Assembly (NCBI GenBank): GCA_017450695.1
Contig: JAFSTA010000133.1
Coordinates: 1 to 52,988, forward strand
Length of the DNA stretch: 52,988 bases
Reading direction: 5' to 3'
DNA from: Kiritimatiellia bacterium
GTDB lineage: Bacteria; Verrucomicrobiota; Kiritimatiellia; RFP12; UBA1067
Below are positions 1 to 52,988 of this stretch, in pieces. The notes under the pieces are model-generated. The model was not told the DNA's origin. It was given only the letters and a program-made list of their open reading frames with translations, and did not search any database. Made by a program: the position numbers and the translations under genes. Numbering within the stretch: the first letter of the stretch is position 1; the number at the start of each line of letters is the position of its first letter.

Positions 1-1
1 G

Positions 2-1405
2 CAGGACATCACGCTGGAGAACACGGCGAACGACTTCGCGGGCGCGGTGAACGCGGACGGCGCGAACGTTTCGCTCAAGGATGCGAATGCGTTGACGCTC
101 GGCGACGTGACGGCGGCAGATGGAGCCGTCAAGGCGGAAACCGTGAACGGCGAAATTAAGGTGGACGGCACGGTCTCCGCCGCAAAGGTCGCGTCAACCG
201 TTACCGATGCAGGTAATGTCATGTTGACGGCCTCAAAGGGCGTGACGGTGAACGGCGGCGCGTCCGTGAGCGGAAAGAATACGACAGTGACTGCGAAAGG
301 TGGCGACATCACGGTCTCCGGGACGGTCAAGGGGACAGACAGTGCGACCGTGACGGCCTCAAAGGGCGTGACGGTGAACGGCGGCGCGTCCGTGAGCGGA
401 AAGAATACGACAGTGACTGCGAAAGGCGGCGACATCACGGTCTCTGGGACGGTCAAGGGGACAGACAGTGCGACCGTGACGGCCTCTAAAGGTGTGACGG
501 TTGGCGGTGCGGTTGACGGTGGAAAGACGGCGACTGTTACGGCGGAGGACGGCGACATCACACAAAGTAGTGGCGCATATGTCAAAGTCGATGATAAAGG
601 GTATGCTTCTGGTTCTTTGACCGGAACGATTAAGGCAGACGGGACAGTTACGCTAGAAGCCAGCGGAACAATCGGTGGTAACGCGAACGGAACTGACGGG
701 AGCGGAGACTACGTGGTCATAGACAGCGGTACTGTTAGTGCTCTTGCGAAAGACGGCGATGTTTCGATTGCTAGTGCTGGAAACAACAACTTGAGGGTAG
801 CTAGTGCGGTGGGTAGTACTGTGCGAATCTATACATTGGGAACATTGACCGCCGACGGAATCAAGGCATTTGACAAGACAATCGTGAGTGCGGGTACGTA
901 TGGTTCGACGGTGAACGCGGCATCGCTCGGTTCCACCCTGCAAGTCAACAATATCGCAGGGAATGGTAATGTGATCGCATCTTTCCAGACTGGTGGAAGT
1001 GTTCCGAAGGTGGTTATCTTGAACAATGGGGTGGTGAGCTTCATCAACGGCGCATTCGCGGGCGGCGATATTATGATGCAGGCGAGCTTGGGTGCCGCCG
1101 AAGCGTTTCCGGTGCAGACGCCCGAACTCAAGAGCGAACAGGGTATCTTCGGAACTCCAGTCTTCCTGCATGACCAGCTGGATGTTGCGAATCCGCTCGC
1201 GATCGGTGCGATTGACTTCATCCTGCAGGATCGCGCGGGACTCACGCTCGGTGCGGAATTCCCGAAAGACGCAGACCGCCAGGTCGATATCATCGGCCTC
1301 AGCCCGACGACCTCATACTGGTTTGGAATGGATGACCGGGAGAACAAGAAGAAGGCTCTTGAGCAGTCCGAGGACGTGAAGAAAGACAAGCAAAGCAAGC
1401 AGTAG
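2..1405 (+). CDS. Repeat-rich adhesin-like surface protein, C-terminal part (5' end outside window)
   Basis: The frame is open from the first bases of the window, so the GTG at 47 is internal and the gene begins upstream; 467 residues are visible. The visible protein is a run of short beta-strand repeats rich in V, T, G, A and D, resembling the stalk of filamentous-haemagglutinin-like adhesins. A 42-residue unit (VTASKGVTVNGGASVSG...) is present in two almost identical DNA copies with a 126-bp period (about 228-480), followed by a diverged third copy. The last 100 residues are non-repetitive and end in a lysine-rich tail (KKDKQSKQ). No autotransporter barrel, sortase motif or PEP-CTERM signal is visible at the C-terminus. 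A strong terminator follows. A role in surface attachment is inferred from composition only. Confidence 0.75.
   Translation, partial: QDITLENTANDFAGAVNADGANVSLKDANALTLGDVTAADGAVKAETVNGEIKVDGTVSAAKVASTVTDAGNVMLTASKGVTVNGGASVSGKNTTVTAKGGDITVSGTVKGTDSATVTASKGVTVNGGASVSGKNTTVTAKGGDITVSGTVKGTDSATVTASKGVTVGGAVDGGKTATVTAEDGDITQSSGAYVKVDDKGYASGSLTGTIKADGTVTLEASGTIGGNANGTDGSGDYVVIDSGTVSALAKDGDVSIASAGNNNLRVASAVGSTVRIYTLGTLTADGIKAFDKTIVSAGTYGSTVNAASLGSTLQVNNIAGNGNVIASFQTGGSVPKVVILNNGVVSFINGAFAGGDIMMQASLGAAEAFPVQTPELKSEQGIFGTPVFLHDQLDVANPLAIGAIDFILQDRAGLTLGAEFPKDADRQVDIIGLSPTTSYWFGMDDRENKKKALEQSEDVKKDKQSKQ
228..482 (+). repeat. 126-bp in-frame tandem repeat (2 near-identical copies)
   Basis: Two consecutive 126-bp units, each coding 42 residues and starting around 228 and 354, differ at only a few bases. 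A third, diverged partial copy follows at about 480. The near identity points to recent duplication or slippage in an adhesin stalk. Confidence 0.85.
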
Positions 1406-1415
1406 TTCGGATTCG

Positions 1416-1447
1416 CACCCGTCCCCGGTCAGGAGACGGGTGTTTTT
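1416..1447 (+). terminator. Rho-independent terminator after the adhesin gene
   Basis: The perfect 8-bp arms CACCCGTC (1416-1423) and GACGGGTG (1435-1442) are followed directly by TTTTT (1443-1447). It lies 10 nt after the adhesin stop and 15 nt before the PP2C start. The phosphatase is therefore either expressed by read-through or from a promoter overlapping this hairpin. Confidence 0.9.
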
Positions 1448-1462
1448 CGCAAGGAGTAATAG

Positions 1463-4400
1463 ATGTCGGTTTTCAATCATATCCGGTTTGCCGCCAAGAG
1501 CGACATCGGCAGGAAAAGAAAGAACAACGAGGACTCGTTCGGGATTTTCCCTGCATCTGGAATCTTTTGTGTGGCCGACGGCATGGGCGGTGGGGACGAC
1601 GGAGAGGTCGCCTCCGCAGCAACCGTGCGAGAAGTGCAGCGGTTCTGCGAGTCGCATCCGTTCCCGCGCCAGGTGACTTACACTCGGGAAGGAATTCTGT
1701 CGGGAATCCGTGCCAGCGTGAATTCTGCCTCTGCGTGGATATTCCGACGGGCGCGGGAGCGTGCTCTGAAAGGATGCGGTTCCACGTTCGTCGGGGTCGT
1801 ATTCGATGCCTCCCATCCGGATCAGGCCGTGGCGTTGCATGCGGGGGACAGCCGACTTTACCGGATTCGCGGGCGCACGATTCAGCAGGTGACAACGGAT
1901 CATTCGGCAGCGGAACTGATCGGGGCGAAGGATGAGAAGGACATCAATCCGATGTTCCGAGGGATGATTCTGCGCGCGGTCGGAATCCAGCCGTCGGTGG
2001 AACTTCAGATGACGGAGTTCCCCGTGCGCGAGGGGGATCGCATCCTAATTTGCAGCGATGGATTGTCGCGTATGGTTCCGGACAAGCAGCTGCTGGCACT
2101 GATTCGTGCGAACCTTTCGCTTGAAAATGCGGTAGACGCGTTGATTGCGGCGGCCAATGCCGCAGGGGGCGTTGACAATATCACGGTGGAGCTGATAGAG
2201 ATCGGGGCGTTGCCCGAAGCGCTTCCCGCGATTCCGTTGCCGACAACCGTCGCAACCGCCGCTGTTGCGACCGCGCCCGCGACGAGCGCTACGTGGACCT
2301 CGTCCAGCGGGGCGGAGACTTCGGAAACCGCCGGCGGGAACGGCACTCCACCCGATTCGGAATCCTCCGAAGATCTTTTTTCGGTCGGACCGACGACCGA
2401 TCCGGGCGGGGACGAGGAACAGACCGGATCGACGATGACGATTCCCGAAGCGGCGGATGATGATGATTCGACGGAAGACAATGCTCCCGCTACCCCCAAG
2501 ATGTTACGAGGGACGGTTTCCTCTTCTCGAAATCGCAGGTGGATCGGGTATTCGGCGGGGATTCTTCTTCTGTTAGGCGGGGTTGCCGGAACAGACTATT
2601 TCCTCCTTCGTAACGGCGGGAACGTCCCGGAAAATCCTGAAGCTCCTGCTACGACATCCGCATTGAAATTTCTGCACGAAAAGGAGTCCGCCGAAGCGGA
2701 GGCGGAGAAAACGGCAATCGAATTGGTGGAGACATTCCGTCTCGTCTCTGAAAGACACCTTTTGCTTGAGGTGGAGAAAGACTGGAGCCTCTGGCAGGAG
2801 AGATGGAGTTCCCGGCTTGACGCGGAAAAGTACCGGGGATTGAAGGAACAGGTGCTGGCTTCGAGGAACGAAGCGGAGAAACGGATTCTTCTGGGCGAGT
2901 GCGAAGAGTCGGTGGAAAAGTCGGTGACCGCATTCCTGCAGGTGCAGAACCGCACGGAACTGGCAAAGCTGGAATCCGACTGGAGGGTGTGGCGGACGAC
3001 GTGGAAAGCGAAGGTGGAGGAAACACGTTTTGCCGATTTCGACGGGAAGCTCAAGGCCGCCCGTGACACTGCGGAACAGCGGATTGCGGACGAGGAGAAA
3101 CGGATCGCGGAGGAGAAGGCAAAAGCGGAGACGGAACGGCTATTGGCGGAATGCAGAAAGGGCGCGGATGAATTGATTGACACATTCGGAAAGGCGAAGA
3201 CCCAAGAGACGCTTGACAAGGCGGTTGTCGCGCATACGGCTTGGCAAGAGGAATGGAAGGAGAGGGTAAGAGACAAGAAGGGGGCTTATGCCGCGCAGAA
3301 CGATCGAATCCAGACGGCGCATACCGCGGCGCAGAAACGGATTGAAGCAGAGCGCGTGTGTAAAGAGTCCGCAGAAGCGTTGGTTCGTGGTTTCCAGTCG
3401 GCGAAGAGCGATGCGCAGCTGAAGGAACAGGAGAACGCTTGTCGGAACTGGCGCAAGAAATGGGAGGGAAAGATTGACGAGAAAGCGTTTGACAATCTTC
3501 ACAAAACCATTCGTGAAATGCGTGATGAGATTGCCGAACGACTGGCGAATGAAGCTGCAATCGCGAGCCAAGAGGCAGAACGAAATCGGGCGAATGTCCG
3601 GAAGACATACGAACTGGCGTTGACGAATGAACCGGTGGAGCAACGCGGCAAACGGCTGGAGGACGCAAAGGAAAAGCTGGCCGCGTCGAAGGAGCGGTCG
3701 CTGTTCTCTGAAGCGGAGACGGAGCGGATGCTGGCGGAGATCGAAAGGCGGCGGTCATGGACGGTCGGCAAGATTGCCAATCGGACGGGAAATGCGGTGA
3801 CAGTCGACGGGACGAATATCGCGGCGGGCACGACCGCGACGGTTGTCTTCGAGAAGGGGACTTCATGGCCGGTGACGCGTAAGGGGTACGAACCAGGGAC
3901 GGTGAAGCGCGAGAGCCTGGACGGCAAGACGGTCACATTGGCGGACGACGCGTTCGTTCCGAGCGAGGTGACGGTGAAGCTTCCGGATGGGCTGGACGCG
4001 GGTGTTGTTTGCGAATTCGCCGGGACGGACGTGTCCGCATCGGGTATGGCGATGAAGCCCGGAAAGCACGTGTGCGCGTACCGCCGTGCAGGGTACGACC
4101 CACAGGAGGGGATCTCGTTTGACGTTGCGGTTGGCGCGACAGACGCACGGTTCCCGAAACCGGAAAAGTGGGTGGCGTCACCGGTGAATGTGACGATTCC
4201 GAAATTGGAATCGGGGGTGACGTGCGAGGTGGATGGAAGGGTACAAAAAGGGGGCGAGGTGTTTGCGCTTCGACTTGGAAAGAAGTATCCGTACACATAC
4301 CGCAAGGCGGGGTATGAAGATCAAAAGGGGGAGATTTCCGTTGAGGTAAACAAGCAGCTCGCGCTCCCCAAGCCGGGGACGTGGAAACCGGCGAAGACGG

Positions 4401-4924
4401 TAGAGAAATCGCTCACGTCACCGATGAAGAAACCGGAGCAAGCACCCGAAGGGAACCCGGTTGCGACGCAGAAACCAACACCGTTCCCGGTTGGGGAAAA
4501 AACGGTTTCGGGCGAGGTGGATGCGAAGAATACAGATGTAGAATGGAAAAAATTTGTGGACAGGTTCATCCGCAAGAAGGAGGCTTTTTTCGAGGTCTTG
4601 GCCACGGATATGAAGAATAGCCCGGAACTCCTGCAGAAGCTGTCATCCGCAGCCGAACGGCTTCATGCGTCCGCGAGGATTGATGAAGGGCAATGCGAGG
4701 AAATCTGGGAATTGTTGCGTGATGTCGTTTCTCTGGAGAATGAATATGCGGCTGCCGAGCTGGATTCCATCAGTGGCAATGAGGTGACCATGTCGAAATA
4801 TCGACGGATTCAGGACGCCTGTACGGAATTCTTTTCTGGAAAAGACGAAGGGACAGGGTCGAAGATTTCCCGCATGACGAAATTTGTCGAGTCGGTTACC
4901 AAGAAAGACCCCGCACAGAAATAA
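1463..4924 (+). CDS. Membrane-anchored PP2C-family Ser/Thr phosphatase with extracytoplasmic helical repeats and PEGA-like modules
   Basis: The 1153-residue protein has an N-terminal PP2C phosphatase (about 1-245) with metal-binding signatures NNEDS (E23, D24), DGMGG (D39-G43), CSDG (D199) and GGVDN (D238). An acidic, Pro/Thr-rich linker (about 250-355) leads to one membrane span (about 360-382). Outside the membrane are four W-rich helical repeats of about 62 residues (about 415-700), then PEGA-like beta modules (about 764-975) and a unique helical tail to 1153. AAGGAG at 1450-1455 sets the ATG at 1463. It should dephosphorylate Ser/Thr on cytoplasmic proteins under control of an external sensor. 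The next gene is a multi-kinase protein with the same ectodomain, so the two probably act as an antagonistic pair. The catalytic assignment is firm; the sensing role is inferred. Confidence 0.9.
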   Translation: MSVFNHIRFAAKSDIGRKRKNNEDSFGIFPASGIFCVADGMGGGDDGEVASAATVREVQRFCESHPFPRQVTYTREGILSGIRASVNSASAWIFRRARERALKGCGSTFVGVVFDASHPDQAVALHAGDSRLYRIRGRTIQQVTTDHSAAELIGAKDEKDINPMFRGMILRAVGIQPSVELQMTEFPVREGDRILICSDGLSRMVPDKQLLALIRANLSLENAVDALIAAANAAGGVDNITVELIEIGALPEALPAIPLPTTVATAAVATAPATSATWTSSSGAETSETAGGNGTPPDSESSEDLFSVGPTTDPGGDEEQTGSTMTIPEAADDDDSTEDNAPATPKMLRGTVSSSRNRRWIGYSAGILLLLGGVAGTDYFLLRNGGNVPENPEAPATTSALKFLHEKESAEAEAEKTAIELVETFRLVSERHLLLEVEKDWSLWQERWSSRLDAEKYRGLKEQVLASRNEAEKRILLGECEESVEKSVTAFLQVQNRTELAKLESDWRVWRTTWKAKVEETRFADFDGKLKAARDTAEQRIADEEKRIAEEKAKAETERLLAECRKGADELIDTFGKAKTQETLDKAVVAHTAWQEEWKERVRDKKGAYAAQNDRIQTAHTAAQKRIEAERVCKESAEALVRGFQSAKSDAQLKEQENACRNWRKKWEGKIDEKAFDNLHKTIREMRDEIAERLANEAAIASQEAERNRANVRKTYELALTNEPVEQRGKRLEDAKEKLAASKERSLFSEAETERMLAEIERRRSWTVGKIANRTGNAVTVDGTNIAAGTTATVVFEKGTSWPVTRKGYEPGTVKRESLDGKTVTLADDAFVPSEVTVKLPDGLDAGVVCEFAGTDVSASGMAMKPGKHVCAYRRAGYDPQEGISFDVAVGATDARFPKPEKWVASPVNVTIPKLESGVTCEVDGRVQKGGEVFALRLGKKYPYTYRKAGYEDQKGEISVEVNKQLALPKPGTWKPAKTVEKSLTSPMKKPEQAPEGNPVATQKPTPFPVGEKTVSGEVDAKNTDVEWKKFVDRFIRKKEAFFEVLATDMKNSPELLQKLSSAAERLHASARIDEGQCEEIWELLRDVVSLENEYAAAELDSISGNEVTMSKYRRIQDACTEFFSGKDEGTGSKISRMTKFVESVTKKDPAQK

Positions 4925-5513
4925 CGAATCGTTGGGAAAAGATATGGATCTACATTCCTCTGTTACCGGACAGCGAAGTTACTCTCACACGGAGGCGCGA
5001 GGATGCGTGGATTCAGTAGGTTTGTGGTGGTTTCTGATCTCTTTTTTAACTTGTCCGGGTAAGCATATTAAGCCGGGTAAGCGTGTCAAGCGAGGCACTT
5101 CGCGCCAGCTGAAAAGCGGGGAAGCTAAAAAGCTGAGAAGTGTGATTGAAATGGAGACAATGTTACCCTCGTGTACATTCCAGCGCGGTACGTGGGCGGT
5201 GAGCTTACGGCCCACTGCCTACTCTCCGCAGCCTCTCTTGATTCCCCCGTTTGGTGAAGGATCGACCACTTTTTTCCCGTTCGCAAACATAGCTTTCTCA
5301 TTCGGGGTAATTTCAAAATCCGTGCGCAGTGTTACTGGGGAAACTGCGGAAATCACGGAAAAAGGAACGGTCGCAGCTCGTTTGATTCCGTGCAAATCTG
5401 CGTATTCTGCGGTTTTGAAATTGTGTCATTTGAAGGCCGCCGTCACGGCACGTGAGGATACGCGGCTTCCCGAACGGGAACGGTGCCATAAACCCTGACC
5501 TGTACAATACCAG
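4925..5513. other. 589-bp gap between the phosphatase and multi-kinase genes
   Basis: No convincing gene is seen. A 204-codon frame starting at 4884 overlaps the phosphatase and has no family resemblance. The gap carries fragments of dispersed intergenic repeats: a degenerate 'cgcagaggcg' element near 4985-5010 and GGTAAGC-type units at 5057-5095 related to those at 15355, 21440 and 32270. A TACAAT -10-like box lies at 5503-5508, immediately before the kinase ATG. Whether kinase and phosphatase share a transcript is not decided by the sequence. Confidence 0.6.
5503..5508 (+). promoter_or_regulatory. Possible -10 box (TACAAT) of the multi-kinase gene
   Basis: TACAAT ends 5 nt before the ATG at 5514, so initiation from it would give an almost leaderless mRNA. 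No AAGGAG-like site precedes this ATG. No good -35 is visible, so this is tentative. Confidence 0.3.
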
Positions 5514-8500
5514 ATGGGAGAAAGAAAGGACAGGGGTGTTGGGGGATTTCGAATCCTCCAGGAGATACGGGGCGGTTCCGGATCGCAAGGGACGGTCTTT
5601 AAGGCCGTATGCGAGGAGGACCGGTACGGACTCGTCCCGGTCGGCACGGTTGTCGCGCTCAAAATCATGCCGGTGCAGGACGACGAGGGAGACCTCTGGC
5701 GCAAGCTGGAAAGGCGGACGCAGGAGCTTGTCCGCCTGCAACACCCGAACGTGGTCCGCTATTTCGGATGCTTTTCCGAACCCGGGGACTTCAACGACCT
5801 TCATGTCGTGGTCCTGGAGTTTCTGGACGGGAGGACGCTGAAACAGCTTTTGGCGGAGGATTTCAAGTCCGGGCTGGATGTCGATGTGGGCCTGAGGATT
5901 GTCCATTCGGCCATCACCGGACTGAATTATACAGTCCAGTCCGGGATTATCCACCGTGACATCAAACCGGGGAACATTTTCATCTGCGAAGACGGAACGG
6001 TCAAGCTGATCGATTTCGAGATCGCGCGTCAGGAGGGCGGGACGAGCGTTTCCGTTTCTGGAAACATACGGGGATCCTTCGATTACATGGCGCCGGACTT
6101 CACCGATCCGGAATTCCACGGGGACGTCCAGAGCGACGTCTTCTCGCTCGGCGTGGTGATGCACGAGGTGCTGACGGGCAAGACGCCGTACCAGCGGCTG
6201 CCCGGAGAGGAGAAACAGGCGAATTTCGCGTTCCTCGCCCGCTGGGCGAAATCAGGGGACGGGCAGGTCTCCAACCCGATTCACATCAGCAGCCGGATCA
6301 AGCGGCTGCTGGCGTACGCGGATGAGGTCCTTCTCCGCGCGCTTGCGCCGAGACGGGAGGAGCGGTATCCGGATTTCGCGGCTTTCCTCGCGGACTTCAA
6401 GAACATCCGTCTCCGGGACTTGAAGAACGGCGCGAACACCTACCGCATCCTGCAATATATCGGCAAGGGCGGTTTCGGGGAAGTGTACAAGGCGCGTTTC
6501 CGTCAGACCGGACAACTGGTGGCGGTGAAACATCTGCTGAAGACATCTTACGCAGATCGGTTTACTCGCGAGGCGCGTACGCTGATGAAACTGCGCGATC
6601 CATGCTTCGTCCAGTTCGTTGATTTCTTCCACATTGGGAACGAAAGTAACGTCAATGTCTTTCTCGTCATGGCGTTTCTGGATGGGATGCCCGGAAACTC
6701 CCTGCGTGACGCGATCCGGGAATCAGGGGAGGGATTGCCGCAGAAAGACGTGTTTCTTGCGTTCGAGAGGTATTCGTACGGGTTGGGCCTGATGCACCAG
6801 CAGGGGATCTACCACCGCGACATCAAGCCGTCCAACCTCTATTATCCGAGGGGGAATCCCGAAAAATCGGCAATCATGGACTTCGGAATCATCCGTGACA
6901 TCCATGGGACGCAGACGAAGGACGGCGGGGTTCCGGGAACATACGACTATATGCCGCCCGAGGTGATTCTCCCGAACAACCGAGGCGACGCGAAGATGGA
7001 CATTTTCGCGTTGGGATTGTGCCTGTACGAGGCGTTGACAGGGAAGACGGGGTATCCGAGACTTCCGGCGGGGAATGCAGCACTGCGGGCTTTTTTTGAG
7101 CGGGCGAAAAGCGGGGAACCGCCGGTTTTCGACGATTTGAGGGTTCAAGGAGAACCTGACGTTCTCGCCCTGCTCCGCGACATGACCAACCCGTCGGCCG
7201 ACTTGCGCGAGGGAGAAATCCGCCGGATCATGTTGCGGCTACAGAAGCTGGCGATGAGAGCTGGCGCAGGAAAAGGAAAGATGCACCGATCCGATGATCT
7301 GATCGAGCCAGTCACGTCGAATGAGCCGCCTACGGAAGAGACAAATCCCGTTCATATTCCTGTAATCGGCGGATTCGAGGTACGGGCGCAAGTCCACAAC
7401 GGTTCGGGCGGCACGGGGACGGTCTATGAAGCTGTTTGCGTGAACGATTCCTCTCACCTGGTTTCGGTGGGGAAGCGGGTCGCTCTCAAGATTATGCCGG
7501 ACCGCGGCGACACGAAAGGCTTGTGGCCGAAGATTCAGAAGATCGCGGACGCGCTGGTGCGGCTGCGGGATCCGAATGTCGTCCGCTATTACGGTTGCTT
7601 TCAATATTCTGATACATACGGGCGCTACCATGTAGTCGTGCAGGAACTTCTGGAAGGCAAGAGCCTGAGGGAAATTTTCGAGGAACGGCGAGAGAAATCC
7701 CTCCCCTGCCTGGATGTGGAACATACCCTGAAGATCATTCGCGCAACCATTCAAGGATTGCGGGCAACGACGCAAGCGGGCATCATCCACCGCGACATCA
7801 AACCGGGAAATATTTTCATCTGCGACGACGGGAGTGTCAAGGTAATCGATTTCGAGATCGCGCTGCAGGAAAATCCGGACGGTACGGCGTCTACGACCAC
7901 TGGTAATGACAGCATGAAGGGGTCATGGAATTATATGGCTCCGGACTTTCTCCGCGAAGGATTCCGGGGAGATGTCAAAAGCGACATCTTCTCCCTGGGC
8001 GTGGTTTTATATGAATCGCTGGCGGGTAAACTCCCCCATGACCGGGTTGGAGACCTGGGGGAATTTCTCAGACTGTGGGAGGGGGTTGTCGATGGCGGAA
8101 AAGAGAGCCCGATTCATATCGATGAACGAATCGAAGGTTTGTTGGAAAACGGTCATGGCTTTTTCGAGTCCGCACTCCATTGGGACCGGAAGCTGCGTTA
8201 TCCGGATTTCGAGAGCTTTGAACGAGACCTCAGGCTCCGGGAACTGAAAAATGGGAAATACACATACCGGATCTTGCGTTATGTCGATCATGGCGGATAC
8301 GCAACGGTCTATGAGGCAAAACGGATTGATACCCATGCCCAAAAAATAATTGAAGCGCATGTGGCGGTCAAGCAACTCGACAATGTGTCTGCTATAAAAA
8401 AATTCGAGCAAGAAGCCCGCACGATGATGGATCTGTACGGGGACGAGCGCTTTACACGGTATATCGATTTCTTCCAACCCCCATTGGGATCGGGCAGAGG

Positions 8501-11500
8501 GTTTCTCGTCATGGAGTTTCTGGACGGGATGCCCGAAAACTCCTTGCGCGGGGCGATCAAAAGGAGTAGAGCCGGATTGCCGCCCCGAGATGTTTTCCTC
8601 GCCTTCGCACGATATGCCAGCGGGTTGCGTGTGTTACATAAAAGAGGAATTATCCATCGCGATATCAAACCGAGCAATTTATATTATCCGGCAGGACATC
8701 CCGAAGAATCCAAAATCATGGATCTGGGTATCGTCCGCGATGTTGATGCAACCGGAACTCCGACCCCTGGAGCTTGCGGAACTCCTGACTACATGCCAGC
8801 CGATAGCCTAGAAAATCGCGATGATAAAAGTAGGGATATCTTTGCGTTGGGACTGTGCCTGTACGAGGCGTTGACAACAAAACCTGGGTATCCGAGGTTG
8901 AAAAACAACCGGTTCTACCTAAATTGGTTGAAACAAAGGAAAAAAACTCCCGTTTTTGAAGATCCAAGAGTTCGCAAAAACACAAGGCTTCTTGGACTCC
9001 TTCAACAGATGACGAATCTTGACGCAAAGAAACGTGGGACTGCTGAAGATGTTTACCAAGCATTGCGCGAACTTGCGGTTACGGAGGGGGTGAAGGAAGA
9101 ATATCTTCGGCCATTGGACGAACCGAAAAAAGACGTATTGCCCATCGTGATACCGTCCCGTCCCAGCCCGCCGGACAATCAAGATCCAAATATCACCGTT
9201 ACGATTGATAGCCATCCAGATCAAACACCAGTTCGTTTCCGCAAGTGGGCGCTTGTCGCAGTACTTGTGATTGCGGTTTCGGGAGTTTGTATTGGTACCG
9301 TAGTTGGTGTTTCCTCCTTTCAGGCAAAACGTGCCGAAAAAGAAAAAGACGCGATTGTATCGGAGTACAAACAGTTGGATGCCCCCCAAAAAATTCGGGA
9401 CGTGGATCGCAAGAAAGACAAATGGGAACGAACGTGGAATCCGCTCTTGGCGGGATGGGTGAGAAAAATCCCCCGCAAAAAATACGATGCATGGGTGAAC
9501 GATCTTGCTATGTCTCAAGAAACGTGCCGCGACCGTCTTACGAAGGTGACGGAAGAGGAGCAGGCGGAACGGGATACGAAAGAACTTGTCGAAGATTTTC
9601 TGGGAGCGAAGAATCGTGCGGAGTGGGAAAATGCGGAGGCACGAAAGAAAGAGTGGGGGAAAAAATGGAGTTCCCAGATTGATGCGGAGAAATACAAAGA
9701 GCTGTTGAAGCTTGTGCTGGACGCTAGAAATAAAGCAGATGCCAGAATCAAGATTGTTGAGGCTTCCAACGCCTGTGAAGTGTTAGTCGAAGATTTCGGA
9801 GAAGTCAGAGGCGAAGAAGGATTCAAGCAGGTAAAGGCAAGGTGGGAAGCGTGGCGTAAGGACTGGAACGGGAAACTGGCTGATGCGAAATATGCCGAAC
9901 TAGACGGGAGGGTTCAGTATGCGAGTGATGCAGCAGAGTCGAGGCTGAGGCAGGTAAAGCAATGCGACGAAGCCAAGAAACAATTGATCGATGCGTTCCA
10001 GTCGGCCGCTGATCGTGGCGCACTGGAAAAGGCGTACGCTGACTGGAAAGCGTGGCAGACCGCGTGGAAGGAGAAAGTGGATCAAACAATCTACATCGAA
10101 ACCAACGGGCGGATCAAAGAGGCGCGTGACGCGGCCGAGAAACGAATCTTGGAGACCGAATGCAGGGTGGCTGCTGATTTTGTGATTAAATCTTTCCGGA
10201 ACGCGGAAAACGCCGATGACGTAAAGAAGGCGAAAGCCTACTGGGATACGTGGGGAAAGCGGTGGAATGGAAAGATCGACGGGGAAAGGTTCAACGGTTT
10301 CGATCAAGACATCAGGATTGCGTGTGAGGCGGCGGAGATCAAAATCGACGAGGGAATCCGGAAACTCGCGAGGGCGTGTGAGGAGCGAGTCAATCAAATC
10401 GTGAATCGGTTTGCGGCCGCCGAAAGCCGTCAGGATCTTCAAGCGGCGGTAGCGGAAGAGCAGCGCTGGCGGGACGAGTGGAAAGCGAAAATCGACGAGA
10501 GAGTGGTCAACGACTTCTACCAGAAACTGGAAGCGGCTCATGAAGAGGCGGAACTCCGGCTTGATTCGGCGGATGCCGTTGCCGAATCTAAAGCGATTAT
10601 CGCGATTTTCAAAGCGGTTCAAACCGTCGAGGGCTTGGACAAGGCGGATGACGAAAAGCAAGCGTGGGAAGAGAAATGGTCGAAGAAACTTGGAATCAAA
10701 GGAAAAGAAAAATATACTGAAATAGCCAAAGATATCCAAGATGCGTGTGACGCGGCGATGGTACGTATCAAAAAAACTGAGGACGAGTGCCGAAAAACGG
10801 CAGAGGAGTTGCAGCAAGCTTTCCGCGGTGTAACGACAGCCGACGATCTTGCGGTTCAGGATCAGAAATTCCGGGATTGGCAGAAGGTCTGGCGGGGGGC
10901 GGTATCGAGAAACACGTATGACGTATGCGAGCGAAGCATCGCCAAGGAACAACAAGAAAAGGAAAAGCAAATACTCGATGAACAGTTGAGGAATTGCAGA
11001 GAATCCGTTGCGAAACTGGTTGCCGAATTTGAGAAGGTCAAACTACGCGATGAATTGACACAGCTGGAAAACGCATGGAAAGCATGGCAGGGGGCATGGA
11101 AAGGAAAGGTGGACGAAAAAATCTACGCCCAGCTCGACAGAAGCATCCAGACGGCTCGCGATGATGCGGAAGGGCGTATACAGAACACCGCCGACTGTAC
11201 GGTTGAGGCGAACGGATTAATCGGCGCTTTCCGCAGAACGGAGAACAGGACGGATTTAGAAGAGGCGGACAAGAGATACCAGACTTGGCAGGATGCGTGG
11301 AAAGATAGGAAGCTTGTAGCGGATACGTATGTTGCGTGGAAAGAACGCATCCAAGTCGAACGCGCCGCCGCCGAGCGCCGGATTGCATTGCGGGAGGCGA
11401 AAGAGGCTGCGGACGGACTGGTGGCGATTTTCGGCAAGGTAGAGACAACTGCGGAACTGGAAGTTGCCGACAAAGATTACCGCACATGGCAGAATGTGTG

Positions 11501-13850
11501 GAAGGCGAGACTGGGCGCAGATGAGTTTGCCGTGCAGAACGGGCGTATCCAAGTCGAACGCGCCGCCACCGAGCGCCGGATTGCGTTACAGGAGGCGAAA
11601 GAGGCTGCGGACGGACTGGTGGCGATTTTCGTCAAGGTAGAGACAATTGCGGAACTGGAGGCTGCCGACAAAGTTTACCGCACATGGCAGAATGTGTGGA
11701 AAGGCAAATTTGCCGAGGGGGAGTATGCAAACCTCGACGGAAGTATCGAAAAGGCGAAGGTCGAAGCGGGGCGCCGGGTTGGAACGAGCGAGGCAAGATC
11801 TGCCGCCGGGATGCTGGCGAGGTCATTTGGCAGCGCGAAGGACGAGGGGGGGTTGAAACGCTTGGATGCAGAATGGCAGGAGTGGCGCGAGAAGTGGACT
11901 GAAAAGATTGACGGAGCGGAATTGGCGAAACTCAATCAGGTAATCCAAGACGCTCGGAAAGAGTCGGTTGACCGACTCGAACTTCTTGGAAAATGCCGTG
12001 AGGAGGCCGACAACTTGATCAGGTCGTTCGGGGCTGTAAAAGTCCGTTCGGCGTTGGAAGAGACGGACAGGGAGTATCGGGTATGGCAGAATAGGTGGAA
12101 CGAGAAACTGGCGGCGGATACGCATGCGGAAATCAACGGGCGGATCAAAGGCGCGCACGATGAGGCGGAAATTCGGGTGGTTAAGCTGGAAAAGAAGCAG
12201 ATGCAGGACGGATGCAAGGCAGTTTCCGACCTTTTCCGCAAGGTGAAAACCGGCCCGGATCTGGATAGGGCGAATGCGGCGTTTGAGGATTGGCAAAAGA
12301 AATGGAAGGATTTTTCCAATGAGGCGGAATATGGCAGAGTCGCTGCGGAGATCCGCGACGCGAAGGGCGCTGCCGAGAAGCGGATGCAGGAAATTGAGAA
12401 AGAGCGCACGATTGTCCGGGAAGCCTACGAGTCCGCGCTGGGGATCGAACCGCTTGCGGAGCGGCGGAAGCGGCTGGAGAACGCAAAGGGAAGGCTGGCC
12501 GCGTCGAAAGAGCGGTCGCTGTTCTCTGAAGCGGAGACGGAGCGGATGCTGGCGGAGATCGAAAGGCGGCGGTCATGGACGGTCGGCAAGATTGCCAATC
12601 GGACGGGAAATGCGGTGACAGTCGGCGGGACGAATATCGCGGCGGGCACGACCGCGACGGTTGTCTTCGAGAAGGGGACTTCATGGCCGGTGACGCGTAA
12701 GGGGTACGAACCGGGGACGGTGAAGCGCGAGAGTCTGGACGGAGAGACGGTCACGCTGGCGGATGACGCGTTCGTTCCGAGCGAGGTGACGGTGAAGCTT
12801 CCGGACGGGCTGGACGCGGGTGTTGTTTGCGATCTGGACGGAAGGGTTGTCGGGGCTGCGGGCGTGCCGGTGAACCCCGGCCGGCATATCTGCGCGTACC
12901 GCCGTGCAGGGTACGACCCACAGGAGGGGATCTCGTTTGACGTTGCGGTTGGTGCGGAAGATGCGCGATTCCCGGTTCCCGGCGGATGGACGGCGACACC
13001 GGTGAAGGTGACGGTTCCGAAACTGGGTGCGGGGGTGACGTGCGAGATGGCGGGGAAACCTCGCGTGTCGGGAGTGTCGTTTACGCTTGTACCGGGAAAG
13101 AACTATCCATACGTTTACCGGAGAGCGGGATGGCGCGATCAACCGGCAAGCCTCACGTTGCGTGTTGGCGAGGATGCGGTTCTGCCGCCTCCCGCGGCGT
13201 GGGATCCGCTTCCGGTGAAAGTGACGGTTCCGCGACTGGACAAGGGGGTGACGTGCGAGGTGGGTGACGCGTTGCGTAAAACCGGTGATGTATTCGAATT
13301 GACTCCACGGGAGAAACCATATCCTTTCATCTACCGGAAGGCTGACAGGGTGGAGCAAAAAGGTATGGTGACAGTCCGGGTGAACACGCCTCTTTCGCTT
13401 CCCGTACCGGGGGAGTGGGAAGAAACAGCGGGATTGCAAAAGCTGAATCAGGCGGCGAACGCCGTCGAAAAGGGGGACTGGGCGGATGCCGATAAACTGT
13501 TGAACGAAGCGGATGTCGAGGACGACGACAATCAGCGGAAGAAAGCCATGCTGCGGACACAGGTGGAGAACTCAAAGAAGTGGGCAGAAATTCTGGACGA
13601 AATATCTGAACTAGAGATGAACAAGGAGACTGTCGGAGATAGCATTGCGATTCTGGAGAGGTATCGCAAAATTGCGGGAGAAGGATTCCGGTTGCGAAAG
13701 ACGGACCGGGAAAGCATTGACGTGGTTTATAAATTCGGTGTGGAAGACTGTAAAAATAAAAAGGGGCTCACACATTTTGTTGGCGAGATTGAGAAGAAGG
13801 AGAAAAAACTGGAGAAGCTTTACCGGGAGCTTCTGGGAGAACGGCGGTGA
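5514..13850 (+). CDS. Giant membrane protein with four tandem Ser/Thr kinase domains, 15 helical repeats and PEGA-like modules
   Basis: The 2778-residue protein has four complete kinase domains in series. Domain 1 has K50, H147-R-D and D167-F-E. Domain 2 begins near Y310, with K339, H434-R-D and D456-F-G. Domain 3 begins near F621, with K659, H759-R-D and D779-F-E. Domain 4 begins near Y918, with K953, H1048-R-D and D1070-L-G. Domains 1 and 3 resemble each other (HRDIKPGNIF, DFEIA), as do 2 and 4 (HRDIKPSNLYY), so an A-B unit was duplicated to A-B-A-B. A single membrane span lies at about 1243-1267. Fifteen repeats of about 62 residues with a conserved W-x(6-7)-W core follow (about 1280-2340), then PEGA-like modules (about 2354-2650) and a helical tail. 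The ectodomain matches the upstream PP2C protein. Kinase identity is firm; substrates and ligand are unknown. The start has no Shine-Dalgarno sequence, but the first kinase strand begins at residue 12, so ATG 5514 fits. Confidence 0.92.
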   Translation: MGERKDRGVGGFRILQEIRGGSGSQGTVFKAVCEEDRYGLVPVGTVVALKIMPVQDDEGDLWRKLERRTQELVRLQHPNVVRYFGCFSEPGDFNDLHVVVLEFLDGRTLKQLLAEDFKSGLDVDVGLRIVHSAITGLNYTVQSGIIHRDIKPGNIFICEDGTVKLIDFEIARQEGGTSVSVSGNIRGSFDYMAPDFTDPEFHGDVQSDVFSLGVVMHEVLTGKTPYQRLPGEEKQANFAFLARWAKSGDGQVSNPIHISSRIKRLLAYADEVLLRALAPRREERYPDFAAFLADFKNIRLRDLKNGANTYRILQYIGKGGFGEVYKARFRQTGQLVAVKHLLKTSYADRFTREARTLMKLRDPCFVQFVDFFHIGNESNVNVFLVMAFLDGMPGNSLRDAIRESGEGLPQKDVFLAFERYSYGLGLMHQQGIYHRDIKPSNLYYPRGNPEKSAIMDFGIIRDIHGTQTKDGGVPGTYDYMPPEVILPNNRGDAKMDIFALGLCLYEALTGKTGYPRLPAGNAALRAFFERAKSGEPPVFDDLRVQGEPDVLALLRDMTNPSADLREGEIRRIMLRLQKLAMRAGAGKGKMHRSDDLIEPVTSNEPPTEETNPVHIPVIGGFEVRAQVHNGSGGTGTVYEAVCVNDSSHLVSVGKRVALKIMPDRGDTKGLWPKIQKIADALVRLRDPNVVRYYGCFQYSDTYGRYHVVVQELLEGKSLREIFEERREKSLPCLDVEHTLKIIRATIQGLRATTQAGIIHRDIKPGNIFICDDGSVKVIDFEIALQENPDGTASTTTGNDSMKGSWNYMAPDFLREGFRGDVKSDIFSLGVVLYESLAGKLPHDRVGDLGEFLRLWEGVVDGGKESPIHIDERIEGLLENGHGFFESALHWDRKLRYPDFESFERDLRLRELKNGKYTYRILRYVDHGGYATVYEAKRIDTHAQKIIEAHVAVKQLDNVSAIKKFEQEARTMMDLYGDERFTRYIDFFQPPLGSGRGFLVMEFLDGMPENSLRGAIKRSRAGLPPRDVFLAFARYASGLRVLHKRGIIHRDIKPSNLYYPAGHPEESKIMDLGIVRDVDATGTPTPGACGTPDYMPADSLENRDDKSRDIFALGLCLYEALTTKPGYPRLKNNRFYLNWLKQRKKTPVFEDPRVRKNTRLLGLLQQMTNLDAKKRGTAEDVYQALRELAVTEGVKEEYLRPLDEPKKDVLPIVIPSRPSPPDNQDPNITVTIDSHPDQTPVRFRKWALVAVLVIAVSGVCIGTVVGVSSFQAKRAEKEKDAIVSEYKQLDAPQKIRDVDRKKDKWERTWNPLLAGWVRKIPRKKYDAWVNDLAMSQETCRDRLTKVTEEEQAERDTKELVEDFLGAKNRAEWENAEARKKEWGKKWSSQIDAEKYKELLKLVLDARNKADARIKIVEASNACEVLVEDFGEVRGEEGFKQVKARWEAWRKDWNGKLADAKYAELDGRVQYASDAAESRLRQVKQCDEAKKQLIDAFQSAADRGALEKAYADWKAWQTAWKEKVDQTIYIETNGRIKEARDAAEKRILETECRVAADFVIKSFRNAENADDVKKAKAYWDTWGKRWNGKIDGERFNGFDQDIRIACEAAEIKIDEGIRKLARACEERVNQIVNRFAAAESRQDLQAAVAEEQRWRDEWKAKIDERVVNDFYQKLEAAHEEAELRLDSADAVAESKAIIAIFKAVQTVEGLDKADDEKQAWEEKWSKKLGIKGKEKYTEIAKDIQDACDAAMVRIKKTEDECRKTAEELQQAFRGVTTADDLAVQDQKFRDWQKVWRGAVSRNTYDVCERSIAKEQQEKEKQILDEQLRNCRESVAKLVAEFEKVKLRDELTQLENAWKAWQGAWKGKVDEKIYAQLDRSIQTARDDAEGRIQNTADCTVEANGLIGAFRRTENRTDLEEADKRYQTWQDAWKDRKLVADTYVAWKERIQVERAAAERRIALREAKEAADGLVAIFGKVETTAELEVADKDYRTWQNVWKARLGADEFAVQNGRIQVERAATERRIALQEAKEAADGLVAIFVKVETIAELEAADKVYRTWQNVWKGKFAEGEYANLDGSIEKAKVEAGRRVGTSEARSAAGMLARSFGSAKDEGGLKRLDAEWQEWREKWTEKIDGAELAKLNQVIQDARKESVDRLELLGKCREEADNLIRSFGAVKVRSALEETDREYRVWQNRWNEKLAADTHAEINGRIKGAHDEAEIRVVKLEKKQMQDGCKAVSDLFRKVKTGPDLDRANAAFEDWQKKWKDFSNEAEYGRVAAEIRDAKGAAEKRMQEIEKERTIVREAYESALGIEPLAERRKRLENAKGRLAASKERSLFSEAETERMLAEIERRRSWTVGKIANRTGNAVTVGGTNIAAGTTATVVFEKGTSWPVTRKGYEPGTVKRESLDGETVTLADDAFVPSEVTVKLPDGLDAGVVCDLDGRVVGAAGVPVNPGRHICAYRRAGYDPQEGISFDVAVGAEDARFPVPGGWTATPVKVTVPKLGAGVTCEMAGKPRVSGVSFTLVPGKNYPYVYRRAGWRDQPASLTLRVGEDAVLPPPAAWDPLPVKVTVPRLDKGVTCEVGDALRKTGDVFELTPREKPYPFIYRKADRVEQKGMVTVRVNTPLSLPVPGEWEETAGLQKLNQAANAVEKGDWADADKLLNEADVEDDDNQRKKAMLRTQVENSKKWAEILDEISELEMNKETVGDSIAILERYRKIAGEGFRLRKTDRESIDVVYKFGVEDCKNKKGLTHFVGEIEKKEKKLEKLYRELLGERR
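11346..11741 (+). repeat. 198-bp near-identical tandem repeat inside the kinase ectodomain
   Basis: Two adjacent helical repeat units (66 residues each, beginning near 11346 and 11544) share most of their DNA, including the stretch encoding AKEAADGLVAIF. The other repeats in this gene are strongly diverged, so this pair is a recent duplication. Confidence 0.8.
12494..12831 (+). repeat. 338-bp block nearly identical to 3676-4013 in the PP2C gene
   Basis: The segment encoding the last helical repeat end (SLFSEAETERMLAEIERRRS) and the first PEGA-like module differs from the phosphatase copy at only about ten bases by eye, with no length change. A second short identical block follows (about 4073-4139 and 12891-12957). 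The flanking ectodomain is much more diverged, which suggests gene conversion or very recent duplication. Confidence 0.85.
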
Positions 13851-14202
13851 CTTGCAGCCCTGTCGGCAAGACGTGGCGTCCTCGAAAAAAGGTATGTCGC
13901 TCCGGTTCTATCCGTGCGGTTGTTCAGTCTGGGGGACTCAGTTGAGAAAATACAAAACCGCGGAATGCATGGAAAGACAGTTGCCGCCCGGTCGTGCGGC
14001 ATCGTGACAGGGGTGTTTCCAACCCTGATGCGCATGGGTGAAAACGGAGATTCGTTTCGTTGACTCCATGGTGAAAAATCGGGTTTTGCGGAGGGGGCGG
14101 GAATCTGCTATACTTTTTGCGTTTGTTTGAATACGGTGTTGGCGTCGGGGAGCGACGGGTGTCGCACGGACCGGTAGCCACCCAGAATCGAAAGAGGCAA
14201 AA
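13851..14202. other. Intergenic gap with promoter for the next gene
   Basis: No gene is seen in these 352 bp. The only recognisable signal is the promoter at 14086-14114. No strong terminator is visible after the kinase stop. Confidence 0.6.
14086..14114 (+). promoter_or_regulatory. Sigma-70-like promoter of the secreted protein at 14203
   Basis: TTGCGG (14086-14091), a 17-nt spacer and TATACT (14109-14114), the latter preceded by TGC (extended -10). The leader before the GTG at 14203 is about 80 nt. Confidence 0.7.
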
Positions 14203-15342
14203 GTGAAGACTTCTATCATTTCCGCGCTTGGCGCGATTGCATTGACGGTGTGCGGCACGGCCGCGAACCTTCCGGACACGATTACCTGTGAAGGAGGGTA
14301 CGGCGGACATCTGCAGGGGGTCGCCACGGACGGCGAGAGCATCTATTGGAGTTTTACGGTGTGCGTGGTGAAGACGGACTTGACGGGGAAGGTTCTGGTC
14401 TCGCGTCCGGCGCCGTCCCATCAGGGCGATATGTGTTACAAGGACGGAGTCGTGTATGTGGCCGTGAACCGCGGCCAGTTCAACACCGAGAAGCAGGGCG
14501 GAAGCCAAATGACGGCTTACAACGCGAGGACGCTCGAACCGATCAAGACCACGCTGCTTCCCGAAGTGCCCCACGGCGCGGGCGGCATGACGTGGAAGGG
14601 AGACCGCTTCTACATCATCGGGGGACTGCCTCTCAAGCACGAGAAGAACTACGTGTATGAATACACCTCCGATTTCACGTTCGTGAAACGACACGACATC
14701 GACAGCGGGTTTACTTGGATGGGAATCCAGACGGCCGCTTACGAGGACAACACGTTTTACTTCGGTATCTACGGGGCGAAGGGTAATCCCACCGGTGTGC
14801 TCGCTTGTCCCAGTGACCTTTCGTCATACACACGCTACACCGGTCACGGCTGCGTGGGAATCCTCAAGCTGGACGGCGCCTACTATGTGGGCGTAACCGG
14901 GCGCGATAAGGAGACGAATCGTAACACCGCACGGCTCATCCGCCAGAAGGTTTTCCCGGATCCCGCCAGACGTTTCGAGGTAACCCGCACGGGCAAAGGC
15001 GAACTGCGTCTCTTCTTTGAAGGACGCGACAAGACGGGATGGAAGGACTCCGGCTACGTTTTCAACAACGACGGAAACAGCCCGATCTTTTCGCGGAACG
15101 CGTTGTTCGTTCCCGTGTCGAACGCCACCGAGTATCCTGCTGTCGGCGTCAACGGGAACCGGGAATTCTGGACACCGGACCTGGTGCGCGGCGTCCACCG
15201 CGCGGCCTTGTGCAACGAAGTCTTCTCCCTCCATCTTCCCGGAACGCCGCAAACGCTGAAGGATAACGCGGCGGTTGCCGCCGCCGTCGATGCGGTCACG
15301 AAGGAGGCCGAGCGCCTGGGCGTGAAGGTCATCGGACGCTAG
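14203..15342 (+). CDS. Secreted protein of unknown function, possibly a beta-propeller
   Basis: The 379-residue protein has a clear Sec signal peptide (MKTSIISALGAIALTVCGTA, cleavage near 22). I do not recognise a named family. The body alternates short beta-strand phrases of the kind 'VATDGESIYWSFT', 'DGVVYVAVNRG', 'WKGDRFYIIGG', 'YEDNTFYFGIYG' and 'LDGAYYVGVTG', spaced about 40-50 residues apart, which is typical of a propeller fold. No catalytic motif is evident. The start is GTG at 14203, with AAGAGG about 8 nt upstream. It has its own promoter and is followed by an octamer satellite. It probably acts in the periplasm or outside the cell; binding or hydrolysis of a glycan is possible but unsupported. 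Confidence 0.75.
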   Translation: MKTSIISALGAIALTVCGTAANLPDTITCEGGYGGHLQGVATDGESIYWSFTVCVVKTDLTGKVLVSRPAPSHQGDMCYKDGVVYVAVNRGQFNTEKQGGSQMTAYNARTLEPIKTTLLPEVPHGAGGMTWKGDRFYIIGGLPLKHEKNYVYEYTSDFTFVKRHDIDSGFTWMGIQTAAYEDNTFYFGIYGAKGNPTGVLACPSDLSSYTRYTGHGCVGILKLDGAYYVGVTGRDKETNRNTARLIRQKVFPDPARRFEVTRTGKGELRLFFEGRDKTGWKDSGYVFNNDGNSPIFSRNALFVPVSNATEYPAVGVNGNREFWTPDLVRGVHRAALCNEVFSLHLPGTPQTLKDNAAVAAAVDAVTKEAERLGVKVIGR

Positions 15343-15370
15343 CCAAGCGTGTTGGGCCGGGTAAGCCGGG

Positions 15371-15440
15371 TTAGGTGGTTAGGTGGTTGGGTGGTTAGGT
15401 GGTTGGGTGGTTAGGTGGTTGGGTGGTTAGGTGGTTAGGC
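15371..15440 (+). repeat. Octamer satellite (TTAGGTGG / TTGGGTGG), G-rich on + strand
   Basis: About nine consecutive 8-bp units alternate TTAGGTGG and TTGGGTGG. The same satellite occurs in reverse orientation at 21581-21825 and 32361-32432. The regular GG runs could form two-tier G-quadruplexes. Confidence 0.9.
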
Positions 15441-15591
15441 CGGATATTCCGGATAAGCCGGTTCAGCAGTGCGGACGCGACGGAGCGCGTCCCTCCCGAT
15501 TCGGGCAACGAGAGGGCGCGATCCCCGTTCGCCGTGAAGCGACAGGAGTGTCGCTTCCCCGAAGGGCGTAGCCCTTGCGGGCAATGTGCGC

Positions 15592-15620
15592 TTGCGGTGG
15601 CGGAATGGATGTGGTAGAAT
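15592..15620 (+). promoter_or_regulatory. Promoter of the metallophosphoesterase gene, apparently leaderless
   Basis: TTGCGG (15592-15597), 17-nt spacer, TAGAAT (15615-15620). A start 7 nt downstream of the -10 would be at about 15627, directly at the ATG at 15628. Confidence 0.6.
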
Positions 15621-15627
15621 GCGGGGT

Positions 15628-16797
15628 ATGAAAAACAAGGTTGGAATGACGGGCCGTCGCGCATTCTTGGAGACGGCGGGTTTTGCGGGTGCGTCGTGGG
15701 CGTTTTCGGGGTGCGGTTCGTTTCTCGGACAGGACGCTTCGGCTGCTACGGCGGGGCGCTATTCCGTGGCTATTCTCGGCGACACGCATTACGACGCGGA
15801 GCCGGAGAGCGTCTATCACTCGCACTATGACGAGTCGAACCGCTGGGCGAAAATCCAGCATTCGGAGTTTCGCCGCAACGGCGAGATGTGGCGCACGCGG
15901 TGTCCCCAGATGCTTGCCGCCAGCGCGGAACTGGCGAAGGCGAACGAGACACGTTTCGTCCTTCAGCTCGGCGACATCATTCAGGGCGACTGCGACGACG
16001 TGCCGACGCACAAGAAGATGCTCGACGATTGCATCAAGCTCTTGCGCGCTCCGTATCCCGCCGGATTGCCGTTCCTCACGGTGGTCGGCAACCATGACTT
16101 TCGAGGCAAGGGGGCGCGTCCCGCTTACTTCGAGTTCGCCGAGCCGTTCCTGTCGAAGGAACTCGGCAAGGGCGTGAGGTACCCCGCCTTCTCGTTCCGC
16201 CAGGGCGATGACCTGTGGGTTTTCTGCGATTTCGAGATGAAGACGCTCGATCCGATTTCCGACTTGATCGAGGCTGATCCGGACGCGCGTTACGTCTTCC
16301 TCGTGACGCACGGGCCGTTCACGCCGCACGAGGCGAGCCGTGCGTTCCGGTGGCGGCTCGGCGGACGCATGGAATGCGAGGCGTCGCGTCCCCGCCTCTA
16401 CGAGACGTTGTCCCGGCGCGGCGCGATCGTCCTGTCGGGGCACACGCACACGACGAACTTCTACCGCCACGAGAACGGCTTCGGCGGCTTCACCGAATTC
16501 ACCGCCAATTCCGTTTGGGCGAAGCCGGAGCTGGCGACTGCGGAACCGATCTGCGACGTCGCCGCGAACTACGGTTCGATCGGGTTCGCCAAGCTCGAAG
16601 AGGGAGTGCTCAAAGACTTCCAGAAGGAGGTTGGCTTCTTCAAGTCCGGCGTGAAGGAATACTTCTACAACAACGGGGCGGGGCATTACCGCCTCGATGT
16701 CGCGGAGGATGCCGTGACGATGTCGTTCTACCCAGGCGACGCGCGCAAGCCCGCCCGCACCTTCCGTCTCGACACCAAGCCTGGCAAGGCGAAGTGA
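15628..16797 (+). CDS. Tat-exported lipoprotein-like metallophosphoesterase
   Basis: The 389-residue protein is a calcineurin-like phosphoesterase with GDTH (D52, H54), GDIIQGD, GNHD, a THGPF histidine and GHTHTTNFYR, covering the usual two-metal site. The N-terminus reads TGRRAFLETAG...FSGCG, a twin-arginine signal followed by a lipobox-like cysteine (C29). Export by Tat and possible lipid anchoring are therefore likely. The start at 15628 is chosen because it follows the promoter and keeps the Tat signal short; ATG 15643, just ahead of the RR motif, is an alternative. The substrate cannot be told from sequence. The next gene also has a Tat-type leader. Function class is firm, physiological role unknown. 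Confidence 0.88.
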   Translation: MKNKVGMTGRRAFLETAGFAGASWAFSGCGSFLGQDASAATAGRYSVAILGDTHYDAEPESVYHSHYDESNRWAKIQHSEFRRNGEMWRTRCPQMLAASAELAKANETRFVLQLGDIIQGDCDDVPTHKKMLDDCIKLLRAPYPAGLPFLTVVGNHDFRGKGARPAYFEFAEPFLSKELGKGVRYPAFSFRQGDDLWVFCDFEMKTLDPISDLIEADPDARYVFLVTHGPFTPHEASRAFRWRLGGRMECEASRPRLYETLSRRGAIVLSGHTHTTNFYRHENGFGGFTEFTANSVWAKPELATAEPICDVAANYGSIGFAKLEEGVLKDFQKEVGFFKSGVKEYFYNNGAGHYRLDVAEDAVTMSFYPGDARKPARTFRLDTKPGKAK

Positions 16798-16827
16798 ACC
16801 GATGCGTGCTCGTTGCGAAATTGGCGG

Positions 16828-16856
16828 TTGAAGGCGGTATCGTGTTTTTGTTACAG
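16828..16856 (+). promoter_or_regulatory. Possible promoter of the FAD oxidoreductase gene
   Basis: TTGAAG (16828-16833), 17-nt spacer, TTACAG (16851-16856), 27 nt before the ATG at 16884. The spacing matches the other promoters of the window, but both boxes are imperfect. Confidence 0.45.
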
Positions 16857-16883
16857 TGAACCCGTGAAAAGGAGGATTTGAAA

Positions 16884-18263
16884 ATGGCAATCTCTCGTAG
16901 AGACTGGATGATGAAAATGGGAATCGGCGGCGCCGCGTTGGGCACGGGGATGTTCGCGCGGGCAGACATGGTAACGGACGGCGATCCCGAATACGCGTCG
17001 TTCGCGCGGAACCTGTTCAAGATCGATCCGACGATGCAGGACGTTCCGTCGGCGTTCATCCGTGACGGCAAGGTGATTCAGCCCGCGCGCGAACTGCCTG
17101 TTTTCAGCGAAGTCGATGTCGCGGTCGTCGGTGGCGGTCCCGCCGGATTCGCCGCCGCCGTCGCCGCCGCGCGGACGGGCGCGAAGGTCGCCCTGATCGA
17201 GCGGTACGGCAGTCTGGGCGGACTTTTCACGAACGGGATGGTGCTGATTATTCTCGGAACCTGCGTGCGCGAGGGCAACGATCTGAAGCTTTACACGGCG
17301 GGAATCTGCGAGGAGTTCATGCGTCGTCTTTCGGAGATGGGCGATGACGCGATCACGAAGTACCCGAAGGGTTACGGCCAGCCGACGATCGACCCCGAGG
17401 CGGGTAAGGTGCTGATGGACGACATGATTGCTGAGGCGGGTGTCGAGATGTTCTTCCACTCGTGGGGCGTGGATGTCATTCAGGACGGAAACAAGGTACA
17501 GGGCGTGATCTTCGAGAGCAAGCAGGGGCGGCAGGCCGTCCTCGCCAAGTGCGTGGTCGATGCGACGGGAGACGGGGACATCAACTTCCTCGCCGGCGGC
17601 ACCTACCAGCAGATCACCCACGCGCTCGGATTCGTCTATCAGGTCGGCAACTCGGATCGCATCAACAGTCATGTCACGCCCGACGGAAAGGGCGCGAAGG
17701 TTTCCCTCGGCGCGGGCGAACCGATCCGTGCCCTGCGCTGGAAGAACAACCTCGGCCCGCGCGGGAACGGGCTAGATGTGCGCGAACTTTCCAAGACGGA
17801 AGTGATGCACCGCAAGTCGATCTGGAACAAGACGCGGCGCGACAAGGAGATGCCCGGATTCGGAAACATCTATCTGTCACAAACCTGCTCGCAAATCGGC
17901 GTCCGCGCCACGCGTCTCCTCGGCGGCGTGACGCGCATCGACAAGAAGGGCGCTGCGGAAGATGCCGCCTTCGCCGACACGGTTGCGTATTCGGGCGATG
18001 ATCGCGGGTACAAGAAGGGCTTCGCCATTCCCTACGGTTCGCTCCTTCCCGCGCAGGTCGATAACCTCCTGTGCGCCGGACGTTGCATCTCCTGTGCGCC
18101 GGACTTGATTGACCGTGTCCGCCTGATCGGTCCCTGCTTCGTCACGGGCCATGCGGCGGGCGTCGGCGCGGCGCTTGCCGCCAAGAACGGCGTCGCCCCG
18201 CGTGCCGTTCCGCCCGCGGAGATTCAGCGCGTATTGCGCGAGCAGGGCGCGTACCTCGGATAA
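16884..18263 (+). CDS. Tat-exported FAD-dependent oxidoreductase (FAD_oxidored family)
   Basis: The 459-residue protein begins with a twin-arginine leader (SRRDWMMKMGIGGAALG). A Rossmann FAD-binding motif follows near residue 78 (VAVVGGGPAGFAAA, then the acidic ALIER end and YGSLGG). The family's late motif LLCAGRCISC, followed by RLIGPCFVTGHAAG, closes the FAD site. It resembles the FAD_oxidored group of redox enzymes with unknown substrates. AAGGAGG at 16869-16875 places the start at ATG 16884, 8 nt downstream, rather than at the in-frame TTG 16878. It lies 24 nt ahead of the OppF-type ATPase and probably forms an operon with it. The oxidoreductase class is secure; the substrate is unknown. 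Confidence 0.88.
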   Translation: MAISRRDWMMKMGIGGAALGTGMFARADMVTDGDPEYASFARNLFKIDPTMQDVPSAFIRDGKVIQPARELPVFSEVDVAVVGGGPAGFAAAVAAARTGAKVALIERYGSLGGLFTNGMVLIILGTCVREGNDLKLYTAGICEEFMRRLSEMGDDAITKYPKGYGQPTIDPEAGKVLMDDMIAEAGVEMFFHSWGVDVIQDGNKVQGVIFESKQGRQAVLAKCVVDATGDGDINFLAGGTYQQITHALGFVYQVGNSDRINSHVTPDGKGAKVSLGAGEPIRALRWKNNLGPRGNGLDVRELSKTEVMHRKSIWNKTRRDKEMPGFGNIYLSQTCSQIGVRATRLLGGVTRIDKKGAAEDAAFADTVAYSGDDRGYKKGFAIPYGSLLPAQVDNLLCAGRCISCAPDLIDRVRLIGPCFVTGHAAGVGAALAAKNGVAPRAVPPAEIQRVLREQGAYLG

Positions 18264-18287
18264 CGGAACAGGAAAGGGGAGAGGACC

Positions 18288-19238
18288 GTGCAGCCGCTCT
18301 TGCAAGTCGAAAATCTGAAAACCTGGTTCCCGATCAAGAAGGGTGTCTTTGCGCGTACGGTCGGGTATGTCCGCGCGTTGGACGGGGTTTCCCTCACCAT
18401 GCAGGCGGGCGAGACCGTCGGTGTGGTCGGCGAGTCGGGGTGCGGAAAATCGACCTTGGCGCGCACGATCCTGCGGCTGGCGAAGTCGCGCGAAGGGCGC
18501 GTGCTCGTCGATGGGAAGGACGTTTCGCGGCTTTCGCGCAAAGAGATGCAGGAGTTCCGCCGCACGGTTCAGGTGGTCTTTCAGGATCCCCACGCCTCGC
18601 TCAATCCGCGCCACACGGTGCTGGAGTTGCTCACCGAGGCGCCGGTGGCGCACGGACTTTTCGGGATGGAGGAACGCCGCGAACGCGCGGAACGGTTGCT
18701 CGGCGATGTCGGGTTGCCGCCCGACATCCTCGACCGCTACCCCTTCGCGTTTTCCGGCGGTCAACGCCAGCGCATCTGCATCGCCCGCGCACTCGCGCTG
18801 AACCCCAAGCTGCTGATCTGTGATGAGGCGGTGAGCGCGCTCGACCTTTCCATTCGCGCACAGGTGTTGAACCTGTTGGAGGAGTTACAGGAGAAGCGCG
18901 GACTGGCCTACCTCTTCATCACGCACGACATCGGGGTGGTCGAACACGTCGCCGACCGCGTAGTCGTGATGTACCTCGGCAAGGTGGTGGAGAGCGGCGG
19001 ATGCGAAGAGGTGTTGCATACGCCCGCGCATCCCTACACGCGGCTTCTGCTCGCCGCCGTCCCCGCCATCGGCAAGCCCCTGCCAGATGCGCCTCCGATG
19101 GAGGCGGGCGCAACATCAGGGGAAAGCGGTTGTCCCTTCGCCCCCCGCTGTCCGCAAGCGCAAGAGATCTGCCGACACACGCTCCCCTCGCTCCGCGAAA
19201 TCAGCCCCGGCCACTTCTCCGCGTGCCAGTGCGACTGA
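18288..19238 (+). CDS. Oligopeptide/dipeptide ABC transporter ATPase, OppF/DppF type
   Basis: The 316-residue protein has Walker A GESGCGKST (near residue 48), the signature FSGGQRQRICIARAL (near 154), Walker B LLICDEAVSALDLS and an H-loop FITHDIG. The C-terminal extension SGCPFAPRCPQAQEIC followed by GHFSACQ is the oligo_HPY motif that marks OppD/OppF ATPases. The start is GTG at 18288 after GGGGAG. No permease, binding protein or OppD partner lies in the window, so it is an orphan or has partners elsewhere. Its pairing with an exported FAD enzyme is unusual. Biochemical class is certain; the transported substrate is not. Confidence 0.92.
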   Translation: MQPLLQVENLKTWFPIKKGVFARTVGYVRALDGVSLTMQAGETVGVVGESGCGKSTLARTILRLAKSREGRVLVDGKDVSRLSRKEMQEFRRTVQVVFQDPHASLNPRHTVLELLTEAPVAHGLFGMEERRERAERLLGDVGLPPDILDRYPFAFSGGQRQRICIARALALNPKLLICDEAVSALDLSIRAQVLNLLEELQEKRGLAYLFITHDIGVVEHVADRVVVMYLGKVVESGGCEEVLHTPAHPYTRLLLAAVPAIGKPLPDAPPMEAGATSGESGCPFAPRCPQAQEICRHTLPSLREISPGHFSACQCD

Positions 19239-19242
19239 CGCC

Positions 19243-19276
19243 GATTGCAATCGGTAGCAATCGATAGCAATCGACA
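19243..19276. repeat. Short direct repeats between convergent genes
   Basis: Three copies of an AGCAATCG-like unit with roughly 10-bp period occupy most of the gap between the OppF-type gene and the convergent esterase gene. No classic terminator is seen. Confidence 0.55.
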
Positions 19277-19294
19277 AAACCCACATCATACTCA

Positions 19295-20218
19295 CTACTT
19301 GCGGAGCCAGGCGGTGGTATCGGCGAGGGCGCGGGCGAAGGTGAGCGGATGTCGGGGGGCGGTCAGGAAGGTGTGGAGCGCGCCTTCGTAAATGAGCTGG
19401 CGGACGGGACGGTTGGCCGCTTGGAGACGGCGGACGAACTCGGTTCCTTGGTCGAGCAGGATGTCGCAAGCCGCGTTGATCACCAGCGTGTCGGGAAAGG
19501 CTGAGAGATCGGCGTAGAGCGGCGAGACGCAGGGGTCGTTCGGGGCGGTTCCCGGCGGCAGGTAGCATTCGCGGAAGACATCCATTTCCTTCGACGAGAG
19601 CAGGAAACCTTCTTCGTAGTCGCGTGTGGATGGATATACCCTGTCGGTCAAATCCACGGCGGGGTAGAAGAGGATCGTGCCGCGTAGGGGACGTGGCAGT
19701 TTCCCCGCGCTGCCGGAGGCCACGACGGCGGCGAGCCCGCCGCCCGCGCTGTCGCCGCACAGGTACACGGGAGAGGCCCCTTCTTCGGCGAGGATCGCGC
19801 AGGTCACGGCGTAACTATCCTCCACCGCCGCCGGAAAGGGATTTTCCGGCGCAAGGCGGTAATCGACCGATGTCACGGTCACCTCCGCTGCGCGCGCGAG
19901 TTCGGCGCAGAAATGTTCGACGGTGTGGATTCCGCACAGCACCCAGCCGCCGCCGTGGAAACAGACTACATGCGCGCGCGGGGCTGCCGACGGAATGTAG
20001 GTCCGACATGGGATGCCGGCGACAAGACGGTCTTTCAGGTCGATGCCTTCCGGGGGCGGCGGCGGGAGCACCCCCGCGCGAATGATGTTCAGGTCACGCG
20101 GATCACCGGACTGCGCCTCGCGGATGGCGCGGATTAAGATACGGACAGTCCCTTTCGGAAACGAGCGAATAAACCGGAGTGCTTCCGGCGAGAGGACGCT
20201 TTCGGGAAGGATCGGCAC
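19295..20218 (-). CDS. Alpha/beta hydrolase, hormone-sensitive-lipase-type esterase
   Basis: The 307-residue protein matches the HSL (family IV) esterase layout. The oxyanion motif is HGGGW (H88-W92), the DYRLAPENPFPAA segment follows, and the nucleophile elbow is GDSAGG with S157. The catalytic acid is probably in AACDILLDQG and the histidine in EGALHTF. There is no signal peptide, so it is cytoplasmic. The start is GTG at 20218. It lies 42 bp downstream of purM on the same strand, so the two may be cotranscribed, though no functional link is evident. It should hydrolyse short acyl or aryl esters, perhaps deacetylating imported sugars (inference). Confidence 0.88.
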   Translation of the reverse strand: MPILPESVLSPEALRFIRSFPKGTVRILIRAIREAQSGDPRDLNIIRAGVLPPPPPEGIDLKDRLVAGIPCRTYIPSAAPRAHVVCFHGGGWVLCGIHTVEHFCAELARAAEVTVTSVDYRLAPENPFPAAVEDSYAVTCAILAEEGASPVYLCGDSAGGGLAAVVASGSAGKLPRPLRGTILFYPAVDLTDRVYPSTRDYEEGFLLSSKEMDVFRECYLPPGTAPNDPCVSPLYADLSAFPDTLVINAACDILLDQGTEFVRRLQAANRPVRQLIYEGALHTFLTAPRHPLTFARALADTTAWLRK

Positions 20219-20260
20219 GATTCAACTCCGCCAACTGGCTTTTCGGGGCGTAGGGGGTGC

Positions 20261-21340
20261 CTACTGCTTGATGTCCTCGTAGGAAACCTTGCCGGTTCCC
20301 TTCTTGATGCGGCCGATGATCACGGGCGCCTGGTTGAGACGCTTGAGGATGGTCATCGCGGTGGCCGCGTCGTTCTTGCGCAGGATGATGACGAATCCGA
20401 TTCCCATGTTGAAGACACGGTACATCTCGTCGCGATCCACCTTACCCTGGTTCTCGATCAGGTTGAAGATGGTCGGGGGAATCCAGGAGAAGCGGTTGAT
20501 CACGGCGTCGCAGGTCTTCGGCAAGACGCGCGGGATGTTGTCCACGAAACCGCCGCCCGTGATGTGCGCCATGCCGCGGATCGGCACCTTGCGGTCCATC
20601 AACGCCTTGACTGGCTTGAGGAAGCTGCGGTGGACGGCAAGCAGGCTGTCCGCCACCGTCATGCGCGTGCCGGGAATCAAATCCTGCGGGGTCAGGCCGA
20701 GACGGTCGAAAATGACGCGACGCGCGAGGGAGAAGCCGTTCGTCTGCAGTCCGCCGGAGGGAAGCCCGATAATCAGGTCGCCCGCGCGGATGGAGGAACC
20801 CGTGATCAGCTTCTTCTTTTCCACCACGCCGACGATCGTTCCGACCAGATCGTATTCGCCGATGGGGTAAAGCCCCGGCATTTCGGCGGTTTCGCCGCCG
20901 AGGAGCGCGCATCCGTTCTCTTTGCAGGCCTTGCAGATTCCCCAGACGACATCTTGGAAGACCTGTCCGTCAAACCGCGAGGCGCCGATGTAATCCAGGA
21001 AGAAGAGCGGCTTGGCGCCCTGCACCAAAATGTCGTTGACGCAATGGTTTACGATGTCCTGCCCCACCGTGGTGTGGCGTTTCGCCATAGACGCCACCTT
21101 CAGCTTGGTGCCCACGCCGTCGGTACTGGCAACCAGCACCATGCCCGCGCCCGGAGAACGGAAGAGGCCGCCGAAGCTGCCGATGCCGCCCAATACGCCA
21201 GAGGTCTTGGTCGTGGCGACCAGCTTTTTGATGTCGGCAATTCCAGTCATTTTCGAGTCGATATCCACACCTGCCGCCGCGTAAGCGGAACTCTTGGCAG
21301 GGACCGCACTACTTGTCACCGGGACCTGTTTGCTCGTCAT
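20261..21340 (-). CDS. purM: Phosphoribosylformylglycinamidine cyclo-ligase (AIR synthetase)
   Basis: PurM closes the imidazole ring of AIR from FGAM with ATP in purine biosynthesis. The 359-residue protein contains the expected blocks in order: SAYAAAGVDID, STDGVGTKLKVA, QDIVNHCVNDILVQGA, LLGGETAEMPG, GLPSGGLQTNGFSLAR and GMAHITGGGFVDNIPR. Length is normal for the family. ATG 21340 is chosen because GAGG lies 8 nt upstream; the earlier in-frame ATG 21346 and the far-upstream start at 21388 have no suitable site. No other purine gene is adjacent. Assignment is firm. Confidence 0.95.
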   Translation of the reverse strand: MTSKQVPVTSSAVPAKSSAYAAAGVDIDSKMTGIADIKKLVATTKTSGVLGGIGSFGGLFRSPGAGMVLVASTDGVGTKLKVASMAKRHTTVGQDIVNHCVNDILVQGAKPLFFLDYIGASRFDGQVFQDVVWGICKACKENGCALLGGETAEMPGLYPIGEYDLVGTIVGVVEKKKLITGSSIRAGDLIIGLPSGGLQTNGFSLARRVIFDRLGLTPQDLIPGTRMTVADSLLAVHRSFLKPVKALMDRKVPIRGMAHITGGGFVDNIPRVLPKTCDAVINRFSWIPPTIFNLIENQGKVDRDEMYRVFNMGIGFVIILRKNDAATAMTILKRLNQAPVIIGRIKKGTGKVSYEDIKQ

Positions 21341-21580
21341 CTCCATTTCCTCACTGTGGCACATACAAAAAAGAAAGAATAAAATCAAAATAACATATTT
21401 TTTGAGGTAAATCCAGCAAAAAATTCAAAAAACGTGCCTGTAAGTTGGCCGGGCAAGCTGGTTGGGCGTGTTAAGCTGGGTAAGCTAGGTAAGCGTGTTA
21501 GGCTGGGCAAGCTGGCTGGGCATTGTTGGTGGCAGGTGGGCTAGAGGTTCTAGTCATTCTAGACGGTGTGCCGAAGGCGA
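21341..21580. other. AT-rich purM leader and GGTAAGC-type repeats
   Basis: About 80 bp of A/T-rich DNA (21360-21435) probably contains the purM promoter, but no box pair is clear. From 21440 to 21530 there are several degenerate AAGCTGGGTAAGC / GTTAGGCTGGGC units. No gene is seen. Confidence 0.55.
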
Positions 21581-21825
21581 ACCACCCCACCACCCAACCA
21601 CCCAACCACCTAACTACCCAACCACCCAACTACCGAACTACCCAACCACCCAACTACCGAACTACCCAACCACCCAACTACCGAACTACCCAACCACCTA
21701 ACTACCCAACCACCCAACTACCGAACTACCCAACCACCCAACTACCGAACTACCCAACCACCTAACTACCCAACCACCCAACTACCGAACTACCCAACCA
21801 CCCAACTACCTAACCACCTAACCTA
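21581..21825 (-). repeat. Long octamer satellite (about 30 units), G-rich on - strand
   Basis: 245 bp of 8-bp units (ACCACCCA, ACTACCCA, ACTACCGA, ACCACCTA on +) with a visible higher-order 24-bp phase. It abuts and supplies the stop codon of the radical SAM gene. In-frame translation gives only PTTQLPNY-type repeats, which is an artefact. Confidence 0.92.
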
Positions 21826-22652
21826 ATAGGTAGTGGGACGGCGGTCACCGTGTGGAGACAGGTGCGGAGGAGTCCGTTGGGACCGATGACGCCAAATTCC
21901 TTGCCGGCCGGGCAGGGCAGGAAGGCGGGGTCGGCAAAGCGTTTGCGGAACGAAGCCGGTTGCTTGCGGCACTCGCAGATCATCTCGTCGCAGAACGAAT
22001 ACGGAACGCCCGCGTCGGGCAGGTTCCGGATCTCCTCCTTAACCGCTTCCCATTCCTTGCGGGTGAGGAGCAAATCAAGTCGTTCGCGCGCGCGACCTTC
22101 CGCCATTGTCGGACCGACCTGGATGGCTGCGGCTCCAGAGAGTGCGACCGCACAGAAGAGGTCGGCCGCCTCGCGCCGGTTGACGGAGGTGATGGTGATC
22201 CCCACACTCATCGGCCAGTCGAGTTCTTTCGCGCGGGCGAGGAGGCGCAGGATGCGGGCATAGCTCCGGCGCGTTCCGGTCATCTCCGCGTAGGAGGCAA
22301 GTCCCTGTACGCTGGTGGAAAGCTCCGTCCGCAGCTCCTTCAGTTCTTGGATCAATTCCTCGGTCAGGCGGCTGGCGTTGGTGTACAGGGATAGCTTGGC
22401 GTCTGGCATCCGCCGTCGCGCGTGGCGGATCAATTCCAGGATGTCGGGACGAAGCAACGCCTCCCCGCCGGTGAAAAGCAGGTCGTTCACGCCGTTGTCG
22501 GCACACTCGTCCAGAATCCGCGTCCATTCCGCCGTCGTCAGTTCGCGGTCCGCCAGTTCCGGGAATTCGTGCCATACGCAATAGCAGTAGGGACAGCGGA
22601 AATTGCAACGCGCCGTCACTTCCAAAATGAGATGCGGGGGGAAGCGCGTCAT
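21810..22652 (-). CDS. Radical SAM protein with shortened C-terminus
   Basis: The 280-residue protein has the 4Fe-4S/SAM motif CNFRCPYC near its N-terminus and the glycine motif FTGGEALL. A cysteine-rich C-terminal segment (CDEMICEC, LPCPAGKEFGVI, LLRTCLHT) resembles the start of a SPASM auxiliary cluster domain. The frame then enters the octamer satellite and stops within it (VPLPIRLGG), so the end looks truncated or replaced. ATG 22652 begins 1 nt after the stop of the LysM gene, implying translational coupling; an upstream extension to 22886 overlaps that gene and is not credible. SPASM-type enzymes modify peptides or proteins; whether the coupled LysM protein is a substrate is speculation. 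Confidence 0.82.
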   Translation of the reverse strand: MTRFPPHLILEVTARCNFRCPYCYCVWHEFPELADRELTTAEWTRILDECADNGVNDLLFTGGEALLRPDILELIRHARRRMPDAKLSLYTNASRLTEELIQELKELRTELSTSVQGLASYAEMTGTRRSYARILRLLARAKELDWPMSVGITITSVNRREAADLFCAVALSGAAAIQVGPTMAEGRARERLDLLLTRKEWEAVKEEIRNLPDAGVPYSFCDEMICECRKQPASFRKRFADPAFLPCPAGKEFGVIGPNGLLRTCLHTVTAVPLPIRLGG

Positions 22653-22653
22653 G

Positions 22654-23295
22654 TCACGGGCGTTTTTCGGGAGTCGGCAGCGGGCGCATGCCGGGAGGAA
22701 CCGGAGTCGTCGGCTTGTTCTCGTGGACGCGGTTGGCCGGGGGCGCGGGCGGACGAGGCTGCGAGACGACGAGGAGTCGGCCTTCGCGGATGCGGTCTCC
22801 GTCCTGCGGCAGAATCCCGTTGAGGCGGCGGATTTCGTCGAGCGACAGTCCGTACCGGCGCGCGATGCCGGAAAGCGTCTCGCCACGCCGCACGCGGTGC
22901 GTCTTCACCGGATCCATCACCGCCGGGGGCGTTCCCTGCGGAATCGGTCTGGGCACCATCCCGTCGGTGACGGTGCGGATGGGCTGCTCGTTGGGCCGGT
23001 TGTCTGCCGGGGGGCGCGGGGCCATCTTGCCTTTCGTGCGATGCATCTTCTTCGAGTCCTCGTTTCGGACATTCAGGTTTTGTTGAGCCGGTGCAACCTC
23101 CCCCGTGGTCGTGAAGACGTTTATCTTCTCGCTGTGCGCGTTCGGCGGTTCCGGCTTCGGAAGCTGGTTCTGCGGGGACGGCGGCTGGGGTTGCGCGACG
23201 GCGTTGCCCGCGAGAAGCCCGGCGACGGGCAACCCGAGTTTCAGCGCTTTCCGGATGTTTCGGAAAATCTCTCTGTTCGACACGTTCAGTTTCAT
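22654..23295 (-). CDS. Exported proline-rich LysM-domain protein
   Basis: The 213-residue protein has a basic N-terminus and hydrophobic segment (KALKLGLPVAGLLAGNAVA) consistent with export, then a long proline/asparagine-rich linker. One LysM domain follows (THRVRRGETLSGIARRYGL), ending LLVVSQP, then a second proline-rich tail. LysM binds peptidoglycan or chitin-like glycans, so it probably sits at the cell wall. AAGGAGG lies 5 nt before ATG 23295; the upstream in-frame TTG 23310 overlaps that site and is rejected. It has a good promoter (23320-23348) and is coupled to the radical SAM gene. Confidence 0.82.
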   Translation of the reverse strand: MKLNVSNREIFRNIRKALKLGLPVAGLLAGNAVAQPQPPSPQNQLPKPEPPNAHSEKINVFTTTGEVAPAQQNLNVRNEDSKKMHRTKGKMAPRPPADNRPNEQPIRTVTDGMVPRPIPQGTPPAVMDPVKTHRVRRGETLSGIARRYGLSLDEIRRLNGILPQDGDRIREGRLLVVSQPRPPAPPANRVHENKPTTPVPPGMRPLPTPEKRP

Positions 23296-23319
23296 CCTTC
23301 CCTCCTTCAATCGGAACGC

Positions 23320-23348
23320 AGTATAGCAGAAAAAACGAACGGAAACAA
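23320..23348 (-). promoter_or_regulatory. Promoter of the LysM-radical SAM operon
   Basis: On the minus strand: TTGTTT (23348-23343), 17-nt spacer, TATACT (23325-23320) preceded by TGC. It lies 24 nt upstream of the LysM start and diverges from the promoter at 23472-23500. Confidence 0.7.
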
Positions 23349-23471
23349 CAGAAGATTTACCGGACGCGCCCCTTGTTTCTGTGCCGACGCATGCTTGCGT
23401 CGGTTCCCCGTTCCCCGGTACCCCGGCAACGGCGGGGGAACTGCGAATGAAAAAACAATTGAAATCCGTTG

Positions 23472-23500
23472 TTGCACAGAGCGGGAAAAAGCGGTATCAT
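23472..23500 (+). promoter_or_regulatory. Promoter of the LA_2272-like / DUF1015 operon
   Basis: TTGCAC (23472-23477), 17-nt spacer, TATCAT (23495-23500). The leader to the ATG at 23570 is about 63 nt. Confidence 0.7.
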
Positions 23501-23569
23501 AGGGGGCGTTCACGGTGAGAACGGTGGACGGTAAGACTTTGCAAAGCGTACTTACGGAGAGAAGTTCCT

Positions 23570-24088
23570 ATGAAGAAAATGTTGTTCAGTTTGTTGGTGG
23601 CTGGGTTCGCGGCGTTCGGCGCGGTTGCGGCGGAGGAGCAGAAAGAGGTCAGTTGGCCTGTCTTCCTCGGTCTCAACGACGTGGCGGATGTCGATCTCAT
23701 CGGTGTCCGTTTCAACCTGTATAACGGCCATGTCGATCAGATGACGGGCTTTGATTTCGGTATCGCCGGACACGCCAATGATTTTTACGGGCTGCAGCTG
23801 AACATCATCCGCAACGAGGCGGTGGATATCCTCGCCGGTGTGCAGGTCGGTATCTACAACTCTGCCGGGCGCTCCGACATGCTGGGCTTCCAGGGCGGAC
23901 TGTGGAATGAAGCGGGTTCCGTGTACGGCGTCCAGGCCGGGCTCGTCAACCTGGCGGATTACTCCGACGGTTTCCAGATCGGCCTGATCAACCGAACGGA
24001 GGGGATGCACGGTTACCAGATTGGCCTCGTCAATATCATTCGCGACAGCCAGGTGCCTTTCTGCCCCATCATCAACATCGGTTTCTAG
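23570..24088 (+). CDS. Small exported LA_2272-like surface repeat protein
   Basis: The 172-residue protein has a signal peptide (MKKMLFSLLVAGFAAFGAVA). The mature part is a chain of short glycine-rich beta repeats such as LQLNIIRNEA, GVQVGIYNSA, VQAGLVNLAD, FQIGLINRTEG and YQIGLVNI. This is the pattern of the LA_2272 family of outer-surface or outer-membrane repeat proteins. A GGAG-like site lies in the leader, somewhat far from the ATG. It ends 3 nt before the DUF1015 gene, so the two are transcribed together. Function is unknown. Confidence 0.8.
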   Translation: MKKMLFSLLVAGFAAFGAVAAEEQKEVSWPVFLGLNDVADVDLIGVRFNLYNGHVDQMTGFDFGIAGHANDFYGLQLNIIRNEAVDILAGVQVGIYNSAGRSDMLGFQGGLWNEAGSVYGVQAGLVNLADYSDGFQIGLINRTEGMHGYQIGLVNIIRDSQVPFCPIINIGF

Positions 24089-24091
24089 TTC

Positions 24092-25309
24092 ATGCAGATC
24101 AAACCTTTTGCCGCGCTCCGTCCCCAGCCTATGCTGGCGGCGGAGCTTGCGTCCGTTCCGTATGATGTCGTCGATACCGAAGAGGCGCGGAAGCTCGCCG
24201 AAGGGAACCCGAACAGTTTCTTGCACGTGGCTCGTCCGGAGATCGACCTGCCCAAGGGGATCGACCTGTATTCCGACGCGGTCTATGCGCAAGGCGTAAA
24301 GAACTTCCAGTCGCTTCAGGATCGCGGCGTCCTTTTCCGCGAGTCCGAACCAAGCCTTTACCTCTACCAGCAGGTGATGGGAACCCATGTCCAGACCGGG
24401 GTCGTCTGCTGCTGCTTGATCGATGATTACGCCAACCAGGTCATCCTGCGTCACGAGAAAACGCGGAAGGACAAGGAGGACGACCGCACACGCCACACGA
24501 GCGAGCTGAACGCCAACACGGGACCCGTATTCCTGACTTACCGCGCGACGGCGGAACTGAACCGCCTGATGGAACAGACGATGAAGCAGGCGCCGCTTTA
24601 CCAGTTCACCGCCGTAGATAACATCTGCCACACGGTTTGGCGTGTGACGAGCGGCAACGAGCCGTTTGTCCGAGCCTTCGCGGAGGTGCCGGTCGCGTAT
24701 GTCGCCGACGGGCATCACCGCGCCGCTTCCGCCTTCCGCGTCGGCTCGGAACGACGCCTCGCCAACCCGAACCATACGGGAGACGAGGAGTACAACTGGT
24801 TCCTCGCCGTACTTTTCCCCGCCGATCAACTCCAGATCCTGCCGTACAACCGGTGCGTCACGGATTTGAACGGGTTGACGCCGGAGGAGTTCCTGCGCAA
24901 GACGGGTGAGATTTTCTCGCTGGAGAAAACCGACCGTGCCGCTCCCAAGGGACCGCGCGAGGTCTGCCTCTACCTGCAAGGTTCGTGGTACCGCATTTCC
25001 TGGCCGGAGTTCAAGTCGGATCCCGTCAGCGCGTTGGATGTCAGCGTGCTCCAGAACCGCCTGCTCGCCCCGCTGTTGGGAATCGACGATCCGCGCACGA
25101 ATTCCCGCATCTCGTTCATCGGCGGAATTCGGGGAACACAGGAACTGGAACAGCGCGTGGACAGCGGACGGGATGCCGTCGCGTTCTCCATGTACCCGGT
25201 GACGGTCGAGCAGATGATGGCGATCGCCGACGCCAACGCGATCATGCCGCCCAAGAGCACCTGGTTCGAACCCAAGCTCCGCTCCGGCCTGCTGATCCAC
25301 ACCTATTGA
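24092..25309 (+). CDS. DUF1015 family protein
   Basis: The 405-residue cytoplasmic protein has the conserved features of DUF1015: an early PFAALRP and VPYDVV, the segment RHEKTRKDKEDDRTRHTSE, an acidic/His motif VADGHHRAASAF, and a late FIGG. Length is normal. No biochemical activity is established; in many bacteria the gene sits near serC/serA, but no serine gene is present here. The ATG at 24092 follows the previous stop by 3 nt. Family identity is good; function unknown. Confidence 0.88.
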   Translation: MQIKPFAALRPQPMLAAELASVPYDVVDTEEARKLAEGNPNSFLHVARPEIDLPKGIDLYSDAVYAQGVKNFQSLQDRGVLFRESEPSLYLYQQVMGTHVQTGVVCCCLIDDYANQVILRHEKTRKDKEDDRTRHTSELNANTGPVFLTYRATAELNRLMEQTMKQAPLYQFTAVDNICHTVWRVTSGNEPFVRAFAEVPVAYVADGHHRAASAFRVGSERRLANPNHTGDEEYNWFLAVLFPADQLQILPYNRCVTDLNGLTPEEFLRKTGEIFSLEKTDRAAPKGPREVCLYLQGSWYRISWPEFKSDPVSALDVSVLQNRLLAPLLGIDDPRTNSRISFIGGIRGTQELEQRVDSGRDAVAFSMYPVTVEQMMAIADANAIMPPKSTWFEPKLRSGLLIHTY

Positions 25310-25392
25310 GGCGAGGCGGCAGCTGCCACCAGTTCTTGGTTTGGGTCGAGTGCATTCGACCGCAATTGCCTTCTCCCGGAAAAGCCGAATCC

Positions 25393-25427
25393 ACTCACGC
25401 ACGGCTTGCCGTGCGCAAGTGCGTGTG
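25393..25427. terminator. Probable bidirectional hairpin between convergent genes
   Basis: A 7-bp perfect core GCACGGC-TT-GCCGTGC (25400-25415) is extended outwards by ACTcAC / caAGT pairing. It lies between the convergent DUF1015 and GH2 genes. There is no long T-tract, so its efficiency is uncertain. Confidence 0.45.
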
Positions 25428-25433
25428 GCTATT

Positions 25434-28400
25434 CTATTCCTCCATGACGGCAAACCAGCGGCGGGAGTTTTTCGCCTCGGCGGTGACGCCCAACGTGGCG
25501 GGTTTGCCGGGAGTGAGCCACGCGGCGGGAACGGTGAGCGTGAAGTAGCCCAACTCGTCTGTTGTGGTGTCGCGTTTGTAGCGTAAGGTGCAGCCGTCCC
25601 CCTTCCGGGTGGCGTCCTTCCACGAGATCTCCGGGATGTCGATGATCTTCTTGCCGTTGAGCAAAAGCGCGAAAGCCGCTTGCGGCTGCGCGGGATAGCC
25701 CATGCCGCCCGCAAACGTAAAGTCGTAGGTGGGGCGTTCTTTCACGTTGGCTGGCACGGGACGTGTTTCCCAGACCAGTTCCGTCTCTCCCTTCAGCGCA
25801 CGGGAGATGACCATGCGCGAGAATCCGTAGAGGACTTCGTCCGCCTTGTCCGACTGATCGCCGAAACGGATTGTTCGTTGCCAGCCGTTGCAGGTGATCG
25901 GCACGGGCATGTCGATCCGGCTCTTGGGCGCGAAGCGCTCGGAGGCGGCGTACTCGACCAGGCCGTCCAGCATCGCGACGGCTTCCGGCGTGTCGGCGAG
26001 CAGATTGACCCCGAAACTCAAAATCGCCGAACCTTTGTCAATCTGCGCCTGTGCCAGATAGAGGAAACAATGCTGGCCTCCCTCGCCGACGATCAGCATA
26101 TCGTCCTGCGACAATCCCGTGAGCGGCAGCTGCCGTCCCTTGTTCAGAATCATCCGGAATAGAAGCGGCGAGAGATATCCCTCATGGGGGAGTGCGGAAA
26201 GGGCGGGATGGTTTGCCAATGCGGTCCCGACCTGATTTCCCATCCACCACCAGCCGAGGGAGACGTCCGGACGGCCGGTCTCGCCCGCGACGACGATGAC
26301 GCGCTGGCCGCGCGCCAGTGCGTCCGCCGCCATCTGGGAACCGTACTCCGCGAGAACGAGCTTCGCGCGCGCGGCATCCTCAGGAGTCAGCAGTCCTTGA
26401 TACCGGTCTTCCAGCGCCTGACGGAAGCGTGGCGCGACCGCTATTCCGCTCCCGTCGCGCTTCTCCCGCCGGGGGAAGATCCAGAAGTCCCAGCTGTTCG
26501 AGACTTCGCCAAGCTCTGCGGTGAGCGTCGCCCGGACGGGGTTTTCGACGACCGGGAAGACGACCTTCGCGGACGCCACCTTCCGCGCCGCACCGAGCGG
26601 AATCTCGCCCGGGATTGGGATCCGTCCTTGAACGGGCGGGCCACCCGTTCTGCAGGTGAGCCGCCACGCGAGAGCAGCGTCTTTCAGCGGCGTTTCACCG
26701 AAGTGCGCGAAGAGGAAGTCGGCGTCGAGCGTGTCGCCGGATGTGAAGACGCGTTTCGTGTCCGGTACGTCCAGAAGGACGCAAGACGGGCTGTTGAACC
26801 GTGCGAACTCGGACGGGGAGAACCCGTTCCGCTTCTGTTCCCAGAAGGGGTTGAAGAGTCCCTGCGCCGTGTAGGTCTCGCCCTGCTGAACGACCACATC
26901 GACAATCGTCCAGAAGATGTGGCCGTCGCAATACGGGTCGGCACGTGCCGCCTCGATGCCGCGCTTCTGGTAGTGGCGTTGCAGCGCATGTTGCGCGTCT
27001 TGCAGACGATCGCCCCAGGTGTGATCCAGCCCGGATTTCTCCAGCCACGCGGCACGCCCCGCCCGCGTCACGGGCGCTCTCCAGGCACCGGTGAAGCGCG
27101 GCTCCAGACGCGAGTCGAGTTTCACGCAGAGGTTCAGGTACTCGTGTGTGACGAACGGACGGTCCGGGTTGACACTGCCGCGCGGCCAGACATTGATCGG
27201 GCCGCCGAGATAGTCGGCGCAGTCGGGCGGGTTGATCCGCGCTTCGTGGCAGTCTTGGTTGATTTTCAGGCGGTCGGGATCCATCGCCTTCACGTAGGCG
27301 TGCAGACGCGCGTCCAGCGTGTGACCGAACGAACCTTCATTCCCCATCGAGTAAACGGCGAACGACGGATACCGCCGGTAATGGCGGTTGAGTTCGGTGA
27401 CGTCGCGCAACGGGTCGAAGGGGAATGCCTCCGTCGGCACGTCGCTGTAATACGGCAGTTCGGGCTGGATGAGGATGCCCGCCTCGTCCGCAGCCTCGAA
27501 GTACTCCGGCACCTCGCAGTGCGTGTGCAACCGCACGAAGTTGAACCCCGCCTCCCGCGCGATTCGCAGATGCGCCAAGTGTGCCTCGCGGTCTGCCGGC
27601 GTGATACCCGTGATCGGGTAGGCGTGGTCGTCGCCGAATCCCCGCACGTAGAAGGGCTTGCCGTTCAGGTAAAATTCCTTCCCGCGCACCTCCAGTTTGC
27701 GGACGCCGAAACGCTCGCGCCGCGTCTGGACGACACTCCCGTTCTCCACCAGTTCGACGACCGCCGTGTAGAGGTTCGGGTGTTCCGGTGACCACGGACG
27801 GAAATTCGGCAGCGGGAGTCGCACAATCGTCTCGCCGGCGTCATTCGGCCGCGACAAGCGCGCCCCGTCCGTACCTTCAATCGTCACGCGGACCTCGGGA
27901 AGGATGCGTTTCTGCGCGTCTGCACAGACTGTCACATGCGCCTCCGCCTCCCGCTTGTCAAAATCGCCGCGCACCCATGCGTCATCGATGAACGACTGCG
28001 GCGTAGCCTCGATCTCGACGTCGCGGTAGAGACCGCCCCAACGGTGTATCGCGCTGAGAAGTCCCTTGCGGGAAGGCAGGACGTTGCTGACCATGACGAC
28101 GACCTTCGCCTCCTTCCCCGGTTCGACGAACGGGGTGATCTCGTATTTGTAGCTGCCGCAGTAGTTGTCCACCCAGGCGACCGCATGGTCGTTTACCCAG
28201 AACCATCCCTGCGACCGGACGCCGCCGACCTTGAGCCAGATTCGCATTCCCTTCCACGTTGCGGGAATCGCCACCTTTTTCCGGTACCATCCGTCGCCCA
28301 TGTAGATGTGGCGGATCGGTTTCGGGTTGTGGTCCCATTTGCAATCCCAGCTCTCGCCCATTCCGGGCTCGCCGACACCCTGCGCCTCCCAGCAACCCGG

Positions 28401-28661
28401 CACGCGCAGCGTGTGGCTCGGCGTCCAGTTTTCGGCGTAGAAGGCCTTCCAGATCCCGTTGCGCCAAGGCGCGCGCATCGGCTGGCGCAGGAACTCCCAT
28501 TCGCCGCGAAGCGAGACGCAACGCCCCGGCTCGTTCCCCAGAACGGGATTTACGACGGCGGGATGTTCCTCGATCCCGCCCCATGTCATAGGAAGAGCGG
28601 AGACCGTTTGGAAGGTCGCGCTGGTTACGATCACTGCAAGAAAGAATTCGCATCTTTTCAT
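25434..28661 (-). CDS. Exported glycoside hydrolase family 2 enzyme
   Basis: The 1075-residue protein has a signal peptide (MKRCEFFLAVIVTSATFQTVSA), the GH2 sugar-binding jelly roll (LRGEWEFLRQP, WYRKKVAIP) and an immunoglobulin-like domain. The TIM barrel contains YLNGKPFYVRGFGDDHAYP, the acid/base motif YSMGNEGS (glutamate after N) and the probable nucleophile in FVTHEYLN. About 450 further residues form beta-rich and unknown C-terminal domains. GAGGTGA lies just before ATG 28661. It should cleave terminal beta-linked sugars (galactosidase, glucuronidase or mannosidase type); the precise specificity cannot be read from sequence. The upstream ATPase gene ends 38 bp before it, apparently without functional connection. 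Confidence 0.88.
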   Translation of the reverse strand: MKRCEFFLAVIVTSATFQTVSALPMTWGGIEEHPAVVNPVLGNEPGRCVSLRGEWEFLRQPMRAPWRNGIWKAFYAENWTPSHTLRVPGCWEAQGVGEPGMGESWDCKWDHNPKPIRHIYMGDGWYRKKVAIPATWKGMRIWLKVGGVRSQGWFWVNDHAVAWVDNYCGSYKYEITPFVEPGKEAKVVVMVSNVLPSRKGLLSAIHRWGGLYRDVEIEATPQSFIDDAWVRGDFDKREAEAHVTVCADAQKRILPEVRVTIEGTDGARLSRPNDAGETIVRLPLPNFRPWSPEHPNLYTAVVELVENGSVVQTRRERFGVRKLEVRGKEFYLNGKPFYVRGFGDDHAYPITGITPADREAHLAHLRIAREAGFNFVRLHTHCEVPEYFEAADEAGILIQPELPYYSDVPTEAFPFDPLRDVTELNRHYRRYPSFAVYSMGNEGSFGHTLDARLHAYVKAMDPDRLKINQDCHEARINPPDCADYLGGPINVWPRGSVNPDRPFVTHEYLNLCVKLDSRLEPRFTGAWRAPVTRAGRAAWLEKSGLDHTWGDRLQDAQHALQRHYQKRGIEAARADPYCDGHIFWTIVDVVVQQGETYTAQGLFNPFWEQKRNGFSPSEFARFNSPSCVLLDVPDTKRVFTSGDTLDADFLFAHFGETPLKDAALAWRLTCRTGGPPVQGRIPIPGEIPLGAARKVASAKVVFPVVENPVRATLTAELGEVSNSWDFWIFPRREKRDGSGIAVAPRFRQALEDRYQGLLTPEDAARAKLVLAEYGSQMAADALARGQRVIVVAGETGRPDVSLGWWWMGNQVGTALANHPALSALPHEGYLSPLLFRMILNKGRQLPLTGLSQDDMLIVGEGGQHCFLYLAQAQIDKGSAILSFGVNLLADTPEAVAMLDGLVEYAASERFAPKSRIDMPVPITCNGWQRTIRFGDQSDKADEVLYGFSRMVISRALKGETELVWETRPVPANVKERPTYDFTFAGGMGYPAQPQAAFALLLNGKKIIDIPEISWKDATRKGDGCTLRYKRDTTTDELGYFTLTVPAAWLTPGKPATLGVTAEAKNSRRWFAVMEE

Positions 28662-28699
28662 ATACTCACCTCGTTTTGCTACTCATTCAACATCCTGTG

Positions 28700-29980
28700 T
28701 CAGGGCTTGAGAGCGGAAATTGGGCAGACGACTATGCCATCCTCCGGCCTTGTGTAGGCGAAGCCACCAACTGCCGTCAGCACCATCTTGAAAGACGGTT
28801 TTTTCATCTTCTCGACATCAACCGAATTTGCCAGGGCTGTCAAAGTTGCCGCACCTTCCTTGATGAGTGCCTCTCCGCCCAGCTTGATCTCCACCAACCC
28901 GAAACGTCCGTCGCGGAGATGCACGATAGCATCGCACTCAAGACCGTTCGCATCAAGGTAGTGCGAAACACTGCCGCCGATCGCGTCGGCGTAGCATCGC
29001 AGATCGCGCACAGCCAGCGTCTCGAAGAAGTTTCCGAAACTGCGCGGATCCCTGATCAAGTCACCGGGGCCAATTCCCAATGCCGCTGCGGCGATTGACG
29101 GATCCGTGAAATATCTGGTATCGCTTGTACGGACTACGGCTTTAGATCGCAGACAGGGACACCACGCCGACGCATCCTCTACGACGAACAGTTTCTTTAA
29201 GGCGTTTATGTAGGACTTGACTGTGTCTTCGTCCAATCCGGCGACATCATGTTCGATCATGTCCTGCTTGATGGCGGTCAACTTGGCTTGTGTCGCCTGC
29301 AACCTCGCATACGAACGCATCAGCCGACTGACGCGCCCTGGGTCGCGCGGTACATTATCGACTTTTGACATGTCGGTGTTGACCGTCGCTTCATAGTATT
29401 CCTGCGCGCGTTCAAGCGCCATGTCGCCTTGCTGTCCGACGGCGACAGGCCATCCTCCGCGACATACAAGGTAAGCGATATCCGAAAGGCTTCGAGCCTG
29501 ACATTTTTCCACGCCGATGGATTCCCCGTCCATCAACGCCCGGAGACTTACCGAACCAGATGACTCCTGGGACTCCCAGAGCGACATCGGTCGCATCTTC
29601 ATACGGACGATGCGCCCTGTTCCCGTATGGGAGATTTCACCGGTTTCTGGGGGTACGACTGATCCCGTAAGAATGAAATGCCCAAAGCCCTCGCTGTGGT
29701 CCACGCGAAACCTAACAGCGTCCCAGAATTTCGGCATAATCTGCCACTCGTCTATCAATCTGGGGCTTTTGCCATCGAGTAACTCGTTGATGTTTATGCT
29801 CGCGATCAGCATATTCCGTTCTTTTTCGACCGGATCTCCCATGTAAAGCACGCTTTTTACGTGACGCTCGCATGTTGTGGTCTTTCCACACCATTTCGGG
29901 CCTTCAAGTAAAACGGCACCTACTCCTTGGAGTTTTTTCTCCAGAAGTGCGTCGCAAATCCTATTCTTATAATTTTTCAT
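28700..29980 (-). CDS. AAA ATPase with C-terminal DUF4143-type domain (copy 1)
   Basis: The 426-residue protein has Walker A GPKWCGKTTT near residue 28 and Walker B-like PRLIDEWQI. Sensor segments HFILTGS and MRPMSLWES follow, typical of the AAA_14 fold. The C-terminal half carries the DUF4143 pattern, ending in FGNFFETLAVRDL, LECDAIVHL and LVEIKLGG, a PD-(D/E)XK-nuclease-like core. ATG 29980 is used; the open frame continues upstream through non-coding 23-bp repeats whose period is not a multiple of three. A TTGACG -35 box lies about 46 nt ahead. Function of this expanded family is unknown. Three relatives occur at 37165, 38934 and 40457. Confidence 0.88.
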   Translation of the reverse strand: MKNYKNRICDALLEKKLQGVGAVLLEGPKWCGKTTTCERHVKSVLYMGDPVEKERNMLIASININELLDGKSPRLIDEWQIMPKFWDAVRFRVDHSEGFGHFILTGSVVPPETGEISHTGTGRIVRMKMRPMSLWESQESSGSVSLRALMDGESIGVEKCQARSLSDIAYLVCRGGWPVAVGQQGDMALERAQEYYEATVNTDMSKVDNVPRDPGRVSRLMRSYARLQATQAKLTAIKQDMIEHDVAGLDEDTVKSYINALKKLFVVEDASAWCPCLRSKAVVRTSDTRYFTDPSIAAAALGIGPGDLIRDPRSFGNFFETLAVRDLRCYADAIGGSVSHYLDANGLECDAIVHLRDGRFGLVEIKLGGEALIKEGAATLTALANSVDVEKMKKPSFKMVLTAVGGFAYTRPEDGIVVCPISALKP

Positions 29981-29995
29981 AACGACGAATTTTAT

Positions 29996-30026
29996 CAAAT
30001 TACCTACATAATCGTCAACCAATAGT
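29996..30026 (-). promoter_or_regulatory. Promoter of ATPase copy 1
   Basis: On the minus strand, TTGACG is followed 18 nt later by TAAAAT, shortly before the ATG at 29980. The 23-bp repeats end immediately upstream of the -35, a position suited to activator or repressor binding. Edge coordinates are approximate. Confidence 0.6.
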
Positions 30027-30027
30027 T

Positions 30028-30106
30028 GATTTGTAGCGTTTTCATTCGGTGATTTGTGGCATTCCCATTCGGTGATTTGTGGCGTTTCCGTTCGGTGATT
30101 TGTGGC
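30028..30106. repeat. 23-bp tandem repeats upstream of ATPase copy 1
   Basis: Three full 23-bp units (30028-30050, 30051-30073, 30074-30096) and a 10-bp partial unit share GATTTGTGGC and TTCGGT, with variable central bases. They abut the promoter of the ATPase gene and lie just upstream of the stop of the convergently placed exported-protein gene. Confidence 0.88.
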
Positions 30107-30129
30107 TATGCGCCGCTGCGTGTGGCAAG

Positions 30130-31878
30130 TTATGGACGGGCTGCCAGCGAGAATCGCACAGCCGCGTAACGGTGCGGCGGCAGGCTCTGCAACATCAGGC
30201 CATCCGACCTCTCCATGAAATTCCCGTTTAGGGATTGCAGAACCTTGACCGCACCCGACGTCACCACCCACACGTCCGCCGGGGAATCCCCCATGTTTTC
30301 AAGGAGGACGGCGTACTCGCCCTTGGCCGGGTCGTGGTGTACGACCTGATAGACGCGAGCCTCCGTTTCCACGTACACGGGAAGCGCTTTCCCCGCTTTC
30401 CGTTTCAGAATATCGAGAATCGCGTGCCGATGCGTCCCCGTCCGGTAGGTGGTGTAGTTGACCGTCGTCGGGTCAATCCCGAGTTCGGCGAAGGGGACGG
30501 ACGGTCCATCCTCCCCGTAGCGCAGGGGAATGCCGTTCCGAGCCAGCAGGAACGCCTCGAAGGGCATGGAATACAACTCCGTCAGCACATTTTCTCTGTC
30601 GAAGGTCGCGGGAAGCGTCGCCTCGCGGAGATTGTGTGGACGCTGACGGACGCAAACCCCGAAGGGAGTGGTTCCCGCGAAGATTTGCCGAATCTTCGCG
30701 TCGTCCGGCAGATCGGCGAGATGCGCCTCCAGATACCCCGGTTCGGCACGGTCTGGTCCGTAGCAGAGCATATACTTGTGCCTCGCCAGACGTCCGTCCG
30801 CAATCACCGCCTTGTCATACAGCTCGCACATCCACGGCGGCACCAGGGCGGTCTTGCGTGGATAAGGGTCGTCCTCATCCTGCACCGACGCCTCCCATTC
30901 GCGCGTCCAGGCGGATTGCATCCGCACAAATTCAATGATTCCCTCCAGTCCCGTACCCGGCCAGTGCGCGTTCTTCCAGTACGGGGCGCCGCTCACGCGG
31001 AGGAACGGTCGGGTTTCGCCCGCGAACGCCTTGACCAGTTCCGGCAGGTCACATCCCTCCACATCCCAGTGCGTGTAACTCGCGCAAATCCCCATGCCGG
31101 TTTTCGGATTCACCGTATCGACCGTGCGGCGCAGTTCCTTCGCCAGCTCCACGGCGATCTCGCCCGACACGTCGAGGAATGCCGTGCGCAGGGCGTTCGG
31201 TTTCCCGGTGTAGGCGGACTTCAGTTCCTCGCGCGTCACGGCCGCGCGTCCGAGCCGTGCGGCGACCCGCGACAGATGGTTCGAGCAGGCGCATCCGAGA
31301 AAACCGCGCGCCGACTGCACATAGTCGTCGTCCATCAGGATGAACTTCGCCCCGGCCCGCGCGATGTCGCGGACGTTCGCGTGCAGGACGCGCCGCATCT
31401 CCGGGTCGAGCGGACACACCGCCCCGCTGATCCGGCCGTCCACGGAAGTGATGCGCGTGCTCTCGCTGAAGTGTTTCCGGACATTGCCGTACCCGAATCC
31501 GTTAACCCAAACCGCCACCGCGAAACCTGCCGCCTCGAAATGCCTGATCTCACGCGCCAGCCGTGCGAACGCCGCTTGCCGCTCCGCGCCCTCGGCGAAA
31601 AAACCGAGACCGATCCCGTCGTCGATGAAGGAGATGTAGATCGTCCCGATTCCGGCTGCGCACGCGTCCGCCACAAACCTCGCGCGGTTGGCCTCGGTGA
31701 TATCCTGCAACGGCACCTGCGCGTAGAGGTCGGAATGATACACATCATTCTTGGCGGACGACTCCGCGCGCAACGGTGACGCGACACAGGCGAACGCGAC
31801 AACGGTGAAAAGACACTTCCGCGTCGCCTGTTCCGCCACCTTCCAACCAGATTCCATTCGTTCACACAACATACTCAT
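30130..31878 (-). CDS. Exported TIM-barrel-like protein, probable glycoside hydrolase
   Basis: The 582-residue protein begins with a longish leader and signal sequence (CLFTVVAFACVASPLRA). The body shows barrel-like strand phrases: GIGTIYISFIDDGIG, FAVAVWVNGFGYGN, AKFILMDDDYVQ, MGICASYTHWDVEG and MLCYGPDR. A small beta domain closes the protein (YAVLLENMGDSPADVWVV). The pattern recalls GH42/GHL-type enzymes of polysaccharide degraders, but I recognise no specific family. The DDD near FILMDDDY could be catalytic. ATG 31878 is set by AAGGAG 5 nt upstream; the frame stays open to 32280 only by chance. Function class is inferred. Confidence 0.7.
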   Translation of the reverse strand: MSMLCERMESGWKVAEQATRKCLFTVVAFACVASPLRAESSAKNDVYHSDLYAQVPLQDITEANRARFVADACAAGIGTIYISFIDDGIGLGFFAEGAERQAAFARLAREIRHFEAAGFAVAVWVNGFGYGNVRKHFSESTRITSVDGRISGAVCPLDPEMRRVLHANVRDIARAGAKFILMDDDYVQSARGFLGCACSNHLSRVAARLGRAAVTREELKSAYTGKPNALRTAFLDVSGEIAVELAKELRRTVDTVNPKTGMGICASYTHWDVEGCDLPELVKAFAGETRPFLRVSGAPYWKNAHWPGTGLEGIIEFVRMQSAWTREWEASVQDEDDPYPRKTALVPPWMCELYDKAVIADGRLARHKYMLCYGPDRAEPGYLEAHLADLPDDAKIRQIFAGTTPFGVCVRQRPHNLREATLPATFDRENVLTELYSMPFEAFLLARNGIPLRYGEDGPSVPFAELGIDPTTVNYTTYRTGTHRHAILDILKRKAGKALPVYVETEARVYQVVHHDPAKGEYAVLLENMGDSPADVWVVTSGAVKVLQSLNGNFMERSDGLMLQSLPPHRYAAVRFSLAARP

Positions 31879-31906
31879 TCCTTCTCCTTCCCTTACGGAC
31901 ACTCCC

Positions 31907-31912
31907 ATTATA
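31907..31912 (-). promoter_or_regulatory. -10 box (TATAAT) of the exported TIM-barrel gene
   Basis: A perfect TATAAT preceded by TG on the minus strand, 28 nt upstream of ATG 31878. The -35 at 17 nt is weak, so it behaves as an extended -10 promoter. Confidence 0.6.
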
Positions 31913-32360
31913 CACAATCCTTTCGCAAAATAACACCATCCATTCAAGCAAAATCGACCTCTTATTTTCGGCAAAGACAGCGCCGCAGAAGAGCCCCTGC
32001 GGAACTGAGAAGTGAAACCTAGATTCCTCTGTTGGACACTTTGGAAACCGCGGAATATGCTGCGGAGGGCGCTTCGCGCGACCACGAAAGCCCGACGCGG
32101 GGCAACGCGGCTGCACCGCGCACGGCGGGAGGTGCCGCCGGACGGACTGGAAGCCCGCTGCCCGTCCTTCGCTCGACGTCGCCACCTCCCGCCATCCTTC
32201 GGATCGTAACCCCGCGTCAGGACACGAAAACCCGCTGGCGCGGGACACGAAAGGCACCGAAGGCGTGTTAGACCGGACAAACCGGATATTCCGGGTATGC
32301 CGGGACAAGCGACACACGCCTGTCGGGCGTTCCCATCTTCTCAGCTGGCGCGAAGCGCCC

Positions 32361-32432
32361 CTAACCGCCCAACTACCGAACCACCTAACCACCGAACCAC
32401 CCAACCACCCAACTACCCAACCACCGAACCAT
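32361..32432 (-). repeat. Octamer satellite, third locus
   Basis: About nine 8-bp units of the ACCACCTA / AACTACCC type, the same family as 15371-15440 and 21581-21825. It ends 16 nt upstream of the sigma-factor -35 box. Confidence 0.88.
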
Positions 32433-32448
32433 CTTGCAGCCTCCTCCC

Positions 32449-32477
32449 TTGACTTCCATCAGGGGATTTGGTATGGT
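32449..32477 (+). promoter_or_regulatory. Promoter of the sigma factor-kinase operon
   Basis: TTGACT (32449-32454), 17-nt spacer, TATGGT (32472-32477), 22 nt ahead of the GTG start. It looks like a housekeeping promoter rather than an ECF-type one. Confidence 0.7.
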
Positions 32478-32499
32478 TTTTTGCGTAAGGAGGAAATCT

Positions 32500-33081
32500 G
32501 TGCCGATTCAAACATCCACTACCTTGTTGCGGGATATTTCGGGGGATCCGTTACATCCCCGGTGGGATGATTTTGTGGTTCGTTATCGGCCCTTTATGCA
32601 ATCCTTTTTGGAGCGGCAGTTTCCCTTTCTCCCGGTTGACGACATCGTGCAGGAGACGCTGGTCTCGCTGGTCAGGATTCTGCCCACCTACCAGTACGAT
32701 CCGGACAAGAAAGGGCTCTTCCGCAACTATCTGTCCGGCATCCTCCTCCGAAAGGCGTTTCGCATCTGCCACCAGAACGAGCAGTACCAGAAGGCGTTGG
32801 CGGATTTTACGGTCATTTCGGAAACGGTCGATTCCGAGGACGGCGAAACGGAATGGAAGAAGCAACTTTTTGAAATTGCGCTCCAGCAGTTTCTCGCCGA
32901 TCCGTCCGTGGCCGACCGCACCAAGCGCGTCTTCGAGCGCGTGGCGATCAATGGCGAGGCGCCGGAGAACGTCGCGCACTCGTTCAAGATGAACCGGCAC
33001 GCCGTGGACCAGATCAAGACTAGATCGATGGCCAAGATCCGTCAGCTGATCGCCGCGCTGGGGGAGGTCGCGTGTGTCTGA
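32500..33081 (+). CDS. ECF-like sigma-70 family sigma factor
   Basis: The 193-residue protein has region 2-like sequence (FVVRYRPFMQSFLERQF, then VDDIVQETLVSLVRIL, the DIVQET block being the core-binding signature). A region 4-like helix-turn-helix follows (RVFERVAINGEAPENVAHSF and MNRHAVDQIKTRSMAKI). AAGGAGG at 32487-32493 places the start at GTG 32500; the longer frame from 32434 starts upstream of the promoter. It overlaps the following kinase gene by 8 nt, so the two are translationally coupled. Sigma factors linked to Ser/Thr kinases are known from Planctomycetes and relatives (ECF-STK groups); here the kinase probably controls the sigma factor (inference). Confidence 0.85.
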   Translation: MPIQTSTTLLRDISGDPLHPRWDDFVVRYRPFMQSFLERQFPFLPVDDIVQETLVSLVRILPTYQYDPDKKGLFRNYLSGILLRKAFRICHQNEQYQKALADFTVISETVDSEDGETEWKKQLFEIALQQFLADPSVADRTKRVFERVAINGEAPENVAHSFKMNRHAVDQIKTRSMAKIRQLIAALGEVACV

Positions 33082-35896
33082 ATCCTCTGACACGTTTGCC
33101 CGGTTCTGCGCCGGACATTCGCCAATCCGGGATGACGCACGTTTTTCGGAGGGGACGGTTTTCGGCGAGTGGCGGTTGACCGCGTACATCGGGCGCGGCG
33201 GTAACGGCGAGGTCTATTGCGCCGAGAATACCGTCGCCGGCTTGCCCGCAGCCGTGAAAGTCCTGTTCCGTACCGAAGAAAACGCGCACGAACGATTCCG
33301 GCAGGAGGCGAAACTGCTCTCCCTGCTCCAGTCGGACGCGTTTCCGCGCTTCTATTCCTTTGGCGAAGCGAACGGCAGCCTGTACTTGGCGATGGAACTG
33401 CTGGATCCCGGCGAGCTGCCGACAGAGGAGCGGGAAATCGCCGATTTCCTGCTGCAAATCTGCAACGCCGTTTCGGAACTCCATGCGAAAGGTTTTGTCC
33501 ACCGCGACATCAAGCCGTCCAATATCCTGTGGCGTTCCGGGCATCCGGTCCTCGCGGATCTGGGACTTCTGAAAGACGTCTCGAATCCATCCCTGCTTCC
33601 GCAGGAATCGCTGACGCGCATCGGCGGACGGAAGGCGGGTGTGGGGACGCCGGGGTACGCGGCGCCCGAACAAATCGAACGGGGCGAGGCGACGCCCGCG
33701 TCGGACATCCACGCGCTCGGCGTGCTGGCGAACACCTGCTTCAACGGCAAGCCGCCGAGGGCCTGGCAACCCATCATTCAGCGGGCGACCTCCTCGATCC
33801 CTTCGTTCCGGTATTCGTCCGTCTCCGCCTTTGCGCACGCCATCCGTTCCCGGAACCGTCTGCGTTTCCGCTACGTGCTCGTCTCCGTCCTGGCGGCAAT
33901 CGGGATCGTCGGGTTGCTGGCGATCTTCCGCCCCGGTCTCCCCGCAGACGAACCGAGTCCGCCCGCGAAGCCAGATGTCCCCCAGGCTCTCACCTCCGCT
34001 GCGGATACCATGCCTTACTGTGTGATCGACCTGTCGGCAGGGCCGTTCGCCGCGAACTATCCAGTCTCCTATTTGGACAAGCCGCCGGCAGGCGGGTTCA
34101 ACACGGACGAGTACAAGACGACGAAACTGGTTCTGCGGCAGATCGACGCAGGCTCGTACCAGATGCGGAACACGAATACGGTGACGCTGACACATCCGTT
34201 CTACATCGGCGTCTTCGAGGTGACGCAGAAGCAGTGCGAACTGGTGACGGGCCAAAACCCGTCGCAATACAAGGGGACCATGCGCCCTGTGGAAAGGATC
34301 TCGTACACCTCGATCCGGGGAAATTCAAACGGAACGAACTGGCCGTCCTCGTCAGCCGTGGACGCGGACAGTTTTCTCGGAAAACTTCGTGCGCGGACCG
34401 GGTTAAAGTTCGACCTGCCGACGGAGGCGCAGTGGGAATACGCCTGTCGGGCCGGTACGACAAACGACTACAACAACGGCGGCAGTACGACGAACGACCT
34501 GGTTCAACTGGGACGGTATTCCGGGAACCAATCCGATGGCGTCGGCGGGTACACGAACGCGCACACGACGGTCGGTTCCTATCTTCCCAACGCCTGGGGA
34601 TTGTACGACATGCACGGGAATGCGCTGGAATGGTGTTTGGACTGGTTCGGACCGTTGCAGAGCGGAACAGATCCGAAAGGGGCTTCCACAGGAGAGAATA
34701 ATCGGATATTTCGGGGCGGAGGTTGGAAGATGGATGCGTCAAGTTGTACCTCTTTCCACCGTATGTTCGGGACCCCGAAATATGGGGGTGATCGCGGTTT
34801 CCGCCTTTGCTGGACACTGGAGACGCAAGTCATATTCCGCCAGGTGACGTTCGACGCAAACGGCGGAAACGGCGCCGAGACAACGCGGACGGTGGAAATC
34901 GGGACGGCAGTTGGAATACTGCCGACGCCGATGCGCCCCGACTGCGATTTTATCGGGTGGTTCACGGAGGCGGACGGCGGGAGTCCGGTGACGGCAACGA
35001 CTGTTGTGACCGATGCCGTGACGTACTACGCGCACTGGAAGACTGCGGCCCGCGTCTTTTCGCTCTACTGCGTGATCGACCTCTCGGAGGGACCGTCCGC
35101 CGTGAACTACCCGGTCAGCTATGTGGATGCGGCACCCGACGGCGGGTTCAACGTGGATTTGTACAAGACGACCAGGCTGGTGCTGCGAAAGATTCCGGCC
35201 GGCTCGTACATTATGGGGAGTATGCAAAATAACGAGTCCCGTCGCGTGACGTTGACGAAGCCGTTCTACCTCGGGATCTTCGAGGTGACACAGAAGCAGT
35301 ACGAGCTGGTTACGGGAAACAATCCGTCTGGTTGCAAAGGAGATATGCGCCCCGTGGAAAGAACCTCCTACGATGCGATCCGCGGTTCCTCGCTCGGGGC
35401 GCAGTGGCCGTCCTCGTCAGCCGTGGACGCGGACAGTTTTCTCGGCAAACTCCGTGCGCGGACGGGGTTGGATTTCGACCTGCCGACACACGCGCAGTGG
35501 GAGTACGCCTGTCGCGCGGGGACAAAATCGTGGTATAACAATGGCAGTGATTTCGAGAAGGATCTGAAGTTGCTGGCACGATATGAAGGGAACGTTTTTG
35601 ATGGCAAGGGCGGGTACTCGCGATACCATACCACGGTCGGTTCGTACCAGCCGAACGCCTGGGGACTCTACGATATGCACGGGAACGTGTGGGAGTGGTG
35701 TCTGGACTGGGATGGTGCGATGACATACGGGAAAGATCCCCCAGGACCGTCTTCAGGAAGGAAACGTGTGCGAAGCTGCGGGTGCTGGAACTATGGAGCC
35801 GAATATTGCGCGTCGCACAAGCTTGGCGCGTATCATCCATCGGACGCCTATCACTTCGATGGCGGTTTCCGCCTAGCCAAGTCCCTGCCCGAATAA
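33074..35896 (+). CDS. Membrane Ser/Thr kinase with two extracytoplasmic SUMF1 domains and an InlB-type repeat
   Basis: The 940-residue protein has an N-terminal kinase (about 30-255) with the glycine loop GRGGNGEVY (from G40), K62 in AAVKVLF, HRDIKPSN, ADLGLL in place of DFG, and YAAPEQ. A membrane span lies at about 264-286. Outside are a SUMF1/C-lectin-like domain (about 315-580), one InlB-type repeat (about 592-655) and a second SUMF1 domain (about 664-940). Both SUMF1 domains begin with YCVIDLS and match those of the secreted proteins at 43490 and 46275. The start overlaps the sigma-factor gene by 8 nt. A signal-sensing kinase acting on its partner sigma factor is the likely role. FGE-type activity is doubtful because the first active-site cysteine is missing. 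Confidence 0.9.
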   Translation: MSESSDTFARFCAGHSPIRDDARFSEGTVFGEWRLTAYIGRGGNGEVYCAENTVAGLPAAVKVLFRTEENAHERFRQEAKLLSLLQSDAFPRFYSFGEANGSLYLAMELLDPGELPTEEREIADFLLQICNAVSELHAKGFVHRDIKPSNILWRSGHPVLADLGLLKDVSNPSLLPQESLTRIGGRKAGVGTPGYAAPEQIERGEATPASDIHALGVLANTCFNGKPPRAWQPIIQRATSSIPSFRYSSVSAFAHAIRSRNRLRFRYVLVSVLAAIGIVGLLAIFRPGLPADEPSPPAKPDVPQALTSAADTMPYCVIDLSAGPFAANYPVSYLDKPPAGGFNTDEYKTTKLVLRQIDAGSYQMRNTNTVTLTHPFYIGVFEVTQKQCELVTGQNPSQYKGTMRPVERISYTSIRGNSNGTNWPSSSAVDADSFLGKLRARTGLKFDLPTEAQWEYACRAGTTNDYNNGGSTTNDLVQLGRYSGNQSDGVGGYTNAHTTVGSYLPNAWGLYDMHGNALEWCLDWFGPLQSGTDPKGASTGENNRIFRGGGWKMDASSCTSFHRMFGTPKYGGDRGFRLCWTLETQVIFRQVTFDANGGNGAETTRTVEIGTAVGILPTPMRPDCDFIGWFTEADGGSPVTATTVVTDAVTYYAHWKTAARVFSLYCVIDLSEGPSAVNYPVSYVDAAPDGGFNVDLYKTTRLVLRKIPAGSYIMGSMQNNESRRVTLTKPFYLGIFEVTQKQYELVTGNNPSGCKGDMRPVERTSYDAIRGSSLGAQWPSSSAVDADSFLGKLRARTGLDFDLPTHAQWEYACRAGTKSWYNNGSDFEKDLKLLARYEGNVFDGKGGYSRYHTTVGSYQPNAWGLYDMHGNVWEWCLDWDGAMTYGKDPPGPSSGRKRVRSCGCWNYGAEYCASHKLGAYHPSDAYHFDGGFRLAKSLPE

Positions 35897-36481
35897 TACG
35901 CGGCTTGCCCGTATATTGCCATCCTTTGCCTATCCCTCTTCCCCCATTCGTGGTCGCGCGTTAGCGACGCAGAAATGGGGGCGCATCTGTGTTTTTCACC
36001 ATGATCCATGTAGATGTCAGCGATATCGAAACGCGATGATTCAACCTCACGCAAAGTCCGCCATGTTCGCAAAAGGCGAATAACCGGCAACTTCGCGGAC
36101 TTTGCGAACTTTACGTGAGACCATGAAACGAACATTTCCGCGTTGGAACACCACAGCCCCTTGTTGAATTACGGAGATGCACCACAGAAATGAAGATTCC
36201 CGTAAATCGAGTTTGACGGCGGTATCAGAACATGACATACAATTCCCGTTTTTCAAATCAGTAGAATACTACAAAACAGAAAAACGGCATGCGATGAAAA
36301 TCAAAAGAGACTTTTATGTCATTATGATTTGTGAACAATGAAGTGATAGGCAAGCTTGTTCAGAAGAATATCCCGTTCGTGGTCGCGCGAAGCCCCTCCC
36401 TCGCCTATCCCTTTGTTCCCTTCCCATCCCCTTCCACCAAAACCCGACACCGAGTATGCCAAAACCTTGAGAAACATACAG

Positions 36482-36524
36482 ATTCGGGCATGAAAATGAC
36501 ATTTTGCTATTTTCATGCCCGAAT
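36482..36524. repeat. 16-bp perfect inverted repeat with 11-nt loop
   Basis: Arms 36482-36497 and 36509-36524 (ATTCGGGCATGAAAAT and its complement) are perfectly complementary. No gene ends nearby, so it is not an ordinary terminator. It may be a palindromic element, operator or mobile-element remnant. Confidence 0.85.
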
Positions 36525-36740
36525 TATATTGCCGCTCGGTCATGGCCTTGCCCCATCCATCCCGTTCGTGGTCGCGCGTTAGTGCCCTCTACGTTTTCCC
36601 GATGAGCGGGAAAGTTAAATCGCTCCGCTTTCAATGGTGAAATGATAAAATGTCGAGCCGCCGTGAAGCGGGTGGATCAGGTCGATTTAAAACCGCGTCA
36701 GCGGCGATTGAAACATTGAACCTGAATTCCTCGCTTGGGT

Positions 36741-36782
36741 TCTCACGCAGAGCCGCTGAGGCCGCGGAGAACGCAGAGAAAG
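36741..36782. repeat. Degenerate 'CGCAGAGGCGCGGAG' dispersed element
   Basis: Recognisable members of the same family also lie at 38571-38600, 38698-38728, 38854-38880 (opposite orientation), 46089-46148 and 46215-46262. Translation yields the familiar artefact HAEARRRGD. Confidence 0.75.
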
Positions 36783-36956
36783 CGCCGAAAACAGAGGCTT
36801 TTCGATCCCCCCGCACAGACGTGACGAAAAAACGGATTCACCCAAATGATGAAAGCCCGTCTTGTTCCGGAGAACCGTTCTTCTTCCTGGTTCCGCCTGT
36901 TTTCTTTGTGCCCTTTGCGTTCTTTGTGGCTGAAACCGAATTTCAACAGAGGTGAA

Positions 36957-37142
36957 ATGGTTAAATGGACGAGACGCCGTGAAGCGGGGTGGATCAGGCC
37001 GATTTCAAGCCTCCGAAGGAGGCGATTTAACCATTTAACCTTTTTTCGTGTTTTCCGTGGTTTTTCCAACAGAGGAATCTATGCCGAGTCAACTTAGGCG
37101 GCGCAGCCGCCACGTATCAGCTTCTCAGCTGGCGCGTAGCGC
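36957..37142. repeat. Dispersed repeat with inverted ends and conserved tail, copy A
   Basis: The core runs from GGTTAAATGG (about 36957) to CCATTTAACC (about 37040), forming terminal inverted repeats, with an internal hairpin GCCTCC-GAA-GGAGGC. A tail of about 100 bp, ending in AGCTGGCGCGTAGCGCC, follows. It is nearly identical to 41897-42108; a shorter, diverged copy is at about 36620-36720. Confidence 0.8.
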
Positions 37143-37164
37143 CCTCCCCTCCTTCCCCTATTGC

Positions 37165-38352
37165 CTACTCCCCGCTGCTTGATACTTCAGCGAAAAGCGT
37201 CTGTCGGGAGAGGGAGCGGAAGGGAAGACAGCGGACGCCGAGGCGGTCCGCGTACGGTTCGCCGTCGTAGATGATTGCGGGATGGGCACAGTCCTGGACC
37301 AGTCTGCGGAAGGCGATAAGGTTTTTCGCGAACGAGGAATCGAACGTCCGTGCGCTCTTGATTTCAAGCGGCCGCAAATCCCGCCCGATCGCATAGAGGG
37401 CGTCCACCTCGAACCCCTTGGAGTCCCTGACGAAAAAAAGCGCCGGGTCGCGGCCGATATTTGTGCGGTTCTTGACGAGATCCGCGATGACCATGTTCTC
37501 AAAGAGATTACCCCGTAGCGGGTCGCGCGCGAGTTGGGTAGTCGTTTCGATCCCGAGCAGGTAAGACGCCAGTCCGACATCCGTGAAGTAGATCTTGGGC
37601 GTTTTGACAAAGCGCTTGCCGATGTTGGCGAACCACGGACGGAGACGGAACACGATAAACGACGCTTCCGCGACGGAAATCCAGTTTTCAATGGTGGGTG
37701 CGCTCACGCCGACTTCGCCCGCAAGTCCGTCGAGATTGACGAGTTGACCGATGCGTCCCGCGAGCAGGTGCAGGAACTTTTCGAACGCGGCGCGGTTACG
37801 CACCTCCAGCAATGTCCGCACGTCGCGTTCGACGTATGTGCGGAAGTAATTGCGCTGGAAGTCGGTCGGGGGTACGCCGCTTTCCCATGCGTCGGGAAAA
37901 AATCCGCGCAGGAGGATTTCGTCGGTCGGGACTGTGCCCGTGCGCCCCGCCAACTCCTCAAGCGAAAGCGGCATCAGTTCCAGTTCCGCCGTCCGACCGG
38001 CGAGCGACTGGGAGACCGCCTCCTTGAGTCGGGGCTGGTGGCTTCCCGTGAGGAGGAAGCGCCCCGTCCGGCGGCGGTCTGCGTCCACACGCACCTGGAT
38101 ATGCGACAACAATTCCGGGACGTGCTGCACCTCGTCCACAATCAGAGGCTCAGGAAAAGTCTCAAAGAAGGTCTTGGGGTCGTCGCGGGCGAGCGTCCGC
38201 GACTCCGGATCTTCCAAATTGGCGTAGGTGAAAAACGGGAACAGCGCCCTCGCTAGCGTCGTCTTGCCTGACTGGCGGGGGCCGAGTAACGTGATGACGG
38301 GGTAATGCTCCGCCATTTCAAGAATCTTTGCAGAAAGGAGCCTGTGAATCAT
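37165..38352 (-). CDS. AAA ATPase with C-terminal DUF4143 domain (copy 2)
   Basis: The 395-residue protein is a textbook AAA_14-DUF4143 ATPase: Walker A GPRQSGKTTLAR, Walker B LIVDEVQHVPELL, sensor RFLLTGSHQP and ELMPLSLEEL. The FQRNYFRTYVERDVRTL segment is followed by a winged-helix-like stretch, then KIYFTDVGLASYLLG, GNLFENMVIADLVK and FEVDALYAIG...PLEIKSART, the last forming a PD-(D/E)XK-like active site. GGAGG lies 8 nt before ATG 38352. Upstream are two interleaved inverted repeats (38381-38428). Family function is not established; it is often treated as accessory or selfish-like cargo. Confidence 0.92.
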   Translation of the reverse strand: MIHRLLSAKILEMAEHYPVITLLGPRQSGKTTLARALFPFFTYANLEDPESRTLARDDPKTFFETFPEPLIVDEVQHVPELLSHIQVRVDADRRRTGRFLLTGSHQPRLKEAVSQSLAGRTAELELMPLSLEELAGRTGTVPTDEILLRGFFPDAWESGVPPTDFQRNYFRTYVERDVRTLLEVRNRAAFEKFLHLLAGRIGQLVNLDGLAGEVGVSAPTIENWISVAEASFIVFRLRPWFANIGKRFVKTPKIYFTDVGLASYLLGIETTTQLARDPLRGNLFENMVIADLVKNRTNIGRDPALFFVRDSKGFEVDALYAIGRDLRPLEIKSARTFDSSFAKNLIAFRRLVQDCAHPAIIYDGEPYADRLGVRCLPFRSLSRQTLFAEVSSSGE

Positions 38353-38380
38353 GGTCTTGTCCTCCGTGAACGCCCGACAG

Positions 38381-38428
38381 AGTAACACAAAGCGGAACAA
38401 ATCACAAGTGTTACTTTAGATTTGTTCC
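38381..38428. promoter_or_regulatory. Interleaved inverted repeats upstream of ATPase copy 2
   Basis: AGTAACAC (38381-38388) pairs with GTGTTACT (38408-38415), and GGAACAAATC (38394-38403) pairs with GATTTGTTCC (38419-38428). The order is a-b-a'-b', so they are two overlapping dyads; as RNA they could fold into a pseudoknot. They lie 29-76 nt ahead of the start and probably overlap the promoter. Confidence 0.75.
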
Positions 38429-38933
38429 AAACCTCGGTTCGCCCCGTCCTCCAGATTCCTTGTGTTCGTGAGTTTTCGTGTCCCGCGGCGGCACCATCGC
38501 AGTCGGCTTTTCCGCGCGTGTCGTTTGTTCCTCCGCTGCGTCGTCATGATGTCTTCGCCGCCAGTTTTTGTCTCACGCGGAGGCGCGGAGAACGCAGAGG
38601 GCGTTACACGCGACCAACAAAAGTGCGCGCAATACGCAGTTTTTTAGACAGGATTGACAGGATTTTCTCTGTTCCCTTTCCCGAACAACGGTTTTTATCT
38701 CACGCAGAGGCGCGGAGGCGCGGAGATTCGGCAAGTTTGTGGCGGTTTTCCGTGCGGTTTTCGTCTCACCCGTTTGATGAAGAATCGATCCCTTCTCTTT
38801 TCTTCCCCAACCTCGCTCGATCCTGCGAAAATGCTTCTCTGTTTTCGGGCCTTTCTCCGCGTTCTCAGCGGCTCTGCGTAAAAACCCAAACGAGGAATCT
38901 ACGATGCAATGCCCAAGGCGCCTCCGCCGCCCG
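38429..38933. other. 505-bp gap of degenerate dispersed repeats
   Basis: Contains at least three 'CGCAGAGGCG' elements, a GACAGGATTGACAGGATT motif (about 38646-38663) and no credible gene. A 172-codon frame at 38422-38940 translates the repeats (SHAEARRRGD) and is rejected. Confidence 0.7.
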
Positions 38934-40139
38934 TCAATAGAGAAATCCGAACAGCCAAAGGGGAATCTTGTTGCCGAAACCGGTTTCGAGATCGTCGTCG
39001 GCGACAAAGCTTTCGGGAATATCTTTGATTTGCGAAAATCCTTTACCCGGACCGCCTACCTCAAACAGAAGTCTGCCGTCCACGTTGAAATCACCTCTGT
39101 CCGCACAGACGACGGCATGGCCGGTCGCCCGGAGCTGGTTCACGAAAAAAGTTTCCCGAATCGTTCCTCTGTCCGGTCGCGAGACTAGCGCATGCATGAG
39201 GTTCGGATTGTCGCAAAAAATCTTTTCGGGACGGGAAAGGTTCTTGAGGGAGTTCTTGCCGGACGGCACGAGTGCGATAAGTCCTGCTCGTTCTAGCACG
39301 GAGAGCATTTTCAGTCCTTGATTGCGATCCGTCTCCAGTTCGCGGTAAAGCGCCGACATGTTCGGCTGTTGCGGACAGCTCGCGGCGAGTACGGCGAGCA
39401 TCTTCTTTGTCTTGCGGATTGTCGCGGGCGTCACCTCCTCCATGGCGGGATAGTCGCTGTCCAATGCCTTCTCGACCGTTTCGGTTACCCGTTCGTAGTA
39501 GCCGGAGTGTTCGGTCTTGTAAAACGGGTAGTATCCCATTGAGAGGTAGCGGTCGAAAAGAGGGAGGATCCGAACCTTTTTCGTGATGTCCATCGCGAGC
39601 TGGACGTGTTCCGTCGCCAGCTGTTCCAGCGAGACCGGCTTCGCGTCAAGCACCCCCTCGTAAGCGAGGAATTCCCGGAACGAAAGGCCGGAGAGCGTGT
39701 AGGCAATTTGGCGGCGCGAAAGATCGCCCTCCCGGTTGTCCATTTTGAGGATGGATGAGCCGCTATAGACGACCGACATCTCCGGATAGAAATCATGGAA
39801 GTTTTTGACAGCGGTTTGCCAATGCTCGACATGGTGGACTTCGTCCACGAAAAGGTGGGTTACGCCCAGTTTGTGCATCTCCTCCGCGAATTCGAGGGGG
39901 GAGTGCGTTTTGAACCAATAGTGGTCAAACGAAACGTAGAATGCGCACGGGTCAAGCCCAAAGCGCTCCTTTGCCCTCTGCCGCAAGATCGTCGTCTTGC
40001 CGGTCCCTCGCGCGCCTTTGATACACACGAGCCTGTTTTCCCAATCGATCAACCGGTAGAGGCTTCGGTGAAACAGGGTCGGTGTCTCGTCGATCAGGCG
40101 GTTTGAGATCAGCCTCATTCGAGCCAGTTCGTCGTCCAT
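38934..40139 (-). CDS. AAA ATPase of the AAA_14 type (copy 3)
   Basis: The 401-residue protein has Walker A GARGTGKTTILR, Walker B THLFVDEVHHVEHW, sensor MSVVYSGSSIL and the LSGLSFREFLAYEG segment. A helical region and a winged-helix-like block (LYRELETDRNQGLKMLSVLERAGLI) follow. The C-terminal nuclease-like core is FCDNPNLMHAL, TIRETFFVNQLR and FNVDGRLLFEVGG, lying inside a shorter DUF4143-like end. ATG 40139 (or 40142) follows AAAGG. Two 19-bp direct repeats flank the likely -10. Related to copies 1, 2 and 4, but too diverged to be a recent duplicate. Confidence 0.88.
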   Translation of the reverse strand: MDDELARMRLISNRLIDETPTLFHRSLYRLIDWENRLVCIKGARGTGKTTILRQRAKERFGLDPCAFYVSFDHYWFKTHSPLEFAEEMHKLGVTHLFVDEVHHVEHWQTAVKNFHDFYPEMSVVYSGSSILKMDNREGDLSRRQIAYTLSGLSFREFLAYEGVLDAKPVSLEQLATEHVQLAMDITKKVRILPLFDRYLSMGYYPFYKTEHSGYYERVTETVEKALDSDYPAMEEVTPATIRKTKKMLAVLAASCPQQPNMSALYRELETDRNQGLKMLSVLERAGLIALVPSGKNSLKNLSRPEKIFCDNPNLMHALVSRPDRGTIRETFFVNQLRATGHAVVCADRGDFNVDGRLLFEVGGPGKGFSQIKDIPESFVADDDLETGFGNKIPLWLFGFLY

Positions 40140-40151
40140 CATTGTTCCTTT

Positions 40152-40207
40152 CGTGTTTCCATTCACGAAAAAATTGTATAAATTCATGTTTCCATTCACG
40201 AAAAAGA
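40152..40207. promoter_or_regulatory. 19-bp direct repeats at the promoter of ATPase copy 3
   Basis: TGTTTCCATTCACGAAAAA occurs at about 40155-40173 and 40189-40207, with a TACAAT -10 (minus strand) between the copies. The downstream copy is part of a dyad TTCGTG-N8-CACGAA. One copy would cover the -35 region and the other the transcription start, as in repressor-controlled promoters. Confidence 0.75.
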
Positions 40208-40368
40208 AAATCCTATCACGAGAACGGGCGAATGGCAAGCGGAAAAACGGCCCAGTCGCGTCCGCCAAGCCGCCGTTCCCCTCCACATACGATGGTGATT
40301 TCATAACGGTCAAAATGGCCGCTGTCCCAGTGTGCAGCACACGCGTCGAATGTAGATTCAATCCCAAT

Positions 40369-40450
40369 CTGAAAACTTTTGGAAAAAACAGAAAAGGTTT
40401 TCAGTTTCGCGCCAATTTTGATACAATGCCCGCAAAGAATAACTGGGATT
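40369..40450 (+). promoter_or_regulatory. Nested inverted repeats and -10 box at ATPase copy 4
   Basis: CTGAAAAC (40369-40376) pairs with GTTTTCAG (40397-40404); outside them AATCCCA (about 40360) pairs with TGGGATT (40444-40450). A TACAAT -10 box lies at 40422-40427, between the inner and outer right arms. Confidence 0.6.
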
Positions 40451-40456
40451 CCTGTT

Positions 40457-41686
40457 ATGGAAATGATACCAAGAGACGATTATCTTGACTGGATTGACGA
40501 ATTTCGGGACAAACCGCTCGTCAAGGTTTTGACGGGGTTGCGTCGATGCGGAAAATCGACAATCCTCGACCTGTTCGTGTCCCGTCTTGAGAATGAGGGC
40601 GTGGCGGCTTCGCGCATCATCAAGATCAATTTCGAACTGCTTGAAAACGAGCCGTACCTTGATTACCGGAACCTATATTCCCATATTGTTGAGTCACGAG
40701 CCGAAGGATACTGTACTTATGTTTTCCTCGATGAGATCCAACATGTGAAGAACTACGAGAAAACAGTCGATAGCCTTCTGGCAAGGGGTGGATTCGACAT
40801 CTACATTACGGGATCGACTTCGGAACTGCTTTCTTCTGAATTGGCGACATTGCTGACCGGACGTTACGTTGAAATCAACGTCCTGCCGCTTTCCTTCACC
40901 GAATATGCATGGAACATGCCTGTCACGGCGGAAAACCAGCGACGCCTTTTCATGGATTATCTGACCTACGGAGGATTGCCTGGATCCAGAATGTTTACAA
41001 ACGGGTCTGCGGCGCAGCGGGAATATGTTGAATCGGTTTTCAAGGCGATTCTTGAGAAGGATGTGCTGAAAAGAGGTGGGAAGGGACGTGGAATCGTTGA
41101 GCGTATCATCCGCTACATGACGGCTACCGTGGGGAACTTGACGAGTCCGAAGCGACTGACGGACAGATTGGCGGCTGAAAGGGAGGATCAGAAAGCTCGC
41201 CAGGTGGCGTACAATACCGTCCAATCGTACATGCAACGATTGACGGACTGTTTTTTCATGTACAAGGTTGACCGTTTCGACGTGGTTGGTGGGGAACATC
41301 TGAAGCAGATCAACAAATATTATTTGACCGACTTTGGTTTCTCGTACTACATTCTTCACAGTCCGGCAGTAGAGTTGCAGCAGCTATTGGAGAATGTCGT
41401 TTATCTTGAATTGAAGAGGCGCCGTTTCAAGGTTGCCACCGGGAAGGTGGATGACAGGGAAGTCGATTTCGTGGCGCAAGGACAGGACGGGATCATGCGA
41501 TATGTCCAGGTGGCGGTGTCTGTTTCGGCACAGGAGAAGCTGAATCAGGAATTGGCCGTGTTCAAATCGATACGCGACAATTATCCCAAGTATCTCTTGA
41601 CCATGGATGAGGTTTTCGTGCCAGATCATGCTGGCGTGCGGACGGTGAACGTCATCGACTACCTTCTTGGACGTGTTGATCTGTAA
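40457..41686 (+). CDS. AAA ATPase with C-terminal DUF4143 domain (copy 4)
   Basis: The 409-residue protein has Walker A GLRRCGKSTILD, Walker B TYVFLDEIQHVKNYE, sensor DIYITGSTSELL and LPLSFTEYAW, followed by the MDYLTYGGLPG block. The DUF4143 part shows KYYLTDFGFSYYIL, ENVVYLELKRR and the nuclease-like DREVDFVAQ...YVQVAVSV. A start at ATG 40457 or 40463 is possible; no strong Shine-Dalgarno sequence is visible. It is divergent from copy 3, with 317 bp between the starts, and each gene has its own repeats. Family identity is secure; role unknown. Confidence 0.9.
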   Translation: MEMIPRDDYLDWIDEFRDKPLVKVLTGLRRCGKSTILDLFVSRLENEGVAASRIIKINFELLENEPYLDYRNLYSHIVESRAEGYCTYVFLDEIQHVKNYEKTVDSLLARGGFDIYITGSTSELLSSELATLLTGRYVEINVLPLSFTEYAWNMPVTAENQRRLFMDYLTYGGLPGSRMFTNGSAAQREYVESVFKAILEKDVLKRGGKGRGIVERIIRYMTATVGNLTSPKRLTDRLAAEREDQKARQVAYNTVQSYMQRLTDCFFMYKVDRFDVVGGEHLKQINKYYLTDFGFSYYILHSPAVELQQLLENVVYLELKRRRFKVATGKVDDREVDFVAQGQDGIMRYVQVAVSVSAQEKLNQELAVFKSIRDNYPKYLLTMDEVFVPDHAGVRTVNVIDYLLGRVDL

Positions 41687-41708
41687 AAGCGGCTCCCCCG
41701 GAGGGTTT

Positions 41709-41753
41709 GCCCCACCATGACCCGCGTGGTGGGGCGGCTTGTTCCCAAGCCGC
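41709..41753 (+). terminator. Tandem hairpins after ATPase copy 4
   Basis: GCCCCACCA (41709-41717) pairs with TGGTGGGGC (41727-41735), and GCGGCTTG (41734-41741) pairs with CAAGCCGC (41746-41753). No T-tract follows, so this may be a transcript-end structure or a repeat rather than a classical terminator. Confidence 0.45.
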
Positions 41754-41896
41754 GGCTCCTTTCCGCGACCCCAATTCCGGCAACGAAGACGTTGCCCCTC
41801 CCTCAACCCCGCTTCTCAACCTCTCGCCTAACCGGCTTAACACGCTGGCGAGAAACGCCCCCTGCGTAAGATAAAAATTAAGTCGCTTCGCTTTGA

Positions 41897-42108
41897 AATG
41901 GTTAAATGATTCAAATGTCGAGCCGCCGAAAAGCGGGGTGGATCAGGCCGATTTCAAGCCTCCGAAGGAGGCGATTTAACCATTTAACCTTTCTTTCGTG
42001 TCTTCCGTGTATTCCGTGGTTTTTCCAACAGAGGAATCTATGCCGAGTCAACTTAGGCGGCGCAGCCGCCACGTATCAGCTTCTCAGCTGGCGCGAAGCA
42101 CCCCGCTT
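41897..42108. repeat. Dispersed repeat with inverted ends and conserved tail, copy B
   Basis: Same element as 36957-37142, including GGTTAAATG...CCATTTAACC ends, the GCCTCC-GAA-GGAGGC hairpin and the tail ending AGCTGGCGCGAAGC. The tail shared with copy A is essentially identical over about 80 bp. Confidence 0.8.
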
Positions 42109-42294
42109 TTTCGTAAAAATGGTCCGTTTTTCGCCAAATTCGGTCGAAAATACATTTTCTGAAAAATATTTTCATTTTTCCGCGTGAGATTTTGATAATT
42201 TTAGGTAGTAGTTGGTGAGGCCTGGGAAGTCCCTGTAGTTGTCACAGGTGTGGACGTAAGGTCGGCTCGGTCGGCGCAAGGTAATTTTTCGTGC

Positions 42295-42323
42295 GTGACA
42301 ACGCGCGGGGGATTTGCTAACTT
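42295..42323 (+). promoter_or_regulatory. Possible promoter of the membrane-protein cassette
   Basis: GTGACA (42295-42300), 17-nt spacer, TAACTT (42318-42323). It would give a leader of about 205 nt before the gene at 42537. Confidence 0.35.
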
Positions 42324-42536
42324 ACGTTCGATCAATTCAAACCAAGCGTCTAACGCTTTGGTTGGTTCAAAGGAAACCTGGAAAGTTTAACCGCGTGAAC
42401 CGCCAAAAGGGAAAAGATGCGTCCGGATAGGGTGCGCTTTCTCTCTGTGATTTCACGCAGGGCTTTCCAGGGCCTCCTTTGAGATCACGGACCGAGGAGT
42501 GTGCCCTTCTCTTTTTTCCGTGTTCGGGTAAAGGGC

Positions 42537-43022
42537 ATGGAAGGATCCGAATCACAAATGACTCTGGAAACGATATGTTCCGGTTTGGCGGGTGCTCTGC
42601 TCGCAATTGTATTGAGCGAGTTGTTCACGTGGTGGCAAAGAAGACGCGAATTTCGTGCTCTGCTCGTTTGTATTCTCGCCGTGTGTGATTATGACCTCTC
42701 GATTGTGGACGAGGTAACTCGTGGTTCGGTAAATCACAACGGTTCATTCAAACGGCTTTCAGTTGAGCATTTTCGTGCGTTACAGATGGAAATCATAAAA
42801 TATTCAAACGATTACCATCTTCAAAGAAATGTATCGCGTCTGTGCATCGATATGGAATTGTTTAACCGTAGAGCCGAGTATATTTTTGACCAGAATACCA
42901 AGAACGGCGTAGCTGGTGGAGCTGAAGGTATGTTGGCGGCCAACGAAGGTATCAAGGATTCTATTGACGTGATGAAGGGGTATTTGTACGAAACCTACGG
43001 ATTGGAGGAACCAGATGAATAA
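42537..43022 (+). CDS. Small hypothetical protein with N-terminal membrane anchor
   Basis: The 161-residue protein has one hydrophobic segment near the N-terminus (LAGALLAIVLSELFTWW) followed by a basic stretch (QRRREFRA) and a soluble helical domain. I recognise no family. Base composition is AT-richer than the surroundings. ATG 42537 is chosen because it directly precedes the membrane segment; the frame extends back to 42501 and ATG 42558 is also possible. It overlaps the next gene by 8 nt, so the two form a translationally coupled pair, probably acquired together. Confidence 0.7.
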   Translation: MEGSESQMTLETICSGLAGALLAIVLSELFTWWQRRREFRALLVCILAVCDYDLSIVDEVTRGSVNHNGSFKRLSVEHFRALQMEIIKYSNDYHLQRNVSRLCIDMELFNRRAEYIFDQNTKNGVAGGAEGMLAANEGIKDSIDVMKGYLYETYGLEEPDE

Positions 43023-43440
43023 TGAAGTTATTCAATTTCTGGAAGAATCGCAACAAAAATCTGGAGAAATGATACAACTACACCATACGTTATATGGAAT
43101 TGTAATTCTTCTTTTATTAGGAGCCGATTTATTGGGGATAGGTTACTTGATGTGTGTGTTTGTGCGGTTTCAGAAGAACGATAACACGGTTTTGTCAATA
43201 TTTCTACCGTTCTTGTTTATTGTAATCTTATTGTTGCTTCTTGCTTGGGGATACAAAACATATATGGAAGAGAGACGGAAACTTTTGAAAATGGCGATAG
43301 AGTGGGAAAAGTTCTGCGTGGAGAAAAGGATGAAATGTGCGGACAATGGGTATGCCTTGCTCAAAACGGTAGTACCTGTGGGATTTTCACCGAGTCCGAC
43401 ACCTGTTGAAGTTTCTGTTAAGGTTGAGGGAATTTGGTGA
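43015..43440 (+). CDS. Small hypothetical protein with two membrane spans
   Basis: The 141-residue protein has two clear hydrophobic segments (YGIVILLLLGADLLGIGYLM and LSIFLPFLFIVILLLLLAWG) and a charged C-terminal part with KLLKMAIEWEKFCVEKRMK. No family is recognised. It is AT-rich and overlaps the preceding gene by 8 nt. The pairing of a one-span and a two-span protein suggests a small membrane complex; anti-phage or toxin-type roles are possible but unsupported. Confidence 0.72.
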   Translation: MNNEVIQFLEESQQKSGEMIQLHHTLYGIVILLLLGADLLGIGYLMCVFVRFQKNDNTVLSIFLPFLFIVILLLLLAWGYKTYMEERRKLLKMAIEWEKFCVEKRMKCADNGYALLKTVVPVGFSPSPTPVEVSVKVEGIW

Positions 43441-43489
43441 GTCGGATTTTGGATAGACGGATTTTGGCTGAACAAAGGAGAGAAACGAA

Positions 43490-44671
43490 ATGAGAACGAG
43501 TGATTGGACGAAGAGGCTGGCGGGGATGGCGGTTGCGGTGCTGGCGGCGGTCTGCGCGTTTGCCGATCCGCAGATCCGCAACGTGACGGCGAGGCAGCGG
43601 TTTCCGTGGAACGGGAAGGTCGATATCTCATATGAGGTGGTCGGGTCAGTTCCGGCGGGGACTCCCTTAAAGGTTGTCGCTATGGACAAGACTGGGGAGA
43701 GAATGTATGAAGCGGTATCGTCCGCGTTGTCTGGAGAACTGGCGACTGATGAAGGTGTGCACAAGGTGGTGTGGGATCTCACCGCGCAGGGAATCAAGTT
43801 CCAGTCGCAGAATGTTGTCTTTCGGGTATATGGCACATTGTTGTATTGTGTGATAGACTTATCTGGCGGAGCATCGGCATCGAATTATCCCGTCACGTAC
43901 TTGGCTTCTCCACCTGGAGGCGGGTTTAACGTGGATGCGTACAAGACGACGAAACTGGTGCTGCGCCGAATCGAAGCAGGAACATTCGTCATGGGTTATG
44001 ACCAAACGGATGAGTCTCGCCGTGTTATGTTGACGAAGCCGTTCTACATCGGACTTTTCGAGGTGACGCAGAAGCAGTACGAGCTGGTGATGGGGAGCAA
44101 TCCATCATCCAACACGGGTGACAAACGCCCTGTGGAGAAGGTTTCGTACAATATGATCCGAGGAACTTCAAATGGCGCGAACTGGCCGTCGTCCTCCGCC
44201 GTCGATACAACGAGTTTCCTCGGCAAATTCCGCGCACGAACGGGACTGGAGTTCGATTTGCCGACGGAGGCACAATGGGAATACGCCTGCAGAGCGGGGA
44301 CAACGAGCGACTACAATAACGGTGGTGGTTCAGAGAGTGATCTTAAACTTGTGGGGCGGTATTTATCCAATCCTTCCGACGGCAAGGGCGGTTATTCGAC
44401 TGCGCACACAACGGTTGGATCCTATCTGCCAAATGCGTGGGGACTCTACGATATGCATGGGAACGTATGGGAGTGGAGCCTGGATAGGTACGGGACGCTG
44501 GCATACGGGACGGATCCGAAAGGTTCTTCCTCGGGAGCGATCCGGGTAAGGCGCGGCGGCAGTTGGGACGCACCTGTATCCTATTGCACTTCCTCTAGTC
44601 GGCTTGATATTAGTCCTTCGACGGAACAGCGGGATATAGGCTTCCGCCTAGCCAGAACCTTGTCCGAATGA
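43490..44671 (+). CDS. Secreted SUMF1/C-type-lectin-like domain protein
   Basis: The 393-residue protein has a signal peptide (KRLAGMAVAVLAAVCAFA), an N-terminal beta domain (about 26-118) of the form DPQIRNVTARQRFPWNGKVD, and one SUMF1 domain (about 120-393) starting YCVIDLSGGAS. Conserved SUMF1 blocks are KPFYIGLFEVTQKQYE, LPTEAQWEYACRAGT, NAWGLYDMHGNVWEW, RRGGSW and GFRLA. The first cysteine of the FGE copper site is replaced (GGSWDAPVSYC), so formylglycine generation is unlikely; a ligand-binding C-lectin role is more plausible. AAAGGAGA lies ahead of ATG 43490. The start context GAGAAACGAA-ATG is shared with the giant gene at 46275. Confidence 0.88.
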   Translation: MRTSDWTKRLAGMAVAVLAAVCAFADPQIRNVTARQRFPWNGKVDISYEVVGSVPAGTPLKVVAMDKTGERMYEAVSSALSGELATDEGVHKVVWDLTAQGIKFQSQNVVFRVYGTLLYCVIDLSGGASASNYPVTYLASPPGGGFNVDAYKTTKLVLRRIEAGTFVMGYDQTDESRRVMLTKPFYIGLFEVTQKQYELVMGSNPSSNTGDKRPVEKVSYNMIRGTSNGANWPSSSAVDTTSFLGKFRARTGLEFDLPTEAQWEYACRAGTTSDYNNGGGSESDLKLVGRYLSNPSDGKGGYSTAHTTVGSYLPNAWGLYDMHGNVWEWSLDRYGTLAYGTDPKGSSSGAIRVRRGGSWDAPVSYCTSSSRLDISPSTEQRDIGFRLARTLSE

Positions 44672-44688
44672 AACGAGGTAGTGCAAAG

Positions 44689-44738
44689 GCGCGCGAAGGG
44701 GCGTGGCGGTAGCCGCCCCGAGCGCGCCCCGCGATGGA
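44689..44738 (+). other. Long GC-rich hairpin after the SUMF1 gene
   Basis: GGCGCGC...GGCGG-TAG-CCGCC...GCGCGCC arms can fold into a long imperfect stem with the inner pairs GGGGCG / CGCCCC. There is no T-tract. It may end or stabilise the SUMF1 transcript. Confidence 0.4.
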
Positions 44739-44750
44739 GGAAACCAGAGA

Positions 44751-44882
44751 ATGAGACGTGAGGGCGATACGAGTATGATGGGAATGGTTCGGCGCGTTGG
44801 GGTCAACGTGCTAGGGGAATGGGAGACGCGCTTCGTCGAGTCCGAAAATGATCAGATTCGGGAGTACTGCCATCAATTGTGA
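44751..44882 (+). CDS. Possible small protein of 43 residues
   Basis: An ATG at 44751, preceded at about 12 nt by GGAGGAAA, opens a 43-codon frame ending in TGA at 44882. The product (MRREGDTSMMGMVRRVG...) is basic at the start and acidic at the end, with no recognised motif. It lies between the SUMF1 gene and the DUF2971-like gene on the same strand. The only support is the ribosome binding site and position, so this is a weak call. Confidence 0.3.
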   Translation: MRREGDTSMMGMVRRVGVNVLGEWETRFVESENDQIREYCHQL

Positions 44883-44929
44883 TGATATGTGTGCGATAAC
44901 GCGGTGAAGGTAAGGATGTGAGGTGAAGT

Positions 44930-45820
44930 ATGAGTGATGGAACTGGATCTTGGCATAGCACGGCAAAGAAGGCTTTTGCGGGAGCGAAGGACTTTAAAGA
45001 TATAGTCGGTGTCATTTGGAGAGAGGGACGGGATTTGTTTGACTATTATCAGCACTATACGACATTGAGTAGTGTTATCACCAAAATTGGAGAGAGACAT
45101 TGGTGGCTCTCCCGAAGTGATAGCGAAAGACTGAATGACGGTCAAGAATCGCAGAAATTTGGAGTTCGAAGATATTATCGTAGGACATACCAGACGAGTT
45201 TTGTATATGGATCATCCGAAAGTGCCGCATTATGGGGAATGTACGCTCCGGGAAATCCTTTTGCCTTAAGGATAACTATTCCCGGTAATGCGATCCGCAA
45301 TTGGGTGGAAGAATTGAAACACAAAAGTATTCATTCCAAAAATAATGTTGATCACCCAATTGATGAAGTAGATTTCAAGGATATCATTTATGCGGCTGTA
45401 GGTTTCACCGACCAGAACAAGACTCGCCTTGATAGAAAACGCCATAATATCCTTCATTGGTCAGGGGAGAGTACTTCCGAGATTCCTGACCTTGAGAAGG
45501 AAATCAAAAATGATGAATGCAGCGGTTGGCTGAAGGATTACGAATGGCGGCATGAGAACGAGTCGCGCCTTTGTGTCCGTATCAAAAAAGCGATCGGTGC
45601 AAAGTCGATGTGGATTCCTATTAGTGCGGAATTATTGGAATCGATGAGTTTCACATTCAGTCCTTGGTTGGACAAGTCATACGAAAGTCAGGTCGAAGAC
45701 ATTATCAGCACAGTCTATAAACGCCTACTTGATAAGAAAGATTTAAACCTTTCGTCTAAGTTTCATCGTAGTGTTTTACAAGGTGCGTTGCGCCTGTCCT
45801 ACGGAGTACATAACGTGTGA
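44930..45820 (+). CDS. DUF2971-like protein
   Basis: The 296-residue protein shows the DUF2971 pattern: LFDYYQHYTTLSSV near the N-terminus, then GERHWWLSRSDSERLNDGQE, a central FVYGSSESAALWGMYAPG and GNPFALRITIP, and a late YEWRHENESRLCVRI. Length is usual for the family. Function is unknown; related proteins occur in accessory and defence-type loci. Base composition is AT-rich, suggesting acquisition. GAGGTGA precedes ATG 44930. It is followed by a gene-free, repeat-bearing gap. Confidence 0.75.
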   Translation: MSDGTGSWHSTAKKAFAGAKDFKDIVGVIWREGRDLFDYYQHYTTLSSVITKIGERHWWLSRSDSERLNDGQESQKFGVRRYYRRTYQTSFVYGSSESAALWGMYAPGNPFALRITIPGNAIRNWVEELKHKSIHSKNNVDHPIDEVDFKDIIYAAVGFTDQNKTRLDRKRHNILHWSGESTSEIPDLEKEIKNDECSGWLKDYEWRHENESRLCVRIKKAIGAKSMWIPISAELLESMSFTFSPWLDKSYESQVEDIISTVYKRLLDKKDLNLSSKFHRSVLQGALRLSYGVHNV

Positions 45821-46274
45821 TTTTGTTTTGGAAGAGAATGATTGGTATGCCGTCTAGTTTTTTCACTATGATCGAGTTTCCGTCGGTTTTGGGAATGATG
45901 ATTAGCCTGTTGTCTTCGTGGAATTCGAAGGCGGCCAACACAGTGAGAAGTAACGGCATAGCGGTGGGTATCGGAAACAGGGCACCATACGGCGGTTGGC
46001 GGGGCGCGTTAGCCAGAAATCGGCGGAGACTTGGATGTGTGAGGAAGGTAGGATGTGGTTATTGGGTGATCAAAGACCATTGTGGAAAATCTCAGCGTCT
46101 CTGCGTGATGGATCGTCAGCTCCGCGCCTCCGCGTCTCCGCGTGAGACAAATTGGCGGCGGTACGGAAGCTGCGGAGTTCCTTCCCAGTGTTCATTTTTC
46201 GGTAAGGACAGTACGGAAATCTCTGTGGACTCTGCGAAATCTCAGCGGCTCTGCGTGATGGAGGGAGAAACGAA
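45821..46274. other. 454-bp gap with 'CGCAGAG' elements
   Basis: No convincing gene. A frame from GTG 45817 runs into dispersed repeats and is rejected. ATCTCAGCGTCTCTGCGTGATGG-like units occur at 46089-46111 and 46238-46261; the second abuts the ribosome binding site of the next gene. Confidence 0.6.
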
Positions 46275-49200
46275 ATGATCAAGAGTAATTGGATGTTGGC
46301 GATTCTTCTGCTATGCGGGATGGCGGTACGGATGACTCTCGGTGAGCTGTGCGGCGATAGTACCCCCGTGGTGATTAATACCCTCGATGATCCGGTGGTT
46401 GCAACGAGTGCGATTACATGGGATGCCTCATGGGTTGGCGGTAATTCGAGCGCAACGGTCGTGATCAAGGACAATGGGACGGAGATCAAACGCGCGGCGG
46501 GGACGGGGGAGCTCGCTTGGACACCCGCAACGGTTGGCCCCCACACACTGACCTACACCACTTTTATCAACAATGTTGCCCAATCAGAGGTTTATACGGT
46601 GACACTTTATTCGGAGTGGAAATATACCGTTTCGAATGGGACGGCAACGATTACCGAAACTACTCATAAAACCGGGAATGTCACGATTCCTGATTCTTTG
46701 AATGGGTATCCAGTGATTGGTATTGGCTCGAATGTGTTTAACGGGTGCAGTTCATTGATGAGTGTAACGATCCCGACGAGCGTGACAAGCGTTGGAAGTA
46801 ATGCGTTCATGGGATGTACTGGACTCACCACGGTCTCCGTGCCGTGGTCGTTGAACACGCCGCTCTCCACATTGTTCCCCGATGCGTATGCCAATTTAAC
46901 GAGCGTGACGATGACGGGGACGACGCCGACAACAATTGTGGCAGATCTGTACAAGGGATGCACGAAACTGAAAAGCGCGACGATTCCATCCACGGTGACG
47001 AGTATCGGCGCGAGTGCGTTTTATGGATGTAGTTCATTGACGAGTGTGACGATTCCGAACAGTGTCACGAGTATCGGTGCCAATGCCTTTTACGGGTGCA
47101 GCGGGTTGACTGGAGGCTTGATCATTCCGGATAGTGTGACGACGATCGGGGATTCGGCGTTCAGCGGATGTGGCGGATTGACGGAAGTGACGATGAAACC
47201 CGGAAACAAGACGCTGCGTCAGCTTTTCCCGAACGCCTACGCGACGCTGACGAAGGTGACATTGAAGGACGGACCGAAGCGGCTGCCGGTCGGGTTCTTT
47301 GACGGGTGTTCCGCGGTGACGCAGGTAACGCTACCCTCGACGCTGACCTCCATCGGGCTTGCCGACCTCCCCCCTCTAGTCCGGGCGAGCCTTTCGTATG
47401 ACGAGGACGGGTTTATCGTCTATCAGGGGTGGGTGCTGGGGCATAACGACTCGTTGGCAGAATGGCTGGTGCTCCCCGAAGTGAAGGGGATCGGCGCCTC
47501 GGCGTTCCGAGAGTTCCACGAGCTGAACGAGGTTTACATTCCCGGCACGGTGAAGTACATCGGCGCGAACGCCTTCGAGCTGTGCGACTACCTGGACAAT
47601 GTGGAGATTCCGGACTCGGTGGAGGAGATCGGCGAGGACGCCTTCCTGCTCTGCTCGTGGGTGGAGAACCTGTCAATCGGGGTGGGTGTGAAACATGTCG
47701 GAGAGCGGGCGTTCAAGGGATGCGCTTCGCTACTGAGCGTGCTTTTCCCCGGTGCTTTGGAGACGGTGGGTGCGGAGGCGTTCAGCAACGACTGGCGGAT
47801 GCTTTCCATCGACCTGCCGGGAAGCGTGACGAACATCGGCGCGAACGCGTTCAAGGACTGTCGTGGGTTGACGGGCGTCTCCGTCCCAGCCGGGGTGGGG
47901 ACGATGCAGTCCCTCTTCCCGAATGCCTACAGCCAGATCGCGACGGTGGCGGTACCGGCTGGGGCGGACACGATTCAAGCGAACATGTTCGCCGGTTGTA
48001 CCGCGCTAGCGGATGTGACGCTGCCGGGCGGGATCGAGTCTATCGGCGCCAACGCCTTCCTGAACTGTTCGTCTCTCCCGGAACTGGTGTTCCCTGCGAG
48101 CTTGACGAGCATCGGCGCGGGCGCGTTCAACGGAACCGCGATTACCAACGCGTATTACCTCTGCATGGCGGCTCCCGCGTGCGCGGCGGATGCCTTCTCC
48201 ACCTCCCCGTCCAACCTGACGCACTACGTCATACGCGGCTCGAAGGGCTGGGACGGGACCCCGACCTCCCGCGTGTTGCCGGAACTCTGGCGGGGGCGCG
48301 CGATCACCTGGTGGACCCCGAACGTGTTCGACGTAACCTTCAACGTGAACGGTGGCGTTTTCCCCGGCGGGGGAACTACGGCAACCGTGAGCGAGACCAC
48401 GGACGCGGGTTACAACCTGCCGCCAGTGAATCCCACGCGTCCGGGATTTGTCTTCGTGGGTTGGTGGACGGAAGCGTCGGGCGGAACGCAGGTATTCTCT
48501 TCGACACGGGTGACGATGACGCGCGAGCACACGCTCTACGCCCATTGGCAGGCGAAAGAGGGTACATTCGCCGTCACCTTCAACGCGACCGGCGGAACGG
48601 TTGATCCGGCGACCAGGCTGGTTTCCAACGGCATGGAGGTCGGCGAGCTGCCGACACCGACACGGGAGAACTATTCGTTCGACGGATGGTACACGGCGAT
48701 GAGCGGCGGTACGCTGGTGACGGCGACAACGACAGTCGATGCGGATGTGACCTATTACGCGCGGTGGACGGTGATCCAGTACACGGTGACATTCAACGCC
48801 AACGGCGGGAGCGTCAGCCCGACGACGCGGACGGTTGACAGCGGGACGGCGGTCGGGACGTTGCCGACGCCGACGCGGACGAACTACACCTTCGCCGGGT
48901 GGTACACGGCGGCGAGCGGCGGGACGCTGGTGACGGCGACAACGACAGTCGATGCGGATGTGACCTATTACGCGCGGTGGACGGCGATCCAGTACACGGT
49001 GACATTCAACGCCAACGGCGGGAGCGTCAGCCCGACAACGCGGACGGTGAACAGCGGGGCTGCGGTCGGGACGTTGCCGACACCGACGCGGACGAACTAC
49101 ACCTTCCGCGGATGGTTCACGGCGGCGAGCGGCGGGACACAGGTGACTGCTTCGACGGTGGTGAGCGCGAACGTGACATACTACGCACGGTGGACGCCGC

Positions 49201-52200
49201 AAAACCTCTACTGCGTGATCGACCTGTCCGGCGGTTCGTCGGCGACCAACTATCCGGTGACGTACCTAGACGCGGAGCCGAGCGGCGGGTTCAATACGGA
49301 CGAGTACAAGACGACAAAGCTGGTGCTTCGCCAAATTGAGGCGGGGACATTCATCATGGGTAATGACCAGACGAACGAGTCCCACCGTGTGACGCTGACG
49401 AGGCCGTTCTACATCGGCGTCTTCGAGGTGACGCAGAGGCAGTACGAGCTGGTGACGGGGAGCAACCCGTCTCAATACACGGGGAATATGCGTCCGGTGG
49501 AAAAAGTGACGTACAACGCAATCCGCGGTTCCTCGGAGGGCGCGAAATGGCCGAACTCTTCGCTTGTCGATTCGGGCAGCTTCATGGGCATGATCCGTCT
49601 TCGGACCGGGCTTGCGTTCGACCTGCCGACCGATGCGCAGTGGGAGTACGCCTGCCGCGCGGGGACGACAAACGACTACAACAACGGCGGGAGTACGGAG
49701 GACGACCTGAAGCTGTTGGGGCGGTACAAAGGGAATACATCTGACGGTAATGGCGGATACTCCGCCAACCATACCAAGGCGGGTTCATACCAGCCGAACG
49801 CCTGGGGCTTGTACGATATGCACGGGAACGTGTGGGAGATATGCCTGGACTGGTATGGAACATCGCCATACGGGACGGACCCGAAGGGCCCGTCTTCGGG
49901 ATCGGCGCGGATGTCTCGCGGCGGAGGGTGGACCGCTTCTGCGGACAGATGCACCTCGTCCACCCAGGCTTACCTCGAATCGTCTGACAACCGGACCGGT
50001 TTCCGCCTGTGCAGAACCGTTTACCCGGAGGAGACCGCGTGTGTCGTGACGTTCGACGCGAACGGCGGGAACGTCGCCGAGGCGACGAGGTCGGTGAACG
50101 TCGGCGCGGCGGTCGGCGAGCTGCCGACGCCGACGCGGGCGGGTTATTCCTTCGACGGCTGGTTCACGGCGGCGGTCGGCGGGACGCGAGTTGACGCTTC
50201 GCTGAACATCACGGACGACGTGACGCTCTACGCATGGTGGATTGCGGACTCCGCGACCCGCTACTGCGTGATCGACCTCTCCGGCGGGTCGGCGGCTACG
50301 AACTATCCGGTCACGTATCTGGCGGAACCGCCGACGGGCGGGTTCAACACGGACGAGTACAAAACGACGAAGCTTGTACTTCGCCAGATTGATCCGGGAA
50401 CCTATCAGATGCAGAATGTCGGTACGGTGACGCTGACGAAACCGTTCTACATCGGGCTTTTCGAGGTGACGCAGAAGCAGTACCAGCTGGTGACGGGAAG
50501 CAATCCGTCGAATTTCTCGGGTGAAAAGTTCCCCGTGGAAAAAGTGTCTTACAAAGCAATCCGCGGTTCTTCGAACGGCGCGATGTGGCCGACTTCGTCG
50601 GCTGTCGATGAGGACAGCTTCATGGGGAAGCTGCGTGTGAGGACGGGGTTGGCGTTCGACCTGCCGACGGAGGCGCAGTGGGAATACGCCTGCCGCGCGG
50701 GGACGACAACGACATACGGCTACGGGAACAGTGTTGACGGGTCTTACATGTGGTACAAATCAAATTCTTCTTCCACATCGCATAATGTCGGGTCGAGGAC
50801 GCCGAACGAGTGGGGGCTGTACGATATGCACGGAAATGTGGATGAGTGGTGTCTAGACAGGTATGGTACGCTGGAGTATGGGACAGACCCCAAGGGCTCT
50901 TCCTCGGAGTTGACCCGGGTGAAGCGCGGCGGTGGCTGGTACAACTATGCAAGCAATTGTACCTCCTCCTACAGGTACGGCATCGACCCTTCGAATGAGA
51001 ACAGTAACTACGGCTTCCGTCTCTGTCGGACATTGGGTACACAAGTCCTTTTCCACACGGTAACATTCAACGCGAACGGGGGGAGTGTCAGCCCCGCGAC
51101 CCGCAAGGTGGAGAATGGTTCGATGATTGGAACGCTACCGGTGCCGACGCGTGACGGCTACACCTTCGATGGCTGGTTTACGGCGGCAACTGGTGGGACG
51201 CAGGTGACGGCGACAACGGTGGTGAACGCGAACGCGACATACTACGCGCACTGGGCGAGAATGGTAACGTTCGACGCGAACGGTGGCGAGGTCACACCCG
51301 CGACGAAACTTATGAACGACGGCGTGGCTGTCGGCGAGTTGCCGATACCGACCCGCGACAACTACATCTTTATCGGCTGGTTTACGGCGGCGACTGGGGG
51401 GACGCAGGTGACGGCGACAACGGTTGTGACCGGCGCGGTGACGTACTACGCACACTGGAAGATAGTGAGAGAGGAGGACGGCGGGACTGTCGAGTATTTC
51501 GAGGCGACCGTCGGCGGTTACACCTGGACCTACACGGTGGGACATGACGGCGGGGCGACGCTCGCCAGCATCCGCGTCGTTACCAACGATACCGGTTCCG
51601 TTTCCGACTGGGGAAGTGACACAAGCGACGACGGGACTACGGGCGGCGACACCGGAGTTGACTGCGGCTGGGAATACTACCAGATCTGCGTCTCGCCTGA
51701 ACCGGACGGCGCGATGGCAATCCCGGCGTCTTTGGACGGGCATCCCGTGACGGGGATCGGAGACCACGCGTTCGACGGTTGCGGCGGACTGACGGGGGTG
51801 ACAATCCCGGAAAGCGTGAAGGAAATCGGCCGTTACGCATTCTACGACTGCTCGGAGCTAGCGGGTATCGAGCTTCCATCTGGGCTGGAGTCGATCGGCG
51901 AGGGCGCGTTCGAGGGCTGCGCGAGCCTAAGTTCCGTTGATTTTCCGCAAGGACTGGTCTGGATAGACTCGCTTACGTTTAGTGGCTGTTCCTCGCTAGA
52001 ACAGGTTACGCTACCGACCAGTCTGAAGGTGATTGACTACGGCGCGTTCGAGGGTTGCGTGAGCTTGGGTTCAGTTGATTTTCCAGAGGGACTGGTCCGG
52101 ATAGACTCGGATGCGTTCAACGGTTGTTCCTCGCTGGAGCAGATCGCGCTGCCGTCCAGTCTGCGTGTGATTGGACATGGGGTATTCAGTGAGTGTTCCT

Positions 52201-52988
52201 CGCTGAGTTCGGTAACAGTTCCATCTGGTGTGACGAGTCTCGGCTATGCGTTGTTCGAGGACTGCTCCTCTCTGACAGAGGTGGCAATCCTCACGGAAAC
52301 GGCAAATGTTTGTGACGATACTTTCTGTGGGTGGACGCCGCCAGTGTCTCTCCGCCGCGTCCTTCTGCCGGGTTCGTTCGAGTGGATTGTCACCCTTCCT
52401 AGGATGCGTGAACATGGCGTGGAGGTTGTTTACGGAAACGCCTTCACGGAACCGCTCAGTCCGAACGCTGGGACAAATGAGTATTTCGAGGCAACCGCCT
52501 GTGGGTACACTTGGACTTACACGGTAGAGCATGACGGCGGGGCGACGCTCGTCGGCATCCGCGTCGTTACCAACGATACCGGTTCCGTTTCCGACTGGGG
52601 AGATGACTCTGGTGATACCGGGGATGACTCTAGCGATACAGTGGGCGACACTGGAGGAATCTGGTGGGAGGACTATCAAATCTGTGTTTCGCCCGAACCG
52701 GACGGGGCGCTGGTGATTCCTCCGACTCTGGACGGGCATCCCGTGACGGGGATCGGAGACCACGCGTTTGACGGTTGCGGCGGACTGACGGGGGTGACAA
52801 TCCCGGAAAGCGTGAACGAGATCGGCCGTTACGCGTTCTACGGATGTTCGGCGCTGGAGCACGTTACGCTTCCGTCCGGGTTGAAGGTGATTGGCGAGTG
52901 TGCGTTCGGGGACTGTGCGAGTCTGGGTTCCGTTGATCTTCCCGAAGGGCTGGTTCGGATAGACTCGTATGCGTTCAGCGGCTGTTCC
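46275..52988 (+). CDS. Giant secreted LRR / InlB-repeat / SUMF1 surface protein (3' end outside window)
   Basis: An open frame of 2238 codons runs off the window end. A signal peptide (MIKSNWMLAILLLCGMAV) is followed by an Ig-like segment. A BspA-type LRR block (about 133-642) has units of the form SVTIPNSVTSIGANAFYGCS. Four InlB-type repeats (about 686-974) have units like VTFNANGGSVSPTTRTV...YYARW. Next come SUMF1 domain 1 (about 978-1249), another InlB repeat (about 1256-1326), SUMF1 domain 2 (about 1330-1587), two more InlB repeats (about 1594-1731), and a second LRR region with a repeated EYFEA...GYTWTYTV module. GGAGGGAG precedes ATG 46275. It probably acts in surface adhesion or ligand binding; its C-terminal anchoring is outside the window. 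Parts of the DNA are recently duplicated. Confidence 0.88.
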   Translation, partial: MIKSNWMLAILLLCGMAVRMTLGELCGDSTPVVINTLDDPVVATSAITWDASWVGGNSSATVVIKDNGTEIKRAAGTGELAWTPATVGPHTLTYTTFINNVAQSEVYTVTLYSEWKYTVSNGTATITETTHKTGNVTIPDSLNGYPVIGIGSNVFNGCSSLMSVTIPTSVTSVGSNAFMGCTGLTTVSVPWSLNTPLSTLFPDAYANLTSVTMTGTTPTTIVADLYKGCTKLKSATIPSTVTSIGASAFYGCSSLTSVTIPNSVTSIGANAFYGCSGLTGGLIIPDSVTTIGDSAFSGCGGLTEVTMKPGNKTLRQLFPNAYATLTKVTLKDGPKRLPVGFFDGCSAVTQVTLPSTLTSIGLADLPPLVRASLSYDEDGFIVYQGWVLGHNDSLAEWLVLPEVKGIGASAFREFHELNEVYIPGTVKYIGANAFELCDYLDNVEIPDSVEEIGEDAFLLCSWVENLSIGVGVKHVGERAFKGCASLLSVLFPGALETVGAEAFSNDWRMLSIDLPGSVTNIGANAFKDCRGLTGVSVPAGVGTMQSLFPNAYSQIATVAVPAGADTIQANMFAGCTALADVTLPGGIESIGANAFLNCSSLPELVFPASLTSIGAGAFNGTAITNAYYLCMAAPACAADAFSTSPSNLTHYVIRGSKGWDGTPTSRVLPELWRGRAITWWTPNVFDVTFNVNGGVFPGGGTTATVSETTDAGYNLPPVNPTRPGFVFVGWWTEASGGTQVFSSTRVTMTREHTLYAHWQAKEGTFAVTFNATGGTVDPATRLVSNGMEVGELPTPTRENYSFDGWYTAMSGGTLVTATTTVDADVTYYARWTVIQYTVTFNANGGSVSPTTRTVDSGTAVGTLPTPTRTNYTFAGWYTAASGGTLVTATTTVDADVTYYARWTAIQYTVTFNANGGSVSPTTRTVNSGAAVGTLPTPTRTNYTFRGWFTAASGGTQVTASTVVSANVTYYARWTPQNLYCVIDLSGGSSATNYPVTYLDAEPSGGFNTDEYKTTKLVLRQIEAGTFIMGNDQTNESHRVTLTRPFYIGVFEVTQRQYELVTGSNPSQYTGNMRPVEKVTYNAIRGSSEGAKWPNSSLVDSGSFMGMIRLRTGLAFDLPTDAQWEYACRAGTTNDYNNGGSTEDDLKLLGRYKGNTSDGNGGYSANHTKAGSYQPNAWGLYDMHGNVWEICLDWYGTSPYGTDPKGPSSGSARMSRGGGWTASADRCTSSTQAYLESSDNRTGFRLCRTVYPEETACVVTFDANGGNVAEATRSVNVGAAVGELPTPTRAGYSFDGWFTAAVGGTRVDASLNITDDVTLYAWWIADSATRYCVIDLSGGSAATNYPVTYLAEPPTGGFNTDEYKTTKLVLRQIDPGTYQMQNVGTVTLTKPFYIGLFEVTQKQYQLVTGSNPSNFSGEKFPVEKVSYKAIRGSSNGAMWPTSSAVDEDSFMGKLRVRTGLAFDLPTEAQWEYACRAGTTTTYGYGNSVDGSYMWYKSNSSSTSHNVGSRTPNEWGLYDMHGNVDEWCLDRYGTLEYGTDPKGSSSELTRVKRGGGWYNYASNCTSSYRYGIDPSNENSNYGFRLCRTLGTQVLFHTVTFNANGGSVSPATRKVENGSMIGTLPVPTRDGYTFDGWFTAATGGTQVTATTVVNANATYYAHWARMVTFDANGGEVTPATKLMNDGVAVGELPIPTRDNYIFIGWFTAATGGTQVTATTVVTGAVTYYAHWKIVREEDGGTVEYFEATVGGYTWTYTVGHDGGATLASIRVVTNDTGSVSDWGSDTSDDGTTGGDTGVDCGWEYYQICVSPEPDGAMAIPASLDGHPVTGIGDHAFDGCGGLTGVTIPESVKEIGRYAFYDCSELAGIELPSGLESIGEGAFEGCASLSSVDFPQGLVWIDSLTFSGCSSLEQVTLPTSLKVIDYGAFEGCVSLGSVDFPEGLVRIDSDAFNGCSSLEQIALPSSLRVIGHGVFSECSSLSSVTVPSGVTSLGYALFEDCSSLTEVAILTETANVCDDTFCGWTPPVSLRRVLLPGSFEWIVTLPRMREHGVEVVYGNAFTEPLSPNAGTNEYFEATACGYTWTYTVEHDGGATLVGIRVVTNDTGSVSDWGDDSGDTGDDSSDTVGDTGGIWWEDYQICVSPEPDGALVIPPTLDGHPVTGIGDHAFDGCGGLTGVTIPESVNEIGRYAFYGCSALEHVTLPSGLKVIGECAFGDCASLGSVDLPEGLVRIDSYAFSGCS
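48777..49196 (+). repeat. 210-bp near-identical tandem InlB repeats
   Basis: Two 70-residue units starting near 48777 and 48987 are almost identical at DNA level, while neighbouring InlB repeats of the same gene have drifted. This indicates recent tandem duplication. Confidence 0.85.
51489..52880 (+). repeat. 987-bp higher-order repeat in the second LRR region
   Basis: The module beginning GAGTATTTCGAGG at about 51492 recurs at about 52479, including TWTYTV, GGATL, IRVVTNDTGSVSDWG, an Asp/Ser/Gly-rich spacer and VTGIGDHAFDGCGGLTGVTI. Long stretches are identical at DNA level; the D/S/G spacer differs. The second copy is cut by the window end. Confidence 0.85.

Follow-up and report, generated by a model that had tools for sequence, protein, structure and literature searches.

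A membrane-anchored PP2C phosphatase and a neighbouring membrane kinase of a Kiritimatiellota bacterium from the gut have ectodomains that evolve in concert, and the exchange of sequence between the two genes is both recurrent and recent. The findings suggest a matched on/off sensor pair that controls a Tad adhesion pilus. The window, i.e. the whole stretch of DNA analysed (52,988 nucleotides), corresponds to contig C28 of a draft genome of 5.0 Mb, and close relatives of the host are Kiritimatiellae MAGs from ruminants. Statements about the remainder of the host genome are based on targeted searches, and the loci of relatives were picked by PP2C similarity. Some of the proteins compared are cut at MAG contig ends (L120, L122), and L121 stops inside the PP2C.

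Architecture of the phosphatase and the kinase

Both open reading frames are intact and open over their whole length (Table 1), and each protein has one transmembrane segment, as assigned by hydropathy alone. The PP2C matches PP2C_2 (E 3.2e-13) and the Stp1-type PP2C profile (NF033484, E 7e-52, under the curated cut-off of that family), and the alignment has every metal-ligand and catalytic motif of the fold. Its C-terminal part beyond the transmembrane segment comprises 771 aa, and that of the kinase 1514 aa. The kinase has four Pkinase stretches (Pfam, E 7e-138), and all four carry the Hanks-type motifs, i.e. the VAxK lysine, HRD and the D[FL][GE] aspartate. Variants of the DFG-type motif are DFE in domains 1 and 3 and DLG in domain 4. 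The 50% identity of domains 1 and 3, and likewise of domains 2 and 4, indicates that a two-kinase unit common in relatives was duplicated here. Thus the first-pass annotation was right in describing neighbouring membrane proteins with opposing activities. The two genes are separated by 589 bp in the window vs 6 bp in G002, the sister genome.

The window encodes another kinase (33074-35896, 940 aa), in which the kinase part is joined to a Listeria-Bacteroides repeat and to an FGE-sulfatase domain, and ends in a giant open reading frame (46275-52988) that runs off the contig and contains LRR_5, Flg_new repeats and FGE-sulfatase domains. Kinase matches in PADLOC and MADS reflect generic kinase similarity and are not taken as a sign of a defence function.

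Tryptophan repeats, counted by script as W-x3-W, number exactly 4 in the PP2C (spacing 66-84 aa) and exactly 15 in the kinase (spacing 66-77 aa), with a period of ~67 aa; these are the counts the first-pass annotation gave. Shuffled kinase sequences have a mean of 1.4 (maximum 6). For the PP2C the shuffle mean is 0.32 (maximum 4), and a count of four is rare in shuffles. The two ectodomains are homologous, with 44% identity over 664 aa (E ~1e-162).

AlphaFold modelling of the ectodomain predicts a rod of long and short helices of the spectrin type, followed by small beta modules (mean pLDDT 84; pTM 0.37, a value at which the relative placement of domains is not reliable). The best structure match of the rod is beta-spectrin 3kbt (Z 10.9, rmsd 6.2, 216 aligned), which is under the level trusted for helical bundles. 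The rod of L129, also predicted to be spectrin-like, best matches 3edv (Z 13.5, rmsd 10.3, 274 aligned). If fully extended, the 15-repeat rod of the kinase (9411-12323) could exceed the usual width of the periplasm.

The modules after the rod had been termed PEGA-like. They resemble PEGA in being small beta domains in the predicted structure with a GxHxCxYxRxGY-like pattern, but a Pfam search of both proteins gave no PEGA match (PF08308) at E 0.1; true PEGA repeats are present elsewhere in the genome, on other contigs only. Pfam finds no PASTA domains in the PP2C or the kinase. A profile of the ectodomain alignment had no match among the sequences of solved structures, and a phylum-wide ectodomain search gave weak matches only (E ~1e-4).

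Table 1. Features of the PP2C-kinase locus (window positions)
Feature	Positions	Strand	Basis
Giant filamentous adhesin of the two-partner-secretion (TPS) type, 3' end; contig starts inside the gene	2-1405	+	Sole genomic match to this C-terminus
Membrane-anchored PP2C phosphatase, 1153 aa	1463-4924	+	ORF, Pfam, family profile, motif alignment
PP2C catalytic domain, cytoplasmic, aa 12-245, motifs complete	1496-2197	+	NF033484 E 7e-52; alignment
PP2C sole transmembrane helix, aa 364-382, arginine-rich on the N-terminal side	2552-2608	+	Hydropathy
PP2C ectodomain: 4 W-repeats, predicted spectrin-like helical rod, aa ~400-700	2660-3562	+	Repeat count, AlphaFold, structure match
Block in PP2C, 86.6% DNA-identical to kinase 12409-13050; recent exchange	3591-4232	+	dS 0.27
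PP2C ectodomain small beta modules ('PEGA-like' in the first-pass annotation)	3758-4348	+	AlphaFold strands; no Pfam PEGA match
Dispersed repeat copy, ~50 bp, in the PP2C-kinase spacer	5081-5140	.	48 further matches in the host genome
Membrane Ser/Thr kinase, four kinase domains, 2778 aa	5514-13850	+	ORF, Pfam
Kinase domain 1 (VALK, HRDIKPGN, DFE)	5574-6311	+	
Kinase domain 2 (VAVK, HRDIKPSN, DFG)	6441-7058	+	
Kinase domain 3, 50% identical to kinase domain 1	7401-8042	+	
Kinase domain 4, 50% identical to kinase domain 2	8274-9059	+	
Kinase sole transmembrane helix, aa 1246-1264	9249-9305	+	Hydropathy
Kinase ectodomain: 15 W-repeats, aa ~1300-2270	9411-12323	+	Repeat count
Kinase counterpart of the PP2C block, 86.6% identical in DNA	12409-13050	+	
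Beta modules of the kinase ectodomain, homologous to the PP2C modules	12576-13433	+	
Helical C-terminal tail, kinase-specific, absent from the PP2C	13434-13847	+	Sequence

Sequence exchange between the ectodomains

A common ectodomain had been proposed from the repeat pattern, and the DNA bears this out for the window, as a block of 642 bp is 86.6% identical between the PP2C and kinase genes. Between the window and its sister G002, catalytic parts cluster according to gene (82-86% identity for the PP2C, 77-84% for the kinase domains); the ectodomains group by genome, with 44% and 67% identity within genomes vs 36-37% between orthologues. A quartet tree of the ectodomains of the two genomes also groups by genome (UFBoot 100). 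Within-genome dS of the ectodomains is 0.27 in the window, 0.35 in G002, 0.37 in L122 and 0.61 in L129, and the orthologue dS values for comparison are 1.39 for the PP2C catalytic part and 0.79 for the kinase domains. Since the values within the window and its sister are far under those between orthologues, the exchange postdates the species split.

Rod sequence differs between lineages and tends to match within a PP2C-kinase pair. L122 (70% over 94 aa) and L129 (48% over 388 aa) show the same exchange pattern with other ectodomain sequences, and L128 and L145 show older sharing. Over the 18 loci with both ectodomains, none of 20000 permutations with random pairing gave a similarity as high as that between own partners, and this holds without the window and its sister. 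The shared-ectodomain state requires at least four changes on the PP2C tree. It should be pointed out that dN/dS at the shared block is 0.43-0.54 within genomes, which is a weaker constraint than that between orthologues (0.23-0.36); the within-pair values represent some constraint and are no proof of selection for matching.

Distribution in relatives

The first-pass annotation proposed a search for linked pairs in other genomes. PP2C adjoins kinase in ~30 loci of the PVC group (Verrucomicrobiota, Kiritimatiellota, Lentisphaerota), and in many of these the contig also has Tad genes; thus the notion that the genes are never linked is refuted. The matched ectodomain as a design of the pair stands in part: matching is far above chance and is renewed by exchange, but it is not universal. 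PP2Cs that are tail-anchored and have no ectodomain are found in five loci (L133, L134, L136, L137, L139), and in eight others the PP2C ectodomain has no clear similarity to that of the kinase (L117, L119, L125, L130, L131, L132, L146, L149). The idea that the ectodomain is shared in all loci was therefore rejected; the shared design is frequent. Matching is not required for the core function, since in many relatives the gene pair is kept though the ectodomains do not match or the PP2C has none at all.

Loci of the Victivallales type have a PP2C of 274 aa beside a small kinase-like open reading frame, between a double-FHA gene and CpaF. RUG11483 has a kinase-PP2C-kinase triplet (L124, 7104-15846) with TadE, TadG and TadF upstream. 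RGIG2266 has two pairs of PP2C and kinase genes; that of L117 follows an adhesin 3' end, and that of L119 precedes CpaF2, ShlB and adhesin genes.

Tad pilus genes, FHA proteins and the adhesin

The identified neighbours of the pair are Tad and TPS genes. In G002 the adhesin gene is followed by those of the PP2C, kinase, CpaB, secretin and FHA-CpaF, and then by two genes that were assigned to TadB and TadC by position and similarity only. Tad genes near the pair (CpaF ATPase, secretin, RcpC/CpaB, TadE/TadG) were recognized by Pfam in G026, where the pair sits with CpaF, TadE, TadG and FHA proteins, and by similarity in G002, G018, G048 and others. Beside the Tad cluster of G026 there is also an FHA domain fused to a sigma-54 activator (L030, 4198-6072), possibly a transcriptional reader of the same phosphorylation.

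The Tad cluster of the host is on contig C107 and encodes an FHA-CpaF (FHA E 2.3e-19, T2SSE E 2.4e-69), a single-FHA protein and a double-FHA protein. Four of the eight FHA domains of the genome are in this cluster. Among 61 genomes, the PP2C type described here is present in 12 of 12 that have the FHA-CpaF type vs 5 of 49 that do not (Fisher 3.6e-9, kinship ignored).

The last genes of contig C107, on the + strand, encode CpaF2, a ShlB-type transporter and a TPS adhesin, of whose open frame the contig has the first 821 codons. Contig C28 opens with the last 467 adhesin codons, followed by the PP2C and the kinase, likewise on the + strand. The genome has a single TPS domain (C107:50803-51411), which is in the adhesin frame that runs off the contig end. 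As this domain and the only adhesin C-terminus lie at facing ends of the two contigs, C107 very likely joins the start of C28 through one giant TPS adhesin; the pair would then lie immediately downstream of the Tad genes. The end of C107 probably encodes the N-terminal TPS domain of the adhesin and its ShlB partner.

Possible function and alternative explanations

We consider it reasonably probable that the pair sets a threonine phosphorylation read by the FHA domain of the Tad motor, and that the matched rods co-assemble or read the same structure. The kinase would be the writer and the PP2C the eraser in a threonine phosphorylation circuit of the Tad/type IVc pilus cluster. Both enzymes are predicted to be single-pass inner-membrane proteins, with catalysis inside and the spectrin-like rod and beta modules outside. 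The kinase may phosphorylate Tad-associated proteins or itself, and the mark would be read by the FHA domain on the CpaF motor ATPase and by two more proteins of the cluster, whereby pilus assembly or secretion is switched. The PP2C would reset the phosphorylation. By analogy with the kinase/PP2C/FHA pathway of the type VI secretion system (T6SS), an FHA domain on the Tad motor may read the mark. Repeated exchange would keep the rods matched, so that the two enzymes assemble together or bind to one periplasmic structure, a candidate for which is the Tad machine or the adhesin in transit. Against this reading are the unequal rod lengths (15 vs 4 repeats) and the location of the host Tad cluster on another contig, the join being inferred.

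How the rods come to match can be looked at in two ways. A tentative but quite possible reading is that gene conversion under selection keeps the sensor domains matched, and that both enzymes read the same fast-evolving external partner via near-identical rods and jointly set the phosphothreonine of the Tad motor. The match may also be a by-product, in which one gene captured the repeat-rich 3' end of the other and neutral conversion homogenizes the two; the enzymes would then have different targets and the match would have no function. This fits with an exchange that is frequent, lineage-specific and located in repeats of adjacent genes on the same strand, with the relaxed dN/dS within genomes and with C-terminal tails that remain different between PP2C and kinase. 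Yet matching arose in several lineages with different sequences, always between the opposing enzymes of one pair, and the reading frames and catalytic parts are intact. A by-product appears possible but less probable.

The question also arises of whether the pair senses or regulates the neighbouring TPS adhesin and not the Tad pilus, with rods that touch the adhesin in the periplasm and report its export. The PP2C starts 57 bp past the adhesin stop, the adhesin-PP2C-kinase order is found in nine loci (the window, L116, L117, L118, L121, L122, L128, L130, L135), and ShlB and TPS genes follow CpaF2 in L119 and on C107. However, in six loci (L133, L134, L165, L182, L188, L191) the PP2C is flanked by an FHA gene and CpaF2, and no adhesin match is close by; thus the Tad link is wider than the adhesin link. 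The FHA readers, moreover, sit on Tad proteins, and we regard regulation of the adhesin as unlikely. Least to be expected, and in our view very unlikely, is a housekeeping circuit for cell wall and division, of the PASTA-kinase/Stp kind, that is near pilus genes by chance. The Stp1-like catalytic domain of the PP2C and the match of the kinase domains to the Stk1 family profile would agree with it, but the absence of PASTA domains, the strict co-occurrence with one FHA-CpaF type and the many further kinases elsewhere in the genome speak against it.

Relation to known systems

The statement in the first-pass annotation that no system of this form has been described was too strong. The mycobacterial membrane PP2C PstP is encoded with PknA and PknB, and PASTA domains occur both in PP2Cs and in kinases (PMC3052367, PMC12088040). 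These systems resemble the present one in having a membrane PP2C with an extracytoplasmic domain that is encoded with membrane kinases; here there is no PASTA, the ectodomains are lineage-specific, predicted spectrin-like rods that are homogenized between genes, and the context is Tad. In threonine phosphorylation of the T6SS, the kinase PpkA, the PP2C PppA and Fha1 are encoded with the secretion machine, and control is post-translational (PMC3224232, PMC3953482). Common to both is a kinase, a PP2C and an FHA reader in one secretion-machine cluster. In the present case the neighbouring machine is Tad, whose motor ATPase itself bears the FHA domain, and the phosphatase is a membrane protein that has its ectodomain in common with the kinase. 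PppA is a soluble cytoplasmic protein.

In class III CpaF, the Tad ATPase carries an N-terminal FHA domain, and the passages of that work on FHA, kinase and phosphorylation mention neither a kinase nor a phosphatase as its partner (PMC12019362). The Tad cluster of the host has an FHA-CpaF with this domain, and the locus described here adds a candidate writer and eraser. Membrane PP2Cs with ectodomains, PASTA domains common to PP2Cs and kinases, and FHA-CpaF are thus already published. What is new is that a PP2C/multi-kinase pair is linked to FHA-Tad clusters and that writer and eraser ectodomains are recurrently homogenized; no description of Tad together with an FHA/kinase/PP2C pair, or of such homogenization, was found in a literature search in which most subscription journals were outside the scope. 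The first-pass annotation did not include the pilus context (Tad and FHA), the presence of four kinase domains or the TPS adhesin next to the pair.

Significance

Bacterial kinase/phosphatase pairs are usually seen as a sensing kinase and an unregulated phosphatase. If both enzymes carry the same co-evolving external sensor, a signal would set writer and eraser together. As the locus offers a candidate writer and eraser for the FHA domain of class III CpaF, phospho-control of Tad pili becomes directly testable, and the repeated replacement of ectodomains, with matching inside the pair, represents a natural experiment.
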